NCBI GenBank assembly: GCA_003313425.1
Contig: NHZP01000002.1
Span: forward strand, 1,984,001 to 2,048,000
Source of the DNA: Pseudopyrenochaeta lycopersici
Taxonomy: Eukaryota; Ascomycota; Dothideomycetes; Pleosporales; Pseudopyrenochaetaceae
DNA: 64,000 nucleotides
Reading direction: 5' to 3'
The first letter of the stretch is position 1. Each line of letters opens with the position of its first letter. Under the pieces are notes generated by a model. That model did not search any database. It was not told where the DNA came from and saw only the letters and a program-made list of their open reading frames with translations. Positions 1-64,000 of the stretch are shown piece after piece. A program made the translations under genes and the position numbers.

Positions 1-1945
1 AACTCACCTGAACTTCGCAGAGAATATTCTGTATTCAGCCTCGCCAAGTAATCCATCCATTCGGACTACGGAGAACAAAGAAGACTCCAAGATCGTCTTG
101 ACCGAGATTCGTGAAGGCAACACTGAAGTTCGAAACCTAACATGGGGCGATTTGCGTCAACGCGTAGGCCTGCTTGCCAATGCCCTGCGAGCAAAAGGCG
201 TAAAAAAGGGTGATCGTGTTGCTGTTGTTGCCAGCACAAGTTTTGATACGTTCATTGTCTTCATGGCCATTACGAGTTTAGGAGGGCTGTTCAGCTCCAG
301 TAGTACCGATATGGGGACCAAGGGCATCTTGGAGCGACTGCTTCAGATCAAGCCTGCGTATGTCTTCTTTGATGACTGGACAGTTTATAATGGCAAGACC
401 ATCGACCTCCGTCCGAAAATCAAGGACATTGTCAATGGCATGAGAGGCGTCTCCGAGTTCAAGGCCGTTGTCACGCAACCTCGATTCCCTGGGAAACCAG
501 CAGCCGTAGATGGTTCGACGAATACCGTGACACTGGACAACTTTTTGCAGGCCGCGAATGGGGACTCTGTGATTAAGTTTGAAAGAGTTGCGTTTCGCGA
601 CCCGTTTTTGATCGTATACTCGAGTGGGACCACAGGCGTTCCAAAGTGTATATGTCACTCCACTGGAGGTGTTCTACTCAGCGTCACAAAAGAAGGCCGG
701 TTACACAGGGAGACAGGGCCGGATAGTGTTGTTTTACAGTACACTACCACTGGCTGGATCATGTATCTCGTCTCTGTACAGTGTTGTCTCTTTGGTGCCC
801 GCAGCGTGCTCTACGACGGCTCGCCTTTCCAACCCTCTCCACAAGCTTTCCTAGCCACCCTCGAGGAACAGCGCGTGACTGATTTCGGCACTTCGCCGCG
901 CTTTCTACACGAGCTGGAGAAGCGCGAGATTATCCCCCGCAAGCTTTTCGATCTCTCTGCTCTCCGCTCCGTTTGTAGCACTGGTATGGTCCTCTCCGAC
1001 TCACAGTTTGAGTGGTTCTACGATACTGCTTTCCCAGCGATCGTCCATCTACGGAATATTTCTGGGGGCACAGACTTGGCTGGTTGCTTCGGGGTCGAGA
1101 ATCCACTGGATCCTGTGTATGTCGGCGGATGCCAGGGCCCTTGCTTAGGCACGAAACTAGAGGTGTATGATAGTCTGATCGAAAACGGGCCCGGAGAGGC
1201 TGTACCCCACGGTGAACCAGGAGACCTCGTTGCTACAGCTTCCTTTCCCAACCAGCCCGTATTTTTCTGGGGCGATGACAGCGGTGAGCGGTACCAGAAT
1301 GCTTACTATGCCCGCTTCCCGCATGTCTGGACACACGGAGATTTCATCCAGATCCACCCTATAACTGGTCAAATCCTGTTCTTGGGCCGTGCAGATGGCG
1401 TTCTAAATCCAAGTGGAGTGCGCTTTGGCTCATCCGACATCTATAGCGTGATCGAGTCGCATTTTCCGGAGATTGCAGACAGCGTCTGTGTTGGACAGCG
1501 AAGACCGCAGGATCTTGATGAGAGCGTAATGCTTTTCTTGCAGATGAATGAAGGATACGAATTCACCGCGCCGCTTGTGGAGAAGGTGAAGAGGAAGATT
1601 AGCGAGGAGAGAAGCAGAAGACATGTCCCAAGATATGTATTCCAAACCTGGGACATTCCGGTACGTATACTCAAGTCATGTAAACCTACATCAGACGTCC
1701 TTCCTGGCCTCCTCAACATATACATTGCATGCCATGCTTTGTTGCTGACAACATCACAGAAAACAGTCAACCTCAAGAAAGTTGAGCTGCCAGTAAAGCA
1801 GATTGTGTCAGGCAAGAAAATCAAACCGAGTGGCACTCTGGCAAATCCCGATAGTCTCAAGTTCTACGAGCAGTTTGCCAATGTGGAAGAGGTCCTTGCG
1901 AGGGCGGAAACGGAGAAGAAGAATAGAGTGAAGAGTAAGTTGTAG
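1..1945 (+). CDS. Acetoacetyl-CoA synthetase, 5'-truncated by the window edge
   Basis: ATP-dependent acyl-CoA synthetase of the ANL (AMP-binding) superfamily, acetoacetyl-CoA synthetase type, activating acetoacetate to acetoacetyl-CoA, probably in the cytosol. The frame is open from base 2, beginning with the family motif LNFAENIL, so the first exon(s) lie outside the window. Visible motifs are the P-loop-like YSSGTTGVPK (about 616-645), the GGTDLAGCF adenylate-binding segment, the THGDFIQIHP hinge region and the C-terminal KKVELPVKQIVSGKKIKPS with the catalytic-lysine region. A 99-nt intron (1661-1759, GTACGT...ACAG) is inferred because DIP must join KTVNLKKVEL. It has no stop and is a multiple of three, so unspliced RNA would encode 33 extra residues. 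Stop TAG at 1943-1945. Confidence 0.93.
   Translation, partial: THLNFAENILYSASPSNPSIRTTENKEDSKIVLTEIREGNTEVRNLTWGDLRQRVGLLANALRAKGVKKGDRVAVVASTSFDTFIVFMAITSLGGLFSSSSTDMGTKGILERLLQIKPAYVFFDDWTVYNGKTIDLRPKIKDIVNGMRGVSEFKAVVTQPRFPGKPAAVDGSTNTVTLDNFLQAANGDSVIKFERVAFRDPFLIVYSSGTTGVPKCICHSTGGVLLSVTKEGRLHRETGPDSVVLQYTTTGWIMYLVSVQCCLFGARSVLYDGSPFQPSPQAFLATLEEQRVTDFGTSPRFLHELEKREIIPRKLFDLSALRSVCSTGMVLSDSQFEWFYDTAFPAIVHLRNISGGTDLAGCFGVENPLDPVYVGGCQGPCLGTKLEVYDSLIENGPGEAVPHGEPGDLVATASFPNQPVFFWGDDSGERYQNAYYARFPHVWTHGDFIQIHPITGQILFLGRADGVLNPSGVRFGSSDIYSVIESHFPEIADSVCVGQRRPQDLDESVMLFLQMNEGYEFTAPLVEKVKRKISEERSRRHVPRYVFQTWDIPVRILKSCKPTSDVLPGLLNIYIACHALLLTTSQKTVNLKKVELPVKQIVSGKKIKPSGTLANPDSLKFYEQFANVEEVLARAETEKKNRVKSKL
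1661..1759 (+). other. Stop-free 99-nt intron in the acetoacetyl-CoA synthetase gene
   Basis: Donor GTACGT at 1661 and acceptor CACAG ending 1759. Removing it restores the conserved junction between WDIP and KTVNLKKVELPVKQ. The intron translates through in frame, so gene finders can easily leave it unspliced. Confidence 0.8.
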
Positions 1946-4076
1946 TCTATAACTGTACATATAGGGAATACCTTCTTCCGTGGATAGATAACATTTACAA
2001 GCTTCAAGTGTGGTTAAAGCTAAAGTACGATATTACATGCCCGTGGCATATATTTGCAAATTGTGATCCCACATGAAGTGAAGCTCTTTGTATTTGCTGT
2101 TGTGAAATCCCCTTGCCTTGAGAACTCATACTAGTTGTTTGATACTTTACCAGATAAATCTCCTCTCGTTGTAACATGGGTACACATCACGGCCACATCA
2201 CTTTTCTCTTCGAAAATAGTGTCATATATTACTGATGTACTCGCTATGCCTTCAAATATAGAATAAAATACCGACCGCTTGATTTCAGCATTGTGTTGGA
2301 CCCATGATTTTATATTCGTCGTGTTTTGGCCGGAATGCGAGGATTGGAAGTAGACGTAGGGATGATACTGTATCTTATATGATGATTGCGTATGGATTGA
2401 AGAACGGAGTTTAGGATAAAGACAAACATTTGAAAAAGGAGAGACGAAGATTGCAGTGATCACAGGAGTAGCTGCTGTTACGGTTATGTGCGGAAAAGTG
2501 TTGCAAGCGCAGAAGGGGGATGTGAACAAGGAAATCTGTGACGATTAAAACCCCAAGCAAATATCAATAAAGGAGATTAGTAAAACGAGCCCCGGATTAT
2601 TTATTATCTGAATATTCAGATTTCAAAAGTAATATCGATGAGTTGCTTTGCCTATCGCTCATGAGAAGTTGGTCTCCGGACTTTGCTGCCTATAATGGAA
2701 AAGAGAAGCTTTGCGCACGGGACTGAGAGTCAGGACACCGTTCCCATGTACTAGCTCTGCTTCCTATGCTATTTTGAGTCCTTAATTCACATGTCGAATT
2801 GCAGGCATGGACTGTAAGAGCAACTATCAGTGTTGAATGCTACTTTCCTTACGCAAACGATCAAAGTGAACAATGTAGCTCGAACAACTCCACGCCATCG
2901 ACCACATGCATTCTCATGTACTGCTCGACAACACAGGCCAGTGAAGGGCCCCATATATGGCCATGAAGGCAAAAATGAATTTCATAATTCATACTTGAAC
3001 GAATTAAACTTATACAAAGGCGGGGTGTGCCAGAATTTGACGCGTCACACTTTACTGCTACTTCCAATCATCATGCGAAGAGCCGTGGCAGGTGATACAG
3101 GATCTATCACAGACCCATCTTTGATATTGCAAGACTGTTACTGAGGCATTTGACTAACGCGGCTGTAATAGGGCAGCAACTACCGGAATGAGTTGCATTT
3201 CTGCCCCGATTCATGTGGTCGGGCTGGTATAGTCGACGTGGCGAACGCCACAGGCCGGTCTAGACTTTAGCAGCGGTAGTAGTTGTCACTCTGCTACTTT
3301 TACAATCTAGACTGGGCGGAAGGAGATTTGACCATCCATGACTTTTTCTCCGGCCCATATTGCTTTGCGAGGTGCCATGACGTCTTCGCGCCAAGCGGCA
3401 CGGATTCACCTGAAGGCTGTAGAAAGGCAGGCAAGCTATTGGTGAATGATTCACCACGGAAGAGTCTTACGGAGGCAATGTGGATGTCCACGTGTATTAT
3501 TTTGATTAAGCTTACAATGGGCGTCCAATAATTTACTAGACCAACATCTTAGAATAACAACATCGATTTGAATGCTAAGATGATGTCGCGTGGGATCTCG
3601 AGCTAACCGGTAATGACAAACTTTTGTGACCCTGGTCCAATGCTACCTTCCTGATGCGAAGATTGTGTGCGTGAAGTGACCAAAAAACACACAGAGTAGA
3701 GAACGACCACGGGAAAACGAACAAATTGGTTGAAACGGTGCGAAAAGTGATGAAAGGAAAGGCGGAACGACGGCTCGTTGAAACGCCTGTTCAGTGATAC
3801 GCCGAAGGATGCGAACTAGCCAATCTGGATACGAGAAGCAGTTTCCTGAAAGGAATTGTCAGATGACTGAAACACATGCATGACATACCTGCCTGCAGAA
3901 CCAGGCAAGATCCGCATGTCGATCCTAGCCACGCAAAGAAAATCATGAGAAGAAGAGGGCCATCCTATCATCCGCTAGCGATGCAGTCTCCTGCGGTCTG
4001 TCGTCAAGGGCACAGGCAGGGAGATTTTCGACCTCGAGACTTCAATTCACCCCACTCTAAGCACGCGAGCAATCGA
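1946..4076. other. Intergenic region between convergent genes
   Basis: Convergent 3' flanks of the acetoacetyl-CoA synthetase and the CASTOR-like gene. Only short ORFs without domain signatures or sensible codon runs are present. I see no RNA gene or repeat. Confidence 0.6.
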
Positions 4077-5280
4077 CTAATCGAGCGTCGATGCGAACCC
4101 GTTCTCAGCCCCACGCAGAGCGCTAAGGGCGCGGTCTAGCTCTTCCTCAGCAACCATGACGGTTCCTGCACGGGCGGTACTGAGATAGCTCATCTCCACG
4201 GGATCTCCGATCTGTCCAGTGGTACCCCCAACTAAGCGCCCTGCTACACCGCAAACAATTCCCGTGCTCTCCACTGGCAGGTTCCGAAGATCGAGCGTGA
4301 TGGGAGTCAGGTAATCGTCTTTGGAGCCAAGCAGCGTGTCTTGCGCAAAGTTAGAGAGTAGCGTGTGGTCGAGAAGGAGCGACGCGGATTCAGTGTCGGT
4401 TAGTGTGAGAGACAAAAGTTTGGGGTATGGTTGAGTGATGAGGCATTTTACAAGGCCGAGGTGAAGCGCGTCGTCGGCTGCGCTCATCATGCTGTTGCGA
4501 TTGCGGCTTTGGTTCATACCATTAGAGTGGTCTGTTCGGCCCGCGCATTGCACCAGGCGAATGCTCGAATCTACTGTGGGAACAATGTTGCGGCGCTTAA
4601 GAGTGGCGAAAGTCCTGGTTTGTAGCTCTGAGATCGTAGTCGGTGGAGGAGTGCTAGGAGGCTGAATGTCAAGCGAGGAGGCCGAGTGCTTGCGGCTATG
4701 ATGGAACAAGTTTACGTAGGACGAAGTCTGGTCCTCAAATTGAAAGCCTCGCTCTTTAAGCGCTTCCACGACCTGCGCCTGATGTCGAAGCGGGACAAGA
4801 ATGTAGTCGGAATAGTACGTTGTGATGAAGAAGATGGGGCTGGTGTATGTCAATATCGAGAAAGTACAGTAGCGCTGACATGACTTACATGCCTGCCAAA
4901 GCAAGAGGGCTCGTGAGCTCCAGGACACGTTGACCTGCATCAAGCCCTTCACCGTCGACTTGCATCACGACGAAATCCTCTGAAGTGATGTGCACTTGAC
5001 TTGCCAACTGCTGGTCCAGCAGATTGAGAACTGGGACGAACAGCTCATTTGCAAGAAACCTTGAGCATACTATTGAACATTCGACTGGCGTAATTGAGAT
5101 GTTCACAAATGGGTGGTCATACGGCCATCCTTTTGGCGGCTGGACAGCGCCAGAATCATTGTCGAAAACATTTTGTGTTGCGTTGGGCAATAGCAGCTGG
5201 AGAATGGATTGAAGAAAATTCCGATACAGGTGCAATGGGATATGTATCAGAGCGAGCTGCGTGTCCTTGAAGGCGATCAT
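4077..5280 (-). CDS. ACT-domain protein related to CASTOR/GATSL arginine sensors
   Basis: Two exons: 4889-5280 and 4077-4839, with an intron at 4840-4888 (49 nt; GTAAGT...CACCAG). This gives 384 residues from ATG 5280. The N-terminal part holds DTQLALIHIPLHLY and DFVVMQVDGEGLD. The splice joins LALAG to IPIFFITTYYSDYILVP, the ACT strand-turn that aligns with the ...STYQTDFILV region of animal CASTOR proteins. The C-terminus has ESTGIVCGVAGRLVGG...VEMSYLSTARAGTVMV, a second ACT_7-type unit. The two are separated by a serine- and proline-rich linker. Animal CASTOR binds arginine and regulates GATOR2/TORC1; a nutrient-sensing role here is inference. The true start is uncertain: the frame is open upstream to about 5430 and homologous sequence seems to continue a few residues before Met 5280, so a short 5' exon is likely. 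Confidence 0.8.
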
Positions 5281-8200
5281 AATTAGCAGAGGTTCGCTAG
5301 GCTGAAAGTTTTGTATGTGGGTGGCGAAATATATGGGCAGCCCTGCGAGGCAGCCGAGCATGCGAATGCGCCTCAGGCTCATCCAGGCACTGAGGCTTTT
5401 TCTTATGATGCAATGCACCAGGGTGCACAATGGGCAAAAGGACGTACCAAGAACTGAATATTCGCACTCAGTAATGTCATGGACGAGTCCATTATGTGGT
5501 ACAACAGGAACGATAAGAATAGCCTTCGTTAATCACGGGGGGTATCGTGGTCGTGGGTGTAGCCTGCAGGACCCTTTCCGGTTTGGCAAGCCCACGTTCG
5601 ACAAGGCTTACCACCAGGGTCTGACGAAGGTTCAGGGACAGTAAGATAAGCAAGCGTATAGATTCCCGATGCACTCGCAGAAGCAATATGCACGCGGAAA
5701 CGTCAATATGATAGTTGATAGGTAGCAATCAGATGGTAGCAACCGGGAAATGCGGGGATCGTAGACAGGCTTTTGCTTCTACCTGTTGATGTGCTCCTGT
5801 CCTACGGGCCAATGAGAAGTATTGTTTTTGAAGCCGAAATTCATTCCCAATTTTGGTAAAACTTAGTTGCAGAAATGGCAGTGCAACTTTGGGCAGTGAA
5901 GGTGCGGGCAGCCTTTAACACGCAGAGACTACTTGCAAGCCAAGCGTGTGGATGAAAATAACACCACAAAAGGCCAACGGAGGATTGCAACGCGGCTATG
6001 AGTACTTTCTGCGGCTTGGTCAAAGGAGGCACTGCCGTAAGTCTGGGGTAGATGTGGAGCGTGGGGAGCGGACGCCAGAATTCCTCTTCCGCAATTGGCT
6101 GGATGCTGTCCGGATCGCACAGCTGGACGGAACCCCCAAGTCTGGTTCTAGGACAGTTTCTGCAAGCACGCAGGGCGAGCTCGGTGCGTGGGATGCACGT
6201 TAGAGGGGAGTTTGACCGGCGGATGACGACTGGGCGCAAGAACGGGTCCTGCGCGTGCAGCGGTTGCTTTTGCTGACGCCCTCGGCGGTTGCGGGTGACG
6301 GAGAACAAAGGCCGGGTTGGGGAGAGCAAGGCGACAGTAAGGTAGGTTGAATGGCATTGACTCCTGGGAGAATAAAGGCTTTAAGCGATTTGGCGTGTAA
6401 GAGTGGAGCTAGCTGTTGGGTAGTGGTTCCGGGAGTGGTGACTCGAAATGGCACTCCCGAATTTTCTTCACCATGGCGCATCCATCAAGCTGGATGCTTG
6501 GCCAAGGCCGGCGGCGAGGCCATAGTCAGCGAGTAGAGATTGTAGGCTTTGGAACGAGGACGCCCGACGTCAGAAACAGCCACAAGCATGCGTCGTCTTT
6601 GTTGCTGGTGGGCCATCCAAGCGTCTGTTGGCTCTGTGCCATGGGGCGAGCAGGCCGGCTTGCCCGCAACAGGTGACGCAACCAGGCGCTATTGGCCCTG
6701 GACCTGGATATACCTGAATGTACCTGATGGGCACAAGCAAGGTCGGGGGCACCACGGCATTGGAGGAGCTGGGCTGGTGGAGCTAGTCACGTGGAGCTAC
6801 TATCCACTTCACCAGACCATCGGGTGCTTCGATATAGCAAGCTTGGAGTCTGCTTCGTCTCATCTGCAGTCGCTCATGTTGTTCATGACTAGGATACTAG
6901 CCCCACGACATGTTGCAAGTCATGATTGCTTGCATACAGCTCTCGACTGTTCCTGGAGGACAAGCTGAGCATAGCTGTCCGCCGTGGACCCTGTCCCTCG
7001 TCATTCTTTTCTTTGAAGACTCGCGGTACGCGCTGCTACTGCCAGCCAGCCAGCGAGCAACCCAATCCCAGACTTGTATCCAGAGCTCTCCAAGGTACAG
7101 TGGACGACAGCAGCGACGTCAAGGCGCCGTGTGCCCTGCAGTCGTGTAACGCAAGAGGCGCAATACCCCGCAGCATTACCATTACTACTACCACACTCAT
7201 ATCACTGGCCTGCATTTCACAGCCCACGCATAGCCCTGTGACTGGACGAGGTTACAATGACGCACACATTTCCCCAGAAATAAACGGGGTACCCGCATCG
7301 CAGAGAGACCCCCTCAAGGTGGGTCGCAACATCATTAGTTTGCAGCTGAAGGGTATACCAAATTACCCCTGTCACGATGACGGTGGTCCCCTCTCTGGGC
7401 ATTCCGAACCCCCCACGCATCGCTGCATGCACATGCGGACCAATGTGATAAGCTCGCGCGAAAGACGCATTGGATTGCAGCGTGGGGGACTTCACGATCG
7501 GACCACACTCGCTCCTATTACCCCTCGCCAACTCATCAAATACCTCCGCTCCTGATGATGCTGGCCTTTATTGCGTTGACGATTGACCGACGCCGGGAGA
7601 GGTACCGATGTGCATGCCATTTTGTCTGCTGGGCAGATTCCGGATAGCGGGAAGAGCTTTTAGAATACTAGTATGCGAGCTCGAACTGCTCACTTGACAC
7701 CTATTCACAGTCTCATTTACGAAACCAAAATCGCGCAATGGCTCTCGACGACTGCAGGTTCCATTGCATCGCCATATTAGTAGATCATGTCATCCCAGGG
7801 TCTTGCCAGCAGTCCACGAGTCAAGTGGTATAGCGTTTCGCCAGTGCCTGACGTGATTATGAGGTACACTGGCTCTAAACTATGCTTCGTAGCACGGTAT
7901 CCAATCCCAAGCGTCGTCTATGGTGGTCCATTTTAGTATCGCCGACTATCAAAATAGAATTAAATTTGTGAGCTGATGCACACGGGATTACGACTTGGGC
8001 GTGTTATGAATGAACTTTTTTGTCGATGGTAAGTGGGGAGGTCCGGATATGAATGGGACCGGGGTGTAGATGAAGTGCAGTTAGTAGCAATGTTGCTTGT
8101 GCCAAGCATTGTATCCTTTTCATAGGGTATGAATATGCAGAATGTGGACAGTTGATGGATAATTGGGAAATTATGATATCTTCCAGAAGGAGCGGAATCT

Positions 8201-8519
8201 TTGACAGTATGCCATCCTACTTTTACTGTGGTAGACAACAGCCGGAAATACTGCTTGCCCCGGACTCCCAAACACACGCCGTAGAACGCCATGCCATGTC
8301 GAAACTTTTCACACGTTGCTAGCTCGGACCGGTTTCACATCCTGTCCGTCGTATTTTCATTGCGACCTCCTCGCCTTTGAATCCTCCTAGATTCGCGTGC
8401 AATTCAGTCACCTCAGACATCTCGTTGATGCTCTACGATCGCTCCGCAACCTTGTTCTCTACAAAATCATTAGCCGAGTTTCTTCAAATGCACTTGCGCC
8501 TCTTCATGTGCCACGAAGT
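5281..8519. other. Long intergenic region
   Basis: Apart from possible 5' exon/UTR sequence of the CASTOR-like gene near 5281-5430 and the 3' region of NOP10 below 8520, I find no convincing gene. Overlapping ORFs of 60-210 codons occur on both strands in this GC-richer stretch. They lack family motifs, and several start only at non-ATG codons. Confidence 0.5.
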
Positions 8520-8720
8520 TCAAGAAGGAAAATACGTACTCTGCTGTGTCAAGAGCAAGCCATATCTCTTCTTAATCGTGACGCGATGCCTCGAGTACTT
8601 GTCGTCGGGAGAGAAACGTGCCGGGTGTGCGCTCTTGCTGACTTCGCCGTCGATGACCTTCTTGAGTGTGTAAATGCGCTTGGACGGGTCCGCAGGATCG
8701 GGAATGTACATGAGATGCAT
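8520..8720 (-). CDS. NOP10: H/ACA ribonucleoprotein subunit NOP10
   Basis: Small H/ACA snoRNP core protein needed for rRNA pseudouridylation, acting in the nucleolus with the Cbf5/dyskerin, Gar1 and Nhp2 proteins. The 66-residue frame starts MHLMYIPDP and contains the near-invariant family core [28 protein letters not shown] and KKRYGLL, matching the usual length of about 60 residues. The C-terminal end is uncertain: just after LLTQQ there is a donor-like AGA|GTACGTATT and, about 75 nt further on, a GCTAATGATTTTGTAG acceptor. The last residues (STYFPS) could therefore be intronic and replaced by a short basic tail. It is divergently arranged with LCL2. Confidence 0.88.
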
Positions 8721-9068
8721 GCTAGGAAGTCGTCAGTTATGGTGGGTGGTGAATGACTAGAAACCGGGTAAACACACGTGACGGTAGCGACTTGCTGCGT
8801 TCAATTGGCAATAGGTAGGATTGGTATGCGCGGGCGACGGGCGAGGATCTGTTGTGCGGTCTTGAGGGTGTTCGCAAAATCGACGCTGGGTGAGGTGGAA
8901 ATTTGCGGAACTTTTTGCGGACCACCGAGCTGTCTGCCAAGCATGTTGGCACTGTTTGCACCCTCTAAACTCCACATCACCCAGTTCGCAACTCCGCTGC
9001 TCAGCATCAAGTCCTCGAGTCTCCTCACATAATTGTCGCATACGTGTCCCGACCTACAATCTGGCAAT
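8721..9068. promoter_or_regulatory. Shared divergent promoter region of NOP10 and LCL2
   Basis: 348 bp separate the start codons of two head-to-head genes. ORFs inside it have no recognisable family. A bidirectional promoter is inferred from the arrangement; I cannot point to a specific element. Confidence 0.45.
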
Positions 9069-9513
9069 ATGGCGCGACTTTACATGATTATTACAGTCAT
9101 TGCGACATGTTTCTTCGGCTCAAGTTTACAATTCGGTTTCTTTGACCAAATGTTTGGCGGCCAGCAGCAGCAACAACAACCTCAGAATGTGAGAAGTGAC
9201 AGCAGTTGGTACCAGGCACAGTATGAAGGCGGTATGTACATAGCTCCCCCACCTCATCTTTCCTCTTTTTCGCTCATACTATTGTTTTATGCATTTCCAC
9301 TTACACACTGTCTTCACAGCACAATGTACCCATTACCTCTGTCCTGGCACTCTGTCCTGTGTGCACTTTCCGCACCACTGTCCCTGCGCATGGGAAAGCG
9401 TAGAAGACAAGACCGAACTTGGGGAAGGCATAGCGATATGTGGGTCCAGGGGCGGTTGGGGAGAGGGCGAGTTTGCGAAGAAAGTTGATCTGGCGCGAAA
9501 GGGCCTGCTATGA
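9069..9513 (+). CDS. LCL2: LCL2-like ER/secretory protein (long chronological lifespan protein 2)
   Basis: Two exons, 9069-9231 and 9320-9513, with an 88-nt intron (GTATGT...TTCACAG), giving 118 residues. An N-terminal signal peptide ([21 protein letters not shown]) is followed by [16 protein letters not shown], a short glutamine run, then [16 protein letters not shown]. After the splice comes a cysteine-rich module ([25 protein letters not shown]) and the terminal [15 protein letters not shown] helix (here [11 protein letters not shown]). This order is diagnostic for fungal LCL2 proteins, reported in yeast to be linked to ER-associated degradation and lifespan. The splice produces codon GCA from G plus CA and keeps the Cys pattern. 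Confidence 0.92.
9232..9319 (+). other. Intron of LCL2
   Basis: GTATGT donor at 9232 and TTCACAG acceptor ending 9319. Splicing joins AQYEG to [10 protein letters not shown] and keeps the frame (163 + 194 nt of coding sequence). Confidence 0.88.
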
Positions 9514-9788
9514 GGAGGAAAGAGTTGGAGGAAGATGTTGGAAATGGATAGAGAAACGGCCAATTAGACGATGAGTTTACGGGACGGCACTCAGGATGTA
9601 AATGTTCACAAGGGTACTGCAGACCATGCTTCACAAAGGATTGACTGAAGACACACGAGCAATAACCAAACTTTGAATGGGTGTGCCAACCCATGGCTCG
9701 TCAACTCATCGATTCGTGACTTCATAAATACCAATACGCCTGCCTGTTATATAAATACGCCCTCCTAAACAAGTACCTTTTCAAACAC

Positions 9789-12515
9789 TCATGCAGTCCG
9801 CTTGATATACTTGTACGCATATCCTTGGCGCTCACCGTGCTTCTCGTCTGCAATACCAACTTCTTCCCGCCCCCATTGTCTTAATAGAACCTTACCCAGC
9901 AGCTCTTTCTCTGTCTGGACCTTGCCGACGGATTCCACCCACTGTCCATCTCGTTTGCCAACAACCGTCTTGGCACGCTCTTTTAGAATCTTGCTGAGCA
10001 TGGCTGCGAGCCGCTCATCCATGGCCTTATTCACGGCTTCTACGTCCTCTTGTTGGGCGCCAAGGCGAGATTGGAGGGTACTGTTCTGTGTGCGCAGTGC
10101 GTCAAGCTGTGTTTCCAAGGCTCCAATGGTACTTTGGAGGTCCAACGAAGATTCTGATATTGACTTGAATTTCTTGTTGTCCTTCCTTAGCGCGGCGGCT
10201 TCGGATTTGATGACCTTCATGTCGGCGACCTGCTTCCGAATGATGTCGCGTAGTTTTACAATCTCGTCATCCTTGGCATTCCCTGCTGTCGTAGAGGTAG
10301 TTGCCACACTGTCGTCGTCGCAAGACTCTTCTTCAACTGATCTTTGAGTTGCTTCATCGCGGAGCTTGATTACTTCTTCTTTGGCCCGCTTCAAGTCCTT
10401 AATTAGGCGCTTCTTTTCACTTCGCTCCTGTTCAAGCAATGCACGAGCCTTTCTCACTGCATCTTCTGCTTTATCTCGCACATCTTCCATTATTGCTTCA
10501 TTTCCCTCAATGAGATCTTCGTGTTGAGCCTGCAACTCTTTGAGCTTGTGTCCAACCTCGAGCTTCGATTCTTTCATTTTTGTGATTTTCCTCTCAATGT
10601 CGGCAACGCGACGATTTGCTTCGGCATGAGCATCTTGGACCCGTTCGTTGGCGTCTTCGACATCTCGTTCAAGTCGTTCAGCATCTGTCCGGGCTTTGGC
10701 ACTGTCGCGGAGTGCTTCTGCCAGCTGTTGGCGGAGTGTGCTGACTGCGGCTTCGAGGCCTTCGATGCGGCCTTTTGAGATGTTGGAGACTTGTTCACTA
10801 TGCTCTTGTGACTCAATGTGTTGCAGTATTTGCTGGTCCTTAGTTACAAGGTCTCTACGGGCAGACTCGAGCTGAGACTGAACAGCACTGATGCGTGATT
10901 CGACATCATCTGCTACTAGAGATTGCTTATTCCTGTAGGCAAGACCAGTCCCTGTCGTGTCGAGCTCGGACTGAAGTTGGCGAATTCGGGAGTTGAGATC
11001 GAGATTGGTCTGGAAAAGTTGCTGCTTTGCAGCAATATCAGCTTGCGCGCACTCCAGCTCAAATCGTGCAGCTTGTAGATTGCCTTCAAGATCCGATATA
11101 CGTATTGTTTGGTCGCGGACCCTCGATTCCACAGCGGCGTGCGTCGCGTCCTTCCTCTGCGCGGTCTCGCGAGCGACTCTGGCCTCTTTCGTAGCCTTCT
11201 CAAGCTGTGAGTGAAGACTGTCCGCACGAGTCTGCACGGAAGAGAGCTGCTCAGCCAACTTGTTGTGATCTTCTACAGCATCCGTCTCAGTTTGTTCTTG
11301 CTGCGAGGTTGTGGCCCTCTTGTTTTGAAGCTGCTGCTCATTCGATTCCCTCAGCTGTGCTAGCTGTTCCTGGACTTGCTCTAAGATTCGGCTTTTTGCT
11401 TCCATGTCTTCATCAACTAGGCGCTTGGACTCTTCTAGCGCTTTCAGCTGACGTTCATAATCTTCGCGCTGGTTCTGTAGCTTAGCAAGATTCTGTAAAC
11501 GCATTTCCTCGCCAAATTCCTGCATCTTAGCAGTCAACGCGTCCTCTCGTATCTTCAGCTGAGCTTCAGTAGTCAAGCGAGCGGCTTCATGTTCGGCGTT
11601 CTGTTGTTCGATGCTCGACTGTAGTGTAGCCAACTTCTCTTTGTGCTTATAGTTGTCCGAACGGGCGCCTTCCAGCTCCTCACGAGTGTATGCGAGAATA
11701 GTCTCCAGTTCCGTTATGCGAGTTTTCGATACAAGATGTTGCTGTTCGAGCTGTGATTGCAGCTCCAAGATTTGGTTTCGTATCGCATCCTGCCCGCTAG
11801 TATCAATATTGGATGATTTGTGGTGAATGACCGTTTCTTGAGTAGGTTTCCGTGGCGTGTCGTAATCCTCTACTGTGGGCTGCAATGATCGTGCTTTTGG
11901 CGGCGAAGATCTCGGAACCTGCAGGAAGCTCTGCTTGGGTATATGCATAGGTGTGCCGGTCAGTGCACCTTCCATGTCTGTGTCTGGTAATGCACTTAGA
12001 AAGCTGCGAACCTTCTCATCGTTCTCCATGGACCGCTCAGAAGTTGGATTACTGTATTTACGTGCATCGGTGGCGTTGTTGGCGCGCATTGTGGGCGAGG
12101 CAGAGTGATCGTTCCGATGCGGAGACGATTCCTCTACAATTATTGCTTGGTCTCCCTCCCCCGTTGTGTCCGGCTCTTCATATTTCTCTTGCGCGGCATC
12201 CATGCGCACCTCTGTCCTTCTCAACTTCGTCTCTTTCCGTGACTTAATTTGCGCCAATGGTAGATCGGCGGTCATCCAATAAGTCATATTCATTGTAAAG
12301 TCCTCTGGACCTTCGATTTCGCTCGTATCTACGCGGTCGACTGGCGGCTCGTAGGTACCCTCCAGTTCTGTAGATTCGAATGTTGAGTTGAGACCTAGCG
12401 CATCCAGATCCATCTCATATTGCGATCCATCTTGAGACGCGCGACGCGCGGGGCTGCGCCGGGGGGAACCGAATCGCGTCGGGCTTTGGGTGTAAGACGA
12501 GTGCGTTCGTGCCAT
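9789..12515 (-). CDS. Large coiled-coil protein, possibly cytoskeletal or spindle-pole associated
   Basis: Single-exon frame of 908 residues starting at ATG 12515 (the frame extends two codons further to a TTG). Residues about 1-60 are basic and serine/arginine-rich (SPTRFGSPRRSPARR). About 75-110 has a conserved-looking EGPEDFTMNMTYWMTADLP block. From about 240 to 850 there is almost uninterrupted coiled coil rich in Glu, Gln, Lys and Leu. The C-terminus is the short basic YAYKYIKRTA. This architecture is typical of fungal microtubule-organising or spindle-pole body scaffolds, but I do not recognise the family, so any function is a guess. There are no enzymatic motifs or membrane segments. 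Confidence 0.85.
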   Translation of the reverse strand: MARTHSSYTQSPTRFGSPRRSPARRASQDGSQYEMDLDALGLNSTFESTELEGTYEPPVDRVDTSEIEGPEDFTMNMTYWMTADLPLAQIKSRKETKLRRTEVRMDAAQEKYEEPDTTGEGDQAIIVEESSPHRNDHSASPTMRANNATDARKYSNPTSERSMENDEKVRSFLSALPDTDMEGALTGTPMHIPKQSFLQVPRSSPPKARSLQPTVEDYDTPRKPTQETVIHHKSSNIDTSGQDAIRNQILELQSQLEQQHLVSKTRITELETILAYTREELEGARSDNYKHKEKLATLQSSIEQQNAEHEAARLTTEAQLKIREDALTAKMQEFGEEMRLQNLAKLQNQREDYERQLKALEESKRLVDEDMEAKSRILEQVQEQLAQLRESNEQQLQNKRATTSQQEQTETDAVEDHNKLAEQLSSVQTRADSLHSQLEKATKEARVARETAQRKDATHAAVESRVRDQTIRISDLEGNLQAARFELECAQADIAAKQQLFQTNLDLNSRIRQLQSELDTTGTGLAYRNKQSLVADDVESRISAVQSQLESARRDLVTKDQQILQHIESQEHSEQVSNISKGRIEGLEAAVSTLRQQLAEALRDSAKARTDAERLERDVEDANERVQDAHAEANRRVADIERKITKMKESKLEVGHKLKELQAQHEDLIEGNEAIMEDVRDKAEDAVRKARALLEQERSEKKRLIKDLKRAKEEVIKLRDEATQRSVEEESCDDDSVATTSTTAGNAKDDEIVKLRDIIRKQVADMKVIKSEAAALRKDNKKFKSISESSLDLQSTIGALETQLDALRTQNSTLQSRLGAQQEDVEAVNKAMDERLAAMLSKILKERAKTVVGKRDGQWVESVGKVQTEKELLGKVLLRQWGREEVGIADEKHGERQGYAYKYIKRTA

Positions 12516-13455
12516 ATTCAATCATCTGAGCAATCAAATTCGGGCACCAGGCGACGAGAAATTGTTTAAGAATTGTTGTGCAGCGGTTGAGTGTGTGTTT
12601 GTTGTGGAAACGCGCTCCCCGACACTAGCGCGACGCACGGAAGCGGAGTTAGTGAATGCTGGCTCTGAACTCCGACCACTTTCACATTACTTTACTTATG
12701 GTTGCCCAATTGCTACCTTATCTGATACTCAAGTAGCTACCCAATATGATTTCGCTAACTTGCGTATGGATGTGGTTCCGTTATTTACCCTTATTCTCAA
12801 GACCACCCTACAAAACAAAATGACGAAAGGAGGTCTCTCCCACACCCATCACCGTATGCCAGAGTCTTTTTTTTTTTTTTGGAATTCTCAGACAAAAGCT
12901 TTGATTTCAGGAGCCCATAACGTCCGTACAGTTTTCCCTGTCAGCCACTCTATTTTCGGCTTCTGCACGAAGTATCATCGCCGCCATTGTCTACATATGT
13001 GTTCACGCAACCATTCACCATCCTCTCGTTTTCTGCTTCTTTTCTTCACAAAATCAAATTTATTTATGTTTGGTGTTATCCGCATGGTGTAGTATTTTTA
13101 GGTCATTTATGATTACTTAGGGCCATCCGTGCCCAAGTGGTCGATCATTCGATCATGGTTCGGTGATCTACCTGTCACAAGCCTCAAAAGATCGCGGGGA
13201 GCCGCTGCGAGATCCAATGTGGAACGATAACCGAGATCGTGGGAGATTTTACGGGATTGCCTAGTGACGTTTGTTCTTTGGAATGAGAGCATTATCGATA
13301 GCCTGTGATTTTTAATAGCACTAGGTGGTTGCTGGAAAGTAAAGGTGTCTAGTATTCGATCCTGCCATTGTCACACTGGTTTGAGAATACATCCCTACTG
13401 CTTCGAGTCTCTCCCAAATCATGTATCCGTCTCCATAGTACTAAAATCAAATCTA
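12516..13455. other. Intergenic region
   Basis: 5' flank of the coiled-coil gene and 3' flank of the aminopeptidase gene. It contains a poly-T run near 12870. A 176-codon + strand frame at 12562-13092 has no family features and spans the poly-T run. No RNA gene is seen. Confidence 0.5.
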
Positions 13456-15479
13456 CTACTTGAATTCCGCATCCACACTCTCAAAATTCTCCAAAAAGCT
13501 CTGGAAAGTGAAAACACCTAGGCCAGGATCCAGACTTCCTGTTGTCGCACGAATAGAATGCATACTCAACTGCGGAATACCACAATCGATTGCCCTGATA
13601 CCGGTCGAAGCACTCAGCATCGGCCCAACCGTTCCTCCACTCCTGCTATCATTCCTGATCTGGAAAACTTGCAACTTCGGATCGACCTTACGGACACCAA
13701 TGTCGCGATCAATACAGCGCTGCAAGACCGTGGTTGACACAGCATCAGTAGTCATATGCGCGTTGGAGTCTGCAGAAACGGCGGGGCCGATGTTGAGGCG
13801 CGGAGAGTGATTCTCCAGGTATGCGTTCAGGAAGTTGGGGTTCACAGCGTGGATGACGTCGCTGGAGACAAGGAACGAATTTGCGTATGTCCTACTTAGC
13901 GTACCCTTAACTTTGCCGCCATCAGCGAACTCTTCGACGATGCGCTCCATGATGCTAGGCAAGAAGTTGCCGCGCGCGCCTTGACGGAGGAGGGAGCCGA
14001 CCTCTTCGTCATCGAAAAGAGCTACGACGCGAATCTGGGAGGAACTAGAAAGAGAGGAGCTGGAGTTCAGGAGAGCTTGTACGGCGGCCCATGAGCATAG
14101 CTTGTCATCGATGCGCCCCGCGAAAATAAACTCGCGGGCGAGACCACCGGTTTGGGCGGGCTGTGTATCGAAAAGTTCGAGTTCCCAGTTGACAATTGAA
14201 GAAACTATTGAATGTTAGTGCCTGAGTAGCTTGCAGATGCCCGAATAACTTCGCCGTTCTTCGTACATGTTCATCAACAAGTACCAAATTTGCTGGAGTC
14301 ATCTGACAAAACTTACAATCTGTAATACCCAGTTCGCCAGAAATTGCCTTCACGAGCCTCTCAGGCTGCGTGGCGGCGAAGGTGCCCTCTCCACCAAGTA
14401 CGCTGGCCTTCCAGTCTGCCCCATTCTCGCTCGCTGAGCCGCCGAAATCGGAATTGTCAAGGCCGACTACGGGCACCATCTGTGTCTCTTTGTTGAATGG
14501 GCCATTCGCAGCAGCACCAAAATGGGGTGCCAGCGTCGGTATCCTTGCAATCGGCCAGTCCAGCTTGACCAGCTTGGTTACAATTTTGCCGTTTTCTCGA
14601 ACGAGCACGCGTCCACCGATTCCAAGGTCTCGATCCCACCATGTGTCGGACAACGCACCGCCATATGGCGCAACGCCAAGTTGTACATATCCGGCCTTGG
14701 TCCGAAGTTTAGGAATAGGTTTCAATTTTGCCGTGAGCGCATCGATATGGCCAGCCACGATGGTGGCGCCGTTGCCTGCGGTGTAGCCACTGCCGATCGC
14801 GAAGGCGATGAGTGAGGTTCCATTGCGCTCCACATAGTACTGTATACAAATTAGCCCTAAAGTCTTCGTGGAGCTTCGGAACGGCCATGGCGTTTGCCAT
14901 ACTGGTACACACCTTGCCTCCAGCCTCAAGATCCCACGTGTCGCGCTCAGACAGCTTCTTGTATCCATCCTTTTCGAGATCCTTTGCCACAGCATCGACA
15001 GCATGGAACACAGTAGGATTACCAGTCATGAAGTCGGTGAAGGGTTTCGTGTATTTCTCCGGTCCCTCTTTCGCACGTATGGGCGTTGGGACTGGGTGCC
15101 AACTATGCGAAGGCGCCAGTCGTGCCTCCTTAGGCTGGTCATGCTTGACAGGAGGCGGCGGCACCTCTGGGATCTTTGGTGGCACTGGCGGTGGGTTCTG
15201 ATGTCTCGACGGCGTAGGGTAGTGATAACTGTCTTCGTCGTCGACGTCAATCAGGTTTGGGTATGGTGCCGCGATGCTGTGTCGATTTCTGAAGTCATAC
15301 TGTACTTCTCTAATCTTTCCGCCTCTTTCCAGTACCCGTGGCCGATACGCAACAGACGTAGTGGTGTGAGAGCGCGAGAGCGTCGAGTACGAATGTCGTA
15401 ATGGTCGGGGTGGCGAAGGATCCGAGTAGAGATCAGCATTCGAAGCTGTTTTACGAATCGTAGGGTGATTCTTCGTCAT
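13456..15479 (-). CDS. M18 metallo-aminopeptidase, vacuolar Ape1/Lap4 type
   Basis: Three exons: 14913-15479, 14317-14839 and 13456-14204, with introns 14840-14912 (73 nt) and 14205-14316 (112 nt). The 612 residues are in frame throughout. M18 zinc aminopeptidases remove N-terminal acidic or neutral residues; the Ape1 branch is delivered to the vacuole by the Cvt/autophagy route. Motifs in order: GNPTVFHAVDAVAKDLE, YYVERNGTSLIAFAIG, the metal-binding GHIDALT, GVAPYGGALSDTWWDRDLGIGGR, RIPTLAPHFG, the metal-binding GRIDDKLCSW, FDDEEVGSLLRQGA with its catalytic Glu pair, SADSNAHMTTDA and MHSIRATTGSLDPG. The first ~110 residues are Pro/Ser/Arg-rich and disordered, longer than in yeast Ape1. Whether they act as a Cvt propeptide is unknown. 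Confidence 0.93.
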
Positions 15480-16120
15480 CTTGATGGCTTGGTACGATTG
15501 TGAATAGGGGTTCTGACTGGGCTTGCAAAGAAAGTGAAAGTCGGAGAGTTAGGCTGAATGTGGTGTTGTAGTTATCAAGCTCCCGCCACCCATGCAAGGC
15601 AGCCGCAGGGAGCTATCTGAAACCGGAATGCCCGCATAACTACGACCAGGTAGCTCAGCCTGACAGATCCAGAACCCTGCTTTTCCTTCACAACAGAGGC
15701 ACTCAATACATAGCGAACAGGCTATGAAGTCAGTCTACGTTCTTTAGATAGTAATGAGTTGAAGCCATGACCTGTGAATACCGCGAAATGGGCTCTTGTG
15801 CTTGAATTGATCCTATCTTGCGTACATAAACATCACGTGCTATAAATTCAGCACAACTTGCACAACCCATACTGCCTATAACTCCACCATAATGCCGCAA
15901 AACTCTCAAGGTCAGGCCGTCAAACGCCGACAAGTGGCTGCTTCGAGCGGACTTGAGCACTGTGCCCAAAAGCAAGGAATTGATTTGTATCTGAAAAACA
16001 GGCGAGAATTCATGAATCGTCCGGCTCCAGCACCGTACATCGTAACGCAATTCAAGCAAGTGTGAAAGTGGCTCTTAAAAGGAGTCCCAATCTGAACAAT
16101 CTGTGCATAAATCCGAGGGA
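15480..16120. other. Intergenic region
   Basis: Upstream of the aminopeptidase and downstream of the Glc8-like gene. A 56-codon + strand ORF starting at 15892 (MPQNSQGQAVKRRQ) and a 109-codon - strand ORF overlap each other and match nothing I know. I make no gene call. Confidence 0.45.
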
Positions 16121-17010
16121 CTATTGGCCATTTGGAAGCGGGGGTGCCCTTGATGGGTCCTGTTCTTCATCTTCGTCGGCATCTTCAGGGTGACTACATT
16201 CTTGTTAGCCTGAAAACCTGCAGGTTGTAAAGCCGCACCTACCCAAGGAGATCCTTGACATTCCTCATCTCGTAGTGCTTCTTTCGCATCTGCTCGAACT
16301 TGCGGTGCTTGTCCTTCTCCTCTTGCGTCGCATTCGGGAGAAGCTCCCCGTGGTAGCCCGCGTCGGCATCGGTGTCTTGCTCGACCATAACCCGCTTCTC
16401 GCTCTCGGGCGTCTGAGATGCTTGCGCAACCAACTCCGGCTCGCCGAGATCGAAATCAGGGATGTCATCAATCTTGGGTTTCCGCTTCGGCTTGTCGTCA
16501 AGTTCGTCTACCCGGAGTTCCTCTGCATTCAGCATCTCAATCTCTTCTTCATCCTCGGCCGGGTCGTACTGCTTAGCATACGGTGTCTTCGGTTCATCGA
16601 TCTTCATAGTGCTGTCGCGATTTTGCTCATTCAAATACAGATTGGCCTCATCCCACTTCAATTGCGGATTGCTTTCGTCAAGGTGATTGGCGCCTGACTG
16701 GCGCCGCGAGCCAGGGCCACGAGGGTTTGAGGACGAGCGACGGTGCCCTCCAGCATTGCGCAAGGTGTTTTCCAAGACAATCTCCTTCTCCGACAATTCG
16801 CGGCCGAGCTGGGGTCGCTCGGATATCGGGCTCGTAGCAGGAGGAGCTTCGCTCGTGGGCGATGCCTGTGAGTTTGAGCGGTATGAGCTCGAGTTCTTGA
16901 GGATGCCTGGGCTTGTTAGCTCTGGAGTTGGAATCGCGGGGTACCGACTTGCCCTTGGGTCGCTCAGGATGCGAACTCGGTGAGTGCAGCTGGGGTGAAT
17001 GTGCAGTCAT
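16121..17010 (-). CDS. GLC8: Protein phosphatase inhibitor-2 / Glc8-type PP1 regulator
   Basis: Three exons: 16953-17010, 16243-16906 and 16121-16193, giving 264 residues. Intron 1 (16907-16952, 46 nt) must use a GC donor (GG|GCAAGT) with CAG acceptor to make the conserved PKGILKNS. Intron 2 (16194-16242, 49 nt; GTAGGT...TGTAG) joins DLLG to the acidic tail [14 protein letters not shown]. Family signatures: KGILKNS near the N-terminus (PP1-binding in inhibitor-2), [29 protein letters not shown] (the GSK3/Pho85-type threonine site) and [14 protein letters not shown], the helix that covers the PP1 active site. Inhibitor-2/Glc8 proteins bind the PP1 catalytic subunit and modulate its maturation. 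Total coding length is divisible by three only with both introns removed. Confidence 0.9.
16907..16952 (-). other. GC-AG intron in the GLC8-like gene
   Basis: On the minus strand the donor reads AAGG|GCAAGT and the acceptor GAGCTAACAAGCCCAG, with an ideal branch site (GCTAAC). No GT donor nearby restores the phase needed for PKGILKNS. Confidence 0.75.
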
Positions 17011-18925
17011 TGTTGGTATGTTGGCGGCGGGTATAGGAGAGTCGTTGTGGTGGTGTACTGCGTGTGTTGTGGTTTAGGCAAGGGCGTGATTGTTCGGTGG
17101 TGGACGGCCGCAATGTGGGGTGATGCAACGATGCTGGCGAGCTGCGCTTTCGGCGACAGTGTATGTGGTCGGAGCGAGGGAAGAACGCGGAGGCCGATAT
17201 GTGATGAAGGCGTCGGCGACGTGCTGGTGTAGGTCGCCGAGGCAAGCGCGACTGACGATGGCGATGTGGAGGGGCTGCGTTGTCTGGGTGAAGAAGCTAA
17301 TGGATGGAGATGGTGGAATGACGTAGCAAAGCGCCCGCTTCAACTGAAAGCGTTTGCATGCAGGTGCTGGCAAGCTTATATTCCCCAGCCATGCTATTCC
17401 TCCGTAAATCTCATGTGGCTGCCTCGCAGGCGGCAGGCGAAATCACAGTTGGAGGACTGCGTCCAACCACTCATATCCTGGAGGCATCCGAAAGATGGCC
17501 TTGCATGTGTCTGGTGCCTCGTGTCGATCGCTGATCACCGTGGGAACATCGCCAGCCACATGTATGCTCGCATCAACCCCATGTAGCTACTCTGTGCCTG
17601 TACAATTCAAGTGCAGGCGATACGGCTATTCGTGCGGCATGATGGTTACCTGTCTCTTTGTTCCGCGGATATGCGTTTATTGGCATGTCGAACTTGCTTT
17701 GTCTACTCAAAGACAGCCGTCGACTACTTGACAGCTGCCAATCAACGCACACAAACACTGCTAAGGCTATCCAGAGGCTATCCAGAGCACTATTCTGGAG
17801 TGTTCTATGAGAAGGGAACGAGACTCGGACAACTCCGCCTCTAGCCCAAACATGAAGGGAACGCAACTTCACTTAGACTTGGCACGTACAGCTAGGAAAC
17901 ACTCATGGAAATTCGTGGGACCTAGCTTGTGACTATGAAGATACGGTCACAATGCACATCTTTGGGGAGTTGAGATCTCCATAGGTACTCATTGCCGACC
18001 CGTCTGCCTGAACATTGAACTTTCGCAGCTTGGGTGAAAAGACAAATTGCTTGATGGCTACACAGTGGTCCTGTTGGGCATCACCTTTTCAATCAGCGAA
18101 GCTCCACAGAGAACATGATGAACGGATTGCATGTGGTCAGCTTCAGACTTTGCCTTGCAGCTTCATGCTCAACCAAGAAATCGCAATCGCGACAGTGTAG
18201 GCCTGGCTGAGGCTCAGACTACCAGAAGTGGTCCAGAGGACCGGGTCATCCCAATATGTGGTACAAGAAATACAAGTAGGTACACATACACAGGAAGACT
18301 AATGGCTTGCAGCCTCAATCGCGTCAGGCGCGTGATAAAAAAAATGTCCCTGCTTTCAGGTCATCACCGCATCATGGAAGCCGCAGAGGCGGCCCTCGTG
18401 ATGATGGTTTTAGAAGAGGGTTGGCTCCTTCTGGGCCAGTTATCGGAGTTGCCAGCTGAGTGAGAATGAGTCGAGCTGGCAATGATTTGAGTTACAGGCC
18501 GGTGTTGAAGAAGAAAGGAATGACGGGCAGCGCGCACGCGAAGAGATTGCAAGCTCGCGGATGACTAAGGCTGGCAGCCGCGGAAGGCGCGCGCTTGAGC
18601 AACCATCCTAGGCAAGTGCCAACCTCTCAAACGTTTTCTCTAGACAAACCACTACGCACCATTGCAATCAATACCTCCCGCCACACTTAACCGCCGCTCA
18701 GCATCAACCCTTCCTCCATCACTCGACAGCAATCCGCCCGCCGCACGCTCCCACACGCGCCCCTCGACACGACTCTTGCACCAGCACACATCCCCGCATA
18801 ACGACTGACCTTGGCCGTTGGCCCGCCCGCTTCATTCTGTTGCTTGTTCGCTCGTTTATCCCACCAAGCCCAGGACAGAGCAGGCTTGACTCGCTGCTTT
18901 CTTTCTTTTCTTGACGTTGCTCTCA
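17011..18925. other. Intergenic region between divergent genes
   Basis: Separates the Glc8-like gene (minus) from the eIF4E gene (plus), so it holds both promoters. The last ~300 bp are C- and T-rich, as is common in fungal promoters and 5' UTRs. Several 60-110-codon ORFs overlap on both strands without family signal. Confidence 0.5.
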
Positions 18926-20114
18926 ATGGATAACAGGGAGAATCTGTGGACCCGGCGCTCCAAGTATGCTCGCTTCGTCCCCGCATCTTCTCGTTTCAAG
19001 ACTGACGGCACGCAACAGCACCAGCAAGCTCTCCCTGTCCATGTCGCATTCCGAAAACCCCGGCGACAAGACCGAGCCTCCCCAGCGCACATTCTCCGCG
19101 ACGAAGCGATTCGGTGGCGACTCATCCCACGGTGGTAGGAACCCGTTTAATGCCATCCCGCCATTGACGCCCGGTGGGCTGGCTTCCCCAACGACCGGCG
19201 GCTCGACTGCGTTTGGCCTCGGCTCGGGTGCATTTGCATCGTTTGGGTCTGCAGCCAAGACTCCAAAGACACCTGGGACGGCCTTCGACTTCAAGTCAGC
19301 CGCCATGTCTGCCAATGCGCCCGCAACCCCGTCCGAAAAGAAGGATAAGCCCGTGCACAAAGCTGTCAATAGCACACGCAAAGAGTCGATATCCACACCT
19401 ACTATACCAGAAGACACCACGAGCTCCTCAGCGCCATTAGACCCCGGCGTGACGTGGACTCTTAAATCCACCTGGGTTGTCTGGTACCGCCCACCAACGC
19501 CCAAGAACACCGACTATGAAAAGTCAATAGTCCCAATCATTAGGTTCAGCACTGTTCAAGACTTTTGGAAGGTTTTTGTCCACCTCAAAAAGCCTTCAAC
19601 CCTGCCTTCAGTCTCGGATTACCACGTTTTCAAGGAAGGCATTCGGCCCGTGTGGGAGGACGAAGAAAATAAGCGGGGCGGCAAGTGGATCATGCGCCTG
19701 AAAAAGGGCGTTGCAGACTTCTACTGGCAAGAGTTGCTCATGGCCCTCGTTGGTGATTGGTTCATGGAGGCCAGAGAGGAAGTCTGTGGCTTCGTCCTCA
19801 GCGTGAGGAGCGGCGAGGACGTCCTCAGTATATGGACCAAGAACGACGGTGGGCGCAACATCAAAATACGGTAAGCAATTACTGCTTCTTTAATACCATT
19901 CGCTTTGCTTACGTATATTTCTAGGGAGACGATAAAGCGTGTCCTTGAGCTTCCAGAGGGCACCAACATCGTCTGGCGAAGCCACGATGATAGTATCGCG
20001 CAAAGATCGGCTATTGATCAAGCTCGTTACGAGAAGAACCAACAGGGCCATGAGAAACGGAGAGTTACTTCCACGGACGAGTCGCAACGAGACAAATCCA
20101 ATGTGGGGTCATAG
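18926..20114 (+). CDS. eIF4E-family cap-binding protein, class II (4EHP-like)
   Basis: Three exons: 18926-18963, 19019-19870 and 19925-20114 (359 residues). Introns are 18964-19018 (55 nt; GTATGC, branch GACTGAC, CAACAG) and 19871-19924 (54 nt). The 38-nt first exon encodes MDNRENLWTRRS and splices to NTSKLSLSMS, a typical start for this fungal branch. A long Ser/Thr/Pro/Gly-rich N-terminus (about 1-170) precedes the eIF4E fold: WTLKSTWVVWYRPP, FSTVQDFWKVFVHLKKPS, VFKEGIRPVWED (cap-stacking Trp), GGKWIMRLKKGVADFYWQELLMALVGDWF and EEVCGFVLSVRSGEDVLSIWTK. One of the two cap-stacking Trp positions appears to be non-Trp (SDYHVF), which is the class II hallmark. It probably acts in translational control or repression. 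Confidence 0.9.
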
Positions 20115-21483
20115 TTTCCGCTTCGACTTCCGTTGTCCAACCACCGCTGACACATTCGTGGCGCCCGTTGTCGGGAAAGAGCAGCATCTGGTAATCACAT
20201 CGAGGATGAACGGACGGGGATCACGAAATGAATTGAATACAACGGAATTCCGGGTGTCTCCACGAAGCTTGTCGTTGAGAACTGCTTCCACACCGTCTAG
20301 TATTCATGCTCCACCTCTTACCTATCTCCGTGCCCCGCCCGGACCTGCCGATCCGCCGGGTACTACTTCTCTTCCTGGCTATCATTCGCCACCTGCTGGC
20401 AGTACGCCTTTCAGCAATATTTCGCTTGATCTTGCGATTTTGCCCAAGCTTATCTGCTTGCTGATCTCGTTGGGCTTTTGCTTGACTGTGCAATCAGGTC
20501 ACGTAGGCCCAATCTCACCCTCCTAGTCTTGGTCCTAGGCTCAACCACGGTCAACAACAAATATCTTACAATATCCCGTGACAGCAGCCTCGTCTACAGA
20601 AGCACCATGAGCTTAGGCGTTCGCTCCCAAACGTTGGTCTTGATCCTTCGATTTTCGCGGACGCAGCGTTGAACACGGCATGCACTATGAAACATTGATG
20701 CAAATGATGATCCGCAGGCTCCACCATTGCTTCTCTTGTCAGCAAACGTGGTAACGTGGACAGTGGAACAAGCTCCAGCGGTACAAGTCCTGTAGCGAGA
20801 CCCAGTTGATTTCGTCTATTGTTTTCTAATTTTAATAGGCACTACGGCGCACTTAAGGCAGCATCTTGGGTAGCCAGCATGGAGTTTTGCATATTGCCCG
20901 GCGGGTGGTGTTCTTTTAATTCTTGCATATTGTACTTTATATACTGTGTTTGGGTTATTAGCTTGCGATTGTGCTTGGATGATGGCTCTGGGTGACGCGT
21001 TCTACCGAATGCAACCAATGTGGCAATGGAATCATGGAGACGGATCCTGGATCAGGCAATGCTTCTGATTTGAGGCTTCATAATTTATTTGCCACCTGAT
21101 CGCTCAATAGCCTTGCTGCCACCTGTGTTGTTAAGCCGTAATTCTTTGAGTGTCGACGTCAAAGGGCACGGACCATGTCGCTGAACCTCACCTTCTGATT
21201 CCAAGTAGCTTTACCTACGTCTGCCCCGCCGCACGGCAGTACGCGCTGTGTCTTTGCCTTTGGCTTCTTCAGACGAGCTGGAGCTCTGAAGCTATGCCAC
21301 TCGCTCGCTTCGCCTCCGCAATGCCACTCCAATGATCTCCAACATCCTAGACGGAATCCAAGCTTTCGCCGGAGAGCTGCTCGGAACCGCGCCTGCACAC
21401 GTACGCCAGCTTTCTTTGCCTCGAGTCAGAGACCTGCTGTTCGCACAACTCTGACTGCTATTACTGTCTCCTCCAATAAAGCG
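20115..21483. other. Intergenic region
   Basis: 3' flank of the eIF4E gene and 5' flank of the SUMO protease. A 39-codon ORF starting at ATG 21333 (MISNILDGIQAFAGELLG) lies just upstream of the protease start. It could be an upstream ORF or part of an unrecognised first exon. The rest shows nothing. Confidence 0.45.
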
Positions 21484-24400
21484 ATGCATTCGCAACCTGC
21501 TAACAGCATGCCCTGCCAGGCAAACGATGCCACCGAACAGTCGCCGAGTCGCGACTTGCCTTCGCTGCCCACGACTGCCGCCATAGATCTCTCGTCACCT
21601 ACGAGGCCTCTCAAAACGTCTATCGAACGGGCGTGGCCCACAGGCGTAGCCCGCCCACTGCTCGCGAGAACACGCAGAAGCGCCGACGAGAAGCGCCTTA
21701 TTGGAGACTTCAGGTATTTAGACTCGCCGGGCATACAACTCCAATAGGCAAATAATAACTTTTGAAAGCACACCTGCCGATGCCGTCGCGCTTCCTGACC
21801 CTCAAAGCTGGTTCATAAAAGGTCCGGGTTTGGAGCAAGGGACAATGGCCAAGAAGGTACGCCCATGTCGTCCAACCTTCACTTGAACTCACACTTATGT
21901 CGCCTAGCCTGGCTCCCAAGCCAGTTTCAAGCCAGTCAACACAATTAATGATGTAAATCCTGGAGCGGGACAGAACAGGCAAATCACCTATGGAAAGCAA
22001 CACCGCCATTATAGGCGCTCAATCGGCCAAACACGACATGCAGGACAATTGGCCTTCCTCGCACGGGAGAATATCACGGCACCCGCAACATCAGACCGCA
22101 CTCCCTACTCGCGGGAAGTACATCCCCGGTCAAATGAAGCGCCTCACTCGGCGAAGCGACGGAAAACAGATCGTATCATTGACCTTGACGAAGACAATGA
22201 GGATGTTCTCAGTGGGGTGCAAGACGTGTTCTCACCATCCCCGCCGCACACACCTCCTGGCACGTCTTACGAAATACCTTTATCGGCTAAGTCTTCGCAA
22301 TCACACCTTAGTGTCAGAAGCGGCAGTACGATCACTGAAGACAAGCCTGCATCGCAAACAATGAGCGAATTTGGTGCAGTCGATAGCATTACCAACTCTC
22401 GTCGTAAGAGATCGAGAAGACCAGGCTCTAATAGCAGTCAAGGCATGCAACACATCAGTAAATCTAGTGGTAAATCTGCATCTGGGCCTACCAGCTCGCG
22501 CACGCGGGCTGTCCCAATTGAGGTGCTTGACGATGGGATATCTGACCGTCCCAAGTCTTCACGACGATTGGTGCTTCAAGACTTCCAGCAAGGCTCGGTG
22601 GCGTACTCATCCGATGAGCGGGAGTATCCCGTTCGCAAGCATAGCACAAGGCCTCACAACTTTCCAAATATGCGTATAAACGAATCGACAGTGGAACAAA
22701 GGGCAAAAAGTCGATATACTATCGGCGGAGCAACTGAGCTACACAAGCAATACAGACCAGCACCCCACAAGACCATCGATGCTGAGGACAGCGGCAGTGA
22801 AGACGAGCTGGCCATGACGAACGCAAGTGATTCTATCTTGAAACGAGGAAAGGCACAGTCAAAATCGAGACAAGCTGGTAACAGTAGTGTAAAGGATGCA
22901 GGCCAAAGCAAAGCTCATAAAGAAGAAGATAGCAGAAGCTGGCCTTTATCTTTTGCAAGAGCTCATGGGTATGATGGCCATGGTTCCGAAATGACGAATG
23001 GTCGCCATAATCTTGTGTTGCGGGTCGACTCTAATAGCTGGCGCATTGTTGCGTTTGAGTACGGCGCAGGCATCTTTGAAACGAAAGTAGAATTCAGGTC
23101 CCGTGATGTTATCAAAGTACAAGCGGACGGTGTTCGTCGCATTCGACTGGAAGGCCCTCGAAAAACGAACGGCAGTTATCCCATTTTCGATCTTGAGTTT
23201 GCCAATACTTCGGACCACACTGTAGTTCGTGACCGTTACGCAATAGAGCTGTCAACATCTGGGAAGGTGATTTCAAAGGAAGAGTAAGGGCTTTCACCCT
23301 TAATTATGACACACGTTAACCATTCTACAGAAAAATTATGGCGACGCTGTTCAGCAAACCCTTACCACAGAACGACAACTATGGTACGGCCGAATTGGTA
23401 AACGATTCGATATCGGAAGAAACCCCACATAACGAGCACACCGATAGTACACCAACAGTACCGTTATGGAATCGTATGAATACGGTCACTCGGGCTTCGA
23501 ATGCCAAGGCACAGTCGAGTACAGCTGATAGCTCGATCACTTTACGAGCATCGACTCGTCCCACACGGTCGACAAGATCATTGGTAATGACTCGTGATCC
23601 CGAAGAAGCGTTCAGTTCCCGACAAGTGGAAAAGTACTCAATCGATGTAGGATTGGGAGCGCCTTGGGCTAAGTGAGTTTCGCCCTCATATTCGCGCTGT
23701 TGTTTTTGCTAAACAATTCATAGACCCCTAGAATTTGTACAGGGACGTCAGCGTGCGGTCGTGCATTTCGACGATTTGTCTCGTTTGGATGAAGAAGAAT
23801 TCTTAAATGACAGCCTAATCGATTTTTATATGATGTAAGTTTCTCTAATTTGCCAGCCATATTGCTACTGACATGGTCAAGCTTTCTCTTCAGCAAACTC
23901 AACGTTCCCTCGGACAAGGTATACTTTTTTAATACCTACTTTTTCACCCAGCTCACAAAGAACACTGGTCGTCATTCAATGAACTATCAAGCCGTCGAAC
24001 GATGGACTTCGAAGATCGATATCTTCAGTTACGACTACATTGTCGTGCCAATCAATGAAGCGTAAGTGAGTCCTCAATTGTCTAATAGTCTTGCAATAAC
24101 ACATACGTAGGACCCATTGGTACCTGGCAATCATTTGCAACGTGTCAAACATCGATCGAAAACCGGTTGTCGAGGATTTCGACCACGGCCTTGCAGAAGC
24201 ACCTCAACAATGTAGCAAAGTTCTGTCTAATCCATCGACTGCAAAGGAAAACGAAAGTGACGCTACCCTCGGATTTAATCAACCACCGCTCATTCCCGAA
24301 AATGCCTCGGAACCTCGTAGCGAGCAAGATAAAGACGACTTGAATCTATTTGACAGTGAATCAAGGCTCACACTTATCGACCGCGAAGATATGGGCCGAG

Positions 24401-25971
24401 AGACGGGGTTACAAGCAGAGAGCAATCAAAAGCTATCGGCAACTCACTCATCAGTCGTTGATCTAACGCATACTTCACAAAATTCCCTCGATGCCGAAGC
24501 CATACCCAAGGGAATTCTCCCTACTTTGACTTCGTCGCCCGAAAGGAAGAAGACCAAACGCAAACCGACGCAACCCAAAAAGGATCCAAGCCAGCCTATC
24601 ATCCTTATTTTGGATTCTCTTGGTCAGACTCGCAGTGGAACGGTTCGAGCTCTTAAAGACTGGCTGGCGGCTGAGGGCGAGGCCAAACGGGGCATGGAAG
24701 CTACGATCAAGGAGAAAGGCTATTATCCAAAAGCCTCACAAATTCCCATGCAGAGCAATTGGACTGACTGCGGCGTCTACCTCCTCGGCTACGTAGAAAA
24801 GTTTTTTCACAATCCTGGGGAGTTCAAGAACAAGCTGTTGACAGGAGAGATGTCGGCTGAAGAGGACTGGCCGGAACTAAAACCAGGGGAGATGAGATCT
24901 AATATGCGCAATATTATCTTCAACCTTGCGGAGGAACAAGAGGCCATGAGAAAAGACGGAAAAAGGGCAAAGAAAAGGATAAAAAAGGCTGGGCCATCGC
25001 CTACTCCTCCTATCCATTCAGAACGCAAGGCACCTCAGTCAGAGCATTATTCGTCTGCGAGCTCAAAAGTCGGTAGAATAGAACCAGCGGAACAGCGTCA
25101 AGCAACGGTGCAAACGCTGGTTGAGATTCCTACGCCTAGGCTTGCATCACCCTTCCAGCTCGACTTGCAGCATACCAACAATGCGAGCCGCTCGCACACT
25201 CCCGAAGCAGACGCTAAAATGTCTGATCCGTCGTTGATTCCAAGTTCGCCTATGAAAGTGATAGGTCCTTCACGACGCCCAAAAGAGGCGCCAAGACGGG
25301 GGAGTCCTGAAGTTCGCATCCCAGCGAAGACCGAAGAATCGATTCGGAACGGACAGATGACTCCAATTAGAACGATTCATGAAAGCAATTACGTGCAATC
25401 GTCGGGAAGTGTTCCCAACTCGCAGAGCATAGCCAAGAGTTCGAGGCTGGACCAAGATCACGGCCAGCTTGAGGTACCTACTGCGACAAGGAGGTTCACA
25501 CGAACGCCGCTAAAGCAAGGGAGAGATTCATCAGGGTCCTCTAGTCCATCGGTGTCGCACAGTCGTGAAGGTAGCGCGGGGCAGCCCATCACCATCGATG
25601 ATTCACAGGACATGAGGCCAGATGCCAGCCAGCAGGCCAGATTGCCCACTCGACGCAACACATCGAGAATATCTCCACGTCGCCCACCAATGCTTCGTCA
25701 TTCACCGTCCGTGCAAGAAATACCGCCTCCGTCTCCCCGTGTAGCAAAACGAAAGCAAGGTCAACTTCAAGAGCGTATCCCTCGCCATGAACTAGAAGTG
25801 GAAGCGGGCAAATCGGATGAAGAGAGGATTGGATTTCGACGTTCGAAAGCGCGGTCACCAACAACTTATGCGCCGCGAAGCTCGTGGGACCGAGTCGAGG
25901 AAGCAGTGTACGATCTGATGGACGTGAACTCAAACGACGAGGACGCTATGGACGTTGATGAGTCTTTATAA
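21484..25971 (+). CDS. ULP2/SENP6-7-type SUMO protease (peptidase C48)
   Basis: Seven exons inferred: 21484-21713, 21769-21856, 21908-23283, 23331-23672, 23724-23834, 23894-24061 and 24111-25971 (1391 residues). Every junction keeps the frame and all introns are 47-59 nt with GT...AG ends. After a long disordered N-terminus comes a PH-like segment ([11 protein letters not shown]...[18 protein letters not shown]). The catalytic domain follows: [58 protein letters not shown] (catalytic His), IILILDSLG (Asp) and [15 protein letters not shown] (catalytic Cys at codon 24769-24771). About 150 low-complexity residues are inserted between His and Asp, as is usual in the ULP2 branch. It removes poly-SUMO chains in the nucleus. 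The first exon and start are the least certain part. Confidence 0.9.
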
Positions 25972-27068
25972 TATGCTGCAGTGGGGAAATTTTCGATGCT
26001 TTGAAATAAAGTCCATCGGTGTGAATGCCCAGTTGTTCACTCTTTTACTGATATCGGAACACAAGCCGCGAGATATCATTATTTCTAGTATTTAGTACAT
26101 CTCTTCTTTGATGGATGACGAGCTCCATTCCAGCATATATCTTCCTTTTTGCATGGCGACGGCGTCTCTCACAGTCGGCATGGCGATGCTGATAATTCAT
26201 ACGTAGCATATTCTGTTCGGGTACTATATATCGTGATTCAGATAATAGCAAGTTATGTGGTAGCTATCTACCAGCCATAGAGATTCATTACCACATGTGT
26301 TTGTCTGCTATAATGTGCAGAAACAAGCGAAGCTTATTTGGGAAAAAGGACATCATAACCATTAAGTATCTCCCAGAGTAAACAAGCAATCTTTTTCGGT
26401 TGGAGCAAACTGATTTGCTTCCTCTTTCTGTTGGCCATAAATTTGGAATCGATCTTGAGAGCAGTTTCAAAGATAGTTACATGATCTTTCTCATTTACTA
26501 TGCGCGCATCTAAGTGTAATCATGAACTTGAGATGACCGATTGTTTCTATGCCTATCTTCGCCTCTCATACAGCACCGCTATACAATTCATGTCGAATAT
26601 TCTCACCGTCTTCTTGAAAACCCTTTTCATTATGTATGAGTTATCTGAGGGGACAGTGATGCCGACAGACTTTGGGATATACTTCTCTTCAATAGAGAAA
26701 TGTGGGAGTGTGAGCTAGCATCGTAATGGTACTAGTTAGTATCGACATCAGACTGTATTACTCCATGGGAGTACAGTCCAAGGTTTGTGGTTAGGCAGAT
26801 TTTTCTAAAGTTGAGATGCGCCAGCTGGTGGGGTCCTTGGTGCTGTGCCAACCACCAACGACAGGTGGCTACATATGTGACTCTTTAACTAGGTTTGAGG
26901 CGCAGCATGGCTGCACTCGGAACTTCTGCAGTATCATGTCTTGATGCTGAATGTCGACAACATGGCGATGAAATGAATCCTCTGGGCCAACATACCATGA
27001 TACATATTGATATTTTTTTTGTTGAGTTTCTACAACAGTACAGGGTTCCACTCCACTGTGCTGGCACT
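25972..27068. other. Intergenic region between convergent genes
   Basis: 3' flanks of the SUMO protease and the PQ-loop gene. Moderately AT-rich, with only short unsupported ORFs (for example 26500-26718). I see no RNA gene or repeat. Confidence 0.5.
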
Positions 27069-27920
27069 CTATGCAGCCCTCGGTCTTTCCCATACATGTC
27101 CTTCGTCCATTTCGATATCCACGCCTACAGCCTTTTCGCCTAATTGGTCGCTCAGAAAGCCATTCGCTTCCGGTAGAGGGCTACGCACCTCTTTGTCTCG
27201 CGATGCTCCATCGACGCCGGGCGGTCCATCACCCCATATCAGATATTGCGCTGCGAGGCCCAGGTCGCAGCACGCTTGGAAAACACCGCAGGCCTTGAAC
27301 GCCCAGGGGACTTCACCACTGCTGCTCGCAAAGAAGAACCACATCTTGAAGGTGTCACCGATGACCCAGTTTACAATGACGCTGGGTCTGAAGCCCTTGC
27401 ATCCTTTCCTCTGCCAATTGGCCAATAATTGTGGGAGCGGAAGCGTCGCTTCGATAGTAAGCGCGATCATGCCCAGAAGGTCTGTATATGGTATGAAGGC
27501 GCCCGTCGACGACATGAGCAAGTGTAGCACAAGCAGCACGCCGGTGAAGTAGGTTATAAAGGCCCAGTAGGGGCGCGGGTTGCGCCACTGCCAAAAGTCG
27601 TAGGGTCGGGTCGACGCTTGTGCTTGGAAGGGCAGGTGCGACGGGGCAGGGCGGTTCGAGAGGGCAACGTGGAGTAGCAGGAGGTGAACAATAATCATGA
27701 GGAGCGCCTGCACGAGCAGCGAGGTACTGAAGCGGGCGCCGAACCAGTAGTAGACTTTGAGGATGCTGGCGACGAGCATGATGAGGGGAATGTCGAGAGA
27801 AAAGCCGGCGGAACTGCGCGTCCGATGCATCGAATATATCTGGTCGCCATAGCTCGTTATGGGACTTGTGGCGATAAATATGGGCGCAATGTGCTTGACG
27901 ATTTCGTTGATGAGGCCCAT
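27069..27920 (-). CDS. PQ-loop repeat membrane protein (SLC66A2/Any1-like)
   Basis: Single exon of 283 residues with a normal ATG. It is a seven-helix PQ-loop protein: about 10-50 holds the first degenerate PQ loop (SYGDQIYSMHRTRSSAGFS) and about 155-190 the second (EATLPLPQLLANWQRKGCKGF). Hydrophobic segments lie around DIPLIMLVASILKVYYWFG, LLVQALLMIIVHLLLLHVAL, YWAFITYFTGVLLVLHLLM and TDLLGMIALTIEATL. A hydrophilic acidic tail follows. The architecture and length fit the PQLC1/yeast Any1 branch, reported to affect phospholipid asymmetry at Golgi/endosomal membranes; this assignment is by pattern only. Confidence 0.88.
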   Translation of the reverse strand: MGLINEIVKHIAPIFIATSPITSYGDQIYSMHRTRSSAGFSLDIPLIMLVASILKVYYWFGARFSTSLLVQALLMIIVHLLLLHVALSNRPAPSHLPFQAQASTRPYDFWQWRNPRPYWAFITYFTGVLLVLHLLMSSTGAFIPYTDLLGMIALTIEATLPLPQLLANWQRKGCKGFRPSVIVNWVIGDTFKMWFFFASSSGEVPWAFKACGVFQACCDLGLAAQYLIWGDGPPGVDGASRDKEVRSPLPEANGFLSDQLGEKAVGVDIEMDEGHVWERPRAA

Positions 27921-28976
27921 CTTGTGTCTTGTCTCATGTACTATACGCCGTGCGCTATGTGTACCGGTACGCTCGGAACGGGTGAGACAGGCCGTAGTCC
28001 TGCGAAAAGTGCCCTTGGTGTTGTTAAACGTAGGCCCTAGATTGACGTCGCACGCGCCGAGTCGTCAATGGGCAGCCCACAGGACAAGAAGAAACACATC
28101 GACGGCAAGGCGCGGAAAGGAGAGTCGCATTTCTCCTCGTATCTGGCCGATTTGGCGTGCATTAGCGGCCGCTGCAAGGCGGTCCGAGAGCGGCCCATCC
28201 TCCCATGACGATCCACCAAAACTGAACTCACAATTACGAGGTCAAACGCCATAGTCTCTGTGACTATATAAATACACTTCAGTGCAGTGTTTGAAGTGGC
28301 CAGGACCTTGAATTTGTAGTAGGCAGTGTTGTCGTCTCCCTGTCCTTCCAATGCTTGCGTCCTGCCTTTTCGTGGCTTCGATATGTATTCTTCTTTTCGC
28401 TCAATTTTCATCCCTGGCGTCATGATTCACCTGACGTTCTATGACACATTATCTGTCCTAGAACTCTATTTTGTGTCATCAAAAAATTGGTGTTCTGAAA
28501 TCAATTGATATAGCAGACCTAAGAGGTTTAGATTATCTATAATGGACAGATATAGTAGAGCTATGATAGTAGCCATACTTAGAAAGCGCTATCTAGGGCT
28601 GTGTACTGTTCGTTTATAAGGTTCTATCTCTTTTTGACGCCATCCATTCACTGCAAGGCTGTAGCCGGAGCGGTTCAGCTATCCTCCCTGCTAGCAGTAG
28701 CGAGCTAAAGTATCTTATGCGTCAATAGTCCGCTTGTAAATGCCCTCTAATTATACGATTTCGGAACTCAACTTGGCTTGTATGCGGAATCGAGAAGGCA
28801 CCTAATAATTTTTCTCGATTACAGGAGAAGCACTCTTAGGTAACAGGGGGTAGAAGTAACGCTACCCCGCACTTTTTCAGCTACAATCCGGAGGCATAGA
28901 AGAGACACCAACGACCTAGTCTCCTACAACGAATCATTATTCATCTACAATTATACTGGTTATAGTACGTGCAAAC
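27921..28976. other. Intergenic transition into the accessory region
   Basis: Base composition changes at about 28450 from mixed to AT-richer sequence. The overlapping ORFs at 27860-28420 are antisense shadows without family features. The last few hundred bases would contain the promoter and 5' UTR of the HET gene. Confidence 0.45.
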
Positions 28977-31900
28977 ATGGAAAAGAAGTGGTCATTTACG
29001 GTATCACAGCACTTCTTACTTAAATCATCTAATAGTGGTTAACAATGTGATCAGAAGGTAAATATTCGCCATAGAATGGGTGACCTTGTGCTAATACAAT
29101 GATTTAGGACGTCAGTTTGCCCTTGAATATTGGGATATAAACTACTGCTAATACTACCGTGTCTGGTGATGTAGCTAGTAAGTGAACCTGCGACGACCGA
29201 AATGCGAGGTCGCTGCTAATAGTAGTGTCCCTCGTGGTATAGGATGTAAATTAACCTGTAAAGACAAAGATGCAACGCTGATACTAATACGGGGGTTCCT
29301 GGTGATGTAGGACGTAAGTTAACTTGCAAGCACTAAGTTATGAAGCCCGCTTCTAATACTAGTGTGCTTGATGGTGTAGATTGTAAGTTGAATAGTGGGA
29401 GATAAGGACATAGGGCTGCTACTAATACTAGTGCTTCTGGTGATGTAGCAAGTATGTTGAATTTTGAAAGGCTAAGATGCGAAGCTGCTGCTGATGCTGG
29501 TGTTTCTGATGATGTAGAATGTGAGTTAACTTGCGAAGACTGAGATACGAGGCTGCTGTTAATGCTGGTGTCTCTGGTGGTGTAGCGAGTAGGTTAACCT
29601 GCGATTGAGATGTGAGGCAGCTACTGATGCTGGTGTTTCTGGCGATGTAGATTGTAAGTCAGCCTCCGAAGACTAAGATGTAAGGCAGCTACTAATGCTG
29701 GTTTGTCTGGTAATGTAGCCAGTACGTTAATTTGCGAAGACTAAGATACGGGGCTGTTACTCATGCTGATGTTCCTGGCAATGCAGATTGTAAGTCAACC
29801 TGAAAAGACTGAGATGGAAAGCTGCCGCTAATGTTAGGATCTCTGGTGGTGTAGCCAGTGAGTTAACCTGCAAACACTGAGATACGAGACGACTGCTCAT
29901 ATTAGTGTTTCTGGTAATGTAGCCAGTAAGTCAACCCGCGAAGACTGAAATGCGAGGCTGCTGCTAATACTGGTGTTCCCAGCTTGTAAGTTAATCTGCG
30001 AGGACTGAAATCTTGGCTGCTTGCTAAGCTAATATGTCTGCTCATGTAGGGTGTAAGTTAATTAGTAAAGACCAAGGTCTGAGGGCTGCTGCTAATACTA
30101 GGTTCTTGGGCGTAGGACGTAAGTTAATGTATACGCACTGAGATCCGAAACCGCTGTTAATAGTATTGTGCGTCGTGTTGTAGTTTGTAAGTTAAACTAC
30201 AGGACAAATATATAGGGCTGCCGCTAACATTAGTACGTCTGGTCATGTAGCAAGTACGTTTATCTTTAAAAATCAAGATGCGAGGCTGCTGCTAATACTA
30301 TTCTGCCTGGTTGGGAGTAGATTGTAAGTTAGCCTGCGAAGACTGTGACACGAGGCTCGTGTTAATGCTAGTTTGTTTTTTGATGTAGCGAGTAAGTAAA
30401 CATCTAAAAACTGAGATACGAGGCTGCTGCTAAAACTAGTGTTTCTGGTGGTGTAGCCAGTAAGTTGACATACGAAGACTGAGACGTGAGGCCACTACTA
30501 ATGCTAGTGTGTTTGGTTGTGTAGATTGTAAGTGAGCCTGCAAAAACTGAGATGTGAGGCTCCTGCTAATGCTTTTGATGGTGTAGCCAGTAAGTTAGCG
30601 CGCGAAGACTGGGATTTGAGGCTGTTGCTAATGCTAGTGTGCCTGGTGGTGTAGCCAGTAAGTTATCATGCGAAGACTGAAATGTGAGACTGCTGCTAAG
30701 ACCAGTGTGTTTGGTTGTGCAGATTGTAAGTTAGCCTACGAAAACTGAGATGTGAGGCTACTGCTAATGTGTCTGGTGGCATAGTGGGTAAGTTAAACCG
30801 CCAAGACTGAGATGTGAGGCTGCGGTTAATACTAGGATGTTTGGTGGCGTAGTGGGTAAGTTAACCCCTAAATACTAAGATGTGAGGTTACTGCTAATGC
30901 TAGTGTGTTTTGTGGCGTAGGACGTAAGTCAACCTGTGGATAGTAATATGAAAGGCTGTAGTCAATGCTAATGTGCTTGGCGGTGTAGGGTGTAAGTTGA
31001 ACTGTGAAGGCTGAGATGCGAGGCTGCTACTAATACTGGTGTGTCTGGTGGCGTAGACCGTAAGTTAACCTGTAAATACTAGCAGGCAAGGCTGCTGCTA
31101 ATGCTAATAAGTCTGCCGGCGTAGGACGTAAGTTGGACTGCGAAGACTCAGATGCAAGGCTGCTGCTAACACTAGTGTGTCTGGTGGCATAGTGGGTAAG
31201 CGGACTTACGAAAGCTGAAATGCGAGGCGGCTGCTAATACTAGTATTTTGGGTGGTGTAGCCAGTAAGTTTAACATGCGAAGACTGAGACACAATGCTGC
31301 TACTAATGCTGGTATGTTTCGTGGTGTAGGAGGTAAGTTGAACAGTAAACAATGACGTGCAAGGTTGCTGCTAATGCTAGCGTGTCCGGGTGCTATAGAG
31401 GGTAAGTAGACCTCCGAATTGCTTCTTTACATGCGTCCAAGACAGACCGATAAGTGACTGGGGGTTAGTACAACGATTGGGATCTCATTTTTGACAATTA
31501 TTTTGCATTCCGTTTTCTATCGGATTTAACATTATGCGCGCTACCTACGGCGGTCGGCCTTTGTCCCTGCTGCAGTGCCATTGCTTCTAAACCTCACACA
31601 AGTGCTGCTTACATCGTCAGTCTTCCTGATATACATGCTTCTGCGGAAAATTGTTCGATCTGCAAAATGCTCCTCAAATTATTTCCGCACTGCAACAGCG
31701 ATGATGATGAAAAGATATACCGCACACCCTCAGCACTCAGAATAGGAGCAGGAGGCAAGCGTATTGTTCGGTTTTGTGTAGATCCAGGTAAGTGCCCACA
31801 ATCCCCGCTTTACACTATACAAAACGAATACTTATATCATATTCTTGCCATAGTATACGCTGCTGATACTGATATGCCCCCAATCGGTCGGCCAATCCTA

Positions 31901-33421
31901 CCTGAATCCGACAATCCTGCACGATTTGAACTGCTCCGTGCATGGATTCATCAGTGTAACGTGTCCCACGACTGCAACAAGCGCCGCGATGAAGCCAAGC
32001 CAGCATTGCCGACGAGAGTTCTCTATGTCGGTGATACAAAGAGTTCAGATTACAATTCAGATTTTTTGCGTTTGATCTGTTCCCCAGAAACAAACAGGCA
32101 AGAATATGTCGCATTATCTCACTGCTGGGGGGATCTCTCGGGTGAAGAGAAGAACGAGTTCTGTACAACCAAGGATAATATTGGCCAGCGGTTGAAAGGG
32201 TTCAGTCTCTCTAAATTACCAAAGACATTTCAAGACGCTGTTAAGGTGACCCGTGAACTTGGAGTCCTATATCTTTGGATCGACTCACTCTGCATCATCC
32301 AATATGGGGACCATGGTGAAGACTGGAAATGCGAATCTGGCCGGATGGACACCGTCTACTCGCACGCTTACTGCGTAATAGCTGCAACCGCGGCGGTTGA
32401 CTCTAATGCAGGTTTCCTCGAGCGTGACAAAAGCACTGAATACATCTATGTTCAAGACGCTTCAGGGAAGCAGTTTTATATTTGCAATGATGTCGATGAT
32501 TTTGACAACGATGTGGGCAGGGCTCACCTCAACACACGCGCATGGGTAATGCAAGAAAGAGTTTTGGCGCGACGGACTATCCACTTTAGTGCTAGTCAGA
32601 CATACTGGGAGTGTGGCAAAGGGGTCTACTGCGAGAACCTTACCAAGCTAAGAAGGTAAGAGTTTTATAGCACACATGGCGACAGCTTCTAATAAGGCAT
32701 CTTAATCCCCAGCCCTACTACAAACAGGTACTTCACGCTCGATCCGAAGTTCCCAAGTCGGCTCTTGCAATCCGGCAAAAAGCGTACTCTCAATTGCATT
32801 TCCTTTCTGTTCCAAGAATATTCAAAACGGAACCTTAGTGTACTGAGCGACAGATTTGTGGCAATATCTGGATTAGAGGAGCGCATTGCAGGCGCATTAG
32901 GGGGCCAACACAGATACGGAGTCTTCCAGCAGTACCTTCACAGGAACCTCCTATGGCAGGCATCCAACAACCTGGAGCCGATCGCGTACACGAAGCAGTA
33001 TGTGCCATCTTGGTCATGGATGGCATATAGCGGAGGCATTCAGTTCATGGATATACCCTTGAAAAATATTGAGTGGATTGATCACCTCCGGTTCGATGAG
33101 GAGCGCGAATATGAGCATGCCATTATCGCCAACCTGTGGACATTTAATGATTGTACGATGCGACTCTACGAGGCACAGTGTACAGTCTTCGGTTCTAATG
33201 GAGCAAAACTAGGGTGGATACAGTATGATGTTGAGGGCGGTAAAGATCTCCGAGAAGAGCAATGTGTTGTTGTAGGAACAAAAAGAAATAGCACTTTGGA
33301 GGAATACTATATCCTAGTCGTCAGGTCCACTAGTGTAGATGGTGAATACAGGAGGGTTGGCGTTGGGCTGATACAGAGTGACTGCGTGGTAGGACAGAGG
33401 ATCAACGTGCGAATCGTGTAA
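28977..33421 (+). CDS. HET-domain (heterokaryon incompatibility) protein with a single-codon micro-exon array at its 5' end
   Basis: The body is certain. A frame open from 31469 carries LCALPTAVGLCPCC, ENCSICKMLLKLF and a classical HET domain: EYVALSHCWGD, LPKTFQDAVKVTRELGVLYLWIDSLCIIQ and YSHAYCVIAATAA, then RAWVMQERVLARRTIHFS. A normal intron (32656-32712, 57 nt; alternative acceptor at 32727) joins LRR to SPTTNRYFTLDPKF, and the stop is at 33421. HET proteins trigger cell death on non-self recognition in fungi. The frame has no ATG between 31469 and 31667. An acceptor TTAG ends exactly at 31468. Upstream, ATG 28977 opens an eight-codon exon (28977-29000, MEKKWSFT), followed by 36 three-nucleotide exons separated by 50-67-nt introns (see the array entry), all in phase 0. 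The full model is 675 residues. A conservative model would start at ATG 31667 (565 residues). Confidence 0.78.
29001..31468 (+). repeat. Tandem intron array: 36 three-nucleotide micro-exons separated by ~65-nt intron-like repeats
   Basis: The ~68-bp units read GT(A/G)AGT, then GACTGAGATGCGAGGC, then TGCTAATACTAG, then ~16 nt ending in TAG or CAG, and then exactly three bases before the next GT donor. Triplets by first base: 29055 AAG, 29108 GAC, 29175 CTA, 29243 GAT, 29311 GAC, 29380 ATT, 29449 CAA, 29518 AAT, 29586 CGA, 29651 ATT, 29719 CCA, 29787 ATT, 29855 CCA, 29923 CCA, 29983 CTT, 30050 GGT, 30116 GAC, 30184 TTT, 30251 CAA, 30321 ATT, 30389 CGA, 30457 CCA, 30525 ATT, 30587 CCA, 30655 CCA, 30723 ATT, 30785 TGG, 30853 TGG, 30921 GAC, 30989 GGT, 31057 ACC, 31125 GAC, 31193 TGG, 31261 CCA, 31330 GAG, 31399 AGG. 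None is a stop. Introns vary (50-67 nt, mostly 65) but the gap is always three. The first introns (29001-29054, 29058-29107) and the last (31402-31468) are diverged from the repeat. Confidence 0.88.
32656..32712 (+). other. Conventional intron inside the HET gene
   Basis: Donor AAG|GTAAGA, branch TTCTAATAAG and acceptor CCCCAG. An alternative acceptor 15 nt downstream (AAACAG ending 32727) is also in frame, so a five-residue alternative is possible. Confidence 0.85.
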
Positions 33422-33915
33422 ACGATGTTGCGCCAGAGTGGTGATTGGTCCAATCTTTAGCTGGCAGACGCTACTCATCCATCATCTGCATGTTGAAATA
33501 CCTGCGCGCCTTATTGTACTCTACGTCTTTATCGGTGCATGCCAGACGATATGGGCCGCCCTTTCCTGTAATGAATATCCAGTCATTAAATTATGAGCTT
33601 GGTAATTCGTCCACTGCTTCGTTAAAATGCAATTCGAAATATTATGTCAGTATGCTTCGAGGAATTGCCACCCTTAGTGGTTACCCTTTTCCCCCTGTGG
33701 AGTACCCAACATGGGGACCCATGCCCTTCTGGAACGATAATGCTGACGCTATTTGATGACGAGGTTATGAAAATCGGCGAAGAGCTCGCATGCCGAGTTC
33801 TTTCGGCATTTCCGTGCGCCTTTATAAATTCGAAGGACGCCCTTGATGCACCCTTATCCCGGACACTCGGTGAATAAATTCTTTCTTTGCTTTATACCGT
33901 ACACCTTCAACAACA
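33422..33915. other. Intergenic region
   Basis: Between the HET gene and the cyanamide hydratase gene. Short ORFs only (33445-33756, 33644-33877) with no recognisable domain. It should contain the hydratase promoter. Confidence 0.5.
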
Positions 33916-34757
33916 ATGGCTGAATCAAGGGAGAAACAAATCGAGGAGTATGGCTGGACCGCGCTATCCTGCGACCCAAAGCAATGGGGAGGCATGTCCA
34001 AATACAACTATGCCCCGGTACCGCAACTTTGCGCAGATGTTCCATTGCCCGACACTGCACTCGCGGAGGCTTCGATCGAATACTTGAGAAGAGAACTTCC
34101 AGTCCAAACCTTCAACCACAGCATGCGTGTGTTTTATTACGGCGAGTCTCAGCCCGCCTGCAGATCTGATTTGATGTGCTGACGATGAATGTTCAGGCAT
34201 GGCAATCGCTACGCAACAGTTCCCAGGATGGCAGTTTAGCACCGAGACCTGGCTACTTACGTGCCTCTTCCATGATATTGGTACAATCGACAAATACACT
34301 CATGGTACATTCATGTCGTTCGAGTTCTATGGCGCAGTGCTCGCGCTTGATATCTTAAAACAGAACAACTGTCCGTCCGCGCAAGCAGAAAGTGTTGCTG
34401 AGGCTATAATTCGGCATCAGGATCCTACGGAAATCGGAACTATCAGTACAGTTGGTCTGCTCATCCAGCTGGCCACTCAATTTGGTAAGCGATAGATCTC
34501 ATATCTGAGAATTGTTGAATTCCGACTGAAGCGTACGAACAGACAACATGGGCTATCGGCCAGCTTATGTGCATGAGGATACTATCAAGGATGTGGTGAA
34601 GCACTACCCCCGAAAGAACTGGTCGAAGTGCTTTTCCAGTAAAATTAACGAGGAAGTAAAAATAAAGCCATGGTGCCATAGCACTGCGTCCGGAGAGAAG
34701 TTTCCGTATGATGTGGAACACAATGCGCTCATGGAACCATACGATAAGTTCGAGTAG
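33916..34757 (+). CDS. Cyanamide hydratase-like HD-domain protein
   Basis: Three exons: 33916-34141, 34197-34484 and 34543-34757 (242 residues). The family (fungal cyanamide hydratase, yeast Ddi2/Ddi3) hydrates cyanamide to urea with an HD-type metal site. Motifs: EYGWTALSCDP at the N-terminus, FNHSMRVFYYG (metal-binding His), TCLFHDIGTID (the HD pair), AEAIIRHQDPTEIG and IDNMGYRPAYVHEDTIKDVVKHYPRKNW-type sequence near the end. Intron 1 (34142-34196, 55 nt) needs a GC donor (ACG|GCGAGT) with branch GCTGAC and TTCAG; reading through hits TGA. Intron 2 (34485-34542, 58 nt) is GT-AG. Length and motif order match the family. Confidence 0.9.
34142..34196 (+). other. Probable GC-AG intron in the cyanamide hydratase gene
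   Basis: Exon 1 must end VFYYG in phase 1 and exon 2 begins GMAIATQQ-like after TTCAG. The only donor fitting this phase is GCGAGT at 34142. Without splicing, the frame stops at 34180-34182. Confidence 0.7.
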
Positions 34758-35181
34758 TGTCGACGTCATCGTCTCCTAATGAACCTTGATACATGTGGAG
34801 CGGTTGTCTTCTTGTCAAGTGAAGGACTATGGGAATATCAGTGTATTTTCATCTGCTGATCGTGTTAGAAACATATTTCAGCAGCGAATGTGTATTGTCC
34901 AAGAGAGTAGTTACTTCTAGTTGCTAGCCACGTGACAATCGGTTATGTGACTAAGCGGTTGAGGGCTGCCATTTGATAAACTCCAATCGCGCGTATCGCA
35001 CGACAGAGGCGCCATATTTCCATGGAAAAGCAAGAATTTTTGCATATTTTGCAAGTTGCGCGCATATAGACCTGGATTGCAATAGATGGATCGCGTTAGT
35101 CTTTACCAGCATCAGAACCGGAAGCCTCAGCGAACTCCATTCCGCCCCCCAGCACCAAGTGCCTTATCAACTCCCTCCACC
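34758..35181. other. Intergenic region
   Basis: No gene seen. It contains the upstream region of the AIG2-like gene. The frame of that gene is open further upstream (from 35086) but the extension lacks family similarity. Confidence 0.5.
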
Positions 35182-35736
35182 ATGTCCCATTCAGCATTCT
35201 TCTATGGGACCTTGATGGCGCCCCCGGTGCTGCATCGCGTCATATGGGGCTCGCAGACACCGCCGACACCCGCCCACGCATCGCTCCTCCGCATACGCCC
35301 CGCGATACTGCATGCGCACCGACGTCACAAGGTCAAACATGCCGATTACCCCGCCGTCCAATCCGCCGATACTTCCTCATCGGTGCGCGGAACCCTGGTC
35401 GACGGATTGACAGACGGGGATCTTTGGCGACTAGATATATTTGAAGGGTCCGAGTATGAGAGGAGGAAGGTCCGAGTCAGGTTACTGCAGCAGAGCAGAG
35501 AGGGCGAGGATCAAGGCATGGGTAATTTGACACAGAAAGAAGCCGATAACATTGAAGGAGAAGAGACCGAAGCAGAAACATACATATGGACGGCTGGCGC
35601 ACACCGACTCGAGCCTGAAGAGTGGGACTTTTCGGAATTCGTGAGGGACAAGATGAAGCGTTGGGTGGGAAGGGAAGCCGCAGATACGGATGATGGTTTC
35701 AAGGGTAGGCCTTCTATCAACGGTATTCCTCTTTAG
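35182..35736 (+). CDS. AIG2-like / gamma-glutamylcyclotransferase-fold protein
   Basis: Single exon of 184 residues from ATG 35182, chosen because the family motif AFFYGTLMAPPVLHRVIWG begins four residues later. The frame continues upstream to another ATG at 35086 without conserved sequence. The GGCT/AIG2 fold is shown by YGTL with its substrate-binding loop, VRGTLVDGLTDGDLWRLDIFEGSEYERRKVRV (the catalytic Glu region of the family lies in FEGSEY) and YIWTAG near the C-terminus. Members release 5-oxoproline from gamma-glutamyl compounds or detoxify them. The precise substrate cannot be read from sequence. Confidence 0.88.
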   Translation: MSHSAFFYGTLMAPPVLHRVIWGSQTPPTPAHASLLRIRPAILHAHRRHKVKHADYPAVQSADTSSSVRGTLVDGLTDGDLWRLDIFEGSEYERRKVRVRLLQQSREGEDQGMGNLTQKEADNIEGEETEAETYIWTAGAHRLEPEEWDFSEFVRDKMKRWVGREAADTDDGFKGRPSINGIPL

Positions 35737-36733
35737 GGGAACAAGGGAGATAAGGACACTAACTATGTTTAGATGTTGACGATGCAGTTGCCGCCCTGCA
35801 GGATCCCACCGGCGGTCGAGGTGCGAATGGAGCCATATCTCAACAATTGAAACAGGATGGGCAGGTATAGAAGAAGATGCAGGAAGGCACGATACACATA
35901 CAAAGAATCTCTTAAGATACCCCAAGATCGACAATTAGAATAAAGCTGTTCAGCAAATACGGCGATTAGCAACATATAAACAATTTGCACCGCCACCACC
36001 ACACATTCCGGGTTGCTATCCATTGCAAGCAAATAGTAAGCTATCTTTCTGGTAGGTGCTGCCGCAGGTCTCTGGTGTATGTGGGTTGCTCAAAATAAAT
36101 TTGAACAGCAACCTTACCAGATGCGCCATACTAATCCTCCAGACGCACCTCTCAACGCAGCACTGCCCATCAACATCCTCGGATCGATCGCCCCAGCATT
36201 CTGGCACCTTTTGAGACACCAGCAGAATTCCGCTTGGAATCATGGATACATGTATTATAAGAAATCGCATTCATCCATTGGTTCGAAGGATCTTGTGCCA
36301 TCGCATTTGAATCTGCTACGGCGCCAATCGATCTACATGCGGTGCCAGCGCAATAAAGCGCCGTACTAGCATTATGTCTGTGACGCTTGCTCATCTTACT
36401 GCTGTCGTAAAACTACTTGAGGCAATCAAAGCTGATGGCTTGGGTGATAACCACTGGAAGAAGCCTCGTACGGAAAAAGAAGAAACTGGGGACAGTACGA
36501 GGTGGAGCTCTCAGGGGAAAGATATTGCTGGGGTCCCGATCGATTCCATACAAGTCTGGCCTCATTCGTGCGCGAAGATGCATATTCCGAAGACCAGGAT
36601 AGAACCCTGCTCAACGAAGCATCGCGGGTCCATGGCACCCATGCTGAGCAAATTAGACCCGCATACGCACCTCAATTGCTCGCCATGCATGGGTTGAAAA
36701 GATAACAGTGAACTACCAATGTCCGAGGCATTA
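35737..36733. other. Intergenic region
   Basis: Overlapping short ORFs on both strands (35482-36394, 36374-36705) without domains. I see no supported gene or repeat. Confidence 0.45.
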
Positions 36734-37375
36734 CTATTGCCCCTCGGGAAGACCCCTTGCAGATCCTCTCTTGACTTCTTCATTCACGAGTTCATGCATG
36801 CCCACCAAATGCTTTGCTTTTAGTGTCGCTAATTTTGGATAGGTCGCGATCGCCTGAAGTCCATGCCTTGAGAATACGGATTTTGGAATCTCGCATCCCT
36901 CAGAGTTAAGCACTGCTAAGCACCGTTCTGTTGCGTGCTCCACGGTGCTGTCATGTTTACTGCTCCTACATGGTCGAAACCAGGTATCAATATCTCCCTC
37001 GATTCCAGACACGCGTTTGCCCCAAGGATCTCTTGTTTTTAAAGTCCTGCGGAGGACAAACCGTTCACATATAGGAATGCCGTTTTCCATGAGCGCCAGG
37101 TACTCGCCTGAGCCGAAAATTGCTGCTGATGAGGTTTTGGCCTTGTTGATTATGGTAGACCACTTGCTAGCCATCTGTAAGCCGGCGCAGTCAACTTCTT
37201 TGCCAACTCGGCCTTCGGGAGCGCTGGCTATTTTTCCAAAAGCAATGTTCTTAGCTTGCTTCTCTCCTGTATTGTTAACGTGCTCCCACCAATTAGATTC
37301 CTCTTTCTTGAGTTCAACTCCTCGCAATGCTAGGGTTCTTGTTTTCAGCTCTGTGCAGCTGTCAACAATGGTCAT
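36734..37375 (-). CDS. Hypothetical protein, unrecognised
   Basis: Uninterrupted 213-codon frame from ATG 37375 (the frame also opens at GTG 37390). It has mixed composition typical of a folded soluble protein, with a Trp pair (ESNWWEHVNN), CAGLQMASKWSTIINKAKTSSAA, DIDTWFRPCRSSKHDSTVEHATERCL and a basic C-terminal helix (LATLKAKHLVGMHELVNEEVKRG). There is no signal peptide, membrane segment or known motif. The opposite strand is also open for 171 codons, which weakens the case, but this strand has the more protein-like composition. I cannot name a family. Confidence 0.42.
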   Translation of the reverse strand: MTIVDSCTELKTRTLALRGVELKKEESNWWEHVNNTGEKQAKNIAFGKIASAPEGRVGKEVDCAGLQMASKWSTIINKAKTSSAAIFGSGEYLALMENGIPICERFVLRRTLKTRDPWGKRVSGIEGDIDTWFRPCRSSKHDSTVEHATERCLAVLNSEGCEIPKSVFSRHGLQAIATYPKLATLKAKHLVGMHELVNEEVKRGSARGLPEGQ

Positions 37376-38063
37376 TATCGCACCAAACACACCTTCACAG
37401 CCTCACGATCATATACATGTTCGTTCCGATGAAGAATACCTCGAGTCGCCATACGCTTAATCCCCCGCAGCCCGCCAAACCTCGCTACTCTCCATGAAGC
37501 GCATCCCACCTCCTGCGTGTTGCCAGCGTTGCGCTGAGCGCTGCTCTCGTGCTTCTCCCGCACCACCGCTCTCTTCCTCGCCCAGTCTCCCTACAACCCG
37601 CCTACATCACCGAGGCGATCGCGCAGAACGACATTGGGGCGCTTGCGTAGCGAGTCTCCGCAAACTGGCTATCTGCAAGACGACCGCATCCCTCCTCGCC
37701 TGCTTCTCACGGAAGGGAACCTGCGCCGCCTCGAGCCCAGCATCTTTCGGAGGAAGCCAGCGCGATGTCTACACCCCGCATCCGTCGCCAATGCAGGAGG
37801 AATCTGTCAGGATGCGCATGAAGTGGCTGGCCAGATGCGCTTGCGCAATTAGTGAAGATACTTGGGGCACCTCGTGAGGAGGCGGTATCACCACATCCAA
37901 AAGCAGTCAGCGATGTGCAGAGGTCAGTAGCGATGGAGAAAAAGCAAAGGGCGCAGGATAATGGAGCGGCATGTCCTCTTCTGTGGCGAAGCCCTCGCTG
38001 GCGGTGTGCCAGGCTTGACTCTCTAGGATTGATCAAGTCAATTTGGTCAAGGATCATCTTCCC
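37376..38063. other. Region with ambiguous or degraded coding sequence
   Basis: On the + strand, ATG 37429 opens MKNTSSRHTLNPPQPAKPRYSP, then a stop. A second + frame at about 37545-37852 reads SPYNPPTSPRRSRRTTLG, GRLRSESPQTGYLQDDRIPPR and LLLTEGNLRRLEPSIF, which looks like real protein in a shifted frame. A 116-codon - frame (37707-38057) overlaps it. Either a broken gene or an unresolved spliced gene is possible. I do not recognise the family. Confidence 0.3.
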
Positions 38064-38279
38064 TTACCGCCATAGTCCACGGTCCCTCAGTTGTAGGGTA
38101 TTCGTTTGCGACCGCAGCTCGACTATTGGGGATGTAGTATGTGCTCTCTTAGTCTCGCGATCGTTGCCGTTGTTATCGTGCCCTAGTGCTCTAGAGTTGG
38201 TTGGAGGTACTATAGCAGTTTTGGCTAGCTGTACAAGCGCTAAGAGTGATGTGAATACTGTCCAAGCTAAGATACGCAT
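38064..38279 (-). CDS. Candidate small secreted protein at the edge of the AT-rich block
   Basis: 71-codon frame starting at ATG 38279 with a convincing signal peptide (MRILAWTVFTSLLALVQLAKTA) followed by a hydrophilic Thr/Asn/Arg-rich segment with a Lys-Arg pair. The stop is immediately preceded by a donor-like CG|GTAAGG. A branch/acceptor (GATCAATCCTAG) about 45 nt on would splice in frame to the cysteine-containing frame at 37707-38010. The real protein may therefore be longer. Low confidence: there is no homology and the frame is short. Its location at a gene/AT-rich boundary is typical of fungal effector candidates. Confidence 0.3.
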   Translation of the reverse strand: MRILAWTVFTSLLALVQLAKTAIVPPTNSRALGHDNNGNDRETKRAHTTSPIVELRSQTNTLQLRDRGLWR

Positions 38280-38984
38280 TATAGGAGGTATTCTACTTTA
38301 TAGTAATTCGAGTATATCTCTAAAGTAGACTCAAGGGAATAGATAGGGATAGGTAATTGAAGCAAAATAGGTTTTTAGGGGGATTGTAGAAGATAGGCTT
38401 ATGCTACTTGCAGTCTCTATTCTATGCTATCAAATATATAGAAAACTTAGCCTGTACTGTGCCACTGAAATAAGTATGCAGTCCTAATCTTGATACTTCT
38501 GTGGCTGCGGCGTATAGTCCTGAAACCCGACTTTAATACAATAAGCTAATATTAGAGTAGAAGAATAGCACTTCTACGGCCTAGTTGAGTCATTATTAAG
38601 GCGTAGCTGGGACGTTACTACGGCGTGGTTGATGCACATTCTCAAGGCGTTTTTAAGGCGTGGAGAGGACAGGCATAAGTCGTACTAGGGATTGAAACAC
38701 TAGCGCAGTTGTGTGGGCAGTGCTGGGGGATCATCTTCGCTAGCGTGTACTCGACTCCAGTAACAACTACTTTACTACACGTGGCCTTTTAGTGCTACCA
38801 ATTGCTATACAATTTCTTTGTTTTCTTGTACAGGATTATACGTACTAAATCCTAGTATAATTAGGTGTATTATACAGTTTAGCTACCTTATTCTATTTTA
38901 TATGTAAGAAATACCGTATAACTTGTACTATTCTTTATAGCTAAGCACTCGACGCAGCGCAACTTCTAATAAGAGAGCTCTACT
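38280..38984. other. AT-rich intergenic sequence
   Basis: Start of the long AT-rich, TA-dinucleotide-rich block. No ORF of note. It contains the promoter of the F-box gene. Confidence 0.5.
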
Positions 38985-40319
38985 ATGCTACCTGAATTTG
39001 CATGCAACTTTGCTTCTATACTACTACATTCGAAATGGAGCCGTGCAATAGACAGAAAGCCATGCGTAACAATCGAGGGAGAGGAACGCGTTCCATTCCA
39101 TGCCTACGTCCAGGGTGGATTAGGTGTAGTAGGCCAAACTTCACATTTTAAAAGCTTTCAAATGCTGCCATTGGAGCTCCAGACGCACATCCTTACCTTT
39201 TGTACTAGCGATGTACTCTTTAGGGTCATGCAAGTTTCGTCTACTCTTCGGGTAGAGGCAAGTAAACTGTTTTGGGGAAATACGGATACCTATTACCTAA
39301 TTCAGGCGCGCTGGCTACTTGAAGGGGGCTACCCTGGTTATACCGACAGTGACATGGGGTTTCTAGCGCTGGTTGAGAATGTTCAGGTCGATTATGACCT
39401 AGCAAGCGAAAGTCAAGTATGTCTATTCCGCGACAACACAGTTGGGATCCGACAAGACTGTGTAGAGAAGTTCTGGAGCAGCCTATTACAACGATGCCCA
39501 CGAGTTAAGCGGATAATTATTAGCCAGTATTGGCCATCTTCATCGTGGCATTATGATAAGCAGGTAGTCCCTAAGCCGCTAAGGGTGCTTATTGAGTCGT
39601 GTCCAGATGGGATTAGTGGACTTGCGTTTATAGTAGAGAATAAAGCAGATTGGTTTGGAGATGGAGATGAAAGGGAAGGAAGCACGCACAGGTGGCAACG
39701 CTCAGTGTGGGAGGAGCGTAGCAGGCAAGGATGGATAAAGATTAAGCAAAGACAAGACTGGGTTACTGTACTTGCCCCACCGAAACAATTTAAGGGGATA
39801 GTAGGACAGTGGGCAGAACTGAACTATCGCGCGGGTCGTGTTACATTAGAGGAGAATGGGCTGTGGCCTCAGGTTATCGAAGCAGTAGGGTCGAATTTCG
39901 CGAAGCATGGGAGGGGTATGGAGTTTGCATGCCCGTCCATGGACTGTATGGTAAGTTTTAAGAGCGTAGAGGCATGGAAGATACATGCAGCAGAGTTGCA
40001 TAATCAAGAGTGGTATGGAGAGCAGGGCTGTAGAATTGTACCTACGAAGATGCGGGAAAGATTTAAAAGAAGAGTAAGGGAAGTAGAGCTTGAAGCAGAA
40101 GGAATTAGAAGAGCAAGTCAGGAGATGAGAGCGCAATGGAGAGAGTGTAACAATGGGGAACGAGGAGTGATTATAGAGGAATGGTTGGAACAGACTAAGA
40201 CAGACGAGTTGTGGGAGTTAGGAGATGGGACGACAGGCAGTCAACTACTTGCACACTACATGCAATGGATGAGTGAGGTGAGGGCTAAGACTAGGTTTAG
40301 CTATAAGACCGTATACTAA
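38985..40319 (+). CDS. F-box-like protein with a C-terminal C2H2-like zinc finger
   Basis: Uninterrupted frame of 444 residues. About residues 58-90 read MLPLELQTHILTFCTSDVLFRVMQVSSTLRVEA, a fungal F-box-like start (LPLE...IL...V..VS..LR), followed by KLFWGNTDTYYL. About 307-340 contains CPSMDCMVSF...HAAELH, spaced like a C2H2 finger. A coiled, charged C-terminus (RERFKRRVREVELEAEGIRRASQEMRAQWREC) follows. F-box proteins usually recruit SCF ubiquitin ligase substrates; the role here is unknown. It is intact although surrounded by RIP-degraded repeats, which argues for maintained function or recent arrival. The first 55 residues may be an over-extension. Confidence 0.78.
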   Translation: MLPEFACNFASILLHSKWSRAIDRKPCVTIEGEERVPFHAYVQGGLGVVGQTSHFKSFQMLPLELQTHILTFCTSDVLFRVMQVSSTLRVEASKLFWGNTDTYYLIQARWLLEGGYPGYTDSDMGFLALVENVQVDYDLASESQVCLFRDNTVGIRQDCVEKFWSSLLQRCPRVKRIIISQYWPSSSWHYDKQVVPKPLRVLIESCPDGISGLAFIVENKADWFGDGDEREGSTHRWQRSVWEERSRQGWIKIKQRQDWVTVLAPPKQFKGIVGQWAELNYRAGRVTLEENGLWPQVIEAVGSNFAKHGRGMEFACPSMDCMVSFKSVEAWKIHAAELHNQEWYGEQGCRIVPTKMRERFKRRVREVELEAEGIRRASQEMRAQWRECNNGERGVIIEEWLEQTKTDELWELGDGTTGSQLLAHYMQWMSEVRAKTRFSYKTVY

Positions 40320-40432
40320 TTTTCGGGGTTGGTGTATTAGAGTAGTTAAGTTTTACGTTTTTTTATTATTTTAATAGCAACTCGCAGGCGGGAAGGCAGC
40401 AGCATAGATAGACATTTGGTTGGCCTACGCTG

Positions 40433-40636
40433 ATGCAAACATGGGATGACTACTTCCGGCGGTGGGAGCAGGCGATTGATATAGACTGCCTTGACCCGGA
40501 CCAAGTGTGGATTAACATTGGCAAGGATGTTTGCGCACCCCCATCTCTCTTATGGTACCAACATCCAGGCATCCAGCCCGCAGAAATCTACCTCTGGAGG
40601 CCTTGTTGTCTAGGGGCATATTGGCAGTGGTCCTAA
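40433..40636 (+). pseudogene. Short ORF, probable gene fragment
   Basis: 67 codons from ATG 40433 with protein-like composition rich in Trp and Cys (WDDYFRRWEQAIDIDCLDPDQVW, GKDVCAPPSLLW, LWRPCCLGAYWQW), ending at TAA-rich AT sequence. It resembles a truncated exon of a larger, possibly repeat-associated fungal protein. I cannot name the family. Confidence 0.3.
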
Positions 40637-40639
40637 CAT

Positions 40640-42323
40640 AGGCCTACGCCTAGGTCTACGCTGCGAAATGTATATTAAACTGCTATGCTCCACGATGCAG
40701 CTAGGATAACTGTCTTAACCGCACGTTAATCGCCTAGCAGTAAATAAGAGCTAGTATATAGTTAGTTCTATATAAGCAAGAAGGAGATTTTAATTACTAT
40801 GAAGTTATTTCTATTCTAAGATAAAGCTTTAGAGAGCCTAGCTATTAACCTAAAAGTCTGCGTAAGTTAGTAGAAAGTAAGTAGTTTAGAAAACTATTAG
40901 TAAAAGGTACTTAAGAAATCTTATTTTAGAAGTAAAGTACGCTATATAATAGTAATTTAAGGGTTCTTCTAGAAGTCCTTTAGTACGTAAGAAGAGTACT
41001 ATATAATATTAATACTTACCTTACGTATATAAGAATGCCCCTAGAATAGTAGTAATTAAGAACGTGTAGTTAAGATTCTTACTAGGCTAGACCTATTCTA
41101 GCATATCCCTATAGCCTCTTATCTCTAATTTATATAGATAAATATTAATAAGTTTACTACTAGCTTTAAGTACGTACAGAGCCTAGGATTATATAACTAT
41201 ATATTATAAGAGTATAGCTAAGTTATAATTATATTCTTATAGTTATTAAAATATAGCTATAGAAGTTATTAGATCTAGTGTAAAATTACTTTATAAATTA
41301 ATAAGTAAACTTATAAAAGTACTAGTAAGAAAATATATAGACTTAGCTTCTTAAAAATAGTAGCGTAATTTATAAGTACTACTAGTTAATACTAAAGAAT
41401 AACTAGACTTAGTTTATATTTTATAAAGAGCTCTTAAGATATAGTTTATTTAGTAATATATATATAGTAGAATTATTTATAGTAAGATAGTAAGTAATCT
41501 AAGGAGCTAAAGATAACTTTATAAAGTTAGAGATACAAAGTGAATAGTTAAAGAGCTATAGATTAGCGCCTTTAGTATAGAAGTATATACTATAGTATAT
41601 AATATAGATATACGTATAATATTTCTAGAAAGACGTGTTATTATTAATAGAAAGCTTAATTAAGGCTAAATTTTTATAGTAATATAGCGTAAGGTAAGTA
41701 TATACTTTATAAAGAGAATTTAGATATAATACTAAATAGCTCTTAGCTATATTAGCTAGTAAGTAGGAATAATAGAGCCTATAAAGATCTTAATAACTTT
41801 ATTAACTTCTTATAAGACTTTAATAATAAAAGAAGCTAAAAGTATTAAAATACTAGAGAATATTAAGTACTATATAAGTATTATATAAAGATTATAGAGA
41901 CTTAGTATAATAAAAAAGAGGTTAAATAGTTTTCTAAGAAAGTAAAGACTCTTTTTCTTACTATAAATTAGGTAGTACTATATCCTAATTATACTATATT
42001 CTAGTAGCATATAAAGTAATACCAGAGGATATAGCTCTCTATATACTATTATTAGGTCTAAGCTAAAACTACGTTAAAGTAAAATATTAGATAGGTATAA
42101 GTAGTACAGGCGTAAGAAGGCTAGGCTTAGTTAATTAGGCGAAGCTAGCAATAAGTACTAAATAGCGTACCTAAAGACTCTAAAGACGTAGAGGTAGATA
42201 TAGAGAAGGCGTAAGAGAGCATTATGCGGAAATAGCAGAGATACTGTAAGGCAGTTAACACGCACAGTTGTGACGGTCTTAGTTAAAGTAACTTAATTTA
42301 AAAGGAAATAGATAAAATAGTAG
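40640..42323. other. RIP-degraded repeat sequence, unclassified
   Basis: Very AT-rich with dense TAG/TAA/TTA trinucleotides in every frame, as expected of a repeat destroyed by RIP. No terminal repeats were found, so the element class is undetermined. The outer Gypsy element is inserted at its right edge. Confidence 0.5.
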
Positions 42324-42328
42324 ATACC
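42324..42328. repeat. Target-site duplication (left) of the outer Gypsy element
   Basis: ATACC immediately before the left LTR, matched by ATACC at 56332-56336. Confidence 0.85.
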
Positions 42329-42717
42329 TGTGAAGAATCTTAAAAGCTATCAGTGAGGATAGCCAATAAGATTGCAAGGTTGGTTCTCCAGGATAGAGTG
42401 AGGGACTAGATAGAAGGGGGTTTAATACTAAGACAGTAAGAGGGCGCTTCTGTAAAGAGTACTAAGGGTTAAGAATAATTAGTATTACTATTACTATACT
42501 ATAGAGTATAATATTAAGTTAAACACACTAGACTATAAGGATCCATTATGGTGATCTATATACATAGAGGTTATGCATGTTACTCAGTGTGCTCGGTGTG
42601 CTCAGTGTCACTAATCAGACTAATCAACTGAGCACGTCACGTGACTTCAGTTGTTGTCTAATACTTTGTAAGGTCCAGTTGGGGCCTCTGGGACAGGGTC
42701 CCAGCAGGATTGTAACA
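42329..42717 (-). repeat. LTR (left) of the outer Gypsy element
   Basis: 389 bp, starting TGTGAAGAATC and ending GTAACA on the + strand. It is the 3' LTR in element orientation. The U3 part contains an inverted repeat around GTGCTCAGT/ACTGAGCAC and the palindrome GTCACGTGAC. Confidence 0.9.
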
Positions 42718-43390
42718 CCATCCCCCTCCTATCCTAGCGCTGTCCTTAGTGCTTATTATATAACGCGAGCGTTTCCTACTTCTTACTGCATTATGTCTCG
42801 CCATGCCTAAATATCTACAAGTGTCTAGCACTATTCGTCGCTAACGTCTCTATAATTTTATTAACTCCTTTAGGGAAGCTATAGTTTAAAAGTGCGCGAC
42901 GTACGCAAAGTATAATTAGGTGTGTAAGGTCTATGTTTGTTCTAGGAAATATAGTAAGTGTCTGCGTTAAGGGTAACGTTATAATGTGCAAGTTACAGAG
43001 TCTAAGTTTAAATAATTAGTAGATTAGAAGACGAAGCTTTAGGAGCAGATAAAAGAATCTAGGGATACATAAGAAGTTATAATAAAGGCGCATAAAAAAG
43101 CTTTAGAGGAGCTGCGCGTTGCTTAAGCTCGCGAAGAGCGGTTACAATAATAAATAGATTTAATTAATTAGCGCGCGGAGGAAGTAATAGCTGTAGAGGA
43201 ACAAGATATTAGGGAGTAAGAAGTAGCAGAAGCCTTATTACCTAAAAACGCTTCTAATGCCCTTAAGTTTAGTTTATCGCCTAGTACTTAGGGTGCGTTT
43301 AAAGGCTTCCCTCTTAAGTATTAGGAGGTCCTAGCTAGTAATAGGCTACTAGTAGCAGGTCCGTTAGTTTCCTTTAGCTCTTAACGTTTC
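42718..43390 (+). pseudogene. Antisense accessory ORF of the outer Gypsy element (Cys-rich, coiled coil), degraded
   Basis: Opposite in sense to the element, about 42825-43300 reads as a protein interrupted mainly by TAA/TAG at likely former Gln codons. Fragments are RLYNFINSFREAIV, KCATYAKYN, VCKVYVCSRKYSKC and RYNVQVTESKFK, followed by KAHKKALEELRVA and AREERLQ (coiled coil). The Cys spacing suggests a former zinc-binding module. Antisense ORFs in the 3' part of fungal Gypsy elements are known to recur; their function is unclear. Confidence 0.5.
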
Positions 43391-46300
43391 TTAAGGTTTA
43401 TTTACTTCTTCTTTTTCTTTTCCTCCCTTTCTTAGTATTCTCTAATTTTTTCTTAATAGTTTCTTAGATTTTCTAGTAGTTCCTACGTACTCTCTACGCT
43501 TAGGTACTCTTTCTATTTAACTAGGTAGCTGAAGCTTAGTTCTAGGTCGTTAACTCTTCTATTTTGTTAGTATCCTTAGATTTTCTTAACTTTAAACTTA
43601 TTTTCTTCTTCTAGTTTATACTAGAATATTTTCTATAATAGTATAGTAAAGTTAGCTAGTTCTAACTTAGAGATATAGAAGCGTAGGTAGATCTTTATAT
43701 CTAGTAGTAGCTTAAGTATATAGTTTACTAGTCTATTCTATTCTTTAACTAAAAATAGTCTAACTTTAACGTAGTTAAGTTCTTTACTTAGTTACTTATT
43801 ACGTAGATTTTTTATAAGTAAGTATGCTTTATCCCCCTTCTTTAGCTAAGGTACTATTTTTCTTTTCTTATTTTAGTAGGAAATACTGTTACGTTATACT
43901 TTCTTAAGATTCTCTTAGAGTTATTTGTATATTTTCTTTATTTCTTTAGCTATTTTTATAGCTACTTTAGCTTTTCTGCTAGGATATAACTTTATAAAGA
44001 GATTAGGGTGTCTCCCGTAGTTAGTAAAGAATAGTGTTTTTCTAGTTAATTCTAATAATTTGTTATTATAGGCTAGTTATACTATTAGTAATAGTAAAAC
44101 CTAATTATTTTATTATTAATTACTGTAGATCCTTAGGTAGGTTTTTATTATTTTGTTTATTCTTTCTGTCTGTCTGTCTATTTATAGGTAATAGGCTGTT
44201 AATAATTTTCTTTTTATCCCTATCGCGGCTATTAATGTAGACTAGAAGTTAGATATAAAGAGCTTATCTCTATTACTAATAAATAGACTTAGGTATACTG
44301 TAATATTATATTAATCTGTCTAGAATAATAAACGCTAGTTATTCTATATTATAGTTATTTCTAAATAGTATTATTTCTGCTACTTTTATAAACCTACAGA
44401 CTATATTAAAGATAGTATTATACTTAATTCCTATTACAGGATCTTTAGATAGTAGTAACCCTATTATAAAGTCTATAGAAATGTCTACCTAAGGTTTATT
44501 AGGTAGCTCTATAGCTTACATTTCTCTGTATAGTGCGTAAGTACTATATTTATTTTTATAATAGTCTGCGCATTTTTTAATAAACTATTTAATCTTAGCC
44601 TTTATATTCTTAAAGCTATAGTGTCGCTGTATTAATTCTATTATTCTTTTAATTCCTAGGTAACTATATACTAGGTTATTATAGTATTATTAGATAATTA
44701 CTTCTTATAATTCTTTAGGTACTTTAGACGTAATTATTATAGTGTTGTTTAATAACTTATTAGGTCTTAAGCTTCTATCCTAGTTAACTTAAAGGATAGC
44801 ATTACTAACTATCGCTTTTGTTCCTGCAATGTCTAATCTGCAGCTAAGAGCGTTAGCTCTACTGTTATCCTTTCCTAGCGTATATATAATCTTAAACTTA
44901 TATTATCCTAATATTTTAGCCTATCTAACCTATCTTTAGTTTAAGGTCTTAGTAGTAGTAAAGTTAACTAAGTTCTTATAATCTATAAATATTGTAAGAT
45001 CTAAGCAGCTCTCTACGTAGATCTACTAGTAGTTAAAGGCGTTAATAACTGCTATAAGCTCCTTATTATGCACGTTGTAGCGTTCCTTAGGGTCTATAAA
45101 TTTCCTAGAGTAGTAGGTAATTAGGTACTATTTCCTATTACGTTCTTATTTTACTATTACACCTAGTGTAAGGTCTAAGGTATCTGTTTTAAACTGTAAG
45201 AGTTCTCCTATTTAGAATATAATTAATACTAGTAGTATAGTACAGGCTTCCTTAAGTATCTAGAATACTTTTCTTTATTTATTTCCTTATTCCTATTTTA
45301 TCTATTTTCTTATAAGTTTAGTAAGTAGGATAGATTTCTTAGAGAAGTCTTTAATAAATTATTAGTTAAAGTTAATAAATCTTATAAATAACTATATATC
45401 CCTAACTATTTTAAGTTTAGGCTATTCTTTTACTACTCTTATTTTTTCTTCGCTTATCTTTACTCTGTATGCACCTACTATGTATCCTAGGAATTTAACT
45501 TCTTTTTTATAGAATTTATATTTCTTAGGTTTAAGCAGTAAACTAAATCTTCTTAGACAGGTAAGAACTATTTTAACGTGCTTAACGTGTTTCTATAGAT
45601 TATTAGAGTACATAAGGATATTATTAAGGTATGCGATAATAAATATATCTAGGTGTTCTCTTAACATGTTATTAATAAGTACCTAGCATGTAGCTAGTGC
45701 ATTAGTAAGACTAAAGGGTATTACTATATACTTATAGTAGCTGTAGCGTATTCTAAACGCAGTCTTCTATTCCTCGCCTTCTTTTATATAAATAAGGTTA
45801 TATACTCCTCTTAAGTCTAATACTATAAAGACTTTTATAAAGGCTAGTTAATCCTATAGTTCTACTATATTTAGTAGAAGGTATTAATTCTTTATTATAA
45901 TATTATTAAGTTTCTAGTAGTTAATATATAATCTTAACCTCCTATTTTTCTTTAGTATAAATAGTATAGGGTATCCTGCTAGCAATTATAATTCTCTAAT
46001 AAATCCCTTTTTTAAGTTTATCTTAATATATTCGCGTAGGGTTTTAAGTTCTTTTTCTAATAAACTGTAGATTAGGCTAAAAGTTAGTTACTTTCCTTTT
46101 TATAGGATAATCTTATAATCCTAGGGTTAATATTTAAGTAGTGCTTTTATAGTTATCTCTTCCTAAAAGAGTAACTTATATTCTTTATACTTATTAGGGA
46201 TTATAGAGTTACGCTTTACTCCTTAACTCTAGCTTATTAGTCTAAGGGCCTCCTATTAGTACCTACTAAGTTAGACCCTTATATCTTAAGGTTGTCCTTA

Positions 46301-46700
46301 TTTAAAGTAAGGATTCCTATTATTATCTTCTTATCTACTTAGGCACTTAGCTGCAGCGCAGGTTTGCTTGTAGTTGCGTCTGTTCTACAGTATTTAAACA
46401 AGAACTTTTTCTTTTTCTAATCTATGTCTAGACTATATTCTCTTAACTATAGGAGTCTTAGTATTACGTTATGTTGTAATAGTCTAAAGACGTCTAGGTT
46501 AATTATTTCCCTATAGTTCTAGATAATAAGTTACATGCTCTATACTTCGTGTGTAATTATAGACTCTAATAGCATTAGTTATCTATTAGCTACTATTAAT
46601 AGATATAGTACTAATTTTAACAATAGGATAAGACTAGCTTATTCTATCGCTCGCGCAGAAATATAGCTCTATTATACTCTAGAATCTACTAGTGCCTTTA
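43391..46700 (-). pseudogene. Degraded pol (RT, RNase H, integrase, chromodomain) of the outer Gypsy element
   Basis: Same order and sequence as the pol region of the inner copy, read on the minus strand, with stops throughout. The RT motif region near 45600-45650 and the chromodomain region near 43450-43560 are still recognisable by comparison with the + strand copy. Catalytic Asp pair YxDD is changed to YLNN. Confidence 0.75.
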
Positions 46701-46705
46701 TCTAG
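46701..46705. repeat. Target-site duplication (left) of the inner Gypsy element
   Basis: TCTAG before the left LTR, repeated at 53667-53671. The duplicated bases lie in the outer element, in the pol region just after its protease motif. Confidence 0.88.
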
Positions 46706-47098
46706 TGTTAGGATCTGAAATCCTAGACAGGGAGGGAGAGCCTCAGGTACTGACAGCCATTCAGGAAGCGCCAGTGTTCCACTCTGTCACGCGTCACGTA
46801 ACCGCTCGCTCTGCTAAGGACGAGCGCTCGCAGCGCTCGTGGCGAGCGCGACGAGCGCGTTATGTATATAGATTACTATAATAAACCCTTATAGCTTATT
46901 ATATTTAACTTAATATTATACTCTATAGTATAGTAATAGTAATACTAATTATTCTTAACCCTTAGTACTCTTTACAGAAGCACCCTCTTACTGTCTTAGT
47001 ATTAAACCCCCTTCTATCTAGTCCCTCACTCTATCCTAGAGAACTAACCTTATAGTCTTATTAGTTATCCTCGCTAATAGCTTTAGAGATTCTTTACA
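46706..47098 (+). repeat. 5' LTR of the inner Gypsy element
   Basis: 393 bp, TGTTAGGATC...TTTACA. It contains a GC-rich cluster of GAGCGC/GCGCTC palindromes (about 46822-46862) in otherwise AT-rich sequence. The downstream part (about 46880-47098) is closely similar to the corresponding part of the outer LTR. Confidence 0.92.
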
Positions 47099-47130
47099 CT
47101 TTAAACACCCTTAAGATAAGTAACACTAAG

Positions 47131-50100
47131 ATGGAGACTACTAACTATCATACCATAAGGCCAGGCAACGCTGTCGCCAAACCGGACCTCTTCTATAGGG
47201 ATCGGTTCAAGCTCAAGGACTGGCTACTCTAGTTCAACCTGTTCTTCAAGTTCAACGCAACCACTATAGACGACGACGACTAAGCAGTACTTATGTTAAG
47301 CTACATAAGAGGCGAAGCTGCCAAATAGGTAAAACCCCACCTAGTCAAGTACATAAGTAACAAAGAGAAGCCTTAAGAACTTATTATTATGTTCAAAAAT
47401 ACAGAAAGGTTTAAAGCATGCATGCGCTAAGCGTTTAGGCTCCTGAACGTAGTAACTATTACAGAGCGCAAGATCTAAAACATGCGACAAACTAGGTCTA
47501 CGGCCAACTACACCAACAAATTTCTAAGTTACGCCAGACAGACTAGTTAGAATAACGACACCCTAAAAACTATATATAAACAAGGCCTGAAAGCGGACGT
47601 CTAGACTAAGCTTATGCGTACAGGCACGAAAATCATAACACTAGACGACCTAATTAATAAAACTATCTAACTAGATATAGAGCTCTATAAGCTCTATATA
47701 CGACTTAGAAGATAACTACTAGGATAAACAAAGGAAGATAAGAAACCCCAGAAAGATTATCGCAATAAGCTAAATAACAGTCGCCTACAACATTAGTATT
47801 AACCATAAGGAGTGCCCGGACAGTACCTGTTAGGGGGCCCTAAGGCAATGCATCTAGATAATCTTAATAAGGAGAAATTAGGTAAGGGCGGGAAGAAAAA
47901 AGAAATAACCTACTTTAACTGTAATAAGAAAGGCTATATAGCTAAAGACTATAGGAGTAAGAATAAGGTAACCCCCTAGATTAATATAATAGTAGTAAAA
48001 GAAGAAAACAGCGACGACAAAACATAGGAAGTTATCGCAACCTAAGAGGAAGAGGCTTAAGACGCAGAGACGCTGCAGCTACCTCTCCTAGAACCTACTA
48101 AGAAAGGGATTCCAGGAACCTAGTATAGTAATAAGGAAGAAGAGAGCAGCAGCTCCCTATCTCTAGTCTATAAAGATGCTAAGGAAGACCTTAATAATAC
48201 TATAGTACTCTTAACTAAGGAACAGAAAAAGGAAAACTTCTAGAAATAATATTAACTAGGAACCCTAAGGCCATTAACGCCTACAGAGGCGGAAAAAGAT
48301 ATTACAGAACTTAACTACTAACTACACGCGCAACACATGTACAAAGCATAATATATTAACGCGTTAACCCTAGAAGAGTAGGAAGCAGCCATAAAATAAG
48401 GAATAAGTACAATTATTCTAGCTAAACAAGCGATGCAAGACATATTGCGGGAATATTACTGTTACTCTAAATATTATATAAAGGTAATACAAGAATAGGC
48501 GGAGAAAGCTAAAGAAGCATAGCAACCCGCAAGCGTTAGGGACGCACCACAGAAACTTCGACAAGCTAGATAAATATAGGCACTAGAACTCCTAGTAGTT
48601 AAGACCCCTAAATATATACTACGACGCTAAATAATACTACTACTAACACAGGAAGACGCTTTCTATATACTAAACACTAAGAACCTAGTATAATAAGAGT
48701 ATCTTTAAGTTAACTCCTACAGCAAAATTATACTTATAGACAGTAAGAAGTAAGATATTTATACACAGCTTAAACAATAAATACATTAGGAGGATAATAA
48801 AGAGAATGTTAACCCTCTCTAGCATCTTATAGAAGAAGAAGCCTAAGAAATATATAAGCACGCTAAGGCGGCTTAGACCCTATATACTATGCGTAAAGGA
48901 CTACAGAAACTAGTACTAGACTACTTGATAGATCTACGTAATAAGCGACACGGTGTTATCTACTAGTCCTTTTGTACCACAGACCTGTACGCGATCTATT
49001 ATTTAAGTAAAACGGAACAAAGATACTTCTCTTACTTGTTTTACTAATGTAAATACTAATAGTATAATTATTATAAAGTTAAATGCGATAACTACCTATA
49101 GGATAAGAGGACCGTCCTCTACTTTCTAGGAAATAATAACCCTGCAGCTACTATAGCGATGCAGCTAGTCTTTAATAGAGAATGTAATTAGCGATAATAG
49201 CAAACGTGCCTTAACTTAGATTGCCTTAAGCATAAAGACATTAAGACACTAAACGGGTATTAGGAGGAGCCTTTTTTAGGGTCACGCCTACTAATAGGTA
49301 AGAACCGCAAACCCTATGCGCAATAGGCACACAAGGACTCCTTAAGCTAAATATTAAGCTTAATAGAAGCTAGATAAAGGCACTAGTAGATTCTAGAGCA
49401 CAACAGAGCTATATTTCTGCGCGAGCGATAGAATAAGCTGGCCTTATTCTATCGTTGAAATTAGTACTATATCTATTAACAGTCGCTAATAGACAACTAA
49501 TGCTATTAGAGTCCGTAATCACATACGAGGTACAGAGCGTGCAACTCATTATCCAGAACCATAGGGAAACGATCGACCTAGACGTCTTCAGACTATTACA
49601 GCATAATATAATACTAGGACTCCTATAGTTAAGAGAACATAGTCCAGATATAGATTAGAAAAGGAAAAAGTTCTTATTTAAATGCTGTAGAACGGACGTA
49701 ACCACAAGTAAGCCTACGCTGCGGCTAAGTGCCTGGGTAGATAAGAAGATGACGATCGGGATCCTTACTTTGAATAAGGACAGCCTTAAGACACGAGGGT
49801 CTGACTCAGCAGGAACTAATAAGAGGCCTTTAGACTAACAAGCTAGAGTTAAGGAGTAAAGCGTAACTCTAGTAATCCCTAACAAGTATAAAGAATATAA
49901 GTTACTCTTTTAGGAAGAGATAACTATAAAAGTATTACCTAAGTATTAACCTTAGGATTATAAGATTATCCTATAGGAAGGAAAGTAACTAACTTTCAGC
50001 CTAATTTATAGTTTATTAGAAAAAGAACTTAAAACCCTGCGCGAATATATTAAGATAAACTTAAAAAAGAGATTTATTAGGGAATCACAGTTACTAGTAG

Positions 50101-52660
50101 GATACCCTATATTATTTATACTAAAGAAGAATAAGAAGCTAAGATTATGCGTTAACTACTAGAAACTTAATAATATTACAGTAAAGAATTAATACCCTTT
50201 ACTAAATATAGCAGAACTATAAGATTAACTAGCCTTTGTAAAAGTCTTTACGGCATTAGACTTAAGAGGAGCGTATAACCTTATTCGCATAAAGGAAGGT
50301 AAAGAATAGAAGACCGCGTTCAGGACACGCTACAGCTACTACGAGTATATAGTAATACTTTTTAGTCTTACTAATGCACTAGCGATATACTAGGCACTTA
50401 TTAATAATATGTTAAGGGAATACCTAGACGTATTTATTATTGTATACCTTAATAATATCCTTATGTACTCTAATAATCTACAGGAATATATTAAGCACGT
50501 TAAAATAGTTCTTGCCTACTTAGGAAGATTTAGTTTACTGCTTAAACCTAAGAAATGCGAGTTCTATAAGGAGGAAGTTGAGTTCCTAGGATATACAGTA
50601 GGTACACACAGAGTAAAGATAAGTAAAGAAAAAATAAGAGTAGTAAAAGAATAGCCTAAACCTAAAATAGTTAAAGACATACAGTTATTTATAAGATTTG
50701 TTAACTTTAACTAACAGTTTATTAAGGACTTTTCTAGAAAATCTATCCTACTTACTAAACTTATAAGGAAAGATATAAAATAGGAATAGGGAAACGAATA
50801 AAGGAAAGCATTCTAGATACTTAAGGAAGCCTGTATTACACCTCTAGTGTTAATTACATTTTGAATAGAAAAACCCTTATAGTTTAAAACAGATGCCTTA
50901 GACCTTGCACTAGGTGCAACGGTAAAATAAGAACGCAATAGGAAATGGCACCTAATCGCGTACTACTTAAGAAAATTTATAGACGCTAAGGAACGCTACA
51001 ACGTGTATAATAAAGAACTTATAGTAGTCGTTGATGCCCTTAACTACTAGCGAATCTACGCAGAGAGTTACTTAGATCTTACGATATTTACAGATTATAA
51101 GAACTTAGTTTATTTTACTACTACTAAAACCTTAAACTATAGATAGGTTAGATAGGCTGAAATGTTAGGATAATACAAGTTTAAGATCGTGTATACGCTA
51201 GGAAAGGATAACAGTAGAGCTAATGCTCTCAGCCGCAGAACAGACATTATAAGAATAAAAGTAATAGTTAGTAATGCTATCCTTTAAGTAAACTAGGATG
51301 GAAGCTTAGGACCTAATAAGTTATTAAATAACACTATAATAATTACGTCTGAAGTACCTGAAGAATTGTAAGAGGTAATTATCTGATAATACCACGATAA
51401 CCTAGTACACGGTTACTTAGGAATTAAGAGAACGATAGAACTTATACAGCGACACTACAGCTTTAAAAATATAAAGGATAAGGTTGAACGGTTTATTAAA
51501 AAATGCGCGGACTGTTAAAAAAATAAACACAGTACCCACGTACCATACGGAGAAATGTAAGCTATAGAGCTACCTAACGAACCTTAGGCAGACATTTCTA
51601 TAGACTTTGTAACAGGGTTACTACTATCTAAAGATCCCGCGACAGGAATTAAGTATAACGCTATCTTTAATATAGTCTGCAGATTTATAAAAGCAGTAGA
51701 GATAATACTATTTAGAAATAACTATAACACAGAACAACTAGCGTTTGTTATCTTAGACAGATTAATACAATATCACGGTATACCTAAATCTATCATTAGT
51801 AATAGAGACAAGCTCTTTATATCCAACTTCTAGTCCACATTAATAGCCACGATAGGAACAAAAAGAAAGTTGTTAACAGCCTATCACCCACAAACGGACA
51901 GATAAACAGAAAGAACAAACAGAATAATAAAAACCTACCTAAGAATCTACAGCAATTAACAGCAAAATAATTAGGTTTTATTACTACTAATAGCACAACT
52001 GGCCTATAATAATAAATTATCGGAATTAACTAGAAAGACACTGTTCTTTGCTAACTACAGGAGACACCCTAATCTCTTTATAAAGTTATATCCTAGTAGA
52101 AAAACTAAAGTAGCTATAAAAACAGCTAAAGAAATAAAAAAAGTATATAAATAACTCTAAGAAAATCTTAAGAAAGTATAACGTAACAGTATTTCTTACT
52201 AGAATAAGAAAAGAAAAATAGCACCTTAGCTAAAGAAGGGGGATAAAGCATACTTGCTTACAAAGAATCTACGCAACAAGCGACTAAGTAAGGGACTTAA
52301 TTATGTTAAGGTCAGACTATTTTTAGTTAAAGAACGAAACGGACCTATAAATTATATACTTAAGCTACCGCCAGATATAAAAATCTACCTACGCTTTTAT
52401 ATCTCTAAGTTAGAACTAGCTAACCCTACTACACTATTACAGAAAACATTCTAGTATAAACCTAAAGAAGAAAACAAGTTTAAAGTTAAGAAAATCTAGG
52501 GGTACTAGCAGAATAGAAAAGTTAACGACCCGGAACTAAGCTTTAGTTACCTAGTTAAATAGAAAGGGTACCTAAGCGTAGAAAGTACGTAGGAACTACC
52601 AGAAAATCTAAGAAACTGCTAAGAAAAAATTAGAGAATATTAGGAGAGGGAGGAGAGAAA
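47131..52660 (+). pseudogene. Degraded gag-pol of the inner Gypsy element
   Basis: Gag begins METTNYHTIRPGNAVAKPDLFYRDR, a capsid-type start (GDRKKFDAFL-like region follows), with stops at former Gln/Trp codons. A remnant CCHC knuckle (YFNCNKKGYIAKDYRS) is at about 47911-47958 with one Cys changed to Tyr. The protease motif at 49389-49400 reads DSRA for DSGA. The RT motif YLNN is at 50445-50456 (catalytic YxDD lost); RNase H follows at about 50880-51240 (FKTDALDLALGA, TDYKNL). The integrase has HHCC-like and DDE segments at about 51390-52100 with one catalytic Asp changed to Asn (ISNRD at about 51801). The chromodomain is at about 52500-52615 (SYLVK-KGY...ST-ELPENL). Confidence 0.88.
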
Positions 52661-52744
52661 AAAGAAGAAGAAACAAACCTAGAAGGTAGAAGCCTGCCTA
52701 GGCTCCGCCAGGGTTACTAGTTAATCTAAGGCGCCTATAGTAGA

Positions 52745-52996
52745 CTATACTATCAGAGAGAAACTAACTAAGGCATCAACAGCCGGACAGGGAGCTTCCT
52801 TAGCAAACTCCAGCTCTCTATTGTCGTGCATCTCTAACGCAAGATACAAAGCCTTCTTCCGCGCCCTTTCTTCTGCCTGCTTTAAAATCGCCTTATTCTG
52901 AAGCAACCGCGCAATCACGGTTGCTAGCAACTTCTCGTTATTATCTACCTTCTTCTAGTACTCGTCACGAGTTTTGTCTAGAGAAGCCTAGGACAT
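52745..52996 (-). pseudogene. Antisense accessory ORF of the inner Gypsy element (coiled coil)
   Basis: Starts at ATG 52996 (MS, stop, ASLDKTRDEY, stop, KKVDNNEK). It then reads open for about 60 codons: LLATVIARLLQNKAILKQAEERARKKALYLALEMHD, and so on. The two stops are TAG. It is an Ala/Glu/Lys-rich helix, antisense to the element and located between the chromodomain and the 3' LTR. It does not correspond to the antisense ORF of the outer copy, so the two elements carry different 3' accessory modules. Confidence 0.5.
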
Positions 52997-53273
52997 ATTC
53001 ACATATAGTTTCCCTAAACGAGTGTATTTAGTATATTTTAAATTTAAATTTAGCATAATGTAATAAATAATATTATCCCTAAAATACTTATTGTAAGTAA
53101 ATTTAGCGATAGTTTTAGCACAGAGGATTTTGTTATAAAGACGCAGGTTACGAATCTAGGACTTAGACAATATTTTGTCTTACATTACTACAGACGCGGG
53201 GTACGCTACCTTTAAGCTAATCTAGCTATATATTACGTGATTTGAGACGAATCCTAAAGAAGGAGAGGGATAG

Positions 53274-53666
53274 TATTAGGATCTGAAATCCTAGACAGGG
53301 AGGGAGAGCCTTAGGTACTAACAGCTATTCAGGAAGCGCTAGTGTTCTACTCTATTACGCGTTACGTAACTGCTTACTCTGCTAAGGACGAGCGCTTACA
53401 GCGCTCGTAGCGAGCGCGATGAGCGCGTTATGTATATAGATCACCACAATAAACCCTTATAGCTTATTGTATTTAACTTAATATTATACTCTACAGTATA
53501 GTAATAGTAATACTAATTATTCTTAACCCTTAGTACTCTTTACAGAAGCACCCTCTTACTGTCTTAGTATTAAACCCCCTTCTATCTAGTCCCTTACTCT
53601 ATCCCGGAGAACTAACCTTACAGTCTTATTGGTTATCCTCGCCGATAGCCTTAGAGATTCTTCACA
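53274..53666 (+). repeat. 3' LTR of the inner Gypsy element
   Basis: 393 bp, the same length as the 5' LTR. The terminal TG is mutated to TA, and scattered C/T and G/A differences from the 5' LTR fit RIP. Confidence 0.92.
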
Positions 53667-53671
53667 TCTAG
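53667..53671. repeat. Target-site duplication (right) of the inner Gypsy element
   Basis: TCTAG, identical to 46701-46705. Confidence 0.88.
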
Positions 53672-55942
53672 CTTCTATTAAGCTTAATATTTAGCTTAAG
53701 AAGTTCTTATATACTTATTACGCATAGAGTTTATAATTCTTACTTATTAGTAGGCGCGATTCTAAAAAAGGCTCCTCCTAATACCTATTTAGTATCTTAA
53801 CGTCTTTATACTTAAGGTAGTTAGAGTTAAGGCACGTTTACTATTATTACTAATTATATTCTCTATTAAAGACTAGCTGCATCGCTATAGTAGCTGCAGG
53901 GTTATTATTTCCTAGAAAGTAGAGGATAGTCCTCTTATCCTATAGGTAGTTATCGTATTTAACTTTAAGATAATTATACTATTAGTATTTATATTAGTAA
54001 AACAAGTAAGGGAAGTATCCCTGTTCTATTTTACTTAAGTAGTATATCGCGCATAGGTTTATAGTATAAAAAGACTAGTAGATAACACTGTGTCGCTTAT
54101 TACGTAGATCTATTAAGTAGTCTAGTACTAGTTTCTGTAGTCCTTTACGTATAGTATGTAGGGTTTAAGCTGCCTCTGCGCGCTCGTAGTAGTTTCTAGC
54201 TTCTTCCTCTATAAGCAGCTAGTTAGGGTTAATATTCTCTTTGTCGTCCTCCTAATACATTTATTATTTAAGCTAAGTATAAATATCTTGTTTCTTACCG
54301 TCTGTAAGCACGATCTCGCTATAGGAGTTAACTTAAAGGTACCTTTACTGTATAGAGTCTTAAGTGTTAGGTATGTAGAAGGCGTCTTCCTGTGTTAATA
54401 GTAGTATTGTTTAGCGTTATAGTGTGTATTTAGAGGTCTTAACTACTAGGGGTTCTGGTGCCTATATTTATCTAGCTCTTCAAAGTTTCTGTAGTGCGTC
54501 CCTAACGCTTGCGGGTTGCTATACTTCCTTAGCTCTTTCTACCTACTCTTATGTTGCCTTCGTATAATGTTTAGGGTATTAGTAGTATTCCTGTAACATG
54601 TCTTACATTACTTACTTAGCTAGAATAATTATACTTATTCCTTATTTTATAGCTGCTTCCTATTCTTCTAGGGTTAGCGTGTTAATATATTATACTTTAT
54701 ATATATGTTGCGCGTGTAGTTAGCAGTTAAGTTCTATAATATCTTTTTCTACTTCTATAGGCGTTAATAGCCTTAGAGTTCCTAGTTAATATTAGTTCTA
54801 GAAGTTCTCTATTTTTTAGTCCTTAGTTAGAAGCACTATAGTATTATTAAGGTCTTCCTTAGTATCTTTATAGACTAGGGACAGGGAGCTATTACTCTCT
54901 TCCTTATCTTTACTATACTAGGTTCCTAGAATCCCTTTCTTAGTAGGTTCCTAGAGAGGTAGCTGTAATAATTCTATATCTTAGGCTTCTTCCTCTTAGG
55001 TTACGATAACTTCCTATATTTTGTTATTACTATTTTCTTCTTTTACAGCTAATATATTAATCTAGGGAGTTACCTTATTCTTTTATCTATAATTTTTTAC
55101 TATATAGCTTTTCTTATTATAGTTAAAGCAGGTTATTTCTTTTTTCTTCCTGCCTTTACCTAACTTCTCCTTATTAAGGTTATCTAGATACATTGCCTTA
55201 GGGCCTATAGACATATACTATCTAAGTACTCCTTATAGCTAATACTAGTATTATAGGCGACTATTATTTAGCTTATTACGATAATTCTTCTAGGGTTTCT
55301 TATCTTCTTTTATTTATCCTAGTAGTTATCTTCTAAGTTACATACAGAGCTTATAGAGCTCTATATCTAGTTAGATAGTTTTATTAATTAGGTTATCTAG
55401 CGTGTTAATACCTATACTAGAGCGTATTAGTTTAGTTTAGACATCTACTTTTAGGCCTTATTTATATATAGTTTTTAGGGTGTCTTTATTCTAATTAGTT
55501 TATCTAGCATACCCTAAAAACTTATTAGCGTAATTAGCTGCAGACTAGGTTTATCGCATGTTTTAGATTTTACGTTCCGCAATAGTTATTTTATTTAGTA
55601 ATCTAAATACTTATTATATGCGTATCTTAAATTCTCTTGTGTCTTTAAACATCTTAATTAGCTCCTTTAGTTTAGTTCCTTCAGCTAAGTACTTAACTAG
55701 GTAAGGCTTTACCTATTTAGCAGCTTCGCCCCTTATATAGCTTATTATAAGTACTGCTTAGTTGTTATCGTCTATAGTAGTCGCATTAAACTTAAAGAAT
55801 AAGTTAAATTAGAGTAACTATTCTTTAAGCTTAAACTAATCTCTATAGAAGAGGTCTAGTTTAGTAACAGTGTTGCCTAGCCTAGTAGTATAGTAGGCCG
55901 CGTTTTCTATATAAGTATTACTTATCTTAAGGGTGTTTAAAG
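53672..55942 (-). pseudogene. Degraded gag and protease part of the outer Gypsy element
   Basis: On the minus strand this matches the first ~2.3 kb downstream of the inner 5' LTR (for example reverse-complement AAACACCCTTAAGATAAGTA just inside the right LTR and the CCHC region near 55100). It is full of TAA/TAG stops and continues across the nested insertion into the pol remnant at 43391-46700. Confidence 0.75.
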
Positions 55943-56331
55943 TGTAAAGAATCTTAAAAGCTATTAGTAAGGATAGCTAATAAGATTATAAGGTTAGTTC
56001 TCTAGGATAGAGTAAGGGACTAGATAGAAGGGGGTTTAATACTAAGATAGTAAGAGGGCGCTTCTGTAAAGAGTACTAAGGGTTAAAAATAATTAGTATT
56101 ACTATTACTATACTGTAGAGTATAATATTAAGTTAAACACACTAGACTATAAGGGTCTATTGTGGTGATCTATATACATAGAGGTTATGCATGTTACTTA
56201 GTGTGCTCGGTGTGCTCAGTGTCACTGATCAGACTAATCAACTGAGCACGTCACGTGACTTCGGTTGTTGTCCAATACTTTGTGAGGTCCAGTTGGGGCC
56301 TCTGGGACAGGGTCCCGGCAGGATCGTAACA
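55943..56331 (-). repeat. LTR (right) of the outer Gypsy element
   Basis: 389 bp, aligned over its length to 42329-42717. It is the 5' LTR in element orientation. The first bases read TGTAAAGAATC rather than TGTGAAGAATC, a G-to-A change. Confidence 0.9.
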
Positions 56332-56336
56332 ATACC
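56332..56336. repeat. Target-site duplication (right) of the outer Gypsy element
   Basis: ATACC, identical to 42324-42328. Confidence 0.85.
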
Positions 56337-56373
56337 TCTTACCTTTAGTGGAGAGGTACTACCTAAATACATA

Positions 56374-56402
56374 AGCTAGATTAGGCTAGTCCTAATCTAG
56401 CT
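56374..56402. repeat. Perfect 12-bp inverted repeat (hairpin)
   Basis: AGCTAGATTAGG, a 5-nt spacer, then CCTAATCTAGCT. It lies 43 bp outside the outer element. A second weaker hairpin (AGGTGA...TCACCT) follows at about 56425-56450. It could be the end of a MITE-like or other DNA element. Confidence 0.6.
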
Positions 56403-56905
56403 ATCTAGCTAGGTAAAAGGTAAAAGGTGATAGTTACCTTTCACCTGCGTCTAGTAACTTAGAAGGATTGAACCCTAACAGATACTAGGCTTACGGAGCT
56501 AGAGTAGATAATACACTAGCTTAATAGATTAATATCAGCGCAGAAGCTAACCTGTAATAACGAGGTAAAACTGCAGGTATTCTAACTATAGTTAGCTGTT
56601 ATCTACAGCTGCTTTTTTAGGACAAGCTCCTAAGTAGCAGAGACTGCGTCTAACTAAAAACCCTTATCTAAGTATAAGATACTATTATTATCCTGCTACT
56701 AAATATAAATATTTATAAGTAAGATATTTAGGAAGAAGCGTTTATAGCTAATAAAGTCTTTAGGTCTAGTCTTAAGTAGAGCTAATATAAAGATGATTAT
56801 TTATAATATACTTATAAGACTAAACTATATAATTTAAATAGCTACTAATATAATAAGAGCTATAAAAAATAAAATAAGACGTATACTCTATAGTAACTTA
56901 CTATA

Positions 56906-56954
56906 ATTCTTATTCTTATTCTTATTCTTATTCTTATTCTTATTCTTATTCTTA
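56906..56954 (+). repeat. Hexanucleotide microsatellite (TTCTTA)n
   Basis: About eight uninterrupted copies. Confidence 0.9.
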
Positions 56955-58600
56955 CTACTAAAGTCTATAGTAATTTTTATTACTAGCCTTATTAACTTAA
57001 GTCTAGCTTCCTAAGTTTTACGCGCTTTCTTAGACTTAGTTCTAGTAGGTCTCTTATTCTTTAATTATTCTAGGCTTCATTTTATACCTTATTTACTTAA
57101 TATATTATATACGTTCCTTATAATAGTATATAAGCTAGCTTATAGCTTTATAAATAACGCTACTAAGTCTTAACTCTTAAAGTTAGCTCTCTATTATATT
57201 AAGAAGAAGCTGTATAGAGCTATCTAGTAGAGGAAAGTTATTAGTTAGTAATTCTATAGCGTAAGGTGTCTATAAAGAGAGCTTACTTAAGTTAATAAGC
57301 TTATATACTTTTTACTAGTAAGTAATATAAGTTAATAAGAGAATACTAGACTTAACTATATAAAGTAAAGAAATAGAGAAGATGTATTATATCTAGCCTT
57401 ATTAACTAGAAAGAGTGTATAGAAGCTAAGTAGCCTTTACTCTATACTTATCCTTACAGCTATAGTAAGATCTATAGTAGCTATAAGGCCTACGTATTAG
57501 AGTTATATTACTATATATAGTATAGATAGTAACTCACGCTCTATAAGAATACTAATACTACTACTAGTAACTACTATATTAAATTCTATAGTAAGATTAT
57601 CTATAGCTATACTTCTTATAGACTATAAAAAGCTAACTATTAGAACTACATAATAAGTAAAGTATATTTTAGTAGGTAGGCGTAAGAAGAGATAAATAGA
57701 TAAATAGGAGGATAGGACGTTTAGGCTAAGTAAGTAAGAATAAATAAAAGAAAAGAGAAAAGAGTATAGTAAAGCTAAAGATAAAAGAAATATAGTAGAG
57801 ATAGATACTAAAAGAGCGTTAGTTTTTTATAGCTATTACTTTACTACTATATATTATATATAGACTTAGTATAAAGCGTAGTATAAAGTAAAGATAGTAT
57901 ACTTAATATCAGTATTTCTCTATATCCTTACTATATTATATAAAGACCTTAGTTATTAATAAAATAGTATAGTAAGAATAGCTAAATATCTAAGTAACTA
58001 GTATATTAGTAAATCCTAACTATTAAGCTTATATAGAGGAAGTTAGAACTAGTAGTTAAAATAGTTTATAAAGAGAAGTATAGTAGAAACGTATAAACTA
58101 TTAAAGGTTAGAGTAAATATATAAGCTACGCTAAGATACTTATAGTAGCTTCTAAAAAGCTTTAAAATACTATATAGACTAAATAGGTATTTCTTAGCTA
58201 CTAATCCTATTACCTAATATAGCTACTTTATTTATACCTACTTCTATTTAGTATAGTTATTAATTAGCGTAATTATATTAAGTTTAGCTGCGTTATACTA
58301 AATAGGCCCTGCCTTAAGGTGCTAGGGAAGTACTATTTATACTAAGGTAATACAGGTCTATTATTATTATTATCTATATTATAATATCCCTGCTAAGACC
58401 TAACCCTACGAGTTTCTTTAAGAGCCTCCTTGATAATATAATTATTTTCGCTAATAAAAGGATAGTTAGAAGCGTTAGTATTTATGCCGCTAGCTTAGTA
58501 GCTAACACGTTAAAATAATACTAGTAACTTAGTATTTAGGGGTGTGATTATTATCCTTAAAGGAGGCATTTCTAAAAGATATAAAGATAAGCATTTTTAC

Positions 58601-59293
58601 CCTAATCACAGCTCATATTCTTAGCATAACTCTATCATCTTTTCTCACATTTACTTACAGCTGTACATTTCTCTTACCGCTTCACATTCTCTCACGCTAT
58701 CCTATTCGCTATGAACCCACGAGCTCTTGAATCGTCTTTCACATGTTCAGAGAGTTAAAGGCATTCAATTTCCAAAGCTGGTCAGATTACAAGATTATGT
58801 TTTTCAAGGTTCCGTGTTTTGCCCCGACGATATATTGGTGGACGATGAGAGACGATCTCGAGTTCGTTACACTCGCCACGTTGATTCTGTGCAGACCTCA
58901 TGCCCCGTGCTAATATTATCTGCAAGACAGTGCGTAGTGTAAAGTATCGTATTCCTTGGTGCAATATCCTCCTCAGAACCAAGAAAACAGATGCTAAGCA
59001 GAATTTAGAACTCCTTCCGCTTAGCCTCCATCTCCGACCCCGGCGGCGCGCAATCCCTTGTTCGGGTAATGACCGATATGCTTCTCCGCTATTGCGGAGG
59101 AGCTGGGGATGGACTTCCCCACATTAAATAACGCCGCTCCCTACTATAACAGTATTAGCGCAAGGTACTCGGAAGGCATTCGTCCGACAGCCCGGTTGAA
59201 ACGGGTCAGGACTAGCAGGTATCAACGTTAAGCGAGTTATAGTCTGATGAGGTTTGACAGGTTAGGTATGTAGGCAAGTGGAGCTTCAATAAG
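58601..59293. other. Intergenic region upstream of the GH5 gene
   Basis: Composition returns to normal. A 71-codon ORF at 58727-58942 (MNRLSHVQRVKGIQFPKLVRLQDYVF, PDDILVDDERR) has some protein-like character but no recognisable family. It may be a gene remnant. Confidence 0.4.
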
Positions 59294-59301
59294 TATATAA
59301 A
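59294..59301 (+). promoter_or_regulatory. TATA-like box of the GH5 gene
   Basis: TATATAAA lies 71 bp before ATG 59372 and directly abuts an earlier ATG at 59303. This placement favours 59372, where the signal peptide begins, as the translation start. Confidence 0.5.
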
Positions 59302-59371
59302 CATGTTCCCTCGCCCAATTTCTCGTACTGCACCCAGGGTTCACATTGGATTGCGCTGCATTTGTCTGAAA

Positions 59372-60931
59372 ATGCTGGGATCACGAATATTACTCGCTCT
59401 GGCTACCGCCAATGCCGCATTGTCGGCGTATGTACCAGAGTCTGCAAGCGATGCGGATTTTCGATACAATCTACGACGACGTGTTACAAATGGAACTACA
59501 TTCAATGGCCCATACAGCGCACGTGGGAGAGACATTGTCGACAGCCGGGGCGAGAAAGTGACCTGGGCAGGTGTTAATTGGCCCATGAGCGGTAGGCTAA
59601 CAAATCTCTAAATGCTGAAGTTCAAGCTAATTGTGAAAATTAGGGGAGACGATGATTCCTGAGGGTCTTGAGTGGGCATCAGCGGAAGAGATCCTTGACG
59701 ATATCGCAGGGGTTGGGTTCAATTACATCCGCATGTGCGTAGATCCCTGCTTAAAGACTTGTCACCGCTTTCGGTTACTAATCCATATTCAAGGGGCTAT
59801 GCCATCGAAATGATCGATCAAGTCTATGACAGGAATGGATCCGATGTCCCACTTGAGGTTGCTATGATCAACGCTCTCGGATATGTGAACGGGTCAGTCC
59901 TCCGAATCCTTCTCTTACACTGATGCTGAATTTCTACAAGTACAAAAGTAACCAACGAAATCATCGCCAAAAACCCTGGTTGGACAACGCAGACTACTCG
60001 CTTTGAGATTTGGACCGACATCACCCGAATTGCTGCAACCAAGGGTATCTTCATTAGCCCCGACGTGCATGTTGGTAAGGCGCAGTGGTGCTGCTCGCAT
60101 ATCGACGGAAATGCTTGGTTCGATGATCTTAATTTCCCTGCATCGGATTGGCGCCGTGGTCTTGCCTATGTTGCAAATTGGGCCAAGGACCATCCCAACG
60201 TTGTCAGCATGTCCTTGCGCAACGAGCTGCGCGAGTCCTGGAATGTCACCAACCTGTACTACAACTGGCAAACGCTTGTTGGAAACATGACCCAGGGATC
60301 GGATGCAATTCATGAAGCTAACTCCGATATCCTTATCATTTGGTCTGGCATGCAATACGGACAGGATCTCTCAGCCCTTACGGCCGGCCACAATATTCTC
60401 ACTGCCCCGTGCTACAAGTGCACTGCCATCCGCGATGCGAAGCGCCGGGAGCCGGAATACTTCAACATTGACGACCATTCATGGGCCAATAAGCTCATCT
60501 ACGAGGTTCATCTGTACAGAATGAGCGAAGATGTCGACACAGGCAATTGTCCTATTATCGAAGCAAACCTCTACCATAACGGTTTCAACGCTCTGGGCAT
60601 AGATGCCCCCCCCGCCTGTAACATCACTAAGGATTGCGTCAAAGCCGTGAGGGAGACGCCAGTAATTCTGTCCGAGTTTGGAACAGGACAAGACGAGACG
60701 ATCTTCAATGATACGCTTCAGAACTGCTTGCGCGATTACACCGTCAAGCACGGCATCAGCTGGATGATGTGGTCTATTGCTGGATCCTACAGAATCCGGT
60801 CCGGCATACAAGGATTCCCGGATACCTGGGGAATGACAAATCCTCAGTGGAACGGCTGGAACTACGACAAGGGCATTGAGGAGTTCTGGAAGCCGTGGGT
60901 GAAGGACATGAACGCTACTAAAATAGTTTAA
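59372..60931 (+). CDS. Secreted glycoside hydrolase family 5 (cellulase superfamily)
   Basis: Four exons: 59372-59591, 59644-59734, 59794-59892 and 59941-60931, with introns of 52, 59 and 48 nt (466 residues, in frame throughout). The start was chosen for the signal peptide MLGSRILLALATANAALSAY; the frame also opens at ATG 59303. The GH5 (beta/alpha)8 fold is shown by VDSRGEKVTWAGVNWPMSG, DDIAGVGFNYIRMGYAIEM, FISPDVHVGKAQWCC, VVSMSLRNELRES with the catalytic acid/base NE, IYEVHLYRMSEDVDTG, PVILSEFGTGQDE with the nucleophile Glu, and SWMMWSIAGSYRIRSG. Several NxT/S sites and Cys pairs fit secretion. The substrate, probably a plant or fungal cell-wall beta-glucan, is not determinable from sequence. 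Confidence 0.92.
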
Positions 60932-61554
60932 AGCTACATAATGTATTCTACGAACAGGATAGTTACAGGCTAAATGGTAATCATGATAAGACTTTGTAAA
61001 ACAGAGTTCAGAAATATATATATTGTTCTGGTCGAACAGACTCCATTCAGTTTGGTACTTCTTCGCAGGCAATTGTGACTCAGACAAGGAGATAATACAC
61101 CTTGCGATACTTGGCTACTGAAGGGTCTAGTGTGGAGCGGTTTACACTATGTAAACTAACGAAGCATTCCCTCTATTCGGTAGAAGAGGCTTTCTTGGAC
61201 CGTAATTTTGATTCTCTTAATGAGAAGCATGTCATATTCTACTAGGCCAGTCTGTTCCTAGACTACCTGTGACGCCATCTGCCGAATTTGGATGGTGTCG
61301 CATATGCCTGCCCCGCCACCAACGTGCGAGCAGCAAAACCACGCTTCGGACAGTGCGCATGCACGTAATAGCAGAGCCTCACAAGCGGGGTGGGGTGTCA
61401 ACGGCGTCACCAACGTTGTAAGCGCCATTTTTGGGTTGCCTACACACCACCTATTTTGACAACAAACTCTTATATTCTCTCAATGTCGACCTGCTTTCTA
61501 GCTGGGACACGTTTGTTGTGAAAGGATTTGTGTAGCAGTAAGTATGGGTAGTAA
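60932..61554. other. Intergenic region
   Basis: 3' flank of the GH5 gene and left flank of the pogo-like transposon. No gene or repeat seen. Confidence 0.5.
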
Positions 61555-61556
61555 TA

Positions 61557-61600
61557 ACGTGCCCAACCACCTGAGGAACGCCACCACCTGAGGCACGCGA
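61557..61600 (+). repeat. Left terminal inverted repeat of the pogo-like element
   Basis: 44 bp beginning ACGTGCCC. The motif ACCACCTGAGG occurs twice inside it, a likely pair of transposase-binding sites. One mismatch to the right copy, at base 9. Confidence 0.92.
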
Positions 61601-61645
61601 ACACGAAAATTCCGCGAAACTTCAACACGCGATTTCTCCACCACC

Positions 61646-63493
61646 ATGGCAGGTATTGACGCTGCAATTGAAGCATTGAATTCCCTACAAGTAGAAGAAC
61701 CCTTTAATTATCAAGAATATACGGATAAGTATAAGTGCAGTCGCTCAGCGCTGTCAAAACGTCACCGAGGCGTTACAGGCTCTCGTGCAACTAAGGTTGA
61801 TAATGACCGATTGCTCAACAACGCGCAGGAAACAGAGCTTGTACAGTATATCCAGAGACTATCTTCACGAGGCCTGCCTCCAACTCAGCCTATAATACGA
61901 AATTTTGCAGCCTAAATAGCATCTAGGCAGCCTGGTGTAAACTGGGTTAGCCGCTTCGTCCAGCGTCACAACATCGAGCTCATATCACGTTTTACATCCG
62001 GCCTCGATCTTAATCGCTCCAACGCTGATTCCGCCTTTAAGTATAGCCTCTATTTTAAGCTTTTAGAGCTTAAGATTAAGTAGTACTCTATTAATCCGCG
62101 ATAGATTTATAATATAGATAAGAAAGGCTTCCTTATTAGGATCCTTAACAAAACAAAGCGCGTGTTCTCTAGGAAGGATTATAAGAACAGAAAGACAAGG
62201 CACACTGCTTAAGATAGCAATCGTGAGTGGATTACCACGTTAGCTTGCATCTGCGCTAATGGTAGCTCTCTTACGCCTGCTCTAATCTACCAGGCTGCCT
62301 CAGGCAACATCTAAGACTCGTAGTTACAAGATTTTAAGCCTCAGCACTACTAGGCCTTCTTTACCTCATCGCTAAATGGATAGACTAGCAATAATATAGG
62401 CCTATCCTAGCTTAAAGAGGTGTTTAATCGCGAGACAAAAACAAAGGCTCGCCAAGCTTATCAATTACTTATCCTTAATGGCCACGGATCTCATGTTACT
62501 ATAGATTTTATAAGCTATTGTGATCAAAATAAGATCCTCTTAGCTATTTATCCTCCTTATTCTACTCATACCTTACAGCCTCTTGATGTAGGCGTGTTTA
62601 GGCCTCTCGCAGCTGCCTATCGTGCTAAGTTATTAAATTTTATTTCTCAAGCTTAAGGGCTTAGCAGGATCACTAAACAAGATTTTTTCCGCCTCTTCTA
62701 TTAAGCTTAGAGCTCCTCTATTAAAGAAACAACAATACGCAAGGCCTTCGCGTCAACAGGCATCGAACCCTTCAATCCTGATGTTATCCTTAACCAATTC
62801 AACACAACTCCAGCCTCAAAGGATAGGCCCTCCTCAAGCGGTAGCTCCTCCTTAGTACTTAGTGCAAGCGATTGGAGGAAGATAGAGTGTCTCCTTAGGC
62901 AGGTAGTTGATGATATCTATAATAGTCGCTCAAAAAAGCTTAGCCAAACGATCTACACAATCTCAGCTCGAAACCAGATACTTCAGCACGAAAACGCTCA
63001 GCTTAAAGAGGCTCTTAAGCATAAGAAGAAGCGCAGGAATCGTGGCAAGGCTCTAGTCCTTAAGCATCCTGAGGAATACTATGGTAGAGCTCAGTTTTGG
63101 TCACCTGCCAAGGTCCAGGCAGCTCGAGCTCAAAAGGAGGAGCTACAACACTAGAAAAGCGAGGCAATCAAGCTCCGTGAAACCCAGAAGCAGCTAAAGG
63201 CTTTACAGCTTGAGCAGAGATCAAGAACAAGGCAGGCAGCCAAGGAGATAAGGGAACAAGAGAGAGCTGAGAAAGCTGCCTTGCGCGAGGAACAAAAGGT
63301 AGCTCGCGAGCTTAAAAAATAACTCCAGAGCGATATCAAATTATCTAAAAAAGGCAGGAGGCAAAGCCTGCAACCTAGTAAGGCTCAAAAATCGATTGTG
63401 GTGGAGGAGGAGCCTATTGTTGCTGACGAGGCTCTGCATGCTCGATCTCGACGAGGTCGGCCAATCAAGCCGCCACAAGGGCTTTTTTTATAA
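61646..63493 (+). pseudogene. pogo/Fot-type transposase with DDE domain, broken by stops
   Basis: The N-terminus is a psq-type helix-turn-helix (IDAAIEALNSLQ...NYQEYTDKYKCSRSALSKRHRG), then a CENP-B-like DNA-binding domain (ETELVQYIQRLSSRGLPPTQPIIRNFA and PGVNWVSRFVQRHNIEL). The DDE domain follows: YNIDKKGFL, ICANGSSLTPALIYQAASG, LILNGHGSHVT, where the usual Asp is Asn, and IYPPYSTHTLQPLDVGVFRPL. A long coiled-coil C-terminus rich in Lys, Arg and Glu ends in a short basic RRGRPIKPP AT-hook-like motif. About 14 in-frame stops, all TAA/TAG, and the D-to-N change show that it is inactive. Confidence 0.9.
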
Positions 63494-63610
63494 TTTAATA
63501 ATGCGCAATTGCTCTATATACCTATTAAAGCTCACCATCAAAAGATCTCGTGATAATAACTATTGTTGGTGGCTCTATAGCCTCATAAAGTTGACAGCCT
63601 ACATGGCTGC

Positions 63611-63654
63611 TCGCGTGCCTCAGGTGGTGGCGTTCCTCAGGTGGTGGGGCACGT
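63611..63654 (-). repeat. Right terminal inverted repeat of the pogo-like element
   Basis: Reverse complement of 61557-61600 with one mismatch. It also contains the doubled CCTCAGGTGGTGG motif. Confidence 0.92.
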
Positions 63655-63656
63655 TA

Positions 63657-63916
63657 TGACGTAGAGGTTGTAGTACGATTAGTCCATATTCTTCTATTCT
63701 CTTTAGATTCTTTCTTTTACGTATACTAAAGTATATTGGATAGACTGCAATTTATTAGAGGAGCCTGTCGCAGCTAGCACTTAGGCTAGAGTAGGGAAAT
63801 TATTAATATCCCTAGTGTGACAAACGCAGTACAATACCTCCGTTGGCCTCCGTCTCCTTTCTCTTTGCTTGCGGTGCAATCGCATCTTTTCTCGTCGATC
63901 AATACTTCTGTTAGCC
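63657..63916. other. Intergenic region
   Basis: Right flank of the pogo-like element. It changes from AT-rich to a C/T-rich promoter-like stretch before ATG 63917. Confidence 0.45.
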
Positions 63917-64000
63917 ATGACTTCTGCTCTGAAAGTCGGGCATCACCTCCGAGGCAAACTTGGGTCGTACTGCCTCTCAGAGAAACTCCATGAATATGTT
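63917..64000 (+). CDS. Start of a possible protein kinase-like gene, cut by the window end
   Basis: 28 codons from ATG 63917: MTSALKVGHHLRGKLGSYCL and SEKLHEYV, preceded by pyrimidine-rich sequence. A start with LKVG.LRG..G.Y..SE.L is seen in some fungal serine/threonine kinases, where it forms the beginning of the ATP-binding lobe. Too short to be sure. Confidence 0.4.
   Translation, partial: MTSALKVGHHLRGKLGSYCLSEKLHEYV

Follow-up and report, generated by a model that had tools for sequence, protein, structure and literature searches.

A tandem array of predicted single-codon exons at the 5′ end of a HET-domain gene in Pseudopyrenochaeta lycopersici

The 5′ part of a HET-domain gene of Pseudopyrenochaeta lycopersici consists of 36 tandem single-codon exons in phase 0, which are predicted to be spliced and likely give the HET protein a variable peptide at its N-terminus. 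We put the probability of this reading, which is drawn from DNA sequence, at about 0.87. HET domains are linked to fungal self/non-self recognition. The gene lies in a stretch of 64,000 nucleotides of contig NHZP01000002.1, which we call the window.

Results

Path tracing from a 24-nt exon beginning with ATG gives an unbroken phase-0 chain, which passes through 36 AG-NNN-GT junctions between 29001 and 31468 and ends in an intact HET gene (Table 1). An earlier note on this DNA had proposed this anatomy, and the tracing bears it out: the path contains exactly the 36 three-base gaps between AG and GT that had been claimed, the unit spacing of 53–70 nt agrees with the claimed intron lengths of 50–67 nt, and the coordinates and phases of the 24-nt ATG exon and the HET frame, both described as phase 0, hold. 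GT is the donor in 36 of 36 cases, 26 of them GTAAGT, and AG is the acceptor in 36 of 36, as TAG in 32 and CAG in 4. None of the 36 triplets is a stop codon, as the note had said, though the tracing ignored stops, having used no stop-avoidance criterion. A branch site had been claimed before each acceptor; a YTRAY branch-like site is present 10–42 nt ahead of the exon in 33 of the 36 units, and in the remaining 3 the claim fails. The predicted peptide of the array is KDLDDIQNRIPIPPLGDFQIRPIPPIWWDGTDWPER. To Tandem Repeats Finder (TRF), the array is a tandem repeat with a period of 68 nt, 32 copies and 65% matches.

Table 1. Features of the array and of the HET gene that follows it, in window coordinates.
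Feature	Position	Strand	Remarks
Exon 1	28977–29000	+	ATG GAA AAG AAG TGG TCA TTT ACG = MEKKWSFT; phase-0 donor at its end
First intron	29001–29054	+	GTATCA...CAG; outside the repeat family
Tandem array	29055–31401	+	36 triplets between AG and GT; 35 intron-like units of 50–67 nt
Last intron	31402–31468	+	GTAAGT...TAG; phase-0 join of the array to the HET exon
HET exon 2	31469–31787	+	starts YNDW..FDNYFA, a motif common to paralogues and homologues
Ordinary intron, predicted	31788–31853	+	
HET exon 3	31854–32655	+	holds most of the HET domain PF06985
Ordinary intron, predicted	32656–32727	+	alternative acceptor possible, with the next exon from 32713
Last HET exon	32728–33421	+	contains the stop codon

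The HET exon starting at 31469 opens YNDWDLIFDNYFAFRF. Its first 66 codons contain no in-frame ATG, and the first one is found at 31667, where the earlier note had placed it. Joining the three HET exons gives a protein of 604 residues, in which PF06985 scores 104.7 bits (cut-off 22.5, E 6.9e-30). HET was the only Pfam domain in this protein; NACHT and ankyrin domains were looked for and not found, and thus this gene stands outside the nank gene family of Tuber melanosporum, which is considered below. A search of solved structures gave no relative at E 0.001, the best match being 2lgh at E 0.077. Elsewhere in the window, 40000–58000 is an AT-rich block (GC 0.326, TA/AT 1.83, (CA+TG)/(AC+GT) 0.44), with index values that we take to be the signature of repeat-induced point mutation (RIP).

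The window's own genome assembly (62.7 Mb, 188 contigs) was searched with the array DNA, giving 17 further rows among the best candidates, some of which are parts of one array. The pattern TAG-NNN-GTAAGT, with a spacer of 3, has 270 matches genome-wide and 0 for the reversed pattern. All 270 fall inside the extracted array loci, nearly all ahead of HET exons or their remnants. Spacers of 2 and of 4 have 0 matches genome-wide (reversed controls, 1 each), and a spacer of 6 has 3, which are near-identical copies of another dispersed repeat. Allowing CAG acceptors adds 21 matches, all in one array, C13. Among GTAAGT sites of the extracted loci that have a preceding YAG and a branch-like site, the spacer is 3 in 314 cases, 2 in two and 6 in one; another 38 GTAAGT sites have no such upstream elements. 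The three-base junction pattern is far beyond chance.

We examined 18 loci and anchored and traced 13 of these. A stop-free path of one-codon exons runs onward from exon 1 in 13 of 13, with 36 units in the window, 32 in L009, 32 in L010, 9 in L013, 33 in L011, 66 in L012, 10 in L014, 26 in L016, 9 in L018, 68 in C4, 26 in L054, 9 in L056 and 68 in C13. The path reaches the HET exon in phase 0 in 11 loci, or 9 if two near-copies are set aside, with an AAG acceptor needed in C4 and L054; in L056 and C13, it was traced from exon 1 through the units. TAA, listed as the first triplet of L018, is the donor region of exon 1 and not a unit. The first exons of the paralogues (12 besides that of the window were typed and translated) are alike as judged by eye, with MENKWSFT, MEQETWEDDLFT, MGQEMWEDGLFQ and MSQEGWDDSMFE among them. 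Those of L018 (MSKGEIA) and C13 (MK) are short and unlike the rest, and the exon-1 region of L011 has no ATG at the usual place, an upstream start being seen by eye only. GC stands in place of the GT donor in 4 of 383 units (one in L011, two in L014 and one in C13); it is a variant that spliceosomes accept.

Five loci were left out of the tracing. L015 has exon 1 and 8 units with no HET exon seen downstream, L017 and L020 are cut at the 5′ end, and L021 is short; by eye, the latter has, around 3700–4000 (C64), what resembles the end of exon 1, then a very short array with the one-codon exons AAG, GAG and TGT, and a truncated YNDW HET exon. The fifth, L019 (C68:173500–182500), is by eye a degenerate copy of an array gene, in which the start of exon 1 and tryptophan codons have been lost by transition-type decay, likely through RIP. 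HET copies without an array were also seen by eye. C41 and C25 appear to be truncated at the 5′ end, and L059 (C58:99801–103000), a 44% relative, has an in-frame protein-kinase-like stretch before its version of the HET motif, DWTFVPDNDFA. The structures at C41, C25 and C58 suggest that the array takes the position of an N-terminal module. In L016, an ORF of pogo/Fot1-like transposase type was noted by eye at 8419–9501 (C43), downstream of the HET gene.

The introns form consensus families of 65 nt (the window group), 67 nt (C4, L054) and 68 nt (C13). In alignments of the cores across families, the pair of window and C4 gives P 0.006 and the other four tested pairs give P 0.09–0.26. Three families with largely unrelated cores have the same GTAAGT, the same 3-nt exon and a YTRAY site at a median of 23–25 nt before the exon, which suggests more than one origin or deep divergence.

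The triplets behave as codons. Counts were made on 11 distinct arrays of 9–68 units, L010 and L013 being dropped as near-copies of L009. All 383 triplets are sense codons, of 45 different kinds, and no stop is seen where 17.3 are expected from column composition. When each combination of array and triplet is counted once, there are 0 stops in 123 against 5.3 expected (Poisson P 0.005). The same calculation in control intron windows is neutral, with 914 stops observed and 908 expected. A previous count, made on 12 arrays chosen slightly differently (L020 was dropped as well as L010 and L013), gave 0 stops in 365 triplets against 17.8 by shuffling. GTN triplets, which would make a second donor overlapping the first, number 8 against 29.6 expected; by distinct combinations this becomes 6 against 11.7, a marginal depletion (P 0.055). 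The [AC]AG triplets number 5 against 11.5 expected, and triplets ending in AG show no depletion by distinct combinations (4 seen, 4.5 expected). Across the 383 triplets, serine occurs once, threonine twice and cysteine never; R, E, L, G, D, Y and F are common. The most homogeneous arrays use one codon per amino acid: in L012, E is GAA in 21 of 21 cases and R is CGA in 27 of 27, and in L009, D is GAT in 11 of 11. Several codons per amino acid occur in C13 (leucine 4, glycine 3) and in L054 (arginine 3, leucine 3).

Columns of the unit were ranked by variability in the 8 arrays with at least 16 units of modal length, the copy L010 being set aside. The most variable column lies inside the triplet in 8 of 8 arrays, and the adjoining AG and GT are invariant. 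In four of the eight (the window, L011, C4 and L054), the first three ranks all belong to the triplet; elsewhere its columns rank 4/1/20 (L009), 2/1/8 (L012), 1/3/4 (L016) and 1/2/6 (L055). With only 2–4 modal units, the ranking is uninformative for L018, L056 and L015, the last of which has another column in first place. Diversity in L012 is 0.57, 0.64 and 0.30 at the three triplet positions against 0.065 in the intron interior, and among 48 pairs of L012 units with an identical downstream intron the triplet differs in 33. Two pairs of units in L011, identical at 130 of 130 flanking bases, carry GGT and CGA. We read these data as introns that are homogenised and codons that would be held apart by selection, which may favour diversity or may preserve one particular peptide. 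At p<0.05, linkage to the triplet is seen for 0 of 12 columns in L012, 13 of 51 in C4, 11 of 58 in L055 and 8 of 27 in L011, so that in the last three arrays the triplets are in part tied to the intron bases beside them. Within the introns, too, linkage fades over tens of bases, which suggests short-tract exchange.

Near-identical segments on three contigs (L009, L010 and L013) show how arrays differ. L009 and L010 are 99.7% alike. Over about 4.4 kb they have 13 differences, namely one of 96 triplet bases (a synonymous change), 11 intron sites (one an indel) and one base of the HET exon; a further difference lies where the compared segment was cut. L013 has 23 units fewer than either, with the frame intact. 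A fast local mutator was considered as the diversifier; with one synonymous triplet base against 11 intron sites between L009 and L010, it is not supported, and this pair gives no sign of fast diversification still under way.

First exons resembling those of the paralogues also occur in proteins of other fungi. The annotated protein P0001 (Phaeosphaeriaceae sp. PMI808) begins MENKWSFT, and the first exons of P0015, from the same fungus, and of P0014 (Lepidopterella) read MDQETWKDSLF and MGAEKWKDSSFQ. In the annotation of P0014, nothing stands between exon 1 and the HET exon, a model that would also fit absence or skipping of the whole array. A motif scan found the translated intron repeat in 5 of the 120 homologues listed, with 5 copies in P0001, 4 in P0015 and single weak copies in P0024 (Macroventuria anomochaeta), P0070 (Decorospora gaudefroyi) and P0079 (Melanomma pulvis-pyrius). 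These five public HET proteins appear to be garbled by read-through of an array. The annotated models of the homologues show no splicing of the kind proposed here; P0001, P0015 and P0024 resemble garbled read-throughs, and P0012 and P0016 are predicted homologues that start inside the HET exon. Phaeosphaeriaceae and Macroventuria belong to the Pleosporales and Lepidopterella to the Mytilinidiales, all within the Dothideomycetes. A search with the N-terminus of P0014 found only itself among 21 candidates, and one with the intron read-through of P0001 also found only itself.

Two homologues give weak hints of a spliced product. In P0013, whose 619 residues come from a contig of 2,106 bases and which is therefore probably spliced, the HET motif is preceded by VQDRDRVVRYEER, a weak hint at the transcript level; the annotated P0041 has NNYGQEYYHYRERES in that place. 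P0032 has an exon-1-like motif followed by 44 residues, and its predicted model has pLDDT <50 over residues 1–69. These 44 residues include a stretch that resembles a WW domain, and P0032 is thus not clean evidence.

Discussion

The earlier note held that the array is a string of one-codon coding exons and not a minisatellite. Its positive half is strongly supported by the avoidance of stops, the spacer of 3, the hypervariable triplets and the conserved flanking exons, with splicing predicted from these signals. The negative half does not stand in that form, since loci that are nearly identical can have 32 units in one case and 9 in another, and the array is thus both an exon array and a tandem repeat. 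If it were only a minisatellite, it would lie within a single large intron, splicing would connect exon 1 to the HET exon without intermediate exons, and the splice-like sites would be a by-product of homogenisation. The tandem repeat called by TRF, the homogenised units of some arrays and the annotated join in the Lepidopterella gene are all in keeping with that. However, homogenisation predicts a triplet as uniform as its neighbours, while the triplet is the most variable part of the unit; it also leaves the missing stops among the triplets, beside neutral intron windows, and the genome-wide absence of spacers 2 and 4 without an explanation, and we consider it very unlikely. A start of the HET gene downstream, at the ATG at 31667 or later, with the array an unrelated satellite or a regulatory RNA, would agree with the 66 codons that lack an ATG and with the two homologues, P0012 and P0016, that begin within the HET exon. 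We give this hardly any credence, as in the paralogues the motif W..(T)FDNNFA and the reading frame extend right up to the last acceptor, and exon 1 is conserved.

Two further explanations accept the splice sites and differ on what the codons are. Introner-like mobile introns might have been inserted at every codon boundary, the triplets then being old coding sequence. This would account for unlike triplets beside near-identical introns without diversifying selection, and for the several codons per amino acid in C13 and L054, and introner-like elements are known in Dothideomycetes according to an excerpt of one paper (PMC4457414). The single codon per amino acid in L012 and L009 fits duplicated units of intron plus codon instead, and the difference of 32 against 9 units shows unit-wise change, so that insertion seems to us highly improbable. 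Alternatively, the one-codon exons are real and the peptide is of little weight: the row of introns would set splicing delay, export or the dosage of the HET protein, and the codons need only avoid stops and splice ambiguity. The depletion of GTN and of stops fits such mere tolerance, and array length does range from 9 to 68. Tolerance alone, however, predicts neither the near absence of serine, threonine and cysteine beside common R, E, L, G, D, Y and F nor the excess of codon diversity; we think this explanation unlikely, if deserving of attention.

We prefer the reading in which the spliced codons form a peptide that matters. By intron definition, each intron of about 65 nt would be removed, adding one codon at a time. 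Because the exons are one codon long and the introns are in phase 0, any unit can be gained, lost or skipped without a shift of frame, even though the repeat periods themselves (68, 70 and 71 nt) cannot be divided by three. The introns would be homogenised by unequal exchange and short-tract gene conversion, and selection would keep the codons varied. The putative peptide, of 9–68 residues and rich in R, E, L, G, D, Y and F, would stand in the place of the different N-terminal module of other HET proteins and may tune recognition, or how the cell-death HET domain is activated. Further isoforms could arise if units are skipped. Tentatively, and with somewhat less than even confidence, we propose that the array is an immune-diversity device, a one-codon-per-exon N-terminal tail whose peptide may be rewritten by unequal exchange over generations and by skipping within one cell, and that three largely unrelated intron families may have converged on this codon-cassette design.

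The earlier note knew of no described gene of this form, which is contradicted by the nank genes of Tuber melanosporum. According to passages of three papers (PMC4986451, PMC3689799, PMC10197012) that cite Iotti et al. 2012, these NACHT-ANK genes or NLR sensor domains are diversified when their codon-sized, 3-bp microexons, described as multiple or as numbering in the tens, are alternatively spliced. As presented in those passages, the nank case shares with ours the tens of 3-bp exons and a fungal gene family linked to non-self recognition. It differs in that the truffle genes are NACHT-ANK NLRs whose microexons are said to diversify the sensor domain, with reported alternative splicing, whereas here the genes are HET genes of a member of the Pleosporales, the exons are N-terminal and splicing is predicted. 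The tens of consecutive 3-bp exons seen here (36 in the window and 9–68 in the other 12 loci) are present as splice-signal anatomy only. Set against the Tuber case, codon hypervariability beside homogenised introns has been measured here in the HET arrays. By analogy, the HET arrays would work as the nank microexons do. The abstract of a 2024 paper (PMC11121469) calls functional microexons undescribed in filamentous fungi, from which it seems that the Tuber case is little known. Literature searches for HET genes with microexon arrays found no report. Thus what looks new is the gene family, the position, the lineage and the codon-scale evidence, the 3-bp exon form itself having a precedent.

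Other systems resemble the array in part. The exon arrays of Tetrahymena likewise consist of tandem exon–intron units with fixed exon length and a single phase, expanded by unequal exchange, but their exons are 90 bp long, in phase 2 and encode a repeat domain, against 3-nt phase-0 exons here. The hypervariable WD40, ANK and TPR repeats of fungal NLRs, as outlined in part of one paper (PMC4986451), likewise evolve in concert while diversifying selection acts on their codons; in these the unit is coding, whereas ours is nearly all intron with one putative codon each. Near-identical introns have been multiplied in fungal genomes as introner-like elements and repeated stwintrons, to judge from excerpts of two papers (PMC4457414, PMC8469720), while the units here are in tandem with codon-sized exons. 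In stwintrons, introns are nested and nothing is retained between them; full signals in each unit and a stop-free triplet argue against nesting here. Both kinds of element are dispersed over unrelated genes. Isolated 3-bp microexons, as in Drosophila homothorax and in RPS24, are spliced too, and the excerpts concerned (PMC7392893, PMC12686416) present them as single exons in ordinary genes and not in arrays. Tandem units are what a minisatellite would have, but here the triplet columns are singled out, GT and AG are invariant and stops are avoided.

A 2023 review (PMC10197012) names, in the part on this subject, the forces that diversify HET genes as an open question. If confirmed, the array would provide a testable answer to it, and would extend an oddity of truffle NLRs to HET genes in another fungal class. 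It would be a repeated and selected design, represented in a single genome by 383 codons from 11 distinct arrays, with traces in other Dothideomycetes. It would test how short an exon the spliceosome handles many times over, and would explain the garbled public gene models of some such HET genes.
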